From Artocarpus heterophyllus (Eukaryota; Streptophyta; Magnoliopsida; Rosales; Moraceae), in assembly GCA_025403435.1 (NCBI GenBank), contig CM046327.1:14128218-14192217 (forward strand): a DNA stretch of 64,000 bases, written 5' to 3'. Position numbers and translations under genes: made by a program. The notes beneath the pieces are model-generated. The model was not told the origin of the DNA. It saw only the letters and a program-made list of their open reading frames with translations, and searched no databases. Below, piece after piece: positions 1 through 64,000 of the stretch (within the stretch, counting starts at the first letter, position 1; each line of letters starts with the position of its first letter).

Positions 1-1789
1 TAATATTTAGTCATTGGACAGAAATATTAACTTGTAAGTGGTACTCTTGGTGTAGTAATCAAACATTGATAATAAGTTCATGTCAAACAATAAATCTTCC
101 TTTGGGCCGATTTATTACTCACATGTAAAACCAAATAATCATCACATGTTTATTGCCACAGGTGTACATGCAATTTTGTGAAATATTAACCTTCCTTTGG
201 GCCGGTTAATATTCACATAAGTTACATGAACACAACCATTTATATTTTAAAATAAATTAATTTCCACAAGAGATGTCACTTTGGTGACATATTGCTTCAA
301 TTAATTCATTTCAAAATACATATAAAATACCAATATTTGAATTTAAAATTGCACCAAAAATTGACCCCAAAAAATTTTTTGGTCAAAGTCAAAGCCAACT
401 AGGTCAAGGGTCAAAGTCAAAGTCAAAGAATCAAAATCAAAGTCAAAGTAAAAATCAACATGTCGGGTACTGTACGGACAGGTTACCCTATCTAGCTCTT
501 TACCCAAACCCAACTACCCAAACCCAACCCATTAACCTATTATTTGACCCAATATTAAAACCCAACCCAAATTAAAAATAACCCAGGCCCATTACCTTTT
601 TTTAAAAAAAAATTCTCCGGTCACCCAGGGGTTGAGCCCCTGGGTATCTTGCCGTTCATGGGCCCTCATGGGCTCTTTGGGCCCGTGTAAAAAAAAAAAA
701 AACAGCCTCATTTTTTTTTTCTTTTTCTGGTCTCTGGTCACCCAGGGGTTGAGCCCTTAGGTTTCAACTGGTCAGGGCCTGGTTGGCCCGTGTAGACCAG
801 AAACAAATTCTGGGCTAAGCCCAGAATTTGCATCACGCCCAGGGTCACGACCCTTGGGTATCGTCGCTAGGCCGCCAACCGCCAAAGAGACTTCACCGGC
901 AGCCTACACCGCGGCTCTGCTCGCCAGCGTGGCCTGTCGGCGGCCCCCAGAGAGCCCCGACGCCGGCAGTGAAGCAGTCGGCCGCAGGCCAAACCCAAGG
1001 CCTTTTTTTTTTTTTTCTCCTTATACAGTGGCTTTTGGCCGCCATTTTCATGCTCCGCCGCGGCCAGAGGCCACGACTCTACCTCTCCGATGAGGCCTAA
1101 CAGTCATGGCCTGAGTTCTTTGCTGACAGCAGTGAGATTGCCACCAGTAATCTAAGGGGTTACTTAAACCTTTGATAACGATTTCTAAGAAATCGTATAT
1201 GCATATCGAGATGTGACCCCCTTTTTTTTAATTTTAACTTCAGCCATTACTTACATAATTATGAACGGCATTCAATAATTAATGGTTACTGGGCTGAAAC
1301 CATATGTTTAAATTGGGCGTGAATGTATAAAACCAAATAACAGATTCCATATTGACTTCAACAAAATTATATACACATATATAAACCAAATTGTTTGACT
1401 TCAACGAAAAACAAATTCTTTATGCACTGAATCCATATGTATATATTAAACAGTCATATAACAACCAAATTGCATATTATAAATCCATATACATATGAAT
1501 AAACTGAAAATTTTGAGAAAATATTTCTCAATGATTCAACATGAGACGGCTCTGATGCCACTTGATGGAACAAAATTCTACTGATAAAAACCATCATCAG
1601 ATCCCAAGACTCATGTTATATATAAACCAAATTGTTTGACTTCAACGAAAAACAAATTCTTTATGCACTGAATCCATATGTATATATTAAACAGTCATAT
1701 AACAACCAAATTGCATATTATAAATCCATATACATATGAATAAACTGAAAATTTTGAGAAAATATTTCTCAATGATTCAACATGAGACG
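1..1789 (-). mobile_element. Internal non-coding part of an LTR element, cut by the window start
   Basis: This stretch lies on the internal side of a minus-strand LTR (1804-2262) and its primer-binding site, so it should be the leader or internal region of an LTR element running off the left edge. I found no gag or pol homology. It holds simple repeats: a run of GTCAAA-type units near 362-450; a GC-rich block starting TCACCCAGGGG at 621 that recurs at 738; and a CTTCCTTTGGGCC motif near 97 and 191. The lack of coding sequence could mean a non-autonomous element or just a long leader. The small ORF at 828-1100 matches nothing I know and is not called. Confidence 0.4.
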
Positions 1790-1858
1790 GCTCTGATGCC
1801 ACTTGATGGAACAAAATTCTACTGATAAAAACCATCATCAGATCCCAAGACTCATGTT
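1377..1858. repeat. 241-bp tandem duplication across an LTR/PBS junction
   Basis: Positions 1377-1617 recur at 1618-1858 with an offset of exactly 241 bases and almost no mismatch by eye. The unit contains the primer-binding site (1549-1560 and 1790-1801) and the first ~55 bases of the adjacent LTR. The element therefore has two copies of its LTR/PBS junction. Confidence 0.9.
1790..1801 (-). other. Primer-binding site (initiator tRNA-Met type)
   Basis: The minus strand reads TGGCATCAGAGC, one base away from the canonical plant PBS TGGTATCAGAGC that pairs with the 3' end of initiator tRNA-Met. It is two bases from the LTR end at 1804. The duplicated copy is at 1549-1560. Confidence 0.6.
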
Positions 1859-2262
1859 AATTCATCAAGAAGTATAACGGAAGCATACCTGAATCTATTA
1901 GAATGGTTGAATTCTTGGTTCTTGATCTTCTGAGTCAAGAAAGTGTGATGTCTATGAGAGAAAGTTTTCTCTTGCCTTTTCTAGTGATGGGATGCCAGAA
2001 AAAATCACGTTACGTTCTGACTCAGGGACCACAACCATTTATAATATTTTAACTTTTCTTATTTCTATTTTGGCCCATCATAAAAATAGAAATTATACTT
2101 TAGGTCTCTACACATAATTTTGTACCCACACTTTATGAGATGCTTTAAAACCCAAATCTTTACACTTTATCAAATTACTTTATTAGGTTAATTTTATTTG
2201 ATAACATTAATACACATTTATTTAATATATTAGCCCACATATTATTGGAATTAATTCCAACA
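1804..2262 (-). mobile_element. 5' LTR of a minus-strand LTR retrotransposon
   Basis: Read on the minus strand the segment starts TGTTGGAATTAATTCC at 2262 and ends TTCCATCA at 1804. These are near-complementary TG...CA termini about 459 bp apart, and the PBS follows directly. LTR type and PBS resemble Ty1/Copia, but no protein supports the lineage. The partner LTR would be outside the window. Confidence 0.5.
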
Positions 2263-2649
2263 AGGAAAACTCTAAGAGCTATTGAATGTTTTTGGGCATA
2301 CGCTGAAGGAAAGCAATATGGCTATTTATATCCAAAAGCCTTAGGCTTGTATGGTTTTACGACAAGCAACTTGGCCTTACAAACCACCCATGTGCGGGTC
2401 AAGTGGGTATATTTTTGACATTTTTAATAGAAAATTAGAGAAGGGAGCAAAGTGAGAAAATATGAATGTTTAAAGTAGTAAAGTTGTAATTTCTAAAATT
2501 CAAAAGCAAAATGGGGAATCCCTAAAGTTTATGAGCTATTAGTGTTAATAACTCTATAATTAATAAAGACTTGACCACGTATATAAAGAATGTATATGTA
2601 AAGGGACAAAAAAAAAAAAAAAGGGAACATTGGGAACCAAAAGAAGCAG
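2263..2649. other. AT-rich intergenic DNA
   Basis: Between the LTR and the LOG-like block I see no coding region, only AT-rich sequence with an A-run near 2610. Confidence 0.5.
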
Positions 2650-4115
2650 CAAAATCAAAATGGGCGAGTCTTATTTTTTAAAGGTCTGTCTAATTGCGTG
2701 TTTATTTTTTCAAAGTTGTTCAGATTTGGTCCTACTCTTCCAAACATGTCCATATCTTATTTTTTGACTTTTCATCTATACAATATCATATCTTATCTTC
2801 TTTTCTTACCTATGCATATTTTGTTTAAACTATAAAGTAACCAGCCATCACCCACCTGTCATAACTCTTTAGTTTCATCTTCTTTAAAATCTTATTCAAG
2901 ACTCAATGTTTAGGCAAGCGGATTTAAAATAAAAACAAAAAAAAAATCAAATAGTTAAAAAAAAAAAAGAAAGAGTTAGTCTATTTTAGAAACCAAACAC
3001 GTCTTCCTCCCATTCATCTAAAAAAATCAAAACCATATGCATCTTTTGTGGTTTTAGTCCTCGTAAAGGTAGAATCTACTTAAAAGCTGCTAAACACTTA
3101 GAATAAGTCTTAGTACGTAGGAAGATTAACCTAATTTATGGGTGAGATAACTTAGGGTCAACAGCAACACATTCTAGGGGTAGCCATGTTGTAGGGATTT
3201 TCCCTTATCTCCTAGCTGAGGAGAACTTCTGTGAAAAAACTATAGGTAAGGAAGATAAAGTTTTGGACATCCCTAAGCATCTTAAAAATATGATCCATAA
3301 CTTTGAAGCTTTCATTGCATTATCTGGTAGTTTAAGCACCCTTGAAGAGTTATTCATAGTTGTTAGTAGGAGTCTATTAGGCATTCACTCCAAACCTATA
3401 GGTCTTTTGAATGTAAATGGTTTTTATGATGATTTTTTAAAGTTTTTAGATTACGCTATAGAACAAAACTTTATTGTAGAGTCGATGAAATAAATCTTTG
3501 TTGCTGCTTCAACAGCTGAAGAGGTGCTTGATAAAATGCAAATCATTCATCTAGAGTCCGACATTACAATGTCCAAGTTTGATTGGCAGAAAGAAAGCAT
3601 GAAGCGGTCATAGGATTTGAACCTCAACCTGTAATCCTTTGGTTTTACCCAAGCATGTTTGTCTGTATTTCTTGTGTGTTGAATAGCTACTCTCCTCCAC
3701 ATCTTGTACTTTTTTGAGACCTGCTATTGTTGTTATTAAAACCTTTAGATTCATTGACTTTAGTGTTGAGATGGTTGATATTACGAAGTAACCAGTACTC
3801 TCAAAATGCATCCCGTTTAAGATTATCAATGCCCTTATATTATCCATGTATGTATGGTTAGAATAGCTGATTATATGGAGTACTTTATACCTCGAAATAT
3901 CTATATCATGTCTATAATATATTGCATTCTGTTAATGTTTGTGGGACTGCCAAAGTCAATTGTGAGAATGCTGTGTAGGAAAAAGAAAAAAAAATTTATG
4001 CTACTTGTTTTGAGTGTTTGTATTTTGAGAGGGAATAGCTGTTTACAGGAGGAATCGCCAAGCTTGCCTACAATTTTGAGTTCCTTCTAAACTCTTTATG
4101 TATTATGTTAATGTT
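2650..4115 (+). pseudogene. Decayed LOG-like gene with its 5' and 3' flanks
   Basis: Reading one frame from about 3002 to 3635 gives an intronless LOG (cytokinin riboside 5'-monophosphate phosphoribohydrolase) homologue: KKIKTICIFCG, FEAFIAL, STLEELF, KPIGLLNVNGFYDDFLKFLD. It is broken. The start codon aligned with the intact copy's ATG is ACG (2999-3001), there are in-frame stops near 3102, 3142, 3491 and 3611, the first glycine-rich motif is disrupted, and PGGxGT reads SGSLST. The frame is otherwise kept, so decay is by substitution. Homology to the intact copy at 39793-40443 continues outside the coding part: upstream to about 2650 and downstream to about 4115. The ORFs at 3263-3493 and 3854-4090 are pieces of this block. 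Confidence 0.85.
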
Positions 4116-4875
4116 TGTTTTTAATATAAATATTTGTGTTGTTATTTTGTTATCCTTATTATTATTATTATTTGTTTTTTGTTTGAAATAATAACAAAGA
4201 GAATAACAAAAACTACATTAAAGAAAACAAAAAACAAAAAACAAAAAGCCTCTCCTGCGTCCTCATACGTTTTTCTTAGTACGCAAGTTGGCATGCAAGC
4301 AATTTTATATATTAATCTTCCAGATTTTTACATTTAAAATGATATTATGTTCCTTAAAAAATATGTTAATTATTGTTGCTATTTACTATATAATATTTGT
4401 AAATATTTTTTTTACTTCTTAGCAAAATAATAAAATTATATCCTTACATCAAAAAAATAATAAAATTATATCCTAATAGTAGATTACCCGGATGTCTTTT
4501 AATCTACATTCGTAAGAACATCTTTTGCCTTTTGCTTCTTTCACTTTTTAGTTTTTGGTTTTGCACTATTTGCCTTTCAAAGGATATGTTATTCTTAACT
4601 ATTTTGTCATTTTTCTTATTTTAATAATATTCTAGTAGGGTTTTAGTCTGGTATGAGATGGGAATTGAGTAAAAACTTAGTTTTTTCTACCTCTAGTGCT
4701 ATCCTCTTGGTAGTTAAGGATACCGGATGTTTTTTCTAGCTCTAATGTTACACTCTCTTGTCATTTATTAAAAAAATAAAATTATATTCTAATAAAGTTT
4801 TTTTTAGCTTTTTTAGCAAAATAAATCAATTATATTTAATTTATGGAACAAAAACTTTTTTCTTTTTTGAAAAAA
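4116..4875. other. AT-rich non-coding DNA
   Basis: No gene seen. A short motif, approximately ATAATAAAATTATATCC, appears near 4424 and 4457, with a diverged copy near 4778. Confidence 0.5.
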
Positions 4876-5476
4876 TTATAGAATATATTCTTCGGGCAAT
4901 ATTACTTGGCGCCTGCAGAAAGCACAGAAACATGAAGGTAGCAGTGAAGGCAGTCAATCAGTTGCTACAGCCGGAACATTCAAACGCAGTTCCATACGTG
5001 GAAAATGGGAGAGGTAGCAGCGACTCAAAAGCTTATGCGGGCCAGAGGCATGAGGAAGAAACCGGGTTGTAGTTGGATTGAGGTGAAAAAGAGAGTACAC
5101 TATTTGGTGGCTGAAGATAGCTCTCATCCGACGATAATAGAAATTCATTTCGCACTTACAAGAGAAGATGATGAAGATTAAACAAGTCGGGTATGTACCG
5201 GACGTCAGATGGGCTATGGTAAAGGAAGATGAAGCAGTAGGAGAGACAGAAATTAGACTAGGACATCATAGTGAGAAGCTTGCAGTTACCTTTGGGCTTA
5301 TCTCAACTAAAGGAGGAGAGGCTATTCTTGTTGTGAAAAACTTGAGGATATGTGGGGATTGCCGTAATGCAATCAAATTTATCTCCGCCGTGGCCCGGTG
5401 AGAAATCACAGTCAGAGATAGTCACAGGTTTCATTGCTTTAAAGAAGGGCATTGTTCTTGTGGGGATTATTGGTAA
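4876..5476 (+). pseudogene. 3' end of a DYW-class PPR gene, frameshifted relic
   Basis: Three reading frames joined in order give the C-terminal half of a plant DYW-type pentatricopeptide repeat protein. The E motif (ILLGACRKHRNMKVA) runs to about 5010. From 5011 another frame gives the E+ motif (KKPGCSWIEVKKRVH). From about 5168 a third frame gives the DYW deaminase domain: GYVPD, the HxE zinc-site motif HHSEKLA, the CxxC-like ICGDCRNAIKF, and the terminal GDYW followed by TAA at 5474-5476. A TGA at 5399-5401 replaces an Arg codon inside the DYW domain. The PPR repeats upstream are absent and the sequence turns AT-rich before 4876. DYW proteins edit C to U in organellar RNA; this copy cannot make one. 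Confidence 0.85.
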
Positions 5477-5787
5477 CTGCGCTCCAGGTTCGTTTTCAGG
5501 TAACATTATGGAAGCACGGTATCAATGACTAGTTACGCAAAACAATTTATGCTATTTGGGCTCGTAGCTCCAGTTAAAGGAAAGAAATCAGCCAATCTTC
5601 AAGCACTGGTGTCAAGAGTTCACATATCTAATTTTCTTTTGAGATGCTTAAATGTATAGATATTGATTCTTTTCCTGATTCTAAGTAGAAAATCCCAGAA
5701 TCTAATAGTCCATATACTTCAAGACTAGAAAAAGATTGAATTGTAACTAATTTTTTTCTGGCCAAAAAACAAAGCAATTGTTACTTA

Positions 5788-5820
<33 letters not shown>

Positions 5821-6305
5821 AGTATTGCCCTAAATGCTGGATCGATCGACTGGACAATCGACCTATATAGGTTCTTTTGGAAAGAACCCAATAAATAAAA
5901 CAAAATGCTCATGTGCATCTACCACCCCATCTTTATTACATCCATCTGGTCTAAAATTTTAACAGGCATGGCCAAGAAAGTGAAAACCAAATTTATGTTA
6001 CCATTGAAAAATTGTGAAATGCACGTCTGTAAGGCAATGCACAGTAACAGGAAATCCAAAGTCATCTCATGTAATAAATAGATTAAAGCGTAATACAATT
6101 CAGCCTATATTTCCAGCAGCAAAATCAAGTATATATCGACTATAAAATTGACAGTAGGACAATGGTTGATATCCTTTTAATTTTTCTTTAACCAAATATA
6201 ATGACCTAGCAGCAGACATTTTACATGCCAGGTTGACCTTTCCCATTTTTCTTATGGCCTTGTTGCATGAAAAAATAGTGTAGGAATTAATTTCGTGATT
6301 TCATA
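5477..6305. other. Intergenic DNA, 3' side of the CGR gene, with a TA microsatellite
   Basis: No coding region seen. A (TA)n run lies at about 5787-5820. The right part should include the 3' UTR of the minus-strand gene that ends at 6306. Confidence 0.5.
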
Positions 6306-9223
6306 TTAGTGGTAGGACTTAAGATGGAACAATTGACAGCTTGGTTCGTATGACCTCTTGGATGCGGCCTGCTCAAACTTCTTGATGGCAACCTCGTTTT
6401 CTTCTAAGCTGGTTTGGACAAAAAATCGTATCCACCAAGATGAGCTCCGCATTTTGGCCTGAAGGCACGGGGAAATAAAAACATCAGTCATGAGGTCAAA
6501 CTGGCAGATAAGAGAGCTAATTTAAATAACCACAATAGGGAGAGGGAAAAGAAAAAATAACACAGCAAAACTCGATTTCTAATTAGGGCGGTCCTGATCC
6601 AAGTTCATAAGGTTAACGCTGAAACAACTTAAATTTTGAAGCCAAGCAATGACAAATGACAAATTCAATTTACATGGTGATTACAACTAAACGAAACGTG
6701 ATCAAGAAAAGACTATATTTCTGGAAAATATTAATGTGTTGACTAGATATTCATGAATGATCACCAGTGCCTTCAGTTCTAACTAGAACCAGTGGTTAGA
6801 GATGCAACATGATAGCATTTAGATCCATAGTGCACAAAAATAAAATTAAAAGCAACACTTTTCAGCTGTCACTTCTTTTGTCTGTTTGATGATTGGATCC
6901 ACTGTTCATATTATGTTATAAGGACCCCCTAATCATCTCGTGCTGTCATCCGTTCAGGTTTTAGGACAACTCATTATGCATTCCAAAAACTAAATGATCA
7001 TCTGCTACCACTTTCCAGTCATCCCTTCAAACGTTGTTTCCGTCACTTATCGAAATCCTAAGCAACTATCAATCTAACATTCAAGTAACAACTCAAAACA
7101 GAAACTTGTCCAAGAGTTTCAGAAATAATGATGGTTTTAACTTGCTATATTGTTCTTTCAATAAAAATACTTTAACTACCTACGTATTACAGAAGGTAAA
7201 AATTTAAGAGTCAGACACATAATTATCCACAGATAATATATCACAAGGTTATTAAAAGCAGACGATTATCACTTACAGGACGCCCAAATTTGGATAATTC
7301 AGGAAGTTTAGCTCTCTGTTTACCAGGGTAACCTGAACAAATCAAAGGAAATGAACAGAATAATTTTTTCAGCAAATAAAATAAAAATATAGAAATACCA
7401 ATCAAAGTCCATTACGTTATACATTGACAAAATTGTTAAGAACAATGAACTGAACTGGCAACAAACACCTGGACTGGCATTTTCCCGAATTCGTATTGAA
7501 GAAAACAAAGAATTAAAAAAGATACATCTAAAACTCATGATCCTAACGTTATAAATGGAAGTCTGCTCTTTTATTAGTCATGATGACACATTTTTACTTT
7601 CAGCAGAATATCTTGTCCACTAGTAGAAAATAAGGCACCAAACTAAAGAGAAACAAACTGCTAGAGCAAAACTGCTTCATTATAGTTTTCAGCCATTAGC
7701 ATTATAGCAGGTGGAATAAACCTTTTTGGAAAGTACCTGCAAAAATTACAAGACCATCAGCAGATACCCTAGCCAATTCTGGAAGAGTCTTGTTCAAATA
7801 TTTTGGAGACAAGTAATCCAAAGCATCGGACACAATGACAAGAGAAAAGGACTTTGCTCTGTAGGGCAATGGGAACTTGATATCAGCCACACGAACAATG
7901 CCTCTCTGCACAAGACTCTTGCAACGCGAATCAGCATCCTCTATGTCATATGGTTCCACACCCCACGCCTCGGTTTCCTCTTCTTTTAACAATGAGGAAA
8001 CAACTGAACAACTATCAGGGCCAACATGCAAAACTTTGCGCATGCTGTCACCATATGCTTTCTTTAAAACAGGTATTGCTCTCTGAACTTCTAACGTGCA
8101 AGAAAAGTCACCTTAAATATTGAAAAAAAAAATGAATTTTTTGTATCAGAATTACTTTATCTACGATACCAAAACACACACAATTATATCCACGAATAAA
8201 TGCAAAAGTGTATCTATCTCCCATGGTGATAGTACCCCATAAAAGTAGTATTTCTAAAACTTTCCTACACGAATAAAATAAACATTTATTAAAATAAATG
8301 TGGTCTTCCAACTTTTGCTACTGAATCAGCCAAATATATCAGCCAAAGAAACACTACCAATTTTGCATTTAAGCTAATGTTTTAACATTTTTTAGAGAAC
8401 TCCAAATAATCCGAAACCACCATGCTTATGACATGTAACTGACCCTTTTTACCAATAGCGATTTTATTAAAAAAAAAAAAAAAGATAGAAACAGGACAAT
8501 AGATTAATGCTGCAAATTTTTAAAAGCAGCCTTGAGAATGAAGATAGAACCAATTACGTGAAATGCAATGCTCACCTTCAACCCTACTAACTGCTTTGTC
8601 ACCTCTGAAACCACCTGTATGTCAAAAATCAAATGTTAAATCATTAAAATTCTGCCAAAATATGATATACAGTCTCCCACTATAAATTAGACAAGATAGG
8701 CCCCTTGTCAAACTAATAGAAGACAATCAAAACTACAAGACTAGTTAAACATCCAAAAAGGAAGCGTAAAATTCATCTATACTACAAGTTAGTTAAGTTT
8801 TAAAATTAAAATATAAATATATTGGAAAAACACTAGTAAAATTACTGATGAGAACACTGGGAATATAACTGCACAAACCTGAGCCGCTAAAAGCATAGCC
8901 AATGAGAAGGATAGCCCCCTGAAAATTCCACCAAAAGTAAAGGTTAAATTCAAGCAAAAACTCCCACAATTCTGATCACTATGTTAACTCAAGTGTGCCA
9001 TTAATTATCAGGAAAAGTCAGTACGTATTGATTTTAGCCACGGAAAACTCCAACCAAGACAAATGAAAGTGGCAGAAGCAAAGGCAGTTACATAAACTTT
9101 GAAAATTACCACAACGACTAGTCCTATAGATTATAAAGGGGAAGATCTTGATTTTGAATTGAAAGCCCCAGAGAAGGGGAAGGTCCCGTTGCGCCGTGTG
9201 GAACCCACTTGTCTCCTCAACAT
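6306..9223 (-). pseudogene. CGR3-like: CGR2/CGR3-type Golgi pectin methyltransferase gene with a premature stop in exon 1
   Basis: Six minus-strand exons join with consistent phases and GT-AG borders: 9223-9110, 8918-8879, 8614-8576, 8090-7737, 7332-7277, 6458-6306. Together they make 756 bp (251 codons plus stop), close to Arabidopsis CGR3. The product would have a short N-terminus (MLRRQ, SKSRSSP), one membrane segment (SIGLVVVGAILLIGYAF), then a methyltransferase-like domain: RKVLHVGPDSCSV, EAWGVEPYDIEDAD, VRVADIKFPLPYRAKSFSLV, SDALDYLSPKYLNK, and the C-terminal MRSSSWWIRFFVQT. CGR proteins act in the Golgi in homogalacturonan methylesterification. Codon 31 (9133-9131) is TAA where relatives have Leu, just before the membrane segment. 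Splice phase at 9110 confirms it is in frame. It is therefore a recent pseudogene, an allele, or a base error; everything else is open. Confidence 0.85.
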
Positions 9224-9901
9224 CTCTACTTCTTCTCTTCACAAACCCAATCAATAACAAACCCACGAATCTTCACACTGTTTCAAAAGCCATACATACA
9301 TTAATAAAAACTAGCTTTCAATATTCATCGACTCACAAAAAAAAAAATTAAATTAAGGATATATCCAATTCTTCAGTTTCACACATCACAAGTTCGTTGA
9401 GCAAGATTTTCCTTCAAATATATAAATAAATAAGCAAGAAGATATCAGATCAGAATCTAGAACAAATCGAGCCGTGCGTTTCATGATACTTGTCTGCAGA
9501 CCAGTTCAAGCTTTCACTCAGCAGCCATTGTAATATAGTCTTATATTAGAAGTTCACAAGCTCAATTATATATTTAAAAAAAAAAAAAAACTAGAACTCG
9601 AAATCACAACTCCATAGTTCTCTCATTCATAAACTGAATACATACACACACATATATATACACATGTAACATGTATGTAAATATGTCATAAGCTATAAAA
9701 ATTTAAACAAAAACATAAACAGACATACATAGATCCATCTTTTTACAAATCCGTTTGTTTCCTAGGAAAACACAAAAGAAAAAGAAATTCTATGCAGAGA
9801 AGCTAAAGTATGGAAATTGAAGTAGAACCTTAGCAATTGAGCGGAAGAATTCGTGAAACCGGGTCAGATCAGGGGAAGCGAGATGAGTACCTTTACGACG
9901 T

Positions 9902-9915
9902 GTCTTATATATAAT
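9902..9915 (-). promoter_or_regulatory. Possible TATA box of the CGR-type gene
   Basis: The minus strand reads TTATATATAAGACACG here, about 690 bp upstream of the ATG at 9223. That distance requires a 5'-UTR intron, which is common in this kind of plant gene. A possible acceptor (AAACAG) lies near 9277-9282. Inference only. Confidence 0.35.
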
Positions 9916-10019
9916 AAAAACGCGTTTGGATCTTAGATCTGTGGAAATATCTGCTTCTCGCTTTTTGGATGGGTGTTGTTAGGCCCTTGGAGAGAGAAAG
10001 AGGTAGAGAGAGAAAGTGT

Positions 10020-11285
10020 TGTGGTGTCTGTAGAATGGGGAGTGTGGGGATTATGGGTCTATTTAGTAATATTTTTTAAATATAAAAAAATAGTTTTGTT
10101 TTGAGAACAAAACTTTTTTAAAAATTAAAAATTTTTGCTTTAAAAGTATGTAAAAGTATTTTTAAAAATTTTAAAACGATACGAAAATGCATTATTCACA
10201 TTCTATTATAAGTTTTTGGACTTCAAAATAAAGGTTGTTTTAGTATAATTTTTGCTTGTATTTTTTATTAATAAAAAAAAATAAAAGTTATAATTTTTTA
10301 ATAAATATTTAAAACCATGCTTTAAATGAGTCAAGTTAGTTTTATTTATTTTTAAAAATTATAAAAATGTTTTATTTAAACTTTTAATGTATTATTGATA
10401 CTTTAATACAAGTCTCAAGTCTATGTCAAAAATATTTTTTAAAAAATATTACATTTATGACTTTGACAAAAAATATTTTTATAAAAAAAAACTCTCTTAT
10501 GATAATTTATTTAAACATTTATAAAAACAACTTTTAGATTTTAAAAACTAAAAATAACCTTTAGAAAACTCTAACAAACATGCCCAAAAATAGAGCTAGG
10601 TTGTTATTTATGATTACGATGAATTTTGGGATTTTTTTTTTATCTCAAGTATTTAGTATTTTATTATTAGGAGAAAGAAGAACGGTTGAGGGGGGACACT
10701 GTGTGCGCAGAGGACCCTTCACGCGGCATTTGCTCTTCTCTTCTATGATGATGATTCAACCGATTGTCCGCCGGCGGTGAAACTATCCCTTCCCCCATTG
10801 GCTACAGCTTAAAGGGTACTTTCGACTTTTCACTTAATGAAAAATCCAAGAGACGTATATTAATATTTGAATTTTTTTTTTAATTTTGCTAAGTGCAATA
10901 TTTGCAATGCTTTTATATTATATTATATGTGTTTTTTTGTACTTAATTTGAAGTGAGCCTTTTTTTTAACCCTTCGGTAGACCGGCCAAGTACTTTAAAA
11001 AAAAAGTTTTCAATGACCATGTTTATTTTAATGGCAATATTGAATATATGTATAGTTTGATATAAATTATTCTATATAGGAGTTGCATGTATAATTTAGT
11101 AGCAATTGTTCACTTAAAAAGTGTAAAGTTCACAAAGAAGAATCATTATCGTTCAAATATGAATTCTTAAATTAAACAAATAAACATATTCTTAATTCCC
11201 TCCTTATTTTTCATATTTATTGAAGTATCTATCATGTAGAATAGATATTATATTAAAACTTTTCTATCGTGGGACCGAAAAAATA
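10020..11285. other. AT-rich intergenic DNA
   Basis: Long A/T runs and no convincing coding region. The short ORF at 10580-10780 has no recognisable domain and is not supported. Confidence 0.5.
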
Positions 11286-11290
11286 TACTA

Positions 11291-11390
11291 CTAATCGACT
11301 ATGTTTTTTAGCTATCAAATTTAAATTAGAAAATTGTTTACTAGTCGGCTATGCTTTTTAGCTATCAAATTTGAATTAGAAATTGTTTAT
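11291..11390. repeat. 50-bp tandem duplication
   Basis: Two diverged copies, starting CTAATCGACT (11291) and CTAGTCGGCT (11341), share GCTATCAAATTT and TTAGAAA. The period is 50 bases. Confidence 0.8.
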
Positions 11391-12099
11391 TATGCGTACT
11401 TTTTTTTATCTTAAATAACAATTAGAAATATACGCAATAAATTAGAGGCCTTACACTAAAAATACCCTATTTTATCGCAATCTCCACTTGAGCTGGCCAA
11501 TTGACTATTTAGAGTTAGGGGAAGAAAAACTACCAATGATATGTAATAGTTTTATTCAACGACAAATGACTGATGATATATTATTGGGATCTTTTAACAT
11601 TGATAATAGGTCGATGGTTTCAGATAGAAAATTCAATACATAGAACTCTAATAAAATTCTATCAAAATATTTTAACAAATCCACTATATACTCGTAGTTT
11701 TTTGAGGGGGTTAGGTACTCTTCCTCTTAGTTTTTGTTAGTGATAGTACGATAATGCATTTTTGACCCAAACATGAAAAATTTTTATGGCAACTTCTTGC
11801 GAGGTGAAGGAAGAGGGGGGTGGGTGGGCGGCGGAGGGGAAGGGGGAAAGAAGAAAGAAAATAGCAGTGCAAGTTGACCAAATATTTATTATTGCATTAT
11901 TCTCCTTGGATACCATAGGCGAAATCAATTTTATCAGAGACAATGAAATGTGCAAGGTCTCAAATAAGGTGGATAATAAAGCAACCTTGTTGTATGGAGT
12001 GATTTTTCACGATTGAAAGACATCTAAAAATCTTGACCAGGATCAACTGTTGAATAGTTCGACCACTTCTAAGATAAACTATCCAGATAGGTTGGAGTA
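11391..12099. other. Intergenic DNA, no gene seen
   Basis: Two overlapping ORFs on opposite strands (11737-11955 and 11786-12016) are low-complexity with no recognisable domain. A purine-rich patch lies at 11805-11860. Confidence 0.45.
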
Positions 12100-12102
12100 G
12101 TT

Positions 12103-12345
12103 TTAGGACTAGTTGTCCGTCCAGAAGCCATTTACGCTAAGAACTGAAGGTCACCTAGGCTGAGAACTAGCAATCGACCAAGCCAAGAATAGTTGACCGA
12201 CCATGCCAAGAGCTAGAAGCCAACCATGCTATGTTCCAGTGATTGACCTGGTTGAGAACTAGGGGCCGATTAGGCCAAGAACTAAGGGTCGGCCAGGTCG
12301 ATAACCAATGGTTGCCCAAGCTTAGGACCAAGTATCCAACCCAGC
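12103..12345. repeat. Degenerate minisatellite with 23-24-bp units
   Basis: About ten consecutive units of 23 or 24 bases can be cut here, with an approximate consensus CAAGAACTAGGGGTCGACCA plus three bases. Examples are the units starting at 12137 (CTAAGAACTGAAGG), 12246 (TGAGAACTAGGGGCC region) and 12276 (CAAGAACTAAGGGTC region). Divergence between neighbours is high, so the array is old. The small minus-strand ORFs at 12167-12470 come from the repeat and are not genes. Confidence 0.75.
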
Positions 12346-12399
12346 CAACTAGACTGACTAAATGATGGCAACTCCTCCATGACCACCACATCTACGCCT

Positions 12400-12690
12400 G
12401 CGCTAGTGCTCAGCCAACTAGACCAGTTGAAGGATACGAATCTAAGTCCCAGCCTAGTTAGACTCTCCAAACTTTGACCTAGATACTACCTAGCTTGGCT
12501 CAATACTCATCCTTTAGGAAACATTCCACTATGAACTAAAAAAACCATAGATTATTGTCAATCTTATTTACAAATTGTAGTGCCTTAGTGCATGAAACTC
12601 GATTATAATGCCTACTCTGACTAGTGTTTAGCCAACTAGACCAGTATTAGGATATGACATCATAATCTAGTTAGAGACAGATGCATACTC
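12400..12690. repeat. Diverged ~200-bp duplication beside the minisatellite
   Basis: A block with AGCCAACTAGACCAGT and the following bases occurs near 12412 and again near 12617. Matching CTAGTTAGA segments follow both. The spacing is about 205 bases and the copies are clearly diverged. Confidence 0.55.
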
Positions 12691-12874
12691 AAATTTCATC
12701 TTCCTCAGTGATGGTCACACAGCACTCTCGATGATAAATCTAAAGAACTATTGGATGTTGGTATGATAGTAAAGAAAATACTGTAACACAACAATTAAGA
12801 TACAAATCGGTATTGGAGGAGAAAGAAAATCAAAGAACTCACTTAGCCAAGTAAAATTGCAAAGGACACAAAAA

Positions 12875-13043
12875 GGGTGTTTGGCAAGGTGATGAAAACC
12901 GTTGGTTAGAATTGTTTTTACTGTAACGTATGAGAGCTTTACACTGTAGCGATTTTTTTTAATTTTATTTTTATTGTAACATGTAAGAGTTTTATATTGT
13001 TCATAATTGAGAAAATGGTGTGACCCACTAACTACCAAACACC
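12875..13043. mobile_element. Small MITE-like element
   Basis: A 169-bp AT-rich unit bounded by GGGTGTTTGG (12875-12884) and CCAAACACC (13035-13043), which are complementary ends. The interior contains ACTGTAG and TTTTATTGTAACAT tracts that recur near 45120-45205. I could not settle a target duplication. Confidence 0.5.
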
Positions 13044-13740
13044 ATCTAAAAAGTCTTTATCAGAACAAGTGGCAAAGCATTGCCCCTTTTTTCCCGAATT
13101 GGTCAAGGTTTTCCTATATTGAAGCCCTTTCTCTAGAATAGCCATCTAGTAATAATGAGCATTAAAAGAATGAGGTGGACAGATAGAAGTGGACGGACTA
13201 CCACATGGAATCAAATAAATGATTTGGTTTCTTGTGAAATTCTTTTGTTTCAGCGTCGAAAGACTGATTTCTTCGACTGCAACAAGCTGGTCCGGATCAG
13301 CGTTCTTTAATACAAGTAGATTTCAGTAAGTCTTGTATCCTATAATTGATTTGCTTTAAATATATGCATCAGAAGGTAGTTGAAACTGTAAGTTAAAATT
13401 GTAAATATTATAGGATGTGAAAACTTTACATTGCAATATGAAAGTGTTTTTAAAATATTGTCTCAAAAAATGTGAAAAAAATTTCTAAAAACACCTCAAA
13501 AAGGTTTCCAAACGGGTATCTAAATCCCCAACAAAGATGAGTTTTATCAATCAGCTTGAAATGCTTGCCTTATTTCGATAAGAGGCATACTAAATTTCAA
13601 GCATACATATAGCTCTTTCAACAGTACATCTACAAGCAATGGATACTTCTCATCGATACAGAGCCAAAAACTAAAAGCACCAAGTTCACCTACAACACCG
13701 AATAAAAAACAAATCTAATGATTTAAAGATACATCGTCGG
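13044..13740. other. Intergenic DNA, no gene seen
   Basis: No coding region or clear repeat ends. TTTCCAAACGGG at 13503-13514 looks like one end of another decayed MITE, without a partner. Confidence 0.4.
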
Positions 13741-14400
13741 GAAGGAACTCGAATGGTTTTAGACAGAAACAAAATCAGAAGCTAGGAAAATGACATTTGT
13801 TATTACAAAACAAAATTGAAAACACATCGACAACAAACAACACCGATATGGAGAGAATAACATCGCCTTTATTAAAAATAAAAGACAACCACCAAAAGGA
13901 GACACAACCTTAACGACACAATTAAGACCATGGGCACAAAACCGGCCAAAGAGACCAAAGAGACTTGAACAAGCGACGCTGCAACGAAACAGAGCCAATC
14001 TAAAAAACACCACCATGGTCCATATTAGTATGAAAAGACCACCCTCCATTGTCGGCAAACACCCAATAAGGCAAGCACCCTTCCTACTACACCATGGGGA
14101 TGACCCCCAAGGCTCGGATCCACCAGATCTAGTAGATCTGCCCCAAGTAGCACACCCGCAAGCATAGCTACGAAAACCACTTCCATCGCCAGCCACCCAG
14201 CTACACGCTCAGGCTACTGCATATAGATCAACGACAAGGGAGCCAAATCAAGGCTTCTTCTCTAGGGCTGGGAGTCCAGAGGCTGGCCATGGACAGTGCT
14301 GGACTGCGACCTAAACAGAGAGAGCAAAAACCAAAATCCTAGCACACCCTCAAGAGAGAAACCCTTAAGGAACAATTTTTTATATACCAAAAAAAAAAAG
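13741..14400 (-). mobile_element. Possible internally deleted LINE remnant
   Basis: On the minus strand, GGGTTTCTCTCTTGAGGG followed by a GC-richer leader (from about 14370) resembles the 5' start of plant LINEs. The stretch around 13870-13740, with TTAATAAAGG and G/T-rich text, resembles their 3' ends. An unbroken 145-codon ORF (14196-13759) lies between, rich in Cys and Phe, with no endonuclease or reverse transcriptase motif. It could instead be an unrelated sequence; the assignment rests on overall look only. Confidence 0.3.
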
Positions 14401-14919
14401 AGGGAAAAAAATCAGAGAACTTTTTCTAGGTAACAAAACCTTAGAAATTGTTTGTAAATCTTTATGGTTGTAAATGGGCTTAATTACAATTGCTAATAAA
14501 TAGTACTTTAAAAATTCTATTAGACAATTAGAAGAATAAAAGTTATTAGTGAGTATTTATGTAATTAAAAATTATCAAATATTAAAAAAAATTATGGATC
14601 CAGGCGTCACATAAATAAATCCAAATTTGATTATGAATCTGGTGAATTCCTAATTTACTCGAGAATAGGGATAAATCTAAGTAAATCTCAAATATGCTAA
14701 ATGGGGTCATGAATAAATCCGGTGAATATCGAATTTACTTCTATCACTAACTAATTAAAAAAATAGTATAAAAAACAAAGAAAAAGAAAAAACCTATTTT
14801 CCCACTTCTTTCCACAACTTTTCGAGCTTGAGAAGAGCTTATATGATGGGCCCTCGGTCGGGACTTCATTTATCCAACGGCCCGTGGTCAAGGTGGCAAA
14901 AAGTAAGACTGTAGTTGCA
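14401..14919. other. Non-coding; right part is likely the 3' UTR of the HflX-type gene
   Basis: The minus-strand reading that continues from the HflX stop codon at 14922-14920 would put its 3' UTR here. The ORF at 14948-14751 is a wrong-frame reading of that tail. Confidence 0.45.
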
Positions 14920-14954
14920 TCAAACTGCCACTCTAGACTCCTCTTCATGAGAGG
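14920..14954 (-). pseudogene. Last codons and stop of the HflX-type gene, cut off by the Tat insertion
   Basis: Continuing the HflX reading frame from 28038 across the retrotransposon gives HEEESRVAV and TGA (14922-14920). The 5 bases at 14950-14954 (AGAGG) are repeated at 28038-28042, as a target duplication should be. Before the insertion the protein ended KKWGPS-HEEESRVAV. Confidence 0.85.
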
Positions 14955-15579
14955 TGTTGATGCTTACCGTTGTCCGGCGTCGGATCAACACCCACGTGCG
15001 GCTGTGCACGTCCTGACCTCTTCTTAGGCTTGCCCCTGACCGGGAATGTGTACCTGCGAGAGGGATGACTTGGAGAAATGGGATTAGTCAATAGACAAGG
15101 GCTCTCCGATGCTCAAGGCAAGTATTGCTCGGTAGAGGTCGGCAGCTAATTAAGTGTGAAGAAGTCTCTCTCTCTAAAATGCCATAAATGCATCATATTT
15201 ATAGGCCACCAGCTGGATCGGGTGCAAGATGGGTTTTGCCCATTACCTAGGTGTCACATCAAAGTATGGCAAGCAGTAAATGACAAGTGTCGCGTCCATC
15301 GCCCAATGGATTGGACTCTATCGGACGGCAGCACGTTTGCCTGGTGTTGGCCTACAAGGATGGGCACTGACGTATCCTTATGAATAACGCGGCCCGACCC
15401 AAGCTACCGTACATCCCCGAGGTGGCACTCTTCTTGGGGGCGTGCCCTTGAATAAATGGAAGGCACCTCGGGAAGAGTGTGATTCATCAGGTCGGGCAGT
15501 AGAGCCAATGTCTGCCGAGCTTAGTTGCCGACCACCAAAGTCAGCGTCCTCGGTGGTGGCGCCGAGCTTACCCTCAACA
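14955..15579 (-). repeat. 3' LTR of the Tat element
   Basis: 625 bp, beginning TGTTGATGCTTACCG and ending CCCTCAACA on the plus strand. It is nearly identical to 27414-28037. Being on the left, it is the 3' LTR of this minus-strand element. Confidence 0.95.
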
Positions 15580-15596
15580 TTAGCCCCCCAGTTCAC
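15580..15596 (-). other. Polypurine tract of the Tat element
   Basis: The minus strand reads AACTGGGGGGCTAA immediately before the 3' LTR, the usual place and composition of a plus-strand primer. Confidence 0.7.
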
Positions 15597-15805
15597 TTGG
15601 TCGGTGTTCGGCCGGGTGGACTATGCCGAGTGGGTGAGGTCGGCTCAAAGGAGGAAGACCAAACGACACTTCGAAGCGGGGTGAGGTGAAAAGACGCGCG
15701 GATTAGACGGGGGACGCGTGTCGCGTTGTAGCCGTCTGTGCGGCTGTCAGGCGTATTAAATGCGCCTTTTGGGTTTTCACGCTCGAATTTTCCGCTTAAA
15801 ATGGC

Positions 15806-15813
15806 TATAAATA
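15806..15813 (+). promoter_or_regulatory. TATA box for the antisense ORF
   Basis: TATAAATA preceded by a GC-rich block and followed by the AG/CT-rich start of the antisense transcription unit. The first antisense ATG is at 15956, about 150 bases downstream. It lies inside the retrotransposon but points against gag-pol. Confidence 0.5.
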
Positions 15814-15955
15814 GGGTCCCTCTCCTTCATAATTTGCACTTCATTTTCAGAAATCTTTCGACCGAAAAATTTTAGCTGCCGAGCTCAAGTAGTATAGCCG
15901 AGGATTACATCACCCGAGCTACCAAGAACCCGAGCAGGTAATTTCCCGAGCGAAA

Positions 15956-18035
15956 ATGAGCGATTTGTCCGACTCACAGAACGTGGAGGTTTCATGGTCG
16001 GAAAGTAGCGAGGAGAGTAGTAGCTCTTCTTCGACCCAATCCGACGCTGAGGTGGCGTCCTCAAGACGGGATGGGGCCAGCCGGCTGGAGCAGATCCTAA
16101 GGGTCAATTCCCAAACCATGCCCGAGCAGGAGTTTTTGAATATGCTAGACGGGCGCAAGCTTATCAGACCGTCTAGGGAACAAGACCCTTATGTAGGGGC
16201 GGCGACAGAGGGTTCTTCCTGAGTTTTCTCAAGGAAAGGACCGAGTTTTAGGCCCACGAGGATGCTCCGAGTACCTCCGGTCGGAGTGCAAGGGCCCCCG
16301 TCCAAGTCGCGGGGGTGATTACGGTTGATGTCTCTGATGAGGAGCACGCAGCCGAGGAGACAAGGGCTGAGCAGCCGGAGATGGGGCAGGATGTCCATGC
16401 CACCCGCGTGCGGGGTGTTACGGCATATCGGATAAGCCGCCCCGGGCAAACCTCAACGGCGAGTTATACAAGCGCCATCACAGAGTTGCGGTTAGAAACC
16501 CTACGCGACGAGTATGGCATTCCTGCCGATGTGGTTCTCGTTGTTCCCGGTGAGGGAGACTCACCTTTAGACGCGCCGGAAGGGTTTATCACGCTTTACG
16601 CTGAGTTTTTCAAGGCCGGGCTGCGTCTACCACTGCACTGTTTTCTCCGCCGGGCACTTAATGACTTTAATGTGTGCCCGGCACAATTAAACCCGAACAG
16701 CTATAGGTCGCTGATCGGGATGTACATTTTGTGGAAGTACCACCGGAGTACTGAGATGTCGCTGGAGGCCTTCAAACAAGTATTCAAGATGAAGACGCTT
16801 CCTCGGTAGTCCGGCTGGTACTACTTCACCGGCTTCAGAAAGGACTTTATTCTGGGCAACCCTGACTCGGACAAGCTGTGGAAATACGAATGGTTCTACA
16901 TCGGGGAGAACTTTTTAGCTCGAGCCGGTGAAGTTGTTTCCGAGGATGAACAAGTGCCGAGGTCATTTGAGCAGGGGCACGTCTGGACCAAGCGTCCTTG
17001 GGCACCGAGCCGCGTAATAAAGGCCGTGGACGAGCTGTTTGAAAAGCCAGAGTCGTCCAGACAACAATCCTTTCTTCTGAGAAAGGACACTCTATCCAGA
17101 TACGGCTGGTTTAGAGAGTCCAGTAGTCTTCCCCGAGCCGGGCGTCCTGCCCGGGAAACCGGGCAGGTTATAGTTGCCCGCCCGAGTGACGCGGACCTTC
17201 CAGGGCCAAGCACTTCCCGGTCCGGGTGGCCGACAAGGGAGCCTTCTTCTTCCAGTACCGAGGACTCGTCCAGTGGCTCCTTCGATGTGGGGCCACCTGT
17301 AGCCGACGAGGACCTGGAGGGCGTAATTAGGCTCCTATACCCTTCGGGCCAACTCCGGATCGGTGGTCAGCCCAGAACCTTATTTATAGTCGCTCCTTTT
17401 TTATTCCGACCTTCTCTTGACTTCCAACCCCCCTTCTTTTTTTTTCTTTTTTATTCCGACCTTCTCTTGACTTCCAACCCCCCTTCTTTTTTTGCAGAAA
17501 TGACCGCACCGACCTCCCGTGCTGGTAGGCTCGCCCAGATGGCAAGCCAGAGGAAGGGCAAAGGCAAAGCTGTCGACGCTAGCAGAAAACGCAAGCGAAC
17601 GTCGATGCCCGAGCCCCCGACACGCACTGGGCAAACTTCCTCATTAGTGCAAGTTCCACCACCTCCGCCACTACCAATAAGGGCCGCGCCAGAAGTCGGC
17701 CAAGCAGAGGAGGCCGCCAGGGGTTCTTTCGAGGACCTGCAGAGGAGGCGCCCGGACTACCGTGGCATGCTTCTCGAGCGCCTCGGAGACGTGGCTCCCC
17801 CGGATGACTTCTTTATGAACATCCGGGGCGAGGACTTCCAAGACTTGTGCAACATGGCCCTCCGAGCGACTGCCTCAGTAAGTATCCGAGCTGACCAATA
17901 GTTTTCAGGGACTTCCAGTAATATTGTCGAGGACTAACCCCTTGTAAACTTTCACAGTCAAGCGCCATTGTGCATATAGTGCACTCTATCGGGATGAGGG
18001 AGATCCACAAGGAGAAAGAGAGGCACAAGAAGACC
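15956..18035 (+). pseudogene. Antisense ORF of the Tat element, 5' part (plant transposon-type domain)
   Basis: Plus-strand coding sequence opposite to gag-pol. It begins with an acidic, Ser-rich region (ESSEESSSSSSTQSD). From 16315 comes a conserved plant mobile-type domain (DEYGIPADVVLVVPGEGD, EFFKAGLRLPLHCFLRRAL, LIGMYILWKY, SGWYYFTGF). From 17497 a basic, Pro-rich part follows, then RGMLLERLGDVAPPDDFF. Introns are visible: an acceptor TTTGCAG at 17497 and a GTAAGT...TTTCACAG pair at about 17879-17957. It is broken by a stop at 16220, a frame change before 16315 and a TAG at 16807. Antisense ORFs of this kind are typical of Grande/Retand-like Tat elements; their function is unknown. A solo LTR cuts it at 18036. 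Confidence 0.75.
17401..17497 (+). repeat. 50-bp tandem duplication of an intron polypyrimidine tract
   Basis: TTATTCCGACCTTCTCTTGA and the following bases occur at 17401 and again at 17451, ending in TTTTTTTGCAG. The duplication doubles the 3' end of an antisense-ORF intron. The near identity suggests it is recent. Confidence 0.85.
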
Positions 18036-20397
18036 TGTGACACCCGTTATTCTCCTAACGGGTATTGAGGTAATTAAATTAATTTTTAATGTATAAAAAA
18101 AAATTGCTTCATTTAAATTTATTTTATAATATTTATTTTTATCTATTTTTAAGTTTTCTAAAATTCTCCTATATTTATTTAGTATGATTACTAAAAAGCC
18201 TTAGAACTTCTAATAAATCTCAAAAATGTCATATTGGCATTATGTGTGTTAAAGTCTTTAGATGAGACATAAGGATATCTTTTCCAACTACTCTTGACCC
18301 TCATTTTCTTTATTTCCTCCGTGACATGCTTCAACATGTCTCCTCTATAATTGTTTCTATCACTTCTTTTCAAAGACTTCATCTTTTCTTCCTTTCTCTT
18401 CCACGGTTCCCACACTCTTCTTCTTATTTCTTTGCTGAAGCAAAATACTTAGAGAACTTCTTTAAGGCAGCCATAAAAATCTGCCACCATCACCTCCATT
18501 TGAGCAAGAATTTCAGTCATACCGAAGTAAAGGAACCTGTTTTGAAGCCATTTCAAGCTTCCAACTAACCATAATCCGAGGTTAGAATCTTATGAACAAA
18601 TTTAGTCTTTCATTTATAAATTTTCTTTTATACTAAAGGATTATTCAAATTTGCGTTCTTAAACCTAAGTATATGTTTGTTGCTATTTTGGAGCATATGT
18701 ATGAAGTCTAAGTGTATATGCCCTAGACAGAAAATTTATATTGTTAAACTTTGTAATACCTCTATGGGCAGTGGTTATTTCTTGAAATTCTAAGATTAAA
18801 TTAAAATGAATTTTATGAATTAGTTTGCATATTTAAAAAGTAGCATCCTAGGCTTTCTAACGAGCTATCATAAACCTAAATCGGAGTTGTATTTTATTTT
18901 CTAAGAATTATTCAATTTTTGTATTGAAAACTAGTAAATCTGCCAGTTTGTTATGGTATACCAGCTGCTAACCTGAACCAAGAACCCATCTTTGCTCACC
19001 ACCTAATTCTTTAATGTCTTGCAACCTTTCCAATATTATCCTAAGTGATTGATGAATCTTATTAGGGACTAAAACATATAGATTACTTGTTCACATTTTA
19101 TATTGTGTTAAGACAAAAATTGTTTACTGTGGTATTCAAAAGAGATTTATATAAAAGCTTTAATGGCATACTAGTAAGATAGGTTTACACATGATTTATT
19201 TATGAATGTAGTTGTATGTTGTGCTTTAGTTTTAATTGTCCTTATGCACGCCTTAGGATCAAGGGAGTATGGAGCTAACGTTAATTGATTCCAGGATTAA
19301 AAGATTGTTGATAAGCTTGAAAGGTAGGGATTCTATTACTCATCTTTTGTGAGGTTTTTATAGAATTAAAATTGATTGTTTTGCCGCAATATATATATAT
19401 CTATGTTGAACTGATATTATATGATTATCACATATGAAACTATGACATGGACTCGTCTTGTATTGTACGGCGAGGAACATAATGAATTGACACATGTTAT
19501 AAATTGAGAAGCATGGTTAGGAAAACTAACTCTATTGATAATGATTCAATATAGAGAAATTGTGAGACATGAAGAGGGCGACGGTTACGTCCTTGGGCAT
19601 GAATACCCTAAAAGGTAAAATAGGGGGAAGGCGATGACGCTTCCTTGGGTTGAAAGTCCCAGAACACACTGTACAGGAATCGATTTGGTGAGGACTCGGG
19701 GCTTGATGTCCCCTCACCGGAACACCCTTGGAATGTTTATAGGGTGATCAAGTGCGCCCATTTGGGTTTCGATGAGTTGAGTGATACTCAATTTAACATG
19801 GATACCTAGGAACAATGATGATTGGTAATATTTGTATAAATGTGTAATTATGACACTTGGTAATGATTAACTACGGTATCCATAAGATGTGATCATAATA
19901 AACCTCATAATCTGGAATATGATGTAACTTATTAACCATGCAGGTTTTAATGTGGTAATGATAAAAACCTAAAGGTGAGTAATGGCTTTCTCTACTGAGC
20001 ATAGTGTTGCTCATTCCCTTATGTTTATATCTTTTCAGGACTCACTAAGTGTGAGGTGGCTACGAGAAATATAGTTGAGGAAGTGATGTAACTATATTAC
20101 ATTGGGACTGCTTCAATCGTTGAGAATGTTCTTCATGATAATGTAAGCATCAATTGTTACTTTCTGTGACTGTATTACAATGTGTTGAGGGTTAAAATGA
20201 TGATGACAACAGTTTATATTATTAAATTTAAGGTGCTACATTAAAACTGTGGTTTATTTATCGTTTATATTTTTATTTTTGAGTTGAGAGTTTTCATTTA
20301 AGTCCCGGGAAAATTTTAATCTTTAAGGTTTTACTTTTATTATTTATTTTTATTTTATCTCATTAAAAACTGTTAACCCCCATATAGGGGCGTTACA
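18036..20397 (+). mobile_element. Solo LTR of the 36.9-45.1-kb element family
   Basis: 2,362 bp from TGTGACACCCG to GCGTTACA, flanked by the direct repeat AGACC (18031-18035 and 20398-20402). It is homologous, in opposite orientation, to the 1,964-bp LTRs at 36877-38840 and 43100-45063. It carries about 400 bp (roughly 18816-19195) missing from those LTRs. No internal region remains, so it is a solo LTR left by LTR-LTR recombination. It sits in a codon of the Tat antisense ORF: removing it and one AGACC restores HKKT-LLLKM. Confidence 0.95.
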
Positions 20398-20402
20398 AGA
20401 CC

Positions 20403-20876
20403 CTCCTGCTGAAGATGGACTCCGACAGAGAGCTCAATGATAAGAACATTGAGCTAGATCAAGCTAAGGAATCTCTCTCTCGATCTCAAGAGGAAGCTTG
20501 GAAGGCAAATTCTGAGGCCGAGGATATGTCGAGGCTGCTGAAGGAAGCGGAGGATAAAGCCGCTTGGCTGGAGAATAAAGCTGCACGACTAGAGGAGCAG
20601 CTAGCAACCCTGCAAACCGAGCACCAGCAATTTGTGGCCTGCCTCCCCGACCGCCTAGCCACTGCGGTCGAGGAGTTTAAGTCGTCCCCGGAATATACCG
20701 ATCTCTACTTCGACGTAATCGCAGACCTCCGTGACCATCTGATTGAAAAGCATCCCGAGGCGTCCGAATTCGACTGGTCTGTCATCGCCGAGCCGGACCA
20801 AGGTGATGCCGAGCAACAGCGGGATGTTGAGGAGGAGGTCGTCGTTGTGGATGGTGATGATGACGGGGATGTGTAG
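20403..20876 (+). pseudogene. Antisense ORF of the Tat element, 3' part (coiled coil)
   Basis: Continues the antisense protein after the solo LTR. It is strongly heptad-like (SDRELNDKNIELDQAKESLS, EAEDKAAWLENKAARLEEQL), then has a segment with SSPEYTDLYFDVIADLRDHL and an acidic tail (VEEEVVVVDGDDDGDV), ending TAG at 20874-20876. An open frame with a coiled coil is usual for the C-terminus of these antisense proteins. An AATAAA at 20994-20999 could serve as its poly(A) signal. Confidence 0.75.
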
Positions 20877-21671
20877 GCTACCGAGGGAGGCCAGGACGAC
20901 AACTCGGCCGAGGGCGAGGCCCAGGCTGATTAATCCTTTCTTTTTTCCCTTGTATTCGGACTCAGGAGGTGCCCGGTTTCCTTGTACCCTCCCAATAAAT
21001 AAAATTAAAATATTTTATATTTTCCCGTCTTGCGCCCACTTTTTCTTACGTGTAATTTGGTTGTTTTGTTTTACATCCCACGTAATTTTCAAAGTTAGGC
21101 ACTTCTCGGGGGAGGATCCCAGGCTGGACAGTTGTCCGAGCAGAGGTATATGGTACCTCTGATCTCAGTTAATCCGAGCACTTCTGTTCTCGGTTACTCC
21201 GAGTAGTTATCCTTGTTTGCTTAGTTATCCAAGCAAATTTAGGTTTCTGATCTCGGTCGGGCGACTATAAATGGCGTATAGCTACCCTTTACCCTATTGC
21301 CCCCCGTAGACTTGTTGAAGTTTTAAAGAAACTGTACAAGTATAGGACTAATCGGACACGTAAATGTGCCGAGCAACTTAAAGGCTTGCCCATACAGCGA
21401 CAGTCATGATACATATACTGACTAGCCCCCCGGTCCGGTGACGAGAATGACTCCCTTGATGGGGAGTCAACATCCTGTCTTCCGAGCTGGAGTTATGGCG
21501 TCTTAGGCATACTCTTCCCTTAAAGACATTGCTCAGGTGGAATGAGATTCGGTAAGTTGTGCTCCATTAATATAATATTTACATGGATTTTTCTAGCCCT
21601 GCTCAGCAGGCCTAGTTATAAAAGAATTGTGGCCAGAGATCAAAAAAGGAGTCTGGCTTTGATCTTTTTTT
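20877..21671. other. Tat element spacer between antisense ORF and pol
   Basis: No coding region. It holds the likely antisense poly(A) signal (20994-20999) and repeated GCCGAG/CCGAGC-type text. The small plus ORF at 21542-21787 is not supported. Confidence 0.5.
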
Positions 21672-22637
21672 TTAAAAAAAAAAATAAAATCTTTTTAAGA
21701 GCTCAGCATTCCATGGATGTCCGAGCTGATTCCCTTCCGTATCAGTTAACCTGTAAGTGCCTGGTCGCACGACACCTTCAACTTTAAAAGGACCTTCCCA
21801 CTTCGGACCAAAGGACCCAAGACCGGGTTGTTGAGCTGTGACCTTCTTCATCACTAAATCACCAACTTTAAAGCTTCTCGGTTGAACCCTTTTATTGTAA
21901 TACCGAGCTACAACCTGGTTCTGAGCTGCGTTACGAATTGATGCCCAGTTCTTTTTTTCTTCAAGTAGGTCGAGCTCGGTCATCATGAGCTTCGCGTTTA
22001 GAGCTTCTCCGTATTGCTCAACCCTTAAGCTCGGTAATCCTACCTCGGCTGGGATGACGGCCTCTGCCCTGTAAACTAGGGAGAACGGTGTTTCGTCAGT
22101 CGCAGCTTGTGTAGTTGTTCGGTATGCCTAGAGCACTTGGGGTAGTTCGTCAATCCATGCACCCTTAAGCCGCTCGAGTTTCTTCTTCAGGTTATCCTTG
22201 ATTGTCTTGTTCACGGCCTCAACCTGGCCTTTACTCTGCGGATAGCTCGGGGAGGAGAAAACTTTCTTAATGCCGAGCTTCTCGCATAAATGACTTAAAC
22301 CCGAGGAGTCAAAGTGTTTGGCATTGTCAGTCACAATAGTGTGCGGGATTCCGAACCGGCAAACGATATTTTTCCATACAAAGTTGGTGCACTTGGCTTC
22401 GGTCATGTTGGTGCAAGGCTCAACTTCGATCCACTTCGTCAGATAGTCTATGGCGACAATACAATATCTGAATTGTGAGCAGGTCGGCGGGAGAGGTCCG
22501 ATCAAGTCGATGGCCCACTTTGCAAATGGCCATGCCGAAATTACCAGATTAAGAGGCTCGGCGTGTGAACCTAGCACCCTAGCAAATTGCTGGCATTTAA
22601 GGCATTTTCGTGCAAAGCTTTCGCAGTCTTGCTGCAT
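21672..22637 (-). pseudogene. Tat integrase and C-terminal domain
   Basis: The minus strand from 22637 gives the HHCC end (CLKCQQ), the catalytic core (KWAIDLIGPLP, then VTDNAKHF with the second Asp, and PQSKGQVEAVNKTI with the Glu), and then a C-terminal domain (QPRSFKVGDLVMKKV, GPKWEGPFKV, HPWNAELLKRF). A TAG at about 22128 replaces the Trp of the usual LWAYRTT, and a second stop near 22655 separates it from the RNase H part. Integrase inserts the cDNA into the genome; this copy is disrupted. Confidence 0.85.
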
Positions 22638-22655
22638 GGTGGGCCAGTAGTAACC

Positions 22656-23495
22656 CTACCGTAGGCATTTCTGGGCCAAAGAGCGTCCACCTGCGTGATT
22701 GCCACAAAGGCCTTCATGGATCTCCTTCATTAAATATTCGGCCTCCTTGGGGTCTAAACATCTTAGACACGGCGTCGTGTAGCCGCGTCGGTATAACTTT
22801 CCCCCAATCATCGAATATCGGGCTGAGCTGTTACGTATCCGACGTGCTTCTTTCCTGTCGTCGGGTAATTCGGCTATGGTCAGGTATCGGATGATCGGGT
22901 CCATCCATGTACATACCGGCTCCGCAGCCAGGTTCATGACCTCCTTATTAATACTTGGTCCGGAGAGTCTTTCGATGGGAATGGACATCGACTCTATTCC
23001 ACCCATCCCAGAAGCTAGTCGGGCAAGGACGTCAGCTTCCACGTTCTCAGATCGGGGGATTTGTTTGAAAGTATAGGACTTAAATTGCCCAAGCAACTGT
23101 TTCGCTTCCTTTAAATATGCCGCCATCGATTCTGCCCGGGCCTGAAACCCTCCAGTGACTTGCTGCACCACTAGCATCGAGTCACTATAGATGGTCAAGT
23201 GATCGACTCCAAGGTCTCGGGCAATTCGTAGTCCGGCTAGCAAAGCTTCGTACTCTGCTTCGTTGTTAGAGGTCTTAAAATCAAATCGAAGGGCATAAAT
23301 GACCTTATACCCGTCGGGGCTTGTCAGAATCAAGCCAGCCCCTGACCCGTCGACACAGGTTGAGCCGTCGACGTGTAGTTTCCAGTTTTGCTCCAGGGAA
23401 AGGCCTTGTTCACTGCAGGTAGCTGTATCAGACTCCTCGACGAGTGATTTCTCAACTAAGGGAGCCACTTTTTCCGGCCTCTGTAAATTCGGCAA
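22656..23495 (-). pseudogene. Tat second (archaeal-type) RNase H and integrase N-terminus
   Basis: Encodes LHVDGSTCVDGSGAGLIL, NNEAEYEALLAGLRIA, DLTIYSDS-like and RSENVEADVLARLASG segments, the four acidic signature positions of an RNase HI fold. A zinc-binding start of integrase with NHAGGRSLAQK follows. This extra RNase H, separate from the one adjoining reverse transcriptase, is diagnostic for the Tat lineage. It is joined to the upstream pol ORF by a frameshift near 23480. Confidence 0.85.
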
Positions 23496-25887
23496 GGAAA
23501 TCCGTCAGAACTTGAGCCTTTATTGCCGTTCTTGGCACAAAATGTACATCATATTGGCCCAGCTCAACCGACCATTTGGCCATCCGACCTGATATTTTCG
23601 GGCTCTGTAAAACTTGCCGGAGAGGGAATTTGGTCGGGATCTTGATGGTATGGCCTTGGTAATATGGCCGCAGCTTCTGGACTGATGTTATTAAGGCAAA
23701 GGCCAGTTTCTCCAACGGAGAGTACCGCTCCTCGGCACCTTGGAACGCGTGGCTGGTATAGTAAACTGGCATCTGGATCCCGTTTTTATCTCGGACTAAT
23801 ACCGAGCTGACAGCCTTCTCCGAGACGGCCAAATAGGTTGTTAAAACCTCACCGGGCAAAGGTTTGGACAGGAGCGAGGGTGTGGCTAGGTAAGTTTTTA
23901 AGTCTTGGAAAGCATCCTCACACTCCCTGCTCCACTCAAACCTCCCCTTAAGTGCCTTGAAAAAAGGGTGACACTTGTCGGTAGCCCGGGAGACAAATCT
24001 TGACAAAGCGGCCACCATGCCAGTAAGCCTTTGCACGTCTTTCACTGTCCGAGGAGAATGCATGTCGATAATCGCCTGGGCCTTTGTCGGGTTGACCTCG
24101 ATTCCTCGTCGGTTAACCAAAAATCCAAGGAATTTACCTGAGCCGACGCCGAAAGTGCATTTTGCCGGGTTGAGTTTCATCCCATACTCCCGGAGAATGT
24201 CAAAGCTAGCTCGGAGGTCGGCCATGTGGTCCTTCGCTTGGACGGATTTTACTAACATGTCGTCCACGTAGACCTCTATAGTTTTCCAGATCAGTCGAGC
24301 GAACATTTTGTTAACAAGGCGTTGATAAGTAGCCCCAGCATTCTTGAGACCAAACGGCATTACAACGTAACAGTACAAGCCCTGGTCAGTAATAAATGAG
24401 GTTTTGACTTGGTCTTCTTCGGCCATTCTTATCTGATTATATCCGGAGTATGCGTCCATAAAGCTCAGTAGCTCGTGGCCAGCTGTGGCATCAACGAGCT
24501 GGTCTATCTGAGGAAGTGGGAAGCAGTCCTTCGGGCAGGTCTTGTTAAGATCGATGTAGTTAATGCAGACTCGCCACTTGCCGTTCGCCTTTTTGACGAG
24601 GATGACATTTGCTAACCATTCAGGGTATTTGACTTCTCTAATAAACCCAGCCTTCAGGAGCTTCTGGACTTCATCGTTGATCGCAGCATATCTCTCCGGA
24701 TTAAAGGCCCTTCGTTTTTGTATCACCGGCTTGTGGTTAGGTTGGACGTTGAGCCGATGGCTGATGACGCTCGGATCTATTCCGGGCATGTCTTCATGGG
24801 ACCATGCAAAAACGTCTTGGTATTCGGAAAGAAGGGATTGCAGGTCGGCCCAGATCTCAGGTTGTAACTGTGATTCGAGTTGGACTGTGCGCTCTGGCCT
24901 TTCGGGGTCCAGAGAGAACGGCACCAAGTCTTCAACCGAGGTACCCCTTACCTCTTCCTCGGGCAACCTAGGATCCAGGTCCGCGAGCATCTTCGGCGCC
25001 GGATCGGTCGGGAGATCGGTCTCATCGACCGAATGAACGGCCAGGATTCCATGTTGCTGAGCTGAGGCTGCCCGGACTGCATTTGCATAGCAAGCCTGGG
25101 AGTCCGTCTGGGATGAACGGATCACTCCAACGCCACCATCGGTTGGGAACTTCATCGCCAGGTGATATGTCGAAACCACGGCCTTTAATCCGTTCAAGGT
25201 CGGCCGGCCGATGATGATGTTGTACTGGGAGGGTTTATCAACGACTAAAAAGTCGACAACCCGAGTGACCCTCGCGGCTCCTTCTCTGAAAGTTACCGGG
25301 AGGCTGACCTTCCCGGTTGCCCGGACACATTCACCAGCGAAGCCGAAAAGTGGAGTCCGAACCGAGACCAAAGGCGCGTTGCTTATCTTCAACTTATCGA
25401 ATGCCTGCTTAAAGAGGATGTCTGCCGAACTGCCGTTGTCAACTAAGACACGCCGTATAATATTGTTGGCGATAGGCAGTTCGCAAACTAGGGCATCGTT
25501 ATGAGGATGCATTAATCGGTCCGCTTCTTCTTCGGTGAAGGTGATCGGGGTGTATTCTTGGCGGCATATCTTGTTGATGTGCTCGGACACATTTATGAAT
25601 TCACCCCGTTCGACCCGCCGAGCTTCTCTGACGTAGGATCGCCGCCCACTTGACGTGTCCCCGGTGACAGGCCCGCCGAATATCGTATGTACAATATTCG
25701 GGGGTTCCGGGGCGTTCCCACTATCGATCTTGGGTCGGCTTTGTACGTCTCGGCCTGACGAGTCATTCCTTCCAGAGGTTGTCCTCGGGGCTATAGCCCG
25801 TTCCACAAATTCCTGTAACAGACCTTCTCGGACCAACCTCTCTATCTGATCCTTCAGCTGGATGCATTCTCGGGTAGTATGCCCCAC
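23452..25887 (-). pseudogene. Tat protease, reverse transcriptase and first RNase H
   Basis: An open 811-codon stretch. Near its N-terminus is HTTRECIQLKDQIERL, then the aspartic protease (VLVDNGSSADILF), reverse transcriptase (NGKWRVCINYIDLNKTCPKD, MPFGLKNAGATYQRLVN, and the active-site YVDDML), and RNase H (YYTSHAFQGAEERYSPLEKL). Together they copy the genomic RNA into DNA. The frame upstream is broken by a TAG at about 25917 and a frameshift near 25965. Confidence 0.9.
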
Positions 25888-25958
25888 GTCTTTGTGAAAT
25901 TGGCAAAACTTCGACTAGTCACGCTTCACCCTGCTGCCTCGGAGCTTCGGCGGTGGTG

Positions 25959-27300
25959 TCAGCAAATTCTTGTCGCCAACCTGGCGAGCACCTCATCGTT
26001 GGTTGCCACCAGGGGTGTGTAGTTCTGAAACTTGCTGGTTGGCCCCTTTGGCTTATCAGCTTTCTCTTTCTTCTGTTTCTTTGCATGCTCAGCGCTGCCC
26101 TGTTCCAGCGCCTTTTTCTGCTTCTTATCCTTTTTTGTTCTGCTCGGGCCAGCCTCTTCCCGGCGGCTCTTCATGTACTCGGCTGCGTCCGCGTGTCTCT
26201 GGGCATACCCGAGCATTTGCGAAAACGTGTTTGGCTGCTCAAAGGCCAAGGACCATGTCAGCTTCTCGTCTCGGAGGCCCCCTACAAAAATATGTTTGAG
26301 GGTCTCGTCTTCGACGTGCTTGACCTCGAGAGCTGCCCAGGTAAACCGGTTAATATAATCCCTGACGCTGCCGTCTCCCTGCTTGACGGCATACAGGTAA
26401 GTTATTTCTTTCCTCCGCGTCTTGGTTGTAGAGAATGCGGAGGAGAAGGCATCGGCTAAATACCGAAAAGAAGAAATCAACCCGGGTTCGAGTCGTCAGA
26501 ACCACTGTCGGGCAGGGCCTGTAAGAGTAAGTGAGAAAGCTTTACACATTGCAGCATTGCTGGTGTTCTGCAGCAGCATGTGTCCCCGAAAAAGTTCGGC
26601 GTGCTCATCAGCGTCAGTGGCTCCATCATAAGGCTTGATTTGCGGGACTTTGAACTTTGGTGGCATAGACGCCCGCATTATGTGATCCGGGAAAGGCGGG
26701 TCCTGAGCTCCGATTTCATCTAGACCGAATCTACAATTCCGGATCTCATCGATCTGTCGCTGCAGTGCCCGGAACTGACGGCTATTGGTGTCTTCAGGCA
26801 GTTCGACCCGATAGGGTACTCTGCCCACTGCACGGCCTCCAGCCCCGGCCTGACGATTCCGGTTAATTCCTTGAGACCCAAGTCGGTCAAATACCGAGGC
26901 TCGGGAGCCTTGTGGTGAAGGGGCACGAGCCGCTTGGCGACCCACACGGTGTTCTTGAACTTGCCTGTTGTCAGCTGGGATTCCCCTAGTGGATCTCGCA
27001 GACGGCTCGGATCGGCTTTGCTGTGGGTTTGCTGCACTTCGCTCAACCCGACTTCCAGCCTGGTCATCCTGGGCCGGGAGAGGCAGAGCTGGTGCAGCCT
27101 GTCGCTGAGCTTGCTGGGCGAGCTGCTGAGTTAGGATCCGGACCGCATCTGTAAGCTCACGGATCGGATCTTGAGCGGCTCGGGCCTCTACCGGCTTGGC
27201 CCTCGCCGTGCTTCCTTGCCCCCCGGACCGAGATCTCGTGGTCCTAGGACGGCCCCTAGGCCGGCCTGTAGCCGGTTGCCTATGCCTTGCATCGCCTGAC
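25959..27300 (-). pseudogene. Tat gag
   Basis: Retrotransposon gag domain in pieces. 26945-26496 contains LPEDTNSRQFRALQRQIDEI, MPPKFKVPQIKPYDG and ALTLTGPARQWF-type text. After an in-frame TGA (about 26493, where the expected codon is Arg) it continues with SFRYLADAFSSAF, GDGSVRDYINRF and a Lys-rich tail ending near 25959. The N-terminal part before 26945 needs a frame change. Gag would form the virus-like particle. Confidence 0.85.
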
Positions 27301-27393
27301 CCCTCCTGTCGGGCGGTATCATCTCATGTGTTATCTCGTGTTGTCATCTCGGTAGTCCGAGGTATAATAACTTGTAAGTTGGGGCGCGTTCGG

Positions 27394-27410
27394 CCTTCCT
27401 TCTAGCGCCA
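27394..27410 (-). other. Primer-binding site of the Tat element
   Basis: The minus strand reads TGGCGCTAGAAGGAAGG a few bases inside the 5' LTR. The same type of site (TGGCACTAGAAGGAGGG) follows the LTR at 61781-62371. Confidence 0.7.
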
Positions 27411-27413
27411 AAA

Positions 27414-28037
27414 TGTGATGCTTACCGTTGTCCGGCGTCGGATCAATACCCACGTGCGGCTGTGCACGTCCTAACCTCTTCTTAGGCTTGCCCCTGACTA
27501 GGAATGTGTACCTGCGAGAGGGATGACTTGGAGAAATGAGATTAGTCAATAGACAAGGGCTCTCCGATGCTCAAGGCAAGTATTGCTCGACAGAGGTCGG
27601 CAGCTAATTAAGTGTGAAGAAGTCTCTCTCTCTAAAATGCCATAAATGCATCCTATTTATAGGCCACCAGCTGGATCGGGTGCAAGATGGGTTTTGCCCA
27701 TTACCCAGGTATCACATCAAAGTATGACAAGCAGTAAATGACAAGTGTCGCGTCCATCGCCCAATGGATTGGACTCTATCGGACGGCAGCACGTTTGCCT
27801 GGTGTTGGCCTACAAGGATGGGCACTGACGTATCCTTATGAATAACGCGGCCCGACCCAAGCTACCGTACATCCCCGAGGTGGCACTCTTCTTGGGGGCG
27901 TGCCCTTGAATAAATGGAAGGCACCTCGGGAAGAGTGTGATTCGTCGGGTCGGGCAGTAGAGCCAATGTCTGCCGAGCTTAGTTGCCGACCACCAAAGTC
28001 AGCGTCCTCGGTGGTGGCGCCGAGCTTACCCTCAACA
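27414..28037 (-). repeat. 5' LTR of the Tat element
   Basis: 624 bp, matching 14955-15579 with about a dozen scattered differences, mostly transitions. On the minus strand its first bases TGTTGA, read in the HflX frame, give Cys and a TGA stop. Confidence 0.95.
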
Positions 28038-30026
28038 AGAGGGCCCCCATTTTTTACCAAAGAAGCTCCTTTCTACAACATTCTTGGCCTTCACCTTGTC
28101 CTCTTGGTCCCTTAGCCTCTCGTCAATGATTTGAAGCAACTCTTGCAAACCAACTCCCATTAAGGCAGATGTTTTGACATGTGGACCAGACCGATCAACT
28201 TGAGAATAAATCTGATGCACTTCTTTCGAACACTGGCTTTGTTGGTCATCCAAAGTGTTCCAATGGGCAGAAGAGACATCCTCATCACTCAAAGCGTTTT
28301 GGTCTTCTTCTGATGCTAACGGGTCATCAGTAGAGTAATCTTTCTTGTCATCTATAGCTTCAACATTGCCTGTTGATAGTTCGTATGCACTGGAACAGCC
28401 AGCCTGATTGTTTTCTACACTTGGCGACTCCTCATAGTCCATATCCTCTTCTTCCCTAGAAAACATGCTAGCTTGACCATCTTCACCATCTACAAGATAT
28501 TCATCTCTGTCCCTACTCTCCTCTTGCTGATCTATCTGAGCATTTCATATAATAGCTCTTGTTATAATAAATATATTCTACACACAAAAAAGAAGGATGA
28601 GGAAAGGGTTTGTGGTAATACCTTATTCCAAACTTCAATCATATTCTCAATCTTCTCTTTTGATACCCCGATTTGCTCAAGAACACCAACTATGGTTGAC
28701 CGGTGCTCCTCAAGATTGGGAGCAGCACAGTCCAACACATGCTATTAGGATTAATTAAACCTATTAGGCACATCTTTGGAGGCAATATTAACCATACAAT
28801 GATTTTTCTAATTCATTTATGTCATGATGATTTTGTATCATACCACAAAAAGGTGTCATGTGTCAAAGTAATCTTAATATACTGAAAGCCAATAATCAAA
28901 TGATCATATACTTGTAAACTGCAATTAATCTATCAATTTTAAGTTTCACTGATTAGGATAATGTAGTCTTAAGGACCGTTGCAGATTTGGGAGCGTACCA
29001 CAAGCAGATCAGCTTCCACCACCTCTTCTAAAGTTGCATGAAATGCTTCAACTAACTGCAAATTTGAGTCGCTTTAATAGTGAAAACGAATAGCGATAAC
29101 ATATAGTGAAGGGATAAAGCACTTAACCAGCAGTTTTTCAATATACCTGCACTGGCAAATCTGATATGAATCCTACTGTATCACTTCGGAGCACTTTCTT
29201 TCCGGACATGACGCTAACATGATAAAATCAGTGGAAAAGAAGCTCTGGAGAGGTGCCACAATTGAACAGAACAGAGACCAAAATAGAACTCATTCCTTAA
29301 AAATATTACCCTGAAGGAAGAACTGCACTTCTTACTGTAGGATCCACAGTTGCAAAGAGTCTATAGAAAAATAAACGTAACATTTATTATAGTTCACTTA
29401 TTTTTTAGAAAAGACAAAACTACAATACATCTTGAGTGTTACATATCAATGCTTAATGTACATATAGCTATTCTATATAAAAACATATCATGAAAATGGA
29501 TTTTACTACTGACTATCGCTATAGAGAGGGCTGTCCAAGAGTGCACTCACTAACTTAGATTTCCCCTCTTCACAAGAGAAAAATTAACACTTACAAGTTG
29601 AAAGCAAGAAGCAAGCAAGATCTAGTTCCTACTTATGAGAACCAACAAGATTGGAATCAGATCATAGCAAATATAAAGATAAAACCAGAAGTGCATATGT
29701 TTTGTTCAGATAACCTACAGCGTTTGTATAACCAACAACAGCAACAGTAGCTAAACCACGACCGCGTGACCCACCACGTCTCATACGAGAAGCCCGTTGC
29801 ATTGCTTGACTACGACGAACCTCTTCAATTTGTGACAATAAAATTCTCTTTCGTTCTGAAATTCTGATATTATAGTGCTACAAGTGAAAAACTATCGCAT
29901 AAAATGAAAAGAACCATTAATGAGAGCAATAGAACCAAAAGCACGTCTCATATGCCAAATGAGTATCTTATTAATTACAGAAATTTCTAACCTACTTCAT
30001 TATGAGTATACTGTTAATTACATTAC

Positions 30027-30057
<31 letters not shown>

Positions 30058-30118
30058 CATAGAGAGAGAGAGATATCACCTTCGTCGTTGAAGTTGAAGT
30101 TCAGTTTCTCCAGCGCTG
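28038..30118 (-). pseudogene. HflX-type GTPase gene, 5'-truncated and interrupted
   Basis: Eight minus-strand exons with matching phases: about 30118-30080, 29863-29719, 29565-29510, 29360-29310, 29213-29147, 29055-28999, 28741-28622, 28535-28038. They encode the C-terminal half of a plant HflX: the GETELQLQRRR motif, a helical linker, G1 (GYTNAGKSK), LFATVDPTVRS, G3 (SDTVGFISDLP), VEAFHATLEEVVEADLLV, HVLDCAAPNLEEHRST, G4 (VWNKID), an acidic plant insert, and TSALMGVGLQELLQIIDERL. HflX binds ribosomes and hydrolyses GTP; plant copies are usually organellar. The N-terminal half is not found up to 33.7 kb. The Thr that normally follows GKS is Lys. The Tat LTR enters the last exon at 28037, so the frame now ends GPSC-stop instead of the original nine further residues. 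Confidence 0.85.
30015..30072. repeat. Compound (TA)n/(GA)n microsatellite
   Basis: TA repeats followed by AGAGAGAGAGAG, within an intron of the HflX-type gene just before the exon at 30080. Confidence 0.9.
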
Positions 30119-30199
30119 CTTATAAATCGACAGCACAAGAGACGGCATGTCGTTTATTCATAAGGTGATAGCGACAGGTCAGTGTTTATTGAAGTCGCA

Positions 30200-31193
30200 A
30201 GCCAGGTCTTTCTACTAACGAGAGGACTTAAATGAAAGCTCTAATTCACCCACGGTTTTGACCCAAGAAACAAAAAGTGGGGCCTACTTAGATCCCACGA
30301 GTGGGGCCTACGTTTTGGTTAAGGGATGAGAATAGGAAAACCTCATAAATCAAACCAAGCTAATTCAAATTAATTCAGAGCAAACAAGAAACTAATTTGA
30401 ACGGATTTTATTTTATCAATTCAAGTTAATTATCTACAGTTTTCCTTTTCTTTTTTTTTTCTTTTTTTAAGTATTTATTACCTTTTACAACCAGCCATTT
30501 TAAAGTAATTCAAAAAGTATATTTGTTATTTTCAATCATCTACCATTAGATTGCCTTTAACACAGAAATTTATACATTTCCTTTTGAGAAAAAAAAAAAC
30601 TCAAACCTTGCAAAAATAAAAGAGAATAAAAAAAATGTCAGATTTTTGAAACTTTTAAAGTAAATATTAAATTTTGAAAATATTTATAATGAATGTTAAA
30701 TTATATGTAAACAACTTATTTACTACGTAAATAAAAAATATTACATTATACACAAAAGGTAAATACATTATTTGCTTCATCATTTATTGTCTAAATAAAA
30801 ATTATTTATACTACAAACAAAGAGCATATAAATTATTTATATCAAAAATTTGACATTGACTACAAATATTTTCAAAACTTAACATTTACTACAATAAGTT
30901 TTAAAAAGTGACATTTTCTACAATTTAAAAAAAAAGTCCAACGTGAATAATGGCTTAACTAAGGAAAAAAAATGTTAGTTTCACAAATGGTGCTTGACTA
31001 TTAGCTTGTTTCAGTTTTAGTTCTTTTCATCAATTGAGTATTAAAAACAAAACAAAATATTTAGTTAGCATAATGGTATTTTACCATTTTAATGTCAGAT
31101 TCACCTGCTATTGCATGTTTTATTAGCAAAAAATTATTAACATGCATATTCTATTAACTCATATTCCAGAAACGCCTCATGGATAATGAGATT
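30200..31193. other. AT-rich intergenic DNA
   Basis: No coding region seen. The missing N-terminal exons of the HflX-type gene would be expected here or further right and are not recognisable. Confidence 0.45.
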
Positions 31194-31480
31194 CTAGAAC
31201 ACGGACGATAGAGTAGATGGCTTCATATTCTCCTTCAAGACCATTGAGAACTTTAGAGTAAGATCTTCTTGGTCAACATGAGAATTGAGCGTCTTTAATT
31301 TATCGAAAATAGATTTGATGCCTGGCATGTAATCGGTGACAGATTTGAGCATGTTTATGAGTTTAGATAATGGTAGTTTGTGGTTGAGATGAGGCAGAAA
31401 AAAGAGCGGCAAATCAAATTTGGTTTTTATCGACCATAGTTTTTTACTCTCGAGAAATCGAGAGCTCTGATACCATAAAA
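31194..31480 (-). mobile_element. Remnant of a Copia-like element: PBS and gag start
   Basis: The minus strand carries TGGTATCAGAGC (31477-31466), the canonical initiator-tRNA PBS. An open frame follows to 31194 with gag-like text (KSIFDKLKTLNSHVDQEDLT, LKFSMVLKENM). LTR sequence should lie on the right (31480 onward) but I could not fix its far end. The rest of the element is gone. Confidence 0.55.
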
Positions 31481-32333
31481 GATGTCTAGAGAAAGTTTTC
31501 AATTTTTGATTGACGTAGAAATTACAACTTATACATATACAAATTTTACAATATATAAATAAATTATTTTACAATGCAAGGAACAAAATAAAATAAAATA
31601 TTCACGTCTTGTGGACTTTCGATTTTCCTTCCGTTTCTTCCTTGTTATCAAAGCATTCACACCCTTCCTTCAAAGCAAACCAGTCTACATGAATTATAAA
31701 CATGAATTGGAAATCAACTTTTGATGTACAAGATGCACAAGAGAATGTTCCAAAATCACACAATTTGAGCTAGGGATGAGGTGTGCTAGAATGGTCCTGA
31801 CAACATTGTGGACAACGTAAAATTATTTGGAAAACAATTTGATATTGGCCAAATCCCAAGTAACATTATTATAAACTCCCATGTGAAGTATTTTAGGTTT
31901 TGATGTTTCAATTTTGCTTCAAATTTTTTGGAGTTTAGGATTTATTTTCAAAACTCATTTTGCTTTCCTTCTGTAATTTAGGGGGACATTATTCAAAATG
32001 CGTTAATAACTGACCTACCAACTTAGCACCAAAAAAAAAAAAAAAAAAGACCACCTACCAACATGTGAATAATCACATGGTTAAATCTTATTTCCTCTGA
32101 TTTTCGACGTCATAATAATATATCCATCAATTTTAAAACGATTGAAAAAAGGAGCATTTTCACATGGCTCTTTGCAGAATCGCTCAATAAATATTGACTT
32201 CAAAAAAGAGTGTTTCTGTTTTGCTCCGTGTGAGATGTGAGACAAGTTGATGGCTTCACAGATATGGATCTTTGTGTTGTTCTATCTCAAAAGGAGTATT
32301 GAGAACCTTAAAAAAAAAAAAAAAAAAGGAGCC
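31481..32333. other. AT-rich DNA, probably partly decayed LTR
   Basis: No gene seen. Contains A-runs near 32032-32049 and 32310-32327. Confidence 0.4.
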
Positions 32334-32341
32334 TTGAGAAA

Positions 32342-33179
32342 TAAGGGTGAACGGCGGGCAGTTTAATGGTTTTTGGGCGGGTGCGGTGCGGTTTTTTTGG
32401 ATGGCGGGTTGACGATTAACCAACCTGCAAACCGCCCACCACATGACGGGCGGTTTTGGTTTGGTTTTGGATGGTTGCGGGCGGGTGTGGGCGGGTTGAG
32501 GCGGTTTAGACCTATGTTATTGCCCAATGTAATTTTTTGGACCTTTTTTTTAGAAAGTGAAGAAAATTTATAGAAAATATAAGATGATAATACATTAAAC
32601 ATTCCCAACAAGTTTGATGCTTAAAGACAGTGACTATATTCAAAAGTACAAATTAAGAAACATAATCATTCACTGCAACAAGAAACATCAACTACATATA
32701 AAGTGATAAATAAAGTCAAGAGTCTATAAAAATTAAAGCCTATTCACTGGGTTCGAAAATAATAGAATGCTACAAATGAAATGATGAACAAAGTCAAGTG
32801 TTCTTTTTCTTTTAGGGCTTTCTCTACTAATTTACTTGATTTGAATTTTGAACACTTCACAAAATAATAGGAGAATTTTTAATTTCTAATATGTCAAGAG
32901 GCAGCCGAGCCTATGCTTGAAGTGTTGGATTGTTCAATTATCTCTAAAATAAGAACAAAATCAAATAAATGATAAGTTTTTTTAAAAAAATATATAGGCG
33001 GGCGGGTGCAGGTTGAACCCGCCCTCAAAAAATTAAAACCAAACCCGCCCACTGAATATATTGGTGGGCAGGTTCAACCCGCCCACCAGTGGGTTGCTAA
33101 CGTAAACCTGCTTTTTTTGAGATGGGCGGACGCGGACGCAAACGGTTGACAGGTGCGGGACGGTTTTTGTACAACCCTA
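32342..33179. mobile_element. Non-autonomous hAT-like DNA transposon
   Basis: 838 bp flanked by the perfect 8-bp direct repeat TTGAGAAA (32334-32341 and 33180-33187), the size made by hAT transposases. The ends are imperfect inverted repeats (TAAGGGTGAAC and GTACAACCCTA). Both subterminal zones are packed with GCGGG/CCCGC motifs, possible transposase-binding sites, around an AT-rich centre. There is no transposase ORF; the ORFs at 32256-32611 come from the G-rich repeats. Confidence 0.85.
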
Positions 33180-33187
33180 TTGAGAAA

Positions 33188-33690
33188 GTTCAAGTGACGC
33201 GTGGGGCTGTGTCCTATAGGGTGTAGAACAATAATGAAATAACATTCTAGCATTATATCACGCATATATCCAATTTTCCACTCATCAACCATCTTCTATA
33301 AAATCCATAGTCATAAGACAATATACATTCCACTCTAAGACAATCCACGACGAGTCTTTCAGGCAACTTTCCCTTTCAAGGACATTCACTGCCTTGCCAC
33401 ATCGTCAGGTAGGCTTCACTTTTTTCTTTTTTTTTTTAATAGATTTTACAAATTTTTTCAAACTATGTTACCCGTGCTGACATATCCTTCAAACTTTAAA
33501 ATATATCTAATGTGTTCTTTAAACTATAATACTTCTCTAAAATATTTTTTGGATGGAATTACTAAGCTTTAACTTTATTTAAGATTAACATATTGATTCT
33601 AACCAACTACAATATAAAACTCTCAACATACAGTTATAATAAAAAGAAAAAAAATTATAACAATATAAATCTCTTGTATATTATACTTTA
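33188..33690. other. Upstream region of the DUF21/CBS gene
   Basis: No gene. Pyrimidine-rich tract at 33416-33438. Confidence 0.4.
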
Positions 33691-35188
33691 ACCAATTTAC
33701 CAAACATGATGTGAATATAACATCTTCGGATGAATCACTTGGCTTCTTCGTTCGGATTGTGACAATAATAACGATGGTTTTGTTTGCTGGGCTCATGTCT
33801 GGGCTCAGTTTGGGCCTTATATCTTTGAGCCTCGTTGATCTTGAAGTTCTTGCCGAGTCTGGCACTCGCACTGATCGCTTACATGCCGGTGGGCATTCTG
33901 AGTTACCCGACACTGCTATTTATATTATATTTTTTAAGTTGTATTACCCTTAAATGTACGTGATATTTATCATTTTTTGTAAATTTTTAATATAGATAGT
34001 CATAGATCAAAATGTTAAAATCTTAATCGGACAATCAAAACACCTTATTCCATCGATGAAACAAAATTGCCTCATTGACTATAAAAATTATGTTTTATTT
34101 TTAAATGGGTGTCAAAAATGTAAAATGGCTTCAATTGGATTCAAAACTAATAGTAAACATGTATGAATCAGAATCGGTGATCGGGCCTTTTTTTTTTAAT
34201 GCGAATTAGCATCAATTTCGCACATGAAGCAACATGATAAGCATTTGCTTACTTTTACTATATTTAATTAGACCAAAGAGATTGAGAGTTTATTCTTTCT
34301 ATTTACACCTTTCCGCCCACCAATTATATGCGATTGGCTTCCATATTAGGTGGCAATATAATCTAGTTGATAAGTGCTTATTAACTATGACAGAACTTTA
34401 TTAGCTTGATGCTTTCGACCGAAAATAAAAAAGTAAAAATAGCTTAATGCTGCAAATTGGCTTCTTTAATTCTTTTACTTGCTCTCAATCGTCCCTATAT
34501 GCTCGATATAGACTACATTTGTTAGTTCTACCAATTTTTTATTTTATTTTATTTTTTTCCAACCGTTAGTCATGAATTTGACTTATATGTAAGCGTTAAC
34601 TCAACTATATACACATAATATATAATAATAAAAAGGAGAAATTGATAGACAACATCTTTTTTAGGATTGATCTTTTTGACTAATCCATTATTGGTAACTT
34701 TGTTCGTTTGTCAATGTAACTCTGTTATTATGACACTCAATTTGTTTGCATATAACACATAAGAAATATAATTTAATACATGTAACTTTGAATGTTACAT
34801 TTTAACAAATGGAATTGACTGTTACACGAATAAAGTTACATTTGCAAATGAAAAAAGTTACAAATACAAAACTGGACAGGTGCTGCATCTGAGCTAAAAC
34901 CCTATTTTTTATGGGAATAAAGCCTAAGAGTTAGAAAATTTAAGGAAACTAAGTAAATAATAGTAAATCTTGGATAAATCATGTAGCCTATGATCAAATT
35001 TGATAAATTCCGGATCTTACAAAAAAAATTTATTTTTTAAAGAAATACTGAATACGAAATTGAATGCTTTGACTAATATAAGCAAGTACCATGTCACGAT
35101 AGAAAACAACAACTATTGCTTTGCACCCTACTAATCTCCAATGCCGCTGCTATGGAGGTAATTTCCATTGACTATGTTTGCAAACAGC

Positions 35189-35222
<34 letters not shown>

Positions 35223-36811
35223 AACATGGAAATACATATTTATACATGTTTAAAGCTCAAAACACTTTCAGGCACTTCCAATTTTTTTAGATAGCTTGGT
35301 AACGGCATGGGGTGCCGTCCTCCTCTCAGTGACCTTGATACTTTTATTTGGGGAGGTCAGTTTCTTATCTGGAAATGCAAACATTTGTTCAGGTTGTGTC
35401 AAACATTAAATACATGTCCTAAATGATATTTCTTAAACCACAAGGTACGTCAACAAGATTACAAAAATAGGATTACCGATCTAATAAAGTCAAAAATTAC
35501 AGGGTACAAAGATGATAATTTCTCATTCCTTTCCCCTATTTGTCCTTAAAACGATTAACAAATTCTTTTATATATTGCAGATAATACCCCAGGCTGTTTG
35601 TTCTAGATATGGCTTGGCGGTTGGTGCTGCCGTTGCCCCATTTGTAAGGGTTCTTGTTTGCATCTGTTTTCCAGTTGCATATCCAACAAGCAAGGTGATA
35701 TTGTTTGAGCCAACTTTCATGTTTTCCTTTTCAATTTTTTGCAACGCTGATGACATTAACGATCCACGCGCTGTCCTGACTAGTTGATGGTGGCATGTTT
35801 ACAGCTTTTGGACTTCTTGCTAGGGGAAGGACATGAGATGAACTGAAAACACTTGTTGATTTGCATGGTAATGAGGTACCTATTTTTCACACCCAGAACA
35901 TCAAGGACTTAGATTGCACATATGTACTTTTGATTTACAATTAAACAACATGTTCTTCATTGTTTTGCAGGCTGGAAAAGGTGGAGAATTGACGCAAGAT
36001 GAGACGATGATTATTGCAGGAGCACTCGAACTCACCGAGAAAACGGCAAGTGATGCAATGACTCCAATTTCAGAAACTTTTGCAGTTGATATCAATGCCA
36101 AACTGGATTGGTAGTATAACAGATATTGTAAAAAAGAAAAAGAAATGATCAGTTGTGTCACATTTGGTCTCCCAACAACCATGAGATATTCCTACTTATT
36201 GGCTTATATTCTTTCATATGCAGGAGCTTGATGAAAGTAATTTTGGAGAAAGGGCACAGCAGAATTCTAGTTTACCATGAGCAACTAAAAAACATTATTG
36301 GACTTGTATTGGTAATTAATTTCTTGATTATTCACTTAAATACAAGATGATTAGGAATATACCTTTTTGTCCACTCAAGTTTTTATTAAATTACGTGTAA
36401 AATCTAATAAGTTGTCTTTCATGTATAAGGAGATTTTCCAGTTATTAAATAGGTGAATTAAATTTTTTTTTTTTTTAAAAAACACGGATGCTAACATAAA
36501 TCAGTTGAAAATGAGTTGCCTTAGCATCAAGTCAACAATTGAAAAATTCGTGAAAACTGATAAAAATTCTGCACCAACCTTTACATACGTTTTCTCAGGG
36601 AAAAATTAGCATATTCATCATATAAGCACATTGATCTCTTGGTCTTTAGTTCAAAATAAAACCCTACTCAGAGCAATAATACGATGTTAGTTCAATCTCT
36701 GTAGGCGTAATTTCCATGAATAATCATTTTGTTGCAGGTGAAGAACTTACTCACCATCCATCCAAATGATGAGGTGCCAGTAAAAAGGGTTGCTATTCGC
36801 AAGATTCCCAG
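33691..36811 (+). pseudogene. DUF21/CBS (CNNM-like) membrane protein gene, 5' exons
   Basis: Exons recognised: to 33888 (FFVRIVTIITMVLFAGLMSG, SLVDLEVLAESGT), about 35103-35156 (LLLCTLLISNAAAME), 35272-35355 ([20 protein letters not shown]), 35581-35694 (IIPQAVCSRYGLAVGAAVAP), 35805-35875, 35971-36110 ([20 protein letters not shown]), 36224-36311 and 36738-36811. DUF21 gives 3-4 membrane helices, followed by CBS-type domains. Relatives (ACDP/CNNM/CorC) are linked to magnesium transport. Signs of decay: no in-frame ATG before exon 1, the exon 1/2 junction does not match relatives, and exon 35805-35875 is 16 bp short so the frame shifts and meets TGA. The gene continues at 45259, after the LTR element in the intron. 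Confidence 0.8.
35189..35220. repeat. (TA)n microsatellite in an intron
   Basis: About 15 TA units in the intron after 35156. Confidence 0.9.
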
Positions 36812-36876
36812 GTAATTCAATTCATACTTTAAGTATGAACACGACCGACGGTCACAGATTTATAAATGACACAAAC

Positions 36877-38840
36877 TGTAACGCCCCTATATGGGGGTTA
36901 ACAGTTTTTAATGAGATAAAATAAAAATAAATAATAAAAGTAAAACCTTAAAGATTAAAATTTGCCCGGGACTTAAATGAAAACTCTCAACTCAAAAATA
37001 AAAATATAAACGACAAATAAACCACAGTTTTAATGTAGCACCTTAAATTTAATAATATAAACTGTTGTCATCATCATTTTAACCCTCAACACATTATAAT
37101 ACAGTCACAGAAAGTAACAATTGATGCTTACATTATCATGAAGAACATTCTTTACAATTGAGCAGTCCCAATGTAATATAGTTACATCGCTTCCTCAACT
37201 ATATTTCTCGTAGCCACCTCACACTTAGTGAGTCCTGAAAAGATATAAACATAAGGGAATGAACAACACTATGCTCAGTAGAGAAAGCCATTACTCACCT
37301 CTATCATTACCACATTAAAATCTGCATGGTTAGTAAGTTACATCATATTTCAGATTATGAGGTTTATTATGATCACATCTTATGGATACCGTAGTTAATC
37401 GTTACCAAGTGTCATAATTACACATTTATACAAATATTATCAATCATCATTGTTCCTAGGTATCCATGTTAAATTGAGTATCACTCAACTCATCGAAACC
37501 CAAATGGGCGCACTTGATCACCCTATAAACATTCCAAGGGTGTTCCGGTGAGGGGACATCAAGCCCCGAGTCCTCACCAAATCAATTCCTGTACAGTGTG
37601 TTCTGGGACTTTCAACCCAAGGAAGCGTCATCGCCTTCCCCCTATTTTACCTTTTAGGGTATTCATGCCCAAGGACGTAACCGTCGCCCTCTTCATGTCT
37701 CACAATTTCTCTATATTGAATCATTATTAATAGAGTTAGTTTTCCTAACCATGCTTCTCAATTTATAACATGTGTCAATTCATTATGTTCCTCGCCGTAC
37801 AATACAAGACGAGTCCATGTCATAGTTTCATATGTGATAATCATATAATATCAGTTCAACATAGATATATATATATTGCGGCAAAACAATCAATTTTAAT
37901 TCTATAAAAACCTCACAAAAGATGAGTAATAGAATCCCTACCTTTTAAGCTTATCAACAGTCTCTTAATCCTGGAATCAATTAACGTTAGCTCCATACTC
38001 CCTTGATCCTAAGGCGTGCATAAGGACAATTAAAACTAAAGCACAACATACAACTACATTCATAAAATTTATTTTAATTTAATCTTAGAATTTCAAGAAA
38101 TAACCACTGCCTATAGAGGTATTATAAAGTTTAACAATATAAATTTTCTGTCTAGGGCATATACACTTAGACTTCATACATATGCTCCAAAATAGCAACA
38201 AACATATACTTAGGTTTAAGAACGCAAATTTGAATAATCCTTTAGTATAAAAGAAAATTTATAAATGAAAGACTAAATTTGTTCATAAGATTCTAACCTC
38301 GGATTATGGTTAGTTGGAAGCTTGAAATGGTTTCAAAACAGGTTCCTTTACTTCGGTATGACTGAAATTCTTGCTCAAATGGAGGTGATGGTGGCTGATT
38401 TTTATGGCTGCCTTGAAGAAGTTCTCTAAGTATTTTGCTTCAGCAAAGAAATAAGAAGAAGAGTGTGGGAACCGTGGAAGAGAAAGGAAGAAAAGATGAA
38501 GTCTTTGAAAAGAAGTGATAGAAACAATTATAGAGGAGACATGTTGAAGCATGTCACGGAGGAAATAAAGAAAATGAGGGTCAAGAGTAGTTGGAAAAGA
38601 TATCCTTATGTCTCATCTAAAGACTTTAACACACATAATGCCAATATGACATTTTTGAGATTTATTAGAAGTTCTAAGGCTTTTTAGTAATCATACTAAA
38701 TAAATATAGGAGAATTTTAGAAAACTTAAAAATAGATAAAAATAAATATTATAAAATAAATTTAAATGAAGCAATTTTTTTTATACATTAAAATTAATTT
38801 AATTACCTCAATACCCGTTAGGAGAATAACGGGTGTCACA
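36877..38840 (-). repeat. 3' LTR of the LOG-carrying element
   Basis: 1,964 bp, almost identical to 43100-45063; differences noticed include positions near 37262, 37352 and 38113. Conserved short ORFs inside (38310-38552, 38463-38687) recur only because the LTR is duplicated. Confidence 0.95.
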
Positions 38841-38860
38841 GCTCTACCCCCCTTAAAGAA
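38841..38860 (-). other. Polypurine tract of the LOG-carrying element
   Basis: The minus strand reads TTTAAGGGGGGTAGAGC directly before the LTR start TGTGACACCCG, as in Del/Tekay-type elements. Confidence 0.8.
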
Positions 38861-39792
38861 ATTTCGTCCTCGAAATTTCAATTCTAGCAATACTAGTAAA
38901 AATTATGATTCCACTATGATTCCAATTCTGAGTCTAAACCGTTAATGTTGTTTGTCCTCCAAATTTAAGTTATCGTATTTCCACTTATTTACTTGCATAA
39001 TAAATCTTACTCCTAAATCCCTCAATAAGAGTATTTCTGACAAGTTTCAACTTGTAACACCGTATAATAGTCTAAGAATCTGATCAGGCATACATATTGA
39101 CCATACCATGATTCCAGTCCTTCATTGTCCATGGACTGTGATTTACAATCACATTTAAGGAGATTGCTAGAGAAATTTTATATACTTCATCTTTAGGTTC
39201 CTTTTCCTTTTTGAGTAAGGAAAAGTCAAATATATTTGATTTCATACCTCAACTAATAAACTAGAACATAATCATAAAACATATATCACAAACACTTCTA
39301 TTCAAAACTATACATTAAACTTACCCATAGAGATATTAAACGGAATCTCAGAGTTGCAAACATACCCGGCATATTTTTCATTAAACAGCTATCCTCATGA
39401 CACAAACATTCAATCCAAATAATATACTCATATTTCATATGGAATATCCCCATAACTGACTCTGGTACTTCCACATAATATTAACAGAATATTACACATT
39501 ACAAACATAATACGGATACGTTTCGAGAGTACAAGGCACTCCGTATACCAGCTATCCATATCATGCATGCTTAGAGGATACAAAAACATCGATAAACAAA
39601 AGATCGGACCTTAAGAAGGATGCGTTTCGAGAGCATCAAGTACTCCGTATCCAGCCATCCCGGCATTAGGCTCAATGAATCTAAAAGATTTAACGACGTA
39701 CCACAAGAAACACAGAATACAAGGCAAACGGTTATTCGTAACACACGAAATACGGACACACATGCCTACATGCCAAAGATAAAACAAAAAGA
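38861..39792 (-). other. 3' untranslated part of the captured LOG-like unit
   Basis: Non-coding in the element. From about 39790 down to about 39310 it is collinear with 3610-4115 downstream of the old LOG relic; shared stretches include TTTAGATTCATTGA and CTGTTAATATTATG/CTGTTAATGTTTG. A ~95-bp motif with GTACTC(G)AAA and CGGAGTAC/CGGAGTGC occurs twice (near 39515-39545 and 39615-39650). Confidence 0.6.
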
Positions 39793-40443
39793 TTACAGAT
39801 GGAGATTCAAATCAATTGGCCGCTCCCGGCTTTCCCTTTCCCATTCAAGCTTGGATGTTGCAGTGTCGGATTCTGGATGTATGATTTGCATTTTATCTAT
39901 CAATTCCTCAGTTGTTGAAGCAGTGACAAAGATTTGTCTCTCCGATTCTGTAGTGATGTTTTCTTCCACAGCGTAATCTAGAAATTTCAAAAGACCGTCA
40001 TAAAAACCCTTTACGTTCAGCAGTCCCAAAGGTTTGGAATAAAAGCCCAACAATTGCCCACAAGCAACTATAAATATTTCCTCAAGAGTACCTAGACCAC
40101 CAGGTAATGCTATAAAAGCATCAGAATTATAGATTATGTCTTTAAAATTTTTAGGGATACTCCTGACTCCTTCTCCCTTACCTATGGCTTCCTTACAAAG
40201 GTTTCCTTCAACTGGAATATGAGGCCAAATTCTTACATCAGTAGCGTCGCTAGACCTAGCTGCTAGTGCCATATTTACCATCATTTTTATACTACCACCC
40301 CCATAGATTATGTTAATCTTCTTGCGTGCTAGGACTTGCCCTAAGTGATTTGCAGCTTCTAAATAAGCTTTATCTTTTCCAAGGCTGGAACCACAAAAGA
40401 CACAGACATTCTTTATTTTCTTCGTGGACTGGGAGGTAGACAT
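39793..40443 (-). CDS. Intronless LOG-like protein (cytokinin phosphoribohydrolase family) inside an LTR element
   Basis: 216 residues from the ATG at 40443, which aligns with LOG starts and with the ACG of the old copy; 13 more codons are open upstream to 40482. LOG enzymes release active cytokinin bases from riboside monophosphates. Seen: IKNVCVFCGSSLGKDKAYLE (residue ~8), INIIYGGGS, NSDAFIALPGGLGTLEE with the PGGxGTxxE signature, KPLGLLNVKGFYDGLLKFLD and TTEELIDKMQII. Differences from typical LOGs: the GLMG part of GGGSxGLMG reads KMMV, the following ~25 residues are divergent, and the usual HQRK-AEM stretch before SDAF has no Arg-Lys at the aligned positions (KNFKDII). Activity is therefore uncertain. 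Plant LOG genes have several introns, so this looks like a processed copy captured by the element and transcribed in its sense direction. Confidence 0.85.
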   Translation of the reverse strand: MSTSQSTKKIKNVCVFCGSSLGKDKAYLEAANHLGQVLARKKINIIYGGGSIKMMVNMALAARSSDATDVRIWPHIPVEGNLCKEAIGKGEGVRSIPKNFKDIIYNSDAFIALPGGLGTLEEIFIVACGQLLGFYSKPLGLLNVKGFYDGLLKFLDYAVEENITTESERQIFVTASTTEELIDKMQIIHPESDTATSKLEWERESRERPIDLNLHL

Positions 40444-41088
40444 ATTTGGTTTATAGAAGTGGTTGCTTAATGTCTGCTCCACTTAGACTTCGGGTTCTAC
40501 ATGAGATTTTAAAGATGAGAAATATACAAAAAGGGCTAAAGAGATAGACGAGTAGGTAATGAAAAGGTAATCCAAAGATTTAAACAAAATCTTGTGCGGA
40601 TAAGAAAGTAAGATAAGGTGATTGATAGTTTACAGAAAATCTGATTCACTTTTTGAAAAAGATTAGACTCTAATTGTATAACTTTTGACAATTGAGAACA
40701 ATTCGACAGAAGACCCTCTTGACACAACTGTAGACTTTTTGACAAATATACACCAAGTCTAGAAATTTAATATAAACGACAAATACTGTAGAACTTTTGA
40801 AATTTGAGACACAAATCTTGAAATATCTGGATAAGTTTTTCAAAATTCAAACATATTACTGTACCGTATGTAACGTGTCTGATAAGATAATATATTTTAT
40901 TATATATATATATTTAAGAAAATCATAAATTAAATAAGATATTAACACTTACTGTATCAATCTAATAATCACAATTATTTCAAACACAAAAGCAAATATT
41001 CTGAGTAAAAGAAAAACACAAACTGTTGAACATCAGCTAAAACTGCTTCAAATAAGTAAAGACTAAATAACCTTTATAGAGCGATGAC
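40444..41088 (-). other. 5' flank of the captured LOG-like ORF
   Basis: Non-coding. Its part nearest the ORF is collinear with 2650-2998 upstream of the old relic (shared TTATCTT.CTTTTCTTA, TTTTGTTTAAA and TTTAAAATCT), so 5' sequence travelled with the gene. A short (TA)n lies near 40897-40910. Confidence 0.5.
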
Positions 41089-41610
41089 TTATTCCCCATC
41101 CAGTTTTCTTATGGCTTGGCAAACAGGATCTAGAAATACCATATTCCTGAGGCGTTGTCTTTCTGTATAAAATTTAGGCCAGAGTTTAAAAATAGCTCCT
41201 TGAACATATCCACTAGGGTGACCGTGGAGAGGAGGATGGATGCTATCCAAGTTCTCCTTTGAAAGTCCATCCCTACAAAACCTTATTTTATCCTCTCTAT
41301 TCGTAGACATATAACCAGGTGAAGTACATTTACCGTTACAATTTTGTCTTCCACATTTGTTACAAGTGATCACGATGGCACGAGCTCTTCTTTTCATTGC
41401 ACTACGACTGGTACCTGTTCCTGGTAAACCGACATCTTGACTAAAGTCACTCGGACGGATTTTCCCCTCTATCAACATTCTCACATCACAAGGGATGCCA
41501 AAACGCATAAGAATCCACAACCGAGTAATTCTAGCCTTATATTTCTTTTTGAGAATCTTTTGGGAGAGTGATGGGAAATACTTTCTCAGGTGTTGGTACT
41601 TTGGGTCCAT
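41089..41610 (-). CDS. Unknown Cys-motif protein of the LOG-carrying element
   Basis: 173 residues, ATG at 41610, stop at 41089-41091. The N-terminus is strongly basic (LSQKILKKKYKARITRLW). The middle has KRRARAIVITCNKCGRQNCN with a CxxCxxxxCxxxC cluster, a likely metal site that lacks the His of the retroviral CCHC knuckle. The C-terminal third contains GHPSGYVQGAIFKLWPKFY. I do not recognise the family. It lies between PBS and the LOG-like ORF, in sense, where gag would normally be, so a nucleic-acid-binding role is conceivable but unproven. The unbroken frame fits the young age of the element. Confidence 0.6.
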   Translation of the reverse strand: MDPKYQHLRKYFPSLSQKILKKKYKARITRLWILMRFGIPCDVRMLIEGKIRPSDFSQDVGLPGTGTSRSAMKRRARAIVITCNKCGRQNCNGKCTSPGYMSTNREDKIRFCRDGLSKENLDSIHPPLHGHPSGYVQGAIFKLWPKFYTERQRLRNMVFLDPVCQAIRKLDGE

Positions 41611-43080
41611 GATGAGATGAAAGAAGAGTAAATAGAAAAGAAAAATTAAGATAGTAAATTGCAGAATCCTAGAATTCCTTCTTCTTTTAGAGGAAAAGAA
41701 GAATTTTTAATGAAAAAGAAGAGGATTTGCGATTTAAAGAGAAAATAACAAATTAAGAGAGAAAAAGTGAACTCGGAGAAATAAGCTCTTATGCACAGTA
41801 AACGTATATGTAAACAATGATTAAACCACTGTATATGACACGTATAGAGACCACGTGGGAGAGACAGTGTGAATCAAACTGATTTAAGATTTAAACTAGG
41901 CCCAAATGTTCTTAGTTGAAAATGGTCAGGTTGTTTTGGGCCTTAACACATTTAGAACGAGTTAAATAACAAACATAAAATTGAAAACCAATTCGTATGA
42001 ATCTTAAACCCAATTCAAAGCCCACTATACATAAAGTTAACTATGAACAACAAATCTAATTTAACGACAACAAGGATCTTCCTGAATGATATTTAAAATC
42101 ATTTCATAACAACACAATCTTCCAGCAACTCAAATAATTTTGTTTTAATCAAAACCTTATTGAACAATGCATACACCCATATGTTATTCATAATACTTAA
42201 CATCTATCAATGGATTCATCATCATTACTACCAAGGGTTTAGAATGCGACTAACCTTGAAATCAATACGATTTACGTCTTCCAACATAGACCATATCAAT
42301 GAACAAAGACACTAGATGTTACTACTTAAGAACATCTACAATCCCCACAATTCTACTCATACAATATATAATTTCCTCATATAACAAAACCTTAGGTAAC
42401 CAAAAGATTCACTGATACACTTAAATACAATGTACGTAACAAAATATTCCAATTTTGAGATTCATGCATTCTAGACTTTACACAGTCTCAACAGACCAAA
42501 AGTCTAACATTTATCTCTCTCATGATTCAATACCATGATTCCCAACTTATATCATATTCCTCAAATATATAGAACTTTTAAGAAAAGACATTGACACTTA
42601 TGTGCTCCATCGAATCCACACATAATCATTACTTAGGTTTGAATCAATTACGAAAAATTTGGCATATCTATGTCAAACTTTAAAATCAATAAATCAAGCC
42701 TTATATTTCTCATTGTTTTTCACGAGACAAAAGGCTTTTAAATCCTCTTATCTATACGAATTTCTCATCGTTTATACGAATTAGATATGCTTATAGATCC
42801 AAATATTATACGAATCTCTCATAAGCAATCTACTTATAAACTCATTCCATATAATTATCATTCCCTCATAACTATTAATACTTTCCTTCTATATAATTAT
42901 TGTACTCATATAACTATTGATATTTTCATTCTATGGCCTTTCCATGTTACATCCTTTTAGACTGTATAAATCAATGTGAAGGTTCATTTTGATGATGACA
43001 ATGAAAATTCAGCTTCAAAACCATCTCAAAAATATATTTTTTTAAAGTGGTGCTACACTCCCTAGGTTAACCGAACCTAG
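41611..43080 (-). other. Leader of the LOG-carrying element
   Basis: 1.47 kb of AT-rich sequence between the PBS and the first ORF. No retrotransposon protein homology seen on either strand. Direct small repeats such as TATACGAAT and CATATAACTATT/CATATAATTAT occur at 42755-42920. Confidence 0.5.
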
Positions 43081-43092
43081 GCTCTGATACCA
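43081..43092 (-). other. Primer-binding site of the LOG-carrying element
   Basis: The minus strand reads TGGTATCAGAGC, the standard initiator tRNA-Met PBS, seven bases after the 5' LTR end at 43100. Confidence 0.9.
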
Positions 43093-43099
43093 AAAATTC

Positions 43100-45063
43100 T
43101 GTAACGCCCCTATATGGGGGTTAACAGTTTTTAATGAGATAAAATAAAAATAAATAATAAAAGTAAAACCTTAAAGATTAAAATTTGCCCGGGACTTAAA
43201 TGAAAACTCTCAACTCAAAAATAAAAATATAAACGACAAATAAACCACAGTTTTAATGTAGCACCTTAAATTTAATAATATAAACTGTTGTCATCATCAT
43301 TTTAACCCTCAACACATTATAATACAGTCACAGAAAGTAACAATTGATGCTTACATTATCATGAAGAACATTCTTTACAATTGAGCAGTCCCAATGTAAT
43401 ATAGTTACATCGCTTCCTCAACTATATTTCTCGTAGCCACCTCACACTTAGTGAGTCCTGAAAAGATATAAACATAAGGGAATGAGCAACACTATGCTCA
43501 GTAGAGAAAGCCATTACTCACCTCTATCATTACCACATTAAAATCTGCATGGTTAGTAAGTTACATCATATTCCAGATTATGAGGTTTATTATGATCACA
43601 TCTTATGGATACCGTAGTTAATCGTTACCAAGTGTCATAATTACACATTTATACAAATATTATCAATCATCATTGTTCCTAGGTATCCATGTTAAATTGA
43701 GTATCACTCAACTCATCGAAACCCAAATGGGCGCACTTGATCACCCTATAAACATTCCAAGGGTGTTCCGGTGAGGGGACATCAAGCCCCGAGTCCTCAC
43801 CAAATCAATTCCTGTACAGTGTGTTCTGGGACTTTCAACCCAAGGAAGCGTCATCGCCTTCCCCCTATTTTACCTTTTAGGGTATTCATGCCCAAGGACG
43901 TAACCGTCGCCCTCTTCATGTCTCACAATTTCTCTATATTGAATCATTATTAATAGAGTTAGTTTTCCTAACCATGCTTCTCAATTTATAACATGTGTCA
44001 ATTCATTATGTTCCTCGCCGTACAATACAAGACGAGTCCATGTCATAGTTTCATATGTGATAATCATATAATATCAGTTCAACATAGATATATATATATT
44101 GCGGCAAAACAATCAATTTTAATTCTATAAAAACCTCACAAAAGATGAGTAATAGAATCCCTACCTTTTAAGCTTATCAACAGTCTCTTAATCCTGGAAT
44201 CAATTAACGTTAGCTCCATACTCCCTTGATCCTAAGGCGTGCATAAGGACAATTAAAACTAAAGCACAACATACAACTACATTCATAAAATTTATTTTAA
44301 TTTAATCTTAGAATTTCAAGAAATAACCACTGCCCATAGAGGTATTATAAAGTTTAACAATATAAATTTTCTGTCTAGGGCATATACACTTAGACTTCAT
44401 ACATATGCTCCAAAATAGCAACAAACATATACTTAGGTTTAAGAACGCAAATTTGAATAATCCTTTAGTATAAAAGAAAATTTATAAATGAAAGACTAAA
44501 TTTGTTCATAAGATTCTAACCTCGGATTATGGTTAGTTGGAAGCTTGAAATGGTTTCAAAACAGGTTCCTTTACTTCGGTATGACTGAAATTCTTGCTCA
44601 AATGGAGGTGATGGTGGCTGATTTTTATGGCTGCCTTGAAGAAGTTCTCTAAGTATTTTGCTTCAGCAAAGAAATAAGAAGAAGAGTGTGGGAACCGTGG
44701 AAGAGAAAGGAAGAAAAGATGAAGTCTTTGAAAAGAAGTGATAGAAACAATTATAGAGGAGACATGTTGAAGCATGTCACGGAGGAAATAAAGAAAATGA
44801 GGGTCAAGAGTAGTTGGAAAAGATATCCTTATGTCTCATCTAAAGACTTTAACACACATAATGCCAATATGACATTTTTGAGATTTATTAGAAGTTCTAA
44901 GGCTTTTTAGTAATCATACTAAATAAATATAGGAGAATTTTAGAAAACTTAAAAATAGATAAAAATAAATATTATAAAATAAATTTAAATGAAGCAATTT
45001 TTTTTATACATTAAAATTAATTTAATTACCTCAATACCCGTTAGGAGAATAACGGGTGTCACA
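43100..45063 (-). repeat. 5' LTR of the LOG-carrying element
   Basis: 1,964 bp, the partner of 36877-38840. Its promoter would drive the minus-strand ORFs. Confidence 0.95.
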
Positions 45064-45099
45064 CAAACAAACATCCTTGCAGAGTGTAGCAAGCATAGT

Positions 45100-45205
45100 T
45101 AAAATTAACTTTTTAGTGCAAAACATTATAACATGTAAGAGTTTATACTGTAGCAACTTTTTGCTTTTATTGTAGCATCTGAGAACTTTATACTATTTAG
45201 TAACC
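45100..45205. mobile_element. MITE-like fragment in the DUF21/CBS intron
   Basis: Contains AACATGTAAGAGTTTATACTGTAGCAA-like text and TTTTATTGTAGCAT, similar to the interior of the element at 12875-13043. The ends are not clear. Confidence 0.4.
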
Positions 45206-45258
45206 AAAGAGTTGATTCAAACCATGTTTACTAAATACCCTAATCTTTATGCTTACAG

Positions 45259-45910
45259 AGTCCAAGAAACAATGCCATTGTATGATACACTAAATGAGTT
45301 TCAGAAAGGTCATAGCCATATGGCCGTTGTCTTAAGACAGGAAAACGACATGGACAAGACAGCTGCTACAAACCCAGATGGTGGTAACGTCGGTAAGCTC
45401 TTAACTTCATTGTTATGCCACATTTTCTTTGTTTCCCTTTGTTGTAAGCTACTTTCCTATTAAAGTTTGTCATGATGATGCTTCAAATATGTAAGCTCAG
45501 TGAGAGATGTATGGGTGGGCATCCCAGGAGAAGGGCATCCCCATGAAAGAACATTGAAGGCTGATAGATCGCTCAAGAAGTTGAAGACTTTGTCTAAAGA
45601 GGCAAAACTAAATAGAAGTTCCAAGGGAAAAAAAAGGTCAAAGGACTTTGAATCGGATTTTTTTGCGCATTGATGAAGACCCACTTCCAAAGCTCAGTGA
45701 AGAAGGGGAAGCCATTGGCATTATAACATTGGAAGATGTTATTGAAGAGTTGTTACAGGTACACACACATGTTGACCAACCTTCTTTGGAACAATGGCTT
45801 GTATTCTTCATAGAGGAAACTAATCTATGCCTGATGTCACTAAATTTTCCATGCTGCAGGAAGAGATTTACGACGAGACCAATCATCGCAATGAGAATCA
45901 TCATTTCTAA
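45259..45910 (+). pseudogene. DUF21/CBS gene, 3' exons
   Basis: Continues from 36811 (IRKIPR) in phase. Exon 45259-45392 has VQETMPLYDTLNEFQKGHSH and MAVVLR. Exon 45501-45758 has a basic linker, then RIDEDPLPKLSEEGEAIGII and TLEDVIEELLQ (second CBS segment). Exon 45860-45910 has EEIYDETNHRNENHHF and a TAA. A run of seven T at 45658-45664 is one base longer than the frame allows, so FESDFFAH-stop is read instead of the expected ...DILRIDE. This is a second frameshift in addition to that at 35805-35875. A homopolymer error cannot be excluded. Confidence 0.8.
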
Positions 45911-47078
45911 AGCTATCCATACCAAGTATACTACTGTACAGTGAGGTTATGGTGCAACTCAAAAATGATTCCTGGTCAGAAGGAAATAAAAATGTTTGTA
46001 GGATTTGAGCAGTCTCATAAAATGCTAGTGTTGACAAGAGATATAAAGGCAAGGTCAAAGAATACTGAAAGACTTCTAGCAAAAAATCTATTGACGGAGG
46101 CAAAGACTTTAATCTTTTCTTGATTCACATTTATCCTTATAGTTATCCTTTTTCTCTAATATTAATTTTTTTTCCCTTTGGAGTTACAAACATGCTTCCT
46201 ATATATAGCATATGATGGATACTATCTATCCGAATATATCATTAAATACTTTATGATGTTGGATCCAATCTCCTTATTTTATTTGACTCCAACAGCGCAA
46301 AAACCATGGCCAGGCAAGCAGACAAGGGTAGTGAAAACCATCAAACAAAAAAATCGGAATCTTCCGTTTTCTGTACTTGTATGATCTTGCTCCTCAACCA
46401 ATGTTGAACACCCAAAAAAAAAAAAAAAAAAAAGTCCTAAGATCTTTCCTCCATTAGTTGCAATCAAGTGAGAAATGAACTCCTTTAGTATCATCATATA
46501 TAGAAACGACTAAAGCAACCTGACAAGAAGCACCAATGGCAATTGACGATAACTAAATTCCAACAGTAAAAATGATAACCATTTCTAGGCTTTCTTAGAA
46601 GAAATTGTTCTGAGCCTTACCTCGTGACCCGACAAGATGAAACTCACAAATCTGCAAACTGAGCGAAGAAGCAATTGACCAATTTAAGCTAAAATAATTT
46701 GCAACAGACTAAAATGGCATCAGGCGCCAAAGGTATGAACAAGGAGATGCCAAATGTGGCAGCAGGACATAAAATCCAGCTCATTGGAGCTGGGTTTTCA
46801 TACCATAGAAAAGCTCAATTCTTGTTCTTGCTCATTGAGAAGGCCAAATGCCCAAAGGAGGCTGCACTTGAATTCTTAGTGCATATGCCACTGGCTGCAA
46901 ATAACCAACATAGCCCTGGTAAAATCTTGCTTTATCAAGCTTAGAAAGTGATACAGCCACTGTTATGTTATAGGTGCATATCCAATTATTGAAGGGACAG
47001 CACAACAAGCAATTTTATCCACCCATCAAATGAGAAAATTCCCTTTTGTTTCACAACTTTCAACTTTTCTAACACAAA
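45911..47078. other. Convergent 3' regions of the DUF21/CBS and PPR genes
   Basis: No supported gene. The ORF at 46699-46944 (81 codons) has no family I know and probably lies in the PPR gene's 3' UTR. A-run at 46414-46433. Confidence 0.45.
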
Positions 47079-49115
47079 CTACAAAGCCTTAGCACTGCTG
47101 TGCCTCCCACCCCAACGGCGTCTCCGAGCCCTCCTCTTCCTCCCGTCCTCTTTCTCCTTGGCTTTCTCTTTCAAATCCCTCTCTCCTCGTCTCTTATACA
47201 TCTTAAAAGTCATCTGTCTATCCTCAGCCATCTTCCTCACCTTCTCGGTGATCTCTGCTGCAATTTGTCTGTTATATAGCTTCTTTAACCCGCGCATGAG
47301 CTTCGCAAAAGTATCTGGCTGCGGCATCACGTCCGCTTCCATCATGTCCAAGCAGTAAGAACAAGCTTCTTTCACATGCCCATTCTTGAATAGCGCATGA
47401 ATCCATATAGTCCACGCATATACATTAATCTCACACCCTTTGTTCACTATACAACTCCAAACATCCTTAGCCATTTCGAGCTTGTCAGCTCGTAACAAAG
47501 CGTTCATTAGCTCCTTCAGGGTTCCATATTGTGGTCCAGATAGCAAACCTCTCTCCACCATTTCTTTGAAGTACTGACAAGCTTCAATCAAACAACCTTG
47601 TCCAAGGAACCCATGAATCATAACAACAAAAGTGTCGAGCCCCGGGCTAAGACCACTCGCTTCAATCTCGTTCCACAACCGAACACCTTCTTTAACCTCC
47701 CCTAACTTGCACACCAACCGGATCACTGTGTTGTAAATGCTCAAATCAGGAACACAACCAATCTTCCTCATCTCCTCCATTAGCTCCACACACTCCTCGA
47801 GCTCCTCCTTCTTCTCGTGCGCCAACATGATATGCAAATACGTCATCTCATTTGGACTAAACCCTCGCTGAATCATACCATCCAAAATCTCGTAGCCCCT
47901 CTCAACCTTCCCCCACTTGCAGAACCCACTTATCAAAGTGGTGTAAGTCACAACATCAGCCTCACAACCACTCCTCTGCATTTCAACAAACACCCTCATT
48001 GCCTCCTCCATCTTCTCCCGCTTACACAGAGCCTGAATTAACACAGTGTACGATGCTGCATTCGGCAAACAACCTTTTCTTCTCATCTCCTTCAGAAGAT
48101 CATAAGCATCCACCATTTTCCCCGCCCGAGCATACCCGCCAAGAAGGTTATTATAAACCACAATGTCGGGCTCAAACCCGGCTTCCTTCATCTGCACCAA
48201 CACGAATTTCGCCTCGATAAGCTTGCCTTCTCTGCACCAACCATACAACAACGAAGTGAAATGCTTCAAACTCGGCGTAAACTTAACCCTCATCTCTTCA
48301 AAGAGAGAAGCTGCTTCCTTGACACTTCCATTTTTACACAAAGCATCCAACAAACACCCGAAAACATACTCGTCGGGCTCGCACCCATACTTAGACATTT
48401 CATCAAACACCTCGACTGCTTTCTTCACCATTCTTGCGGAAGCGAACCTCCGCATTAAAACGACGAAAACTTCCGTGGTAATCAATTCCGGATTCTCTTT
48501 CCTCATTTCCTCCAGCAATGCCCAAACGGCGCCGAACTGCCGCATCTTCCCCAGAGACCTGATCATGGCCTTGTAGACCTCGTAGCTCGGCCTGTAACCG
48601 GGCTGCTTCGACGCCCAGACGAAGAACCTGTAGCCCAAGCTCCCGGCGTCGCCACACCGGCCCAGGACTCGCTCCGTCAGGCCGGAGCGCAACACGACGC
48701 CGGATTCTTGCAATGCGAGTTCCAGCTTAGGGATGCGAGAATGAAATTTGCGTAGGATTCTGTAGATTTTCTCGACGTCGCCGGAGAATTCGTCGTGGGT
48801 TTTCTTGTCTTCGTCGGAGGTGACCGGGTTTTGCTCGAGGCGAACCAGGGAAAACCCAGTTGCAGCTGCTCTGTTGTTCGATAGAACATTATTGTTGTGG
48901 AGACTTCGTGTGGAGGAGAACTGGGTTTTGAGCGGTAACAAGTATGGTTTGGTGTTTGGTTGGGAAGAAAGTGAGAAATGGCGGTTGTTGAACAATGACC
49001 TTGTTCTGTAATACACTCTCTGCATTTTTTGGTTTATTGATGTTTTCATTGCTCGCTTCCTCAAACTTCGTAAACGCATTTCTGTGATTCTTTTCCCAGC
49101 AGATTTGGTTTTCAC
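47079..49115 (-). CDS. P-class pentatricopeptide repeat protein
   Basis: Intact, intronless, 678 codons, typical of PPR genes. The N-terminus is rich in Arg, Ser and hydroxylated residues (MQRVYYRTRSLF at residue 31, initiating at 49025, is a good alternative start), as expected for organellar, probably mitochondrial, import. About residue 170 to 600 holds a run of 35-residue P-type repeats such as DVVTYTTLISGFCKWGKVER and PDIVVYNNLLGGYARAGKMV. No E, E+ or DYW domain. The tail is very basic (KRRARRRRWGGRHSSAKAL). PPR proteins bind organellar RNA base by base. The basic tail and its neighbours suggest the orthologue of Arabidopsis At3g49730/At5g65820; this is from memory and should be checked. 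Confidence 0.93.
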   Translation of the reverse strand: MKTKSAGKRITEMRLRSLRKRAMKTSINQKMQRVYYRTRSLFNNRHFSLSSQPNTKPYLLPLKTQFSSTRSLHNNNVLSNNRAAATGFSLVRLEQNPVTSDEDKKTHDEFSGDVEKIYRILRKFHSRIPKLELALQESGVVLRSGLTERVLGRCGDAGSLGYRFFVWASKQPGYRPSYEVYKAMIRSLGKMRQFGAVWALLEEMRKENPELITTEVFVVLMRRFASARMVKKAVEVFDEMSKYGCEPDEYVFGCLLDALCKNGSVKEAASLFEEMRVKFTPSLKHFTSLLYGWCREGKLIEAKFVLVQMKEAGFEPDIVVYNNLLGGYARAGKMVDAYDLLKEMRRKGCLPNAASYTVLIQALCKREKMEEAMRVFVEMQRSGCEADVVTYTTLISGFCKWGKVERGYEILDGMIQRGFSPNEMTYLHIMLAHEKKEELEECVELMEEMRKIGCVPDLSIYNTVIRLVCKLGEVKEGVRLWNEIEASGLSPGLDTFVVMIHGFLGQGCLIEACQYFKEMVERGLLSGPQYGTLKELMNALLRADKLEMAKDVWSCIVNKGCEINVYAWTIWIHALFKNGHVKEACSYCLDMMEADVMPQPDTFAKLMRGLKKLYNRQIAAEITEKVRKMAEDRQMTFKMYKRRGERDLKEKAKEKEDGRKRRARRRRWGGRHSSAKAL

Positions 49116-49580
49116 AACAACAACTTGTTTAGGCTATTATTTTGTTTTTGGGATTTTTTTTTTTTTAAGGATTAACTGAAAAAGTCTCTCTTGGATCCTA
49201 ATTCCTGTCTTACCGTAAAATACGTTGGCTTTAATTTTCCAACATAACAGATCCGGGTCGTCAAAAAATAAGACAGACAAATAAGCTCCTGTTAAGATTT
49301 AGGAAAATGCTACGTTTGAGGGCACTGGAATTCTCTACTGGTGGAGACCTTTTATTAGGACCGTTAGATTTGATCTAACAGTGACAAAATTAAGTGAGTA
49401 TTAAAATTACAATAAACCTTACCACATGTAACCAATACCAAGTTTAAACCCAACCCTAATTTCATCTATCTCAAACTCAAATGTAAACTCTAATTTCATC
49501 TCTCTCAATCTCTCCACGTCCCAATAATCTGCCACCGGAGGGCAAGTCCAATCCCCGCTGGACAGCCAAGCCCAAGCCTC
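49116..49580. other. 5' flank of the PPR gene
   Basis: No gene. An A/T-rich stretch at 49140-49170. Confidence 0.4.
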
Positions 49581-49806
49581 GTCCTCGCGATCCTCTCTTT
49601 GCCGTCCCAGCCTTCTGCCATCGAAGCCTCGTCTAGCTTGTCCATCGGCCCAACAAAGCCTCGTCGCAAGCAGCGCCTCCACGCTCAAGCCCTGTCCTCG
49701 CAATCCTCTCTTCGTCGTCCTAGCCTTCTGCCACCGAAGCCTCGTCTAGCTTGTCCTTATGCCCAACGAAGCCCCGTCGCAAGCCACGCCTCCACCGTGC
49801 TAGTTA
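49581..49806. repeat. 113-bp tandem duplication, C/T-rich
   Basis: GTCCTCGCGATCCTCTCTTT... at 49581 recurs at 49694 with several substitutions; both copies contain GAAGCCTCGTCTAGCTTGTCC-type text. The small ORFs here (49419-49703, 49599-49850) follow the repeat and are not supported as genes. Confidence 0.8.
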
Positions 49807-49940
49807 TGCCCCAAAAAACACCGTCAAACCCAGCGAACGCCGAGATCTGACCCATGACCACGAGATTTGCCTTGAAATCTGAAGAATGGCTAGAAGCTTG
49901 ATGGGTCTCTCCGATGGTGGCAGTTCAAACTTGATGGTCT

Positions 49941-50369
49941 TGTTAGAATTATGACCCACATAATTAATTAAAGGCCTATAAAATTTATCAGATTTATTTA
50001 TTTAGTTTAATAATTATTTAAATGTTAAAATTTTATTGGCTATGAGGGGTTGCAACTCTTATTAAAAGATGTGTCTATATCTGAAAAGATATGTCTGTAT
50101 CTGAAGAGATATGTGCTTTGATGGAAAGACAGCTATTGAAGGTCTCTGGTCCTCTCTCCACCCATTCAATTGTATTCTTCTCTCCATCAGAAAATACGTT
50201 AAAGAAACTGTGGGTTTAGAGAGAGAAATTGGGTTTTTCTTGTCTGACTATTTTTGGTCCAGAGTTTTTGAAAAATTAAAGCTATGAATCAAGGTACGCT
50301 CTAAATCTTCTTATATGAAAATTATTGAGTTCTAAAATCTCTGGGTATTATAGATATTAAAGTCTTACA
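49941..50369 (+). repeat. 5' LTR of the Copia element
   Basis: 429 bp. Compared with the 3' LTR it lacks about 14 bases containing TATAAATA after GAAGGTCT. It contains ATGAATCAAG followed by GTACGC near its end (50284-50299), a possible start codon and splice donor. Confidence 0.9.
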
Positions 50370-51486
50370 TGTGGTATTCAGAGCATTTAGGTTTTTGAAC
50401 TCATGATTTTTCTTTAAAGTTATATTACAGATTATTTTCTTATTGTTTTGCTGAGAATTAAATTATGGGTATATGTGAATTAAGGATACAATTTCCTTAC
50501 TGTATTATCGTTTTTATTTGCTTTGTATCCCTGCGTTTGCGTGTGCATGCATATGTATACAGATAAAGCTGTACATTTTTTTTTCTTTGTTTCTTATACA
50601 CACACGTGGTACAGAAGTGGATACAGAGAACCGAAAAAAAAAACGACAATCAACAATTACAGTCGCTTATCAAATAAAAGTTTGCTTTTGATAAAAGTTA
50701 TTTGGCAATCAATTTATTTGCCGATTAAGTTATTTGCCCATTCAAGACCACAAAATTACTTTCCTTTGCTATATGCAAGTTATTGAATGAAATTGTTATA
50801 TGCAAGTTATTGAATGAAATTGTTGATCGGCAAATCTATTAAATATATATATTGATGTTATGCAATTGATGTGATATGTACTGTTTTGTTTGTTTTAAAA
50901 AAACATGTATGCGCAATATTACGTTTATGGGAACTTCTCAGTAAAAGGTTGTATATATGATGTTGATGCATGTATATACTTGATTATAATTAATTACTTG
51001 AAACAAGTAAAACTATTGTTTCCAATGTTGAAATTACATTATTGTAGTTTGTTAGTCACTAAAGTGGCCAAACTTTAAAGCTCAGTAATTTTCAAATTGA
51101 GAAACAAAAGTTCAATTACTCATGAATTTTGATGCTTATAATTGAGATGACATTTATAGATCATGGGCCATTGAATTTTATCTATTATAAAAACTTAGGA
51201 ATCGCCCAAAGGTTGATTAGCTTTCTTTATAATTGATGAATATAATAGTTGGTAATCAATATGTCCTATTATTTTTGTTTGTTTATCCAAAGATAGCAAG
51301 CATTTTTACTAGGCTATTTATGATTACCAAATTAAATTTTTACTTTTAAATTAGCATCATTTATAGTTTGTATGTCTTAGTATCACCCAAAAGAGAACTA
51401 GGATATATAATTACTGTCTTAGTTTGAATCTAATTATGTGATCATCTCAAAGCATTAATGTATGAATGTTTCTTGCATATTTGCAG
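50370..51486 (+). other. Copia leader, possibly an intron
   Basis: About 1.1 kb of non-coding AT-rich DNA between LTR and gag, ending in TTTGCAG at 51480-51486. A 27-bp unit starting ATATGCAAGTTATTGAATGA is repeated in tandem at 50771 and 50798. Confidence 0.55.
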
Positions 51487-52406
51487 TATCTGTTCTTGTT
51501 TCTCTACATTCGCATGCTTCATCTGTTCCCTTGTTCAATGGATTGAATTTCTCTGATTGGTGCGAACAAGTCCAATTTTACTTAGATGTCTTGAATCTTG
51601 ATTTAGCACTTCAAGATAAGGAACCCACTACTATTACTGATGCTAGTAGTGAGGAGGAGAAAATTTTTCATAAATTATGGGAAAGGTCTAATAGATTAAG
51701 CTTAATGTTCATGCGAATGACAATAGCAAACAACATTAAAAGTACTCTTCCCAAGACTAAAAGTACTAAGGAATTTATGAAACTAGTGGAAGAGCGCTCT
51801 CAAACTGCTGATAAGTCTCTTGTTGGTACATTAATGGCTAAATTAACCAACATGAAATTTGATGGTTCTTGTACTATGCATGAGCATGTCCTTGAAATGA
51901 CAAATATAGCAGCAAAATTAAAGTCTTTGGGGATGTCTGTGGATGAGTACTTTCTAGTATAGTTCATTCTCAACTCACTTCCTCTTGAACAATATGGTCC
52001 ATTCCAGATGAGCTATAACACAATTAAAGATAAATGAAATATTAATGAATTGACCATTATGCTTATTCAAGAGGAGACGAGATTGAAGAATCAGAAACCT
52101 CATTCCATTCATCTTGTGAATCAAAAGGCTGAAAAGAGCACTAAAAAGAAGCCTGGAAAGAACAAGAAGAAAGGATTCAAGAAGGAGTTGCATAACCTGA
52201 ATGAGTCAACTCAAATCCACAAGAAGGAACACAATGTTAAGTGCTATTTTTGTAACAAATTTGGGCACTTAAAGAAAGATTGTCAAAAACGTAAGGCTTG
52301 GTTCGAAAAGAAAGGTAAGCCTTGCGCTTTAGTTTGTTTCGAATCAAATTTAACTGAAGTTTCTTATAATACTTGGTGGATTGATTTAGGTTCAATATAT
52401 TTCTAA
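51487..52406 (+). pseudogene. Copia gag and protease start
   Basis: Gag homology from FNGLNFSDWCEQVQFYLDVL through MKLVEERSQTADKSL and HEHVLEMTNIAAKLKSLGMS, then a stop at 51960. After further stops, another stretch to 52406 has the zinc knuckle CYFCNKFGHLKKDC. The protease active site reads WWIDLGSIYF rather than the usual WWIDSGA. Gag packages the RNA; this copy is broken. Confidence 0.85.
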
Positions 52407-52410
52407 TACG

Positions 52411-53640
52411 ATGCAGGGATTCCTTACGATCCAACCCATAAGAGCAAATGAAAGTTTTATTTACATGGGGAATCGAGATAAAGCTTCAGTGGAAGGAATT
52501 AGCACTTATCGCTTAATATTAGATACTAAATATTATCTTGATTTATACCAAACTCTTTATGTACCTATTTTTTCTTACAATTTAGTTTCTTTATCAAAAC
52601 TTGATGTAGCGGGATTTTATTGTAAGTTTGGATTTGGATCTTTCAGTTTATATAAAAATAATAATTTTATTGGCTCTGGAATTCTTTATGATGGTTTATA
52701 TAAGTTAAAGCTTGATAATCTTTTTGCTGAAACTTTGCTAACCATGCATCGAAGTATTGGAACTCAACGGAGTTTAGTTGATGAAAGTTCTGCTTATTTG
52801 TGGCATAAACGCTTGGGTCACATATCCAAGGAAAGAATAGAGAGATTAGTAAAGAATGAAATTCTTTCGAATTTAGATTTTACTGATCTCGGTGTGTGTA
52901 TTGATTGCATTAAAGGAAAGCAAACTAAACACACTAAGAAAGGGGCTACAAGAAGTACACAGTTTCTTGAACTCATACATACCGACATATATGGACCTTT
53001 TGATACTCCATCATTTAGTAGAGAAAAGTATTTTATCACTTTTATTGATGATTTTTCATGTTATGGTTATCTTTATCTATTGCATGAAAAATCTCAATAT
53101 GTTGAAGCCCTTGAGGTATTTATTAATGAGATTGAGAAACAATTAGATAACAAGGTGAAAATTATAAGATCAAATAGAGGTAGTGAATACTATAAAAAGT
53201 ATGACGAGTCAGGGCAATGTCCAGGTCCATTTGCTAAATTCCTAGAAAAGCGAGGCATATGTGCGCAATACACTATGCCAGGTACACCACAACAAAATGG
53301 TGTAGCAGAAAGGCATAATCGTACATTAATGGATATGGTTAGGAGCATGTTAAGTTATTCATTTTTACCCTTATCTTTGTAGATGCATGCATTAAAGACC
53401 GCCATGTATATACTAAATAGGGTTCCTAGTAAGGCAGTCTCAAAAACTCCTTTTGAGATATGGACAGAAAGGAAACCTAGTTTAAGGCACCTGCATGTTT
53501 GGAGTTGCTCGGCGGAAGTGAAAATTTACAATCCACATGCAAAGAAATTAGATTTTAAGACGACTAGTGGTTATTTATTGGTTATTCTGAAAAATTCAAA
53601 GGGTATAAATTTTGTTGTCCTACCCATAGTACGAGAATAG
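52411..53640 (+). pseudogene. Copia GAG-pre-integrase and integrase
   Basis: WHKRLGHISKERIERL and the HHCC-type zinc region lead into the integrase core: LIHTDIYGPF (first Asp), IIRSNRGSEY (the second catalytic Asp reads Asn), and TPQQNGVAERHNRTLMDMVR (Glu region). A TAG at 53380-53382 interrupts before MHALKTAMYILNRVPSKA. The Asp-to-Asn change alone should abolish strand transfer. Confidence 0.85.
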
Positions 53641-53954
53641 TTGAATCTGGAAATGCTAGGTTCATCGAGAATGGTGAAATTAGTGGAAGTGGAGAACCAC
53701 ACAATGTGGTCATTGAAGAAGTTAGGGTAGAAGTACCTCTACCTATAACTTCCAAGATTGTTCCTAACATTGTTGTACAGCCTAACCATGTTCAAGAATA
53801 ACAAGTGAATGGCTAACCATTTCACAATGAAGTTGTACTCAAGGAACCAATAGTAGCTGAACCACAAGAAACAATATTAAGAAGATCTTAAAGAGAAAAA
53901 CGATTTGTTGTTCTTGACGATTATGTAGTTTATCTACAAGAGTCTGAAATTGAC

Positions 53955-55551
53955 TTGGAAATTGATAATGATCCGATTTCAGATCCAGTTTCGTTTTCAC
54001 AAGCCATGGAAAGTATGGATTTTGACAAGTGGCTCAATCTTATGAAAGATGAGTTAAAATCTATGGATCAAAATCAAGTTTGGGACCTTGTTGAGTTGCC
54101 TGAAGATTGCAAGAGAGTCGGGTGTAAATGGGTCTTTAAGACCAAGCACGACTCTAAAGGCAATATTGAATGGTACAAGGCATTGACCAATCAAAAGTTT
54201 TACTCAGAAAGAAGGCATTGACTATAAAGAGACTTTTTCACCGGTCTCTAAGAAAGATTCACTCAGAATTATTATGGCATTGGTGGCTCATTTTGATTTA
54301 GAGTTACACCAAATGAATGTGAAAACCGTCTTTCTCAATGGAAATTTAGAGGAAGAAGTCTATATGGACCAACTTGAAGGCTTTTCAATTAAAGAAAAGG
54401 AACACATGGTGTGTAAATTAAAGAAGTCAATATATGGACTTAAACAAGCTTCCCGACAATGGTATCTTAAGTTTAATAATGTCATTACTTTGTTTGGATT
54501 TAAAGAGAACACTGTTGATCGGTGTATATATATGAAGGTCAGTGGGAGCAAGTTTATTTTCTTAGTCCTATATGTTGATGATATTTTGCTTGCTGCTAAC
54601 AATCTTGGTTTATTACATGAAACTAAGAAATTCCTCTCTAAGAACTTTGAAATGAAAGACATGAGTGAGGCAACTTATGTGATAGGAATTGAAATATTCC
54701 GTGATAGATCACAAGCATTGTTGGGGTTGTCTTAGAAAAGCTATATTAACTAAGTTTTAGAGAAATTTAAGATGGACAAATGCTCAACATGTATAGTTCC
54801 GATTCAGAAGGGGGACAAATTTAGTCATATGCAATGTCCAAAGAATGAATTGGAACGAGCGCAAATGAAAAACATTCCTTATGCATCTGTTGTTGGTAGC
54901 TTGTTGTATGCTCAAACTTGCACCAGACCAGATATTAGTTTTGCTATTGGGATGTTGGGAAGATATCAAAGTAATCCAGGAATAGATCATTGGAAAGCTG
55001 CAAAGAAAGTTCTCAGGTATTTGTAAGGAACAAAGGACCATATGCTCACTTATAGAAGATGTGATCATCTTGAAGTTGTTGGTTACTCAGATTCAGACTT
55101 TGCCGGATGTGCTGACAGTAGAAAATCTACATTCGGTTATATGTTCCATTTGGCCAAAGAAGAAATTTCATGGAAGAGTGCGAAGCAGTCCGTCATTGCT
55201 GCATCCACTATGGAGGCCGAGTTTGTGGCATGCTTTGAGGCCACAAGTCATGGTTTATGGTTGCGGAATTTTATTTCGGGACTTGGAGTTGTCGACAGTA
55301 TAGCCAGGCCGTTGAAAATTTATTGTGATAATGCCGCAGCAGTCTTTTTTGCCAAGAACGACAAGTATTTTGATGGTGCAAAACGTGTGGATATTAAGTA
55401 CTTAGTCATTAAGCAAGAAGTTCGAGAACGTAAAGTGTCAATTGAACAAATTAGCGCCAATCTTATGATTGCAGATCCTTTAACAAAAGGATTACCGCCC
55501 AAGACATTTATTGAATATGTTGAACGAATGGGTGTTATTAGATGTCATTAA
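53955..55551 (+). pseudogene. Copia reverse transcriptase and RNase H
   Basis: Starts with MESMDFDKWLNLMKDELKSM and VGCKWVFKTKHDSKGNIEWY. A frameshift near 54205 follows, then VNGNLEEEVYMDQLEGF-like text, KSIYGLKQASRQWYLKFN, and the active site LYVDDILL (near 54571). After stops near 54735 and 55024 comes RNase H: GYSDSDFAGCADSRKSTFGY, STMEAEFVA, IYCDNAAAVF and the end IADPLTKGLPPKTF. Not functional. Confidence 0.9.
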
Positions 55552-55934
55552 TGGTTATGTATTATGTTTTATTTCATTTTAATGATATGACACTTGAGTT
55601 CACTTATTATATTCTCGATATATCCTGTTTTCTATTTTTGTATACATGATTATTATAGATTAATGTTTGACAGGATAGTCTCAATGAAGACATTAAAGTG
55701 GACTATTATTATACCTCTCAATTATGAATCATGTTAAATAGATATCTAATGTTGTAGTACATGGAAGGGACTACACTAGATTGTGATGTACAACCGCCAT
55801 GACTTACTTTAGATTTTCTGCTTAATTATGATGTAGAGTATTAGCCAATTTTTAAAAGATTTAACATAATATTGTTGTGCACATTATGGCATTATTAAAC
55901 TAAAAATTAATATTATATGGGCCAAGTGAGAGAA

Positions 55935-56376
55935 TGTTAGAATTATGACCCACATAATTAATTAAAGGCTTATAAAATTTATCAGATTTATTTATTTAGT
56001 TTAATAATTATTTAAATGCTAAAATTCTATTGGCTATAAGGGGTTGCAACTCTTATTAAAAGATGTGTCTATATCTGAAAAGATATGTTTGTATCTGAAG
56101 AGATATATGCTTTGATAGAAAGATACCTATTGAAGGTCTATAAATAAGAGTCTGGTCCTCTCTCTCACCCATTCAATTGTATTATTTTCTCCATCAGAAA
56201 ATATGTTAAAGAAACTGTGGGTTTAGAAAAAGAAACTAAGTTCTTCTTGTCTTACTATTTTTGTTCTAGAGTTTCTAAAAAATTAAAGCTATAAATCAAA
56301 GTACGCTATAAATCTTCTTATATAAAAATTATTGAGTTTTAAGATTTCTGGGTATTATAGATATTAAAGTCTTAAA
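55935..56376 (+). repeat. 3' LTR of the Copia element
   Basis: 442 bp, with an intact TATAAATAAGAG segment near 56140. The positions equivalent to the 5' LTR ATG and GT donor read ATA and AAGTAC here. Confidence 0.9.
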
Positions 56377-56381
56377 GATCT

Positions 56382-56650
56382 CTCAAACCGAACTTCACTC
56401 CCACTTCCCCCGGCACTTCCTCAACCAAAACCTAGTCATCTCCCTCACCAAATTCTCACACCCATGCACATGCACCGCCGCTGCCTATGACGGCCAATCT
56501 CCCCTTTCTCCAAATTACCGCTGAACTCAAGCTTCTCCGTTGTTCGGCTTCCAAATCCATCGGCAACGACCCGATTACCCGCCACGTGTCGTGTCCGAAG
56601 TCGTAGACGCTGGAGGGCAGTTCGCAGAGGCATTCCTATAGGTGGGCAGC
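56382..56650 (-). pseudogene. Fragment of a kelch/F-box-like gene
   Basis: On the minus strand one frame gives SSVYDFGHDTWRVIGSLP, then WRKGRLAVIGSGGACAWV and a stop, a pattern like one or two kelch blades of plant F-box/kelch proteins. A TGA and a TAG follow and no start or end is visible. The overlapping ORF at 56633-56445 is the wrong frame. Family assignment is tentative. Confidence 0.4.
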
Positions 56651-59125
56651 TCCGGAGATAGGGCTGCGAGAATGGGTATTCATTGTGCGGGCTATTGTGT
56701 TGGTGTTATGTCTGAGACTCCATTGATTTGGCAAAGAGAAGAAAGGAAAGGAAGTGAGGGAAGCCCATGTTTCTCTCTCTGGGTTTTCTGCAACAATTTT
56801 CGCCAAAACTGACCATGGGATTAGTTGAATTTTTATGTTCTTTACATTTTTATCTTTTCATGCATTCTAATTAATGGATTAATTTAATTTTGTGGGTTTT
56901 TTTATTAGGTTGTTGATTGTTGAAGCAGAACAAGTTAAGGCAGTGGATGAAAACTATGGAGGTGTTGGGGAAGAAAAGTACTTCATTAGAAGGATTTAGC
57001 TTACACCGATTAAACCTGTATCTAAAAGCGGAAACCATGAAATAGATTTAGTTTTGTCAAAAAAAAAAAAATTTTGAAATCTGTTTTTGGGTTAAAAAAA
57101 AAAGTTTTATACAATTTGTGGGTTATGTAATATTTCTTTTACTATTCCTAAGCCATATTCGTGAAATTGAATTTTTATCAAAACTAAAAACAAAAAAAAG
57201 ACAAAAAAACTAACGATCATCATGTTAAATTATTGATTGATCCCCTAAAAAAACAAGATTGATTGATTGCAGGGGAATTGAAGAAAATTTTGGTGGGTAT
57301 GACGAGTTTACATCACCAAGATTGGAAGGAGGAAGTTTTTTAGTAGGGGTTGAGGTAGAAGGAGACATTTTTTCAGCAACCAAAATTGAAAGGGCCTCAA
57401 GGAAAAGTTTTTTTTTTTTTTTTTTTGAAGTCAAAAACCCTAAAAAAAACATGGTGAAAGTATAGGAAATAAAATTAAAAGCTAATTAACATGAAAATAG
57501 GGACATTTAGGTAATTTTGCTATTAAAAAAGGTTACATGATACATAAGTTACTCTTTCCTAAGGTTTTGATCGAATTTTGACGGAACTTCATCAATTGTC
57601 AAGGATTAAACATTTAGAGAGTTGTTTTATTAAAATTAAAAAAAAAAAAAAAAAAGAAGAGAAGATAAAGTGTCACTTACTTAAAAATTAAGAGACCATG
57701 AGTGTAAATTATTCAAAAATAATAATAAAAAAAAGATAGAAGAAACAAAACGGTGGAGATTGAAAGAAAGAAAGAAAGAAAGTAAAAAAAAAAAAAAAAA
57801 GAAGTTAAAGATAGAGCAAAAGTGGTGCACATTGGACGATCAAAGTTGAAGTGGGAGCCTATGTAAGCTCTTTTGTGTATTAAGGAAAGTGTATTAAGGA
57901 AATCGTAAGGGTGTGACTTTGGAGTGTTGCTTCCAAAAACACAAGAAAAAACCAAAAGCAAAATATATATAACATTTTAGGAATTTTCTCTTTACATACA
58001 ATAAAACATGAGTAGTTGCAGTAATTCAGCTTAAGGCGAGAGCATCTTTAATGTATGGCTAAATTGATGAGCTAATTGCCAGTTTAATATTTGAATGTAA
58101 AAAAAATTCTCCAATACAATGTTATTTTTAATGTTAAATTTGTTATATATTAAACTTTGTGGCTATAGCTAATTTGACATTTAATTCTATTGGTTGGTAG
58201 ACTGCCTTTTTCGTTTTAATAATTACAACATCTTTATTTTTTAATTATTTTAGTACTAAAGTTTACTTTTATAAATTTCACGGTTTAATAATTATGACAA
58301 AATATAAATATGACATTTTAAACAGTATTATGCAATAAAGCACAAAATAAAATAACACATCAAATATGTTACTTTTACATCTTTTGATGGTAAATATAAC
58401 ATTAACATTAGATATAGTCTAAACCAAATATCACGTATTAGTAACAAGTTCGTCCTCCAGGTTTTAATTTGGACAATTTCATCACTTGTATAGTTGTAAA
58501 TCTTATTAAATTAGTGGAATTATTTAAAAATATTCTGTCTCTAAATAATAAAATGTACCCTGTTTTTCTTTTTTGAAAAACTTGTTGTCGTTTTCTTTGT
58601 TTCCACCTTTTTCTTTTTGAAAATTATTGTCCTTTAGTACATGTGTCTTGACGTCGTTTGATCCATGTTGTCTTTTTGATTTTTTTTTAATAATTTATCC
58701 CCTCATTTGATATTATCTATTTCAATTAAAATTTTTGATCGTTACGTTATAAAGTTTTCATAAATTACAATATCAAAAAAAAATATATTATAATATAAAA
58801 CGCTCATATGTTATAATACATAAATACTTTTAACCAGTTGATTTTAGTTGTTTTAAACTAATATTCCTAAACACCCTGTTAAAATTCAGTCAACCACCGG
58901 CTTTCCATTTTGTTTTGTCTTTCTCGAAGCATCCAACTTTCCTTTAACAAACAAATAAACAAATTCGTTCCTCCCTTGATTGACAAGTGACCACAACGCA
59001 ACTTAAATATTGTTTAGCCTGAAATAAAAATGATGAATATTAGTGTCTAGCTCGCCATATAACTATGACCACAAAAGGCTATAAAAACTTAATGACGTAA
59101 GTGCTTGCCTAATCTCCCTTAGTTT
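56651..59125. other. AT-rich intergenic DNA
   Basis: No gene supported. Simple repeats: (GAAA)n at about 57763-57783, and long A- or T-runs near 57406-57425, 57640-57655 and 57784-57800. Confidence 0.45.
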
Positions 59126-59139
59126 TCCCACATTATTCA

Positions 59140-59230
59140 ATAATATATATGTAAATGTTGTATGTCTACAATATTTAAGCACCAAAAAAAAAAAAAAAAA
59201 AAGAAGAAGAAGAAGAAAAAAGAGGCTTTG
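59140..59230 (+). promoter_or_regulatory. Likely core promoter and leader of the methyltransferase gene
   Basis: AATATATATGTAAATG at about 59140-59155 could be the TATA element. A poly-A run and an (AAG)n tract (about 59184-59220) follow just before the ATG at 59242. Confidence 0.4.
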
Positions 59231-59241
59231 GGAAGTTGACA

Positions 59242-60909
59242 ATGGCGGGTCTGTTCGATAAGCAAGCTGATATTTACGCCGATGCTCGGCCGAATTACCC
59301 GACTGAATGGTATTCGAAGCTCGCCGCTCTCACTCCTCTCCACACTTTGGCTTGGGACGTCGGCACCGGCAACGGCCAAGCTGCCCTTGGAGTTAGTCCT
59401 CTTCTTTCACTTTTTTTTTTTTAATTTTCTCTGATCAATTGAATATAGTTAAAGAAATTAATCAATGTGTTAAAAGAGTGACAAGTGAAAAGATATGTAT
59501 ATATATGTATATTCTTTTGTACATTTTTTTAATTTACTTTTCCTAGTCGTACGGTCGTGCCCATTTGGCAGTTCTTGTGATCTGATTTTATCAGCAGCTT
59601 AATTTACCGTATCTGAATGAGAATATATAAGGCGTGAATCATATGAATTGCCAATCTGCCGAGTAGTCAAAAACAGAGGTGGCTCCACGTGGATCAGGCG
59701 GAAAAACATAGATTCAGAGTTATCATTGTCATCAACAAGAAAAATGATTTGTAACCAACAAAATCTTTTTTCATTTTTACGGTAAAACCTCGTTATTCAT
59801 AAAATAATAAATCCTAATTTAACATATAGTATAACTTTTGAACTATTTTGAGTAGCAGAGTTTTAACTTATTGGATTAAATAGCAGTATTTTTTATCCTT
59901 TAGGTTATATCCTCACCCTCTCGTAAAAAGATGAGTCTCATATGTAAGATTTATGTAGATCTCACAGGTAAAAGATAAAGCGTACTATTTTAAAAAGAGC
60001 AGAGCTATAGCCCTGCTTGGACAAATAGTATGCTTACCAAATAAATATCTTGACAGCTTTGTTTCTTTTTATTCAGTAGTCTTAGATTTGTTTTGGTCTT
60101 GATAATTTAGCACAAGCAAGTAGACTAGGAATATAACTGCTTTGTATTGTTAACATGATCTTACATAAGTTTGATTTAAGCTGAAAACACCATTTTAAAT
60201 GACTTTTTTTTTCCACTTGCTCCTTTTTTCTTTCTAATTTGAACAAACACAATCACTAACAACAGTTTTGAACTAGGTGGCCGAGCACTACGAGCAAGTG
60301 ATTGCAACCGACGTGAGCGATGCTCAGCTAGCACGAGCAATGCCACACCCTAGAGTCCGATACCTCCACACTCCACTAACTACAAACGATGACAAAATGA
60401 TCTCTTTGATCGGTGGCGAAAACTCCGTGGACCTGGTAACCGTAGCTCAGGCAGTACATTGGTTTGACCTGCCAAGTTTCTACTCCATGGTCTCGCGCCT
60501 TTTGCGCAAGCCAGGGGGGGTAATAGCAGTGTGGTGCTACAACGACATTACAGTGAGTCCTACATTTGACCCTCTGATGAAGAGGTTTCATGACACAACT
60601 TTGCCTTTTTGGGATGGAAATATCAAGTACGTTTTTGACGGGTACAAAACGTTGCCTTTTCCCTTTGAAAGCGTGGGGTTGGGGTCCGAGGCGAATCCTC
60701 TAGCTTTGGACATTCCAAAGGAGCTTTCATTTGATGGATTTTTGAAAATGGTGGGATCTTGGTCTGCTGTGGTCACGGCCAAGAGTCGAGGTGTGGATTT
60801 GTTGACTGAAAAGGTGGTTAAGGAGTTTGAGAGTGCTTGGGGTGGACCTAAATTGGTCAGGTCTATTTGTTACAAGGCCTTTATGCTTGCTGGGAAAGTG
60901 AGGATTTAG
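59242..60909 (+). CDS. SAM-dependent methyltransferase (Methyltransf_11-type)
   Basis: Two exons, 59242-59391 and 60277-60909, with GTTAGT...CTAG borders, giving 260 residues with no break. The N-terminus is MAGLFDKQADIYADARPNYP, usual for this plant family. SAM-binding motif I is WDVGTGNGQAA (about residue 38), spanning the splice junction region. Then ATDVSDAQLARA (motif II), VDLVTVAQAVHWFDL (motif IV) and LRKPGGVIAVWCYND (motif VI). The C-terminal half (ESAWGGPKLVRSICYKAFML) is typical of the cytosolic At3g61210-like group. The acceptor substrate is unknown. No signal peptide or membrane segment seen. Confidence 0.93.
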
Positions 60910-61780
60910 CCTCTTTTCTCATTTTCTTTAAATGGAAGGTTCTTATGAGTTGTCTAAGTGGAGAATTTCTGATATTGTATCAGTGATTATTGTTACTTGT
61001 CTTAGTGGCTTAGTGCCACGGCTCATTTTTTTGACATTAATCCCCCCCAAGCTCGTATCTCCTTCTGATTCCTTTTATTGGAAACAACATTCTTCCAATA
61101 AAACTATCTAAATTAAAAAAAAGAACAACAATACAAGGACTCGCAAGAAGAATTTAATTTAAAGGTTTGTGTTCCCTTACTTTTTCGAGTTTGGAAAAAT
61201 CTTGGTATCTTTTTTGATGTTGGTATCTTTTTTGAAAATGCCTTTTGTGGCTTTGCTAATAGAGAGATGATATTGAGTAATTGAAAAAAAGTGGGAAATT
61301 GAGTCCTTTTACGTTTATGAAAATATGTAGTGTTGAAAAATGAAAATAGAAGAGAAAACGACTTTGTATCGTTTTCTCAACAACTGTTTTTTTTTGGGTT
61401 GAAAACGAACAACGATTCATTGAAGCAACTAATAAATAGAAAATGCACAGCGTTTTACCCTGCCAATCACCTTTACACGTTACACCCAACCATCACAGGG
61501 CAAGATAAATCGAGACCTTTTGGAGTGCATTTTGAGAGATCCCTACTACAAACCTAACCCGCGTAATATTTGAATTTATTTCTTTTTTTTTTATTTATAA
61601 AAATGTAATAGACTTTATTGAATTAGGATGTTATATGTAAGAACTTATGCCAAATTTTAGAAATTTCAATTGTAATTTTAGTGTTTTGGACGTTTAAAAA
61701 AAACTTTTAGCTATAACAACCATTTAGTAGAAATTTCACAAAAATATTGATAAATTTTGAAAAATAACAATTAAAATATC
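60910..61780. other. 3' flank and intergenic DNA
   Basis: No supported gene; the ORFs at 61256-61557 overlap on both strands without domains. Confidence 0.45.
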
Positions 61781-62371
61781 TGTTGTCAAGGCACCGAATT
61801 GGGCCTGGTCGGGTATTGCTCCTAGAAAGGCCCAAGGTTGACCTCAGCTCATATTACCTCAGTGTGCTCTAGAAGCTTCTTTCTAGATGATACCCGAGGA
61901 GGGTCAAATGGTGTAATTTGCATCCGTATTTAAACTAGAAGATCTTCAAGATGGCAATAAGCACTTAAGCTTATCATAATCTACCGAATCTAAGATACTC
62001 ATAAAGGATAAAGCCTATAAGAGTCTACGGTGGCGAGACCTAGCCAATAAGAGATGAGATTATCTTGCATTTGAATTTAAAATAGACTTAAAGGGTAAGG
62101 CATTAGCCATCCCGTGTACTATAAATAAATGCCAGTTCTAAAAAATAGCCTAAGTTGAAGTTTTGACACAAGCCTTTTGTATCCGAATTTTCCCATATTG
62201 AAACTCTACCACTCGAGAAAACCCATAATGGACGTAGCCTTCATTTGAGGTGAATCACTCTAAATTCTTGTGTTCTTATTGTTATTTACTTTACTGCATT
62301 AATTCTTTAAGAGTGATTATTCGGGCGAGGAATTCGAGAGAATATTGTTTGACAAGTTTTGTCTGTCAACA
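61781..62371 (+). repeat. 5' LTR of the second Tat-type element
   Basis: 591 bp from TGTTGTCAAGG to GTCTGTCAACA. TATAAATA at 62120-62127 is a likely promoter TATA box. Confidence 0.8.
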
Positions 62372-62373
62372 AT

Positions 62374-62390
62374 TGGCACTAGAAGGAGGG
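62374..62390 (+). other. Primer-binding site of the second Tat-type element
   Basis: TGGCACTAGAAGGAGGG two bases after the LTR, similar to the PBS at 27394-27410. Confidence 0.75.
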
Positions 62391-62417
62391 CCTAGAAGAA
62401 TTTTCTCCATTATTCCA

Positions 62418-63870
62418 ATGGTGAGAACACGTACTAAAGTGAATAATCAAAACCAGAATGGCCGTCGTGGTCAAAACAATGAAAATAATGATGCTGCTAC
62501 TAGAGGTGGAAGACATTATCCACCTCCGCCACTGCCTCTGGCTGACGATCAAAATTGGATGTCTCCACTTGAAGATGCACTTCCTAACCCGAATGCTGCC
62601 TATAGGCCCAAATTGGGACGCTGATGTAGAATTACGCGCAATTGATGCAATCCTTCTCGCGGATGGAGAATGTCCTCAACAATCGTGCTCGAACTATAGC
62701 TAATAATAATGGTCTCCCACCGCCTCCAAGAGATGAAGCAATTTCGTAAGAAGGGACCAGAGATTTTGACGAAGAACAGTCACATCAAGCACAGGCATCG
62801 GGATCACAAAGTAGCTGGCAGAGAAGGGCACATAGAAGACATGCTGCCCGAGAAGGTGCAGGGGCACAAGAAAATCAAAATCATGAAGGGTTACCACCTT
62901 TAGCACCAAGACGGGGAGTGCCTTCACTCTCGGTTAATAATGACAGGAACAGAGGCCGAGGATAAGAAGTCCTCAGAGATCGGATCCAAGCTTAACAAGT
63001 AGGGAGCTAAGATACTGATAAATCAGTGTTAAGTCTTCATGAACATCTAAAGCTAGTAAAAAGAGTTAACAAGTGGGAAGCAAGGCAAGGTTATCAAGCC
63101 CTTTATCTAGATAACCCAAATGGACACCCATTCACTGAAGAGGTGATGGCTGAACCCTTGCCACCTAAACTCAAGTTGCCAAATATTCCCTTGTTTGATG
63201 GGAAAGGAGACCCCAATGATCATGCTCAACTTTTAAATTCCCACATGAACTTAGACAGGGCCCCAAATGCAATAAAGTGTCGTGCTTTTGATGCAACACT
63301 TAGTGGACCAGCAAGATAGTGTTTAAGAATTTAAGGCCGCAAACCATCTCATGCTGGCGAGAGTTATATACAACATTTGTCACCTAGTTTATGGGAAGAA
63401 GATTACAGCAAACACCCCGAGAAAAGCTTCAGGCAGTAAAACAAGGGCCCACAGAGTCCTTAAAATCTTTTATAGACTACTATATTGGGGAGATGGTCTT
63501 AATGGTGAATTGCTTAAAAGATGCAGCCTTAACATCAGTCCTCGGCTGCTTACAACAGGGAGCTTTTAAGTTCTCTTTGCACAAGAAACCACGAGTGATG
63601 CGGCCTAAGTTTTTATCTTAGGCCAAAAAGTACATAAACATTGAGGAAGCAGCTCAGTTATCTATAGATGCTGAGGTTCGATATTACCATCCAAAAACGC
63701 TACCAGGTCAGCAGCCAGCATAGCGGGTACAAAATCAAAATGGAGGAGAGTACAACAAAAAAGGAAGAACTGGAGTGGTGGGAATAACAATCAGAATTCC
63801 CCCTACAGTTCATCCAGTGCAAGCGTCGAATCAAGGAAACAAAAAGGCTCACATGTACTTATTAAAGGTA
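62418..63870 (+). pseudogene. Gag of the second Tat-type element
   Basis: ATG at 62418 starts a polar segment (MVRTRTKVNNQNQNGRRGQN) that soon meets a stop. Further frames give the gag core (LPPKLKLPNIPLFDGKGDPN, DHAQLLNSHMNL, FDATLSGPAR), a TAG where Trp is expected, and then QGPTESLKSFIDYYI and AKKYINIEEAAQLSI. Several frameshifts and stops are present. Confidence 0.75.
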
Positions 63871-64000
63871 TAAGGTATATACTAAGCTCAATACAAATAT
63901 TGAAAAAAAATTATAATCAGGTGTAGAATCGTAACATGCTGAGAAGGCCAATCCCGATTAGGAAGGACCCTGCCAAAAGAAATCAAAATAAACACTACAG

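Follow-up and report, generated by a model that had tools for sequence, protein, structure and literature searches.

LARDs are LTR elements without gag-pol whose long interior is held to be non-coding, and maize Bs1, which likewise lacks gag-pol, is a chimeric LTR element with host gene sequence. LOG-type (YgdH) domains are already known from plant Ty3/gypsy elements, namely from consensuses of Citrus and Populus that were identified via reverse transcriptase, as given in the relevant section of PMC9289625, which cites Steinbauerova et al. 2011. Additional sense ORFs between pol and the 3' LTR are described, in the excerpt of PMC7264820, as lying in an env-like position and suspected of an accessory role. 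In carlaviruses, the cysteine-rich proteins/NABPs have a basic stretch followed by four cysteines, with zinc spacing C-X2-C-X9-C-X4-C (PMC3689765, excerpt).

We analysed a window, the whole stretch of 64,000 nucleotides from Artocarpus heterophyllus (contig CM046327.1), that holds an LTR retrotransposon in minus-strand orientation with two ORFs, A and B, both in sense (Table 1). In a pairwise comparison, the near-identical LTRs with TG...CA ends differed by 3 substitutions and 0 indels over 1,964 bp, and a target site duplication (TSD), a primer-binding site (PBS) and a polypurine tract (PPT) are present. We take the PBS to be of the initiator-tRNA-Met type, and PPT and PBS are presumably chromovirus-like in appearance. 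No gag-pol ORF was found among the interior ORFs, so the element does not qualify as autonomous. A preliminary description of this DNA had proposed that a young LTR element lacking gag-pol holds an uninterrupted, intronless sense ORF of LOG type, and all of this was borne out. Its further statement, that no retrotransposon protein was recognised in the interior, held for gag-pol; the second sense ORF, the NABP-like ORF A, had been overlooked. The interior leader contains 41 ATGs upstream of ORF A, a difficulty for the translation of either ORF and hence a point against their proposed accessory role. An Rfam scan of the window gave no match.

Table 1. Coordinates of the element and of related remnants in the window
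Feature	Coordinates	Strand	Details
5' LTR	43100..45063	minus	1,964 bp; TGT...ACA ends; compared with the other LTR
3' LTR	36877..38840	minus	1,964 bp
TSD	left 36872..36876; right 45064..45068		CAAAC
PBS	43081..43092	minus	TGGTATCAGAGC
PPT	38841..38854	minus	AAGGGGGGTAGAGC; adjoins 3' LTR
ORF A	41089..41610	minus	173 aa; sense ORF; viral-NABP-like; basic stretch and C-X2-C-X4-C-X3-C
ORF B	39793..40443	minus	216 aa; LOG-derived, with PGGLGTLEE retained and the tail IDLNLHL; other residues at the Arg99/Lys100 positions
Solo LTR, same family	18036..20397	plus	opposite orientation to element; TSD AGACC at 18031..18035 and 20398..20402
Decayed ORF B copy with flanks	2984..4138	plus	67% identity at the DNA level; frame broken by 4 stops and a gap

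As a whole, the locus is best explained, with a probability of roughly 0.6, as a member of a high-copy, young, non-autonomous LTR family that has lost gag-pol and kept two sense accessory genes. We searched the 985-Mb assembly with the 34-base 5' LTR/PBS junction (at most 2 mismatches) and found 3,707 matches, against 0 for a control with the junction written backwards. Two samples of copies were then read: 19 readable copies picked by the junction and 20 picked by the NABP. ORF A was present in all 19 junction-picked copies and uninterrupted in 17; ORF B was present in 18 (17 uninterrupted, 1 damaged) and fell outside the stretch read in the remaining one. All 20 NABP-picked copies also held ORF B. 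Within the stretch read, gag-pol took the place of the two ORFs in 0 of the 19 junction-picked copies. Two full LTRs with 0–12 substitutions between them and a perfect TSD were found in 10 of 20 fetched copies. The family is young and very abundant, and both of its small genes are mostly intact. The preliminary description had asked whether other copies hold the LOG ORF; since 18 of 19 junction-picked copies do, the gene belongs to the family and is not a lone passenger, and a host LOG gene flanked by LTRs by chance is ruled out. The element resembles LARDs and Bs1 in lacking gag-pol, but differs from the former in carrying two ORFs that are short of amino-acid changes and from the chimeric Bs1 in carrying two complete ORFs across thousands of copies.

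ORF B matches the Pfam family Lysine_decarbox (E = 2 × 10−21) and is predicted to have the LOG fold (top PDB match 2a33, E = 6.6 × 10−15). In these respects it resembles the LOG cytokinin riboside monophosphate phosphoribohydrolases (PMC4979012, in part), with which it shares the motif PGGxGTxxE, whose residues are fixed in 36 of 36 copies. It differs from them in an extra LxLxL tail and in the active site: where CgLOG has its catalytic Arg99 and Lys100, each of the 36 copies counted has Asn and Phe, and Ile96, Asn99 and Phe100 are all fixed, so that the Met and the Lys that bind adenine are replaced as well. According to the portion of PMC4979012 that covers CgLOG, alanine exchange at the corresponding positions almost eliminated activity. 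Because Arg99 and Lys100 are replaced in all 36 copies, cytokinin activation by ORF B is doubtful; judging from these residues, the protein is probably no longer active as a cytokinin-releasing enzyme. The intact cytokinin-activating enzyme of the preliminary description thus did not withstand the comparison.

These results bear on a different explanation, in which a working LOG transcript was captured recently and, driven by an LTR promoter, has spread as a gene for cytokinin activation. Such a capture would fit an ORF that is intronless, uninterrupted and in sense, that keeps both PGGxGTxxE and the LOG fold, and whose near-identical protein occurs in 12 contigs from other sources. We nevertheless consider it very improbable, given the replaced positions and the placement of ORF B in the tree, where its only companions are its own cluster and the decayed copy in the window, and where a long branch places them amid divergent LOGs. 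The similarity of that old, decayed copy to the element continues past the end of the ORF for about 500 bp. Moreover, no close host LOG was found among the 120 listed relatives of ORF B, the best named ones being 41–49% identical. The recent processed capture put forward in the preliminary description is therefore unsupported, although the ORF may at some time have arisen from a processed transcript. A search of IMG/VR with the LOG gave 18 loci with 25–62% identity over parts of the protein, which are probably phage or bacterial LOGs.

EAR-motif repressors have an LxLxL motif and bind a TOPLESS-type co-repressor; by motif match, the tail of ORF B (IDLNLHL) carries LxLxL in 35 of 36 copies. Such a tail is also present in 88 of the 120 listed relatives, compared with about 14% after shuffling of the last 14 residues. 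In the structure model, the tail lies in a low-confidence, probably disordered region.

For ORF A, we used the Pfam families PF05515 (Viral_NABP) and PF01623 (Carla_C4). The protein of the window's own element scored 16 bits, under the Pfam cut-off of 23, while 13 of 15 aligned family members matched both families at E ≤ 0.1 (best 1.9 × 10−7 and 3.5 × 10−7). One relative, in contig L051, reached 33.9 bits against the Viral_NABP cut-off of 23 and fell just under that of Carla_C4. The matches of the 13 members and the score of the L051 protein speak against a non-viral ORF A, be it a long-standing gene of plants or retrotransposons later acquired by flexiviruses or a zinc-binding look-alike; the low score of the window's own protein weakens the viral reading. 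A non-viral ORF A is plausible, with the odds somewhat against it. In its favour, relatives occur widely in plants (at E ≤ 0.01, 856 proteins, with at least seven named plant sources among the 120 matches listed), and an IMG/VR scan yielded 54 stretches that fit the pattern, 0 of them confirmed. Compared with the carlavirus proteins (PMC3689765, excerpt), ORF A shares the Pfam family and the order of basic stretch and four cysteines, but it is longer, is retrotransposon-borne and has another cysteine spacing, the last of which would also suit a non-viral origin. A sequence search of the PDB with the ORF A profile gave a best E value of 0.76, and the structure model was poor (mean pLDDT 49.6) and was left unused. 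In cucumber, a flexivirus replicase-like sequence is reported, and the excerpt of that report mentions no NABP (PMC3136472).

The ORF A relative in L051 lies directly downstream of an integrase and in the same sense; the 3' LTR is outside that contig. We count this arrangement in favour of the accessory-gene explanation. As far as the integrase is concerned, it is like that of the elements with additional sense ORFs (PMC7264820, in part), although theirs are env-like whereas ORF A resembles viral NABPs, and the window element has no pol.

The ratio of non-synonymous to synonymous variants was 35:24 for the LOG and 21:20 for the NABP, against a neutral expectation of 2.8–3.8:1; variation from LOG-picked copies was excluded as biased. 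Amino-acid changes among copies are thus rarer than expected, clearly for the NABP and modestly for the LOG. When only LOG variants common to several copies were counted, p values, which ignore the relatedness of copies, were 0.13–0.27 in the junction sample and 0.03–0.10 in the pooled one; in the NABP-picked copies alone they were 0.06–0.15, again with kinship ignored. Between ORF B and the decayed copy, second codon positions were the most conserved (0.81, against 0.69 and 0.64 for the other positions and 0.68 downstream). Conservation of this kind, and the scarcity of non-synonymous variants among junction-picked copies, which is clear for the NABP, speak against the ORFs being mere passengers that look intact because the burst is recent, or because new copies are seeded by a hidden autonomous source dependent on them, and are idle in the non-autonomous copies. 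With LTRs that differ by so few substitutions there was little time for ORFs to decay, and LOG constraint is weak in some tests; even so, we regard idle passengers as rather unlikely.

Under the accessory-gene explanation, the family would probably be derived from Ty3/gypsy elements, having lost gag-pol and retained accessory genes of a kind that can occupy the interval from pol to the 3' LTR. Gag-Pol supplied by an autonomous relative would presumably copy it in trans; no such partner turned up in the sequences read, a point against the explanation. Both proteins would most likely serve the element and not the host. By analogy with its viral relatives, the NABP-like protein may bind nucleic acid and dampen silencing or act in the nucleus. 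The LOG-like protein, its cytokinin release most likely lost and its nucleotide-binding motif and exposed LxLxL tail kept, might act through a bound nucleotide or through contact with a host factor, for which a co-repressor is one candidate. More tentatively still, a plant LTR retrotransposon lineage could have assembled an RNA-virus-type NABP and a repurposed, non-catalytic LOG with a co-repressor-type tail into a two-gene module, selected in this genome even after the loss of gag-pol, and could owe its success to these anti-host genes of its own; we put this forward as a speculative possibility.

Contrary to what the preliminary description had supposed, LOG carriage is not wholly new, because the Citrus and Populus elements likewise have a LOG-family domain in LTR retrotransposons of rosids (PMC9289625, in part). 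By their description only, these are set apart from the window family, which has no gag-pol, has a second, NABP-like ORF and has a LOG without the catalytic-site residues. PMC9289625 was the one work found to bring LONELY GUY, cytokinin and capture together with LTR retrotransposons. As far as the literature was searched, it is new that a LOG is paired with an NABP of viral type and that the two are maintained without gag-pol. No work linking carlaviruses with LTR retrotransposons was among the matches listed, and none was found that joins lysine decarboxylase, non-autonomous, gypsy and LTR retrotransposon. Judged by title, the Pfam families of ORF A led only to off-topic works, Athila with carlavirus only to work on viral proteases, and phosphoribohydrolase with gypsy LTR retrotransposon only to grass genome work. 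The keeping of two accessory ORFs through thousands of gag-pol-less copies suggests that accessory proteins, beyond cis signals, may decide the spread of non-autonomous elements. Both the use of viral-type proteins by plant retrotransposons against host control and the reuse of a hormone-enzyme fold as a non-enzymatic factor become testable. Annotation can also mistake element-borne ORFs for host LOG genes; a possible case is a Populus trichocarpa relative of ORF B, 45% identical, that bears the name LOGL10 and may be element-borne.

Further NABP candidates occur in the same genome: with query P0006, the best 150 of 5,312 first-look candidates were 51–54% identical and may include members of the element's own family. 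For P0068 (LOG) and P0149 (NABP) alike, the longest contig listed measures 8,723 nt, no more than a hint at a shared contig, since short contigs also coincide by size. Finally, the solo LTR in the window carries an additional 373-bp segment at 18826–19198.

The element, read on the minus strand from the positions of its PBS and PPT, carries LTRs of 1,964 bp each that differ by 3 substitutions when compared with one another. Plant substitution rates are 0.7-1.3 × 10−8 per site and year, and 3/1964 would very roughly correspond to an age of 0.06-0.11 million years. Its leader contains 41 ATGs upstream of ORF A, so that ORF A (NABP-like) and ORF B (LOG-like) probably depend on splicing or an internal start for their expression.

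Features of the window and of contig L051 (positions in the window unless prefixed)
Feature	Position	Strand	Details
Element	36877-45063	minus	flanked by CAAAC on either side; 5'→3': LTR, ~1.49 kb leader, ORF A, 645 bp, ORF B, ~0.94 kb, PPT, LTR
ORF A	41089-41610	minus	viral-NABP-like, 173 aa
ORF B	39793-40443	minus	LOG-derived, 216 aa
Decayed ORF B copy	2984-4138	plus	
GC-rich LTR element	14958-28052		637-bp end repeats, 97% identity; long minus-strand ORFs, Ty3-like by eye
Solo LTR, same family	18036-20397	plus	within the GC-rich LTR element
Segment of solo LTR	18826-19198		373 bp
Repeats around ORFs	49941-56374		~430-bp repeats, 90% identity; plus-strand ORFs, Ty1/copia-like by eye
Tandem repeat	1377-1859		242-bp stretch, 100% identity
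Open frame	47079-49133	minus	684 codons, resembles a PPR protein gene by eye
Open frame	60277-60909	plus	resembles part of a methyltransferase by eye
Viral-NABP-like ORF	L051:1736-2347	same sense as integrase	directly downstream of rve, Integrase_H2C2

Searching the 985-Mb assembly that contains the window (334 contigs) for the 5' LTR/PBS junction returned 3,707 matches (≤2 mismatches; control, 0). At 8.2 kb per junction, the family would extrapolate to ~30 Mb (3% of the assembly); this lies towards the upper end, because some junctions have no full element behind them. In protein searches, 150/150 scored copies were full length without stops, both for LOG (best 150 of 6,117 first-look candidates) and for NABP (best 150 of 5,824). 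Since best-scoring lists favour good copies, we added a junction-picked sample, hand-picking exact matches from ~100 junction places listed; 20 were taken (18 on C1, 2 on C2) and 19 read. NABP was present in all 19, uninterrupted in 17 and damaged in L075 and L076; LOG was present in 18, uninterrupted in 17 and damaged in L086, and was not found in the stretch read of L082, a rearranged copy. NABP-picked copies held LOG in 20/20 cases (18 uninterrupted), and NABP was uninterrupted in 17/20 LOG-picked copies, damaged in L017 and L026 and not found in the stretch read of L027. In ten of these 20 LOG-picked copies, both LTRs were complete (0-12 substitutions) and the 5-bp TSD was perfect; L012 combined full LTR matches with the lack of a TSD, and the other 9 were unscored. 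An extra segment of ~373-379 bp lay in one or both LTRs of 8 of these 9, corresponding in size and place to the solo LTR's 373-bp segment; it perhaps marks a subfamily.

To assess selection, we counted variant codons across the junction-picked copies and the window. In LOG, 24 of these were synonymous and 35 non-synonymous, and in NABP 20 and 20 plus one stop, against neutral non-synonymous to synonymous ratios of 3.5 and 3.8, respectively (2.8 and 2.9 with transitions weighted). With kinship of the copies ignored, one-sided p values were 0.001 (unweighted) and 0.013 (weighted) for LOG, and 7 × 10−5 and 0.001 for NABP. Against this stands the result for LOG when the NABP-picked copies are taken alone (17:10, p 0.06-0.15). 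Among variants common to several copies, constraint was still clear for NABP and not clear for LOG (p 0.13-0.27; pooled, 0.03-0.10). On the simplest reading, the element would be a derivative in which gag-pol was lost but the 3' accessory genes were retained, and its copying would take place in trans. Upkeep of its ORFs could then reflect encoded proteins that favour the copies carrying them, or an unseen autonomous source that needs both proteins and seeds new copies.

The window's ORF A protein matched Pfam families below the cut-off (Viral_NABP, E = 0.012; MCM_OB, 0.072; Carla_C4, 0.11). Among 15 aligned proteins (the window's and 14 relatives), 13 matched Viral_NABP (best 1.9 × 10−7) and 13 Carla_C4 (best 3.5 × 10−7) at E ≤ 0.1. 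A profile search found 856 proteins (E ≤ 0.01), and named sources among the 120 listed included Xanthoceras sorbifolium, Populus x canadensis, P. alba, Acer yangbiense, Rhamnella rubrinervis, Hibiscus cannabinus and Orobanche minor. One relative (50% identical) sits on L051, a contig of 3,330 bp assigned to a bacterial MAG; because it adjoins a retrotransposon integrase, which looks Athila-like by its motifs, the contig most likely stems from contaminating plant DNA. This ORF has the position, downstream of integrase, that is described for additional ORFs in sense orientation in plant LTR elements (PMC7264820). Carlavirus proteins of this kind are described as nucleic-acid binding; the PVH and PVM members act as suppressors of local silencing, and that of CVB, a reported transcription factor, did not in one test (PMC3689765). 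Among the matches listed in open-licence literature, we came across no description of an LTR element with an NABP-like ORF.

Ty3/gypsy consensus sequences with YgdH/LOG domains have been described for two Citrus species and, once a copy filter was dropped, for P. trichocarpa (PMC9289625). ORF B was modelled with a LOG fold (mean pLDDT 74), and its nearest named relatives among the matches listed were 41-49% identical (Xanthoceras, Populus, Diplodiscus, Reevesia). In a tree of 46 rows, rooted at the midpoint, ORF B clustered with the database protein P0015 (one residue different) and the decayed copy (100/100) on a long branch separate from banana LOGs. For CgLOG, a catalytic role has been proposed for Arg99 and Glu122, with Met96, Lys100 and Glu121 lining the adenine (PMC4979012). 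Aligned with AtLOG3, ORF B has Ile96, Asn99 and Phe100 at these positions and retains Glu121 and Glu122; these states were invariant in 36/36 ungapped full-length copies, window included (L034, L035 and L086, which have indels, were left out). Arg was kept in 107 and Lys in 14 of 116 readable LOG relatives (120 listed), so that, judged from sequence, Lys loss is general and Arg loss special to the element family and a few others. A DLNLHL tail was present in 35/36 family copies, and LxLxL tails in 88/120 relatives among the matches listed, versus 14% of shuffled tails. Tails of this type recruit co-repressors, and by analogy we hypothesize that the ORF B tail may do so. P0016 and P0017, LOG-like proteins of Xanthoceras, seemingly contain two LOG units, head to tail.
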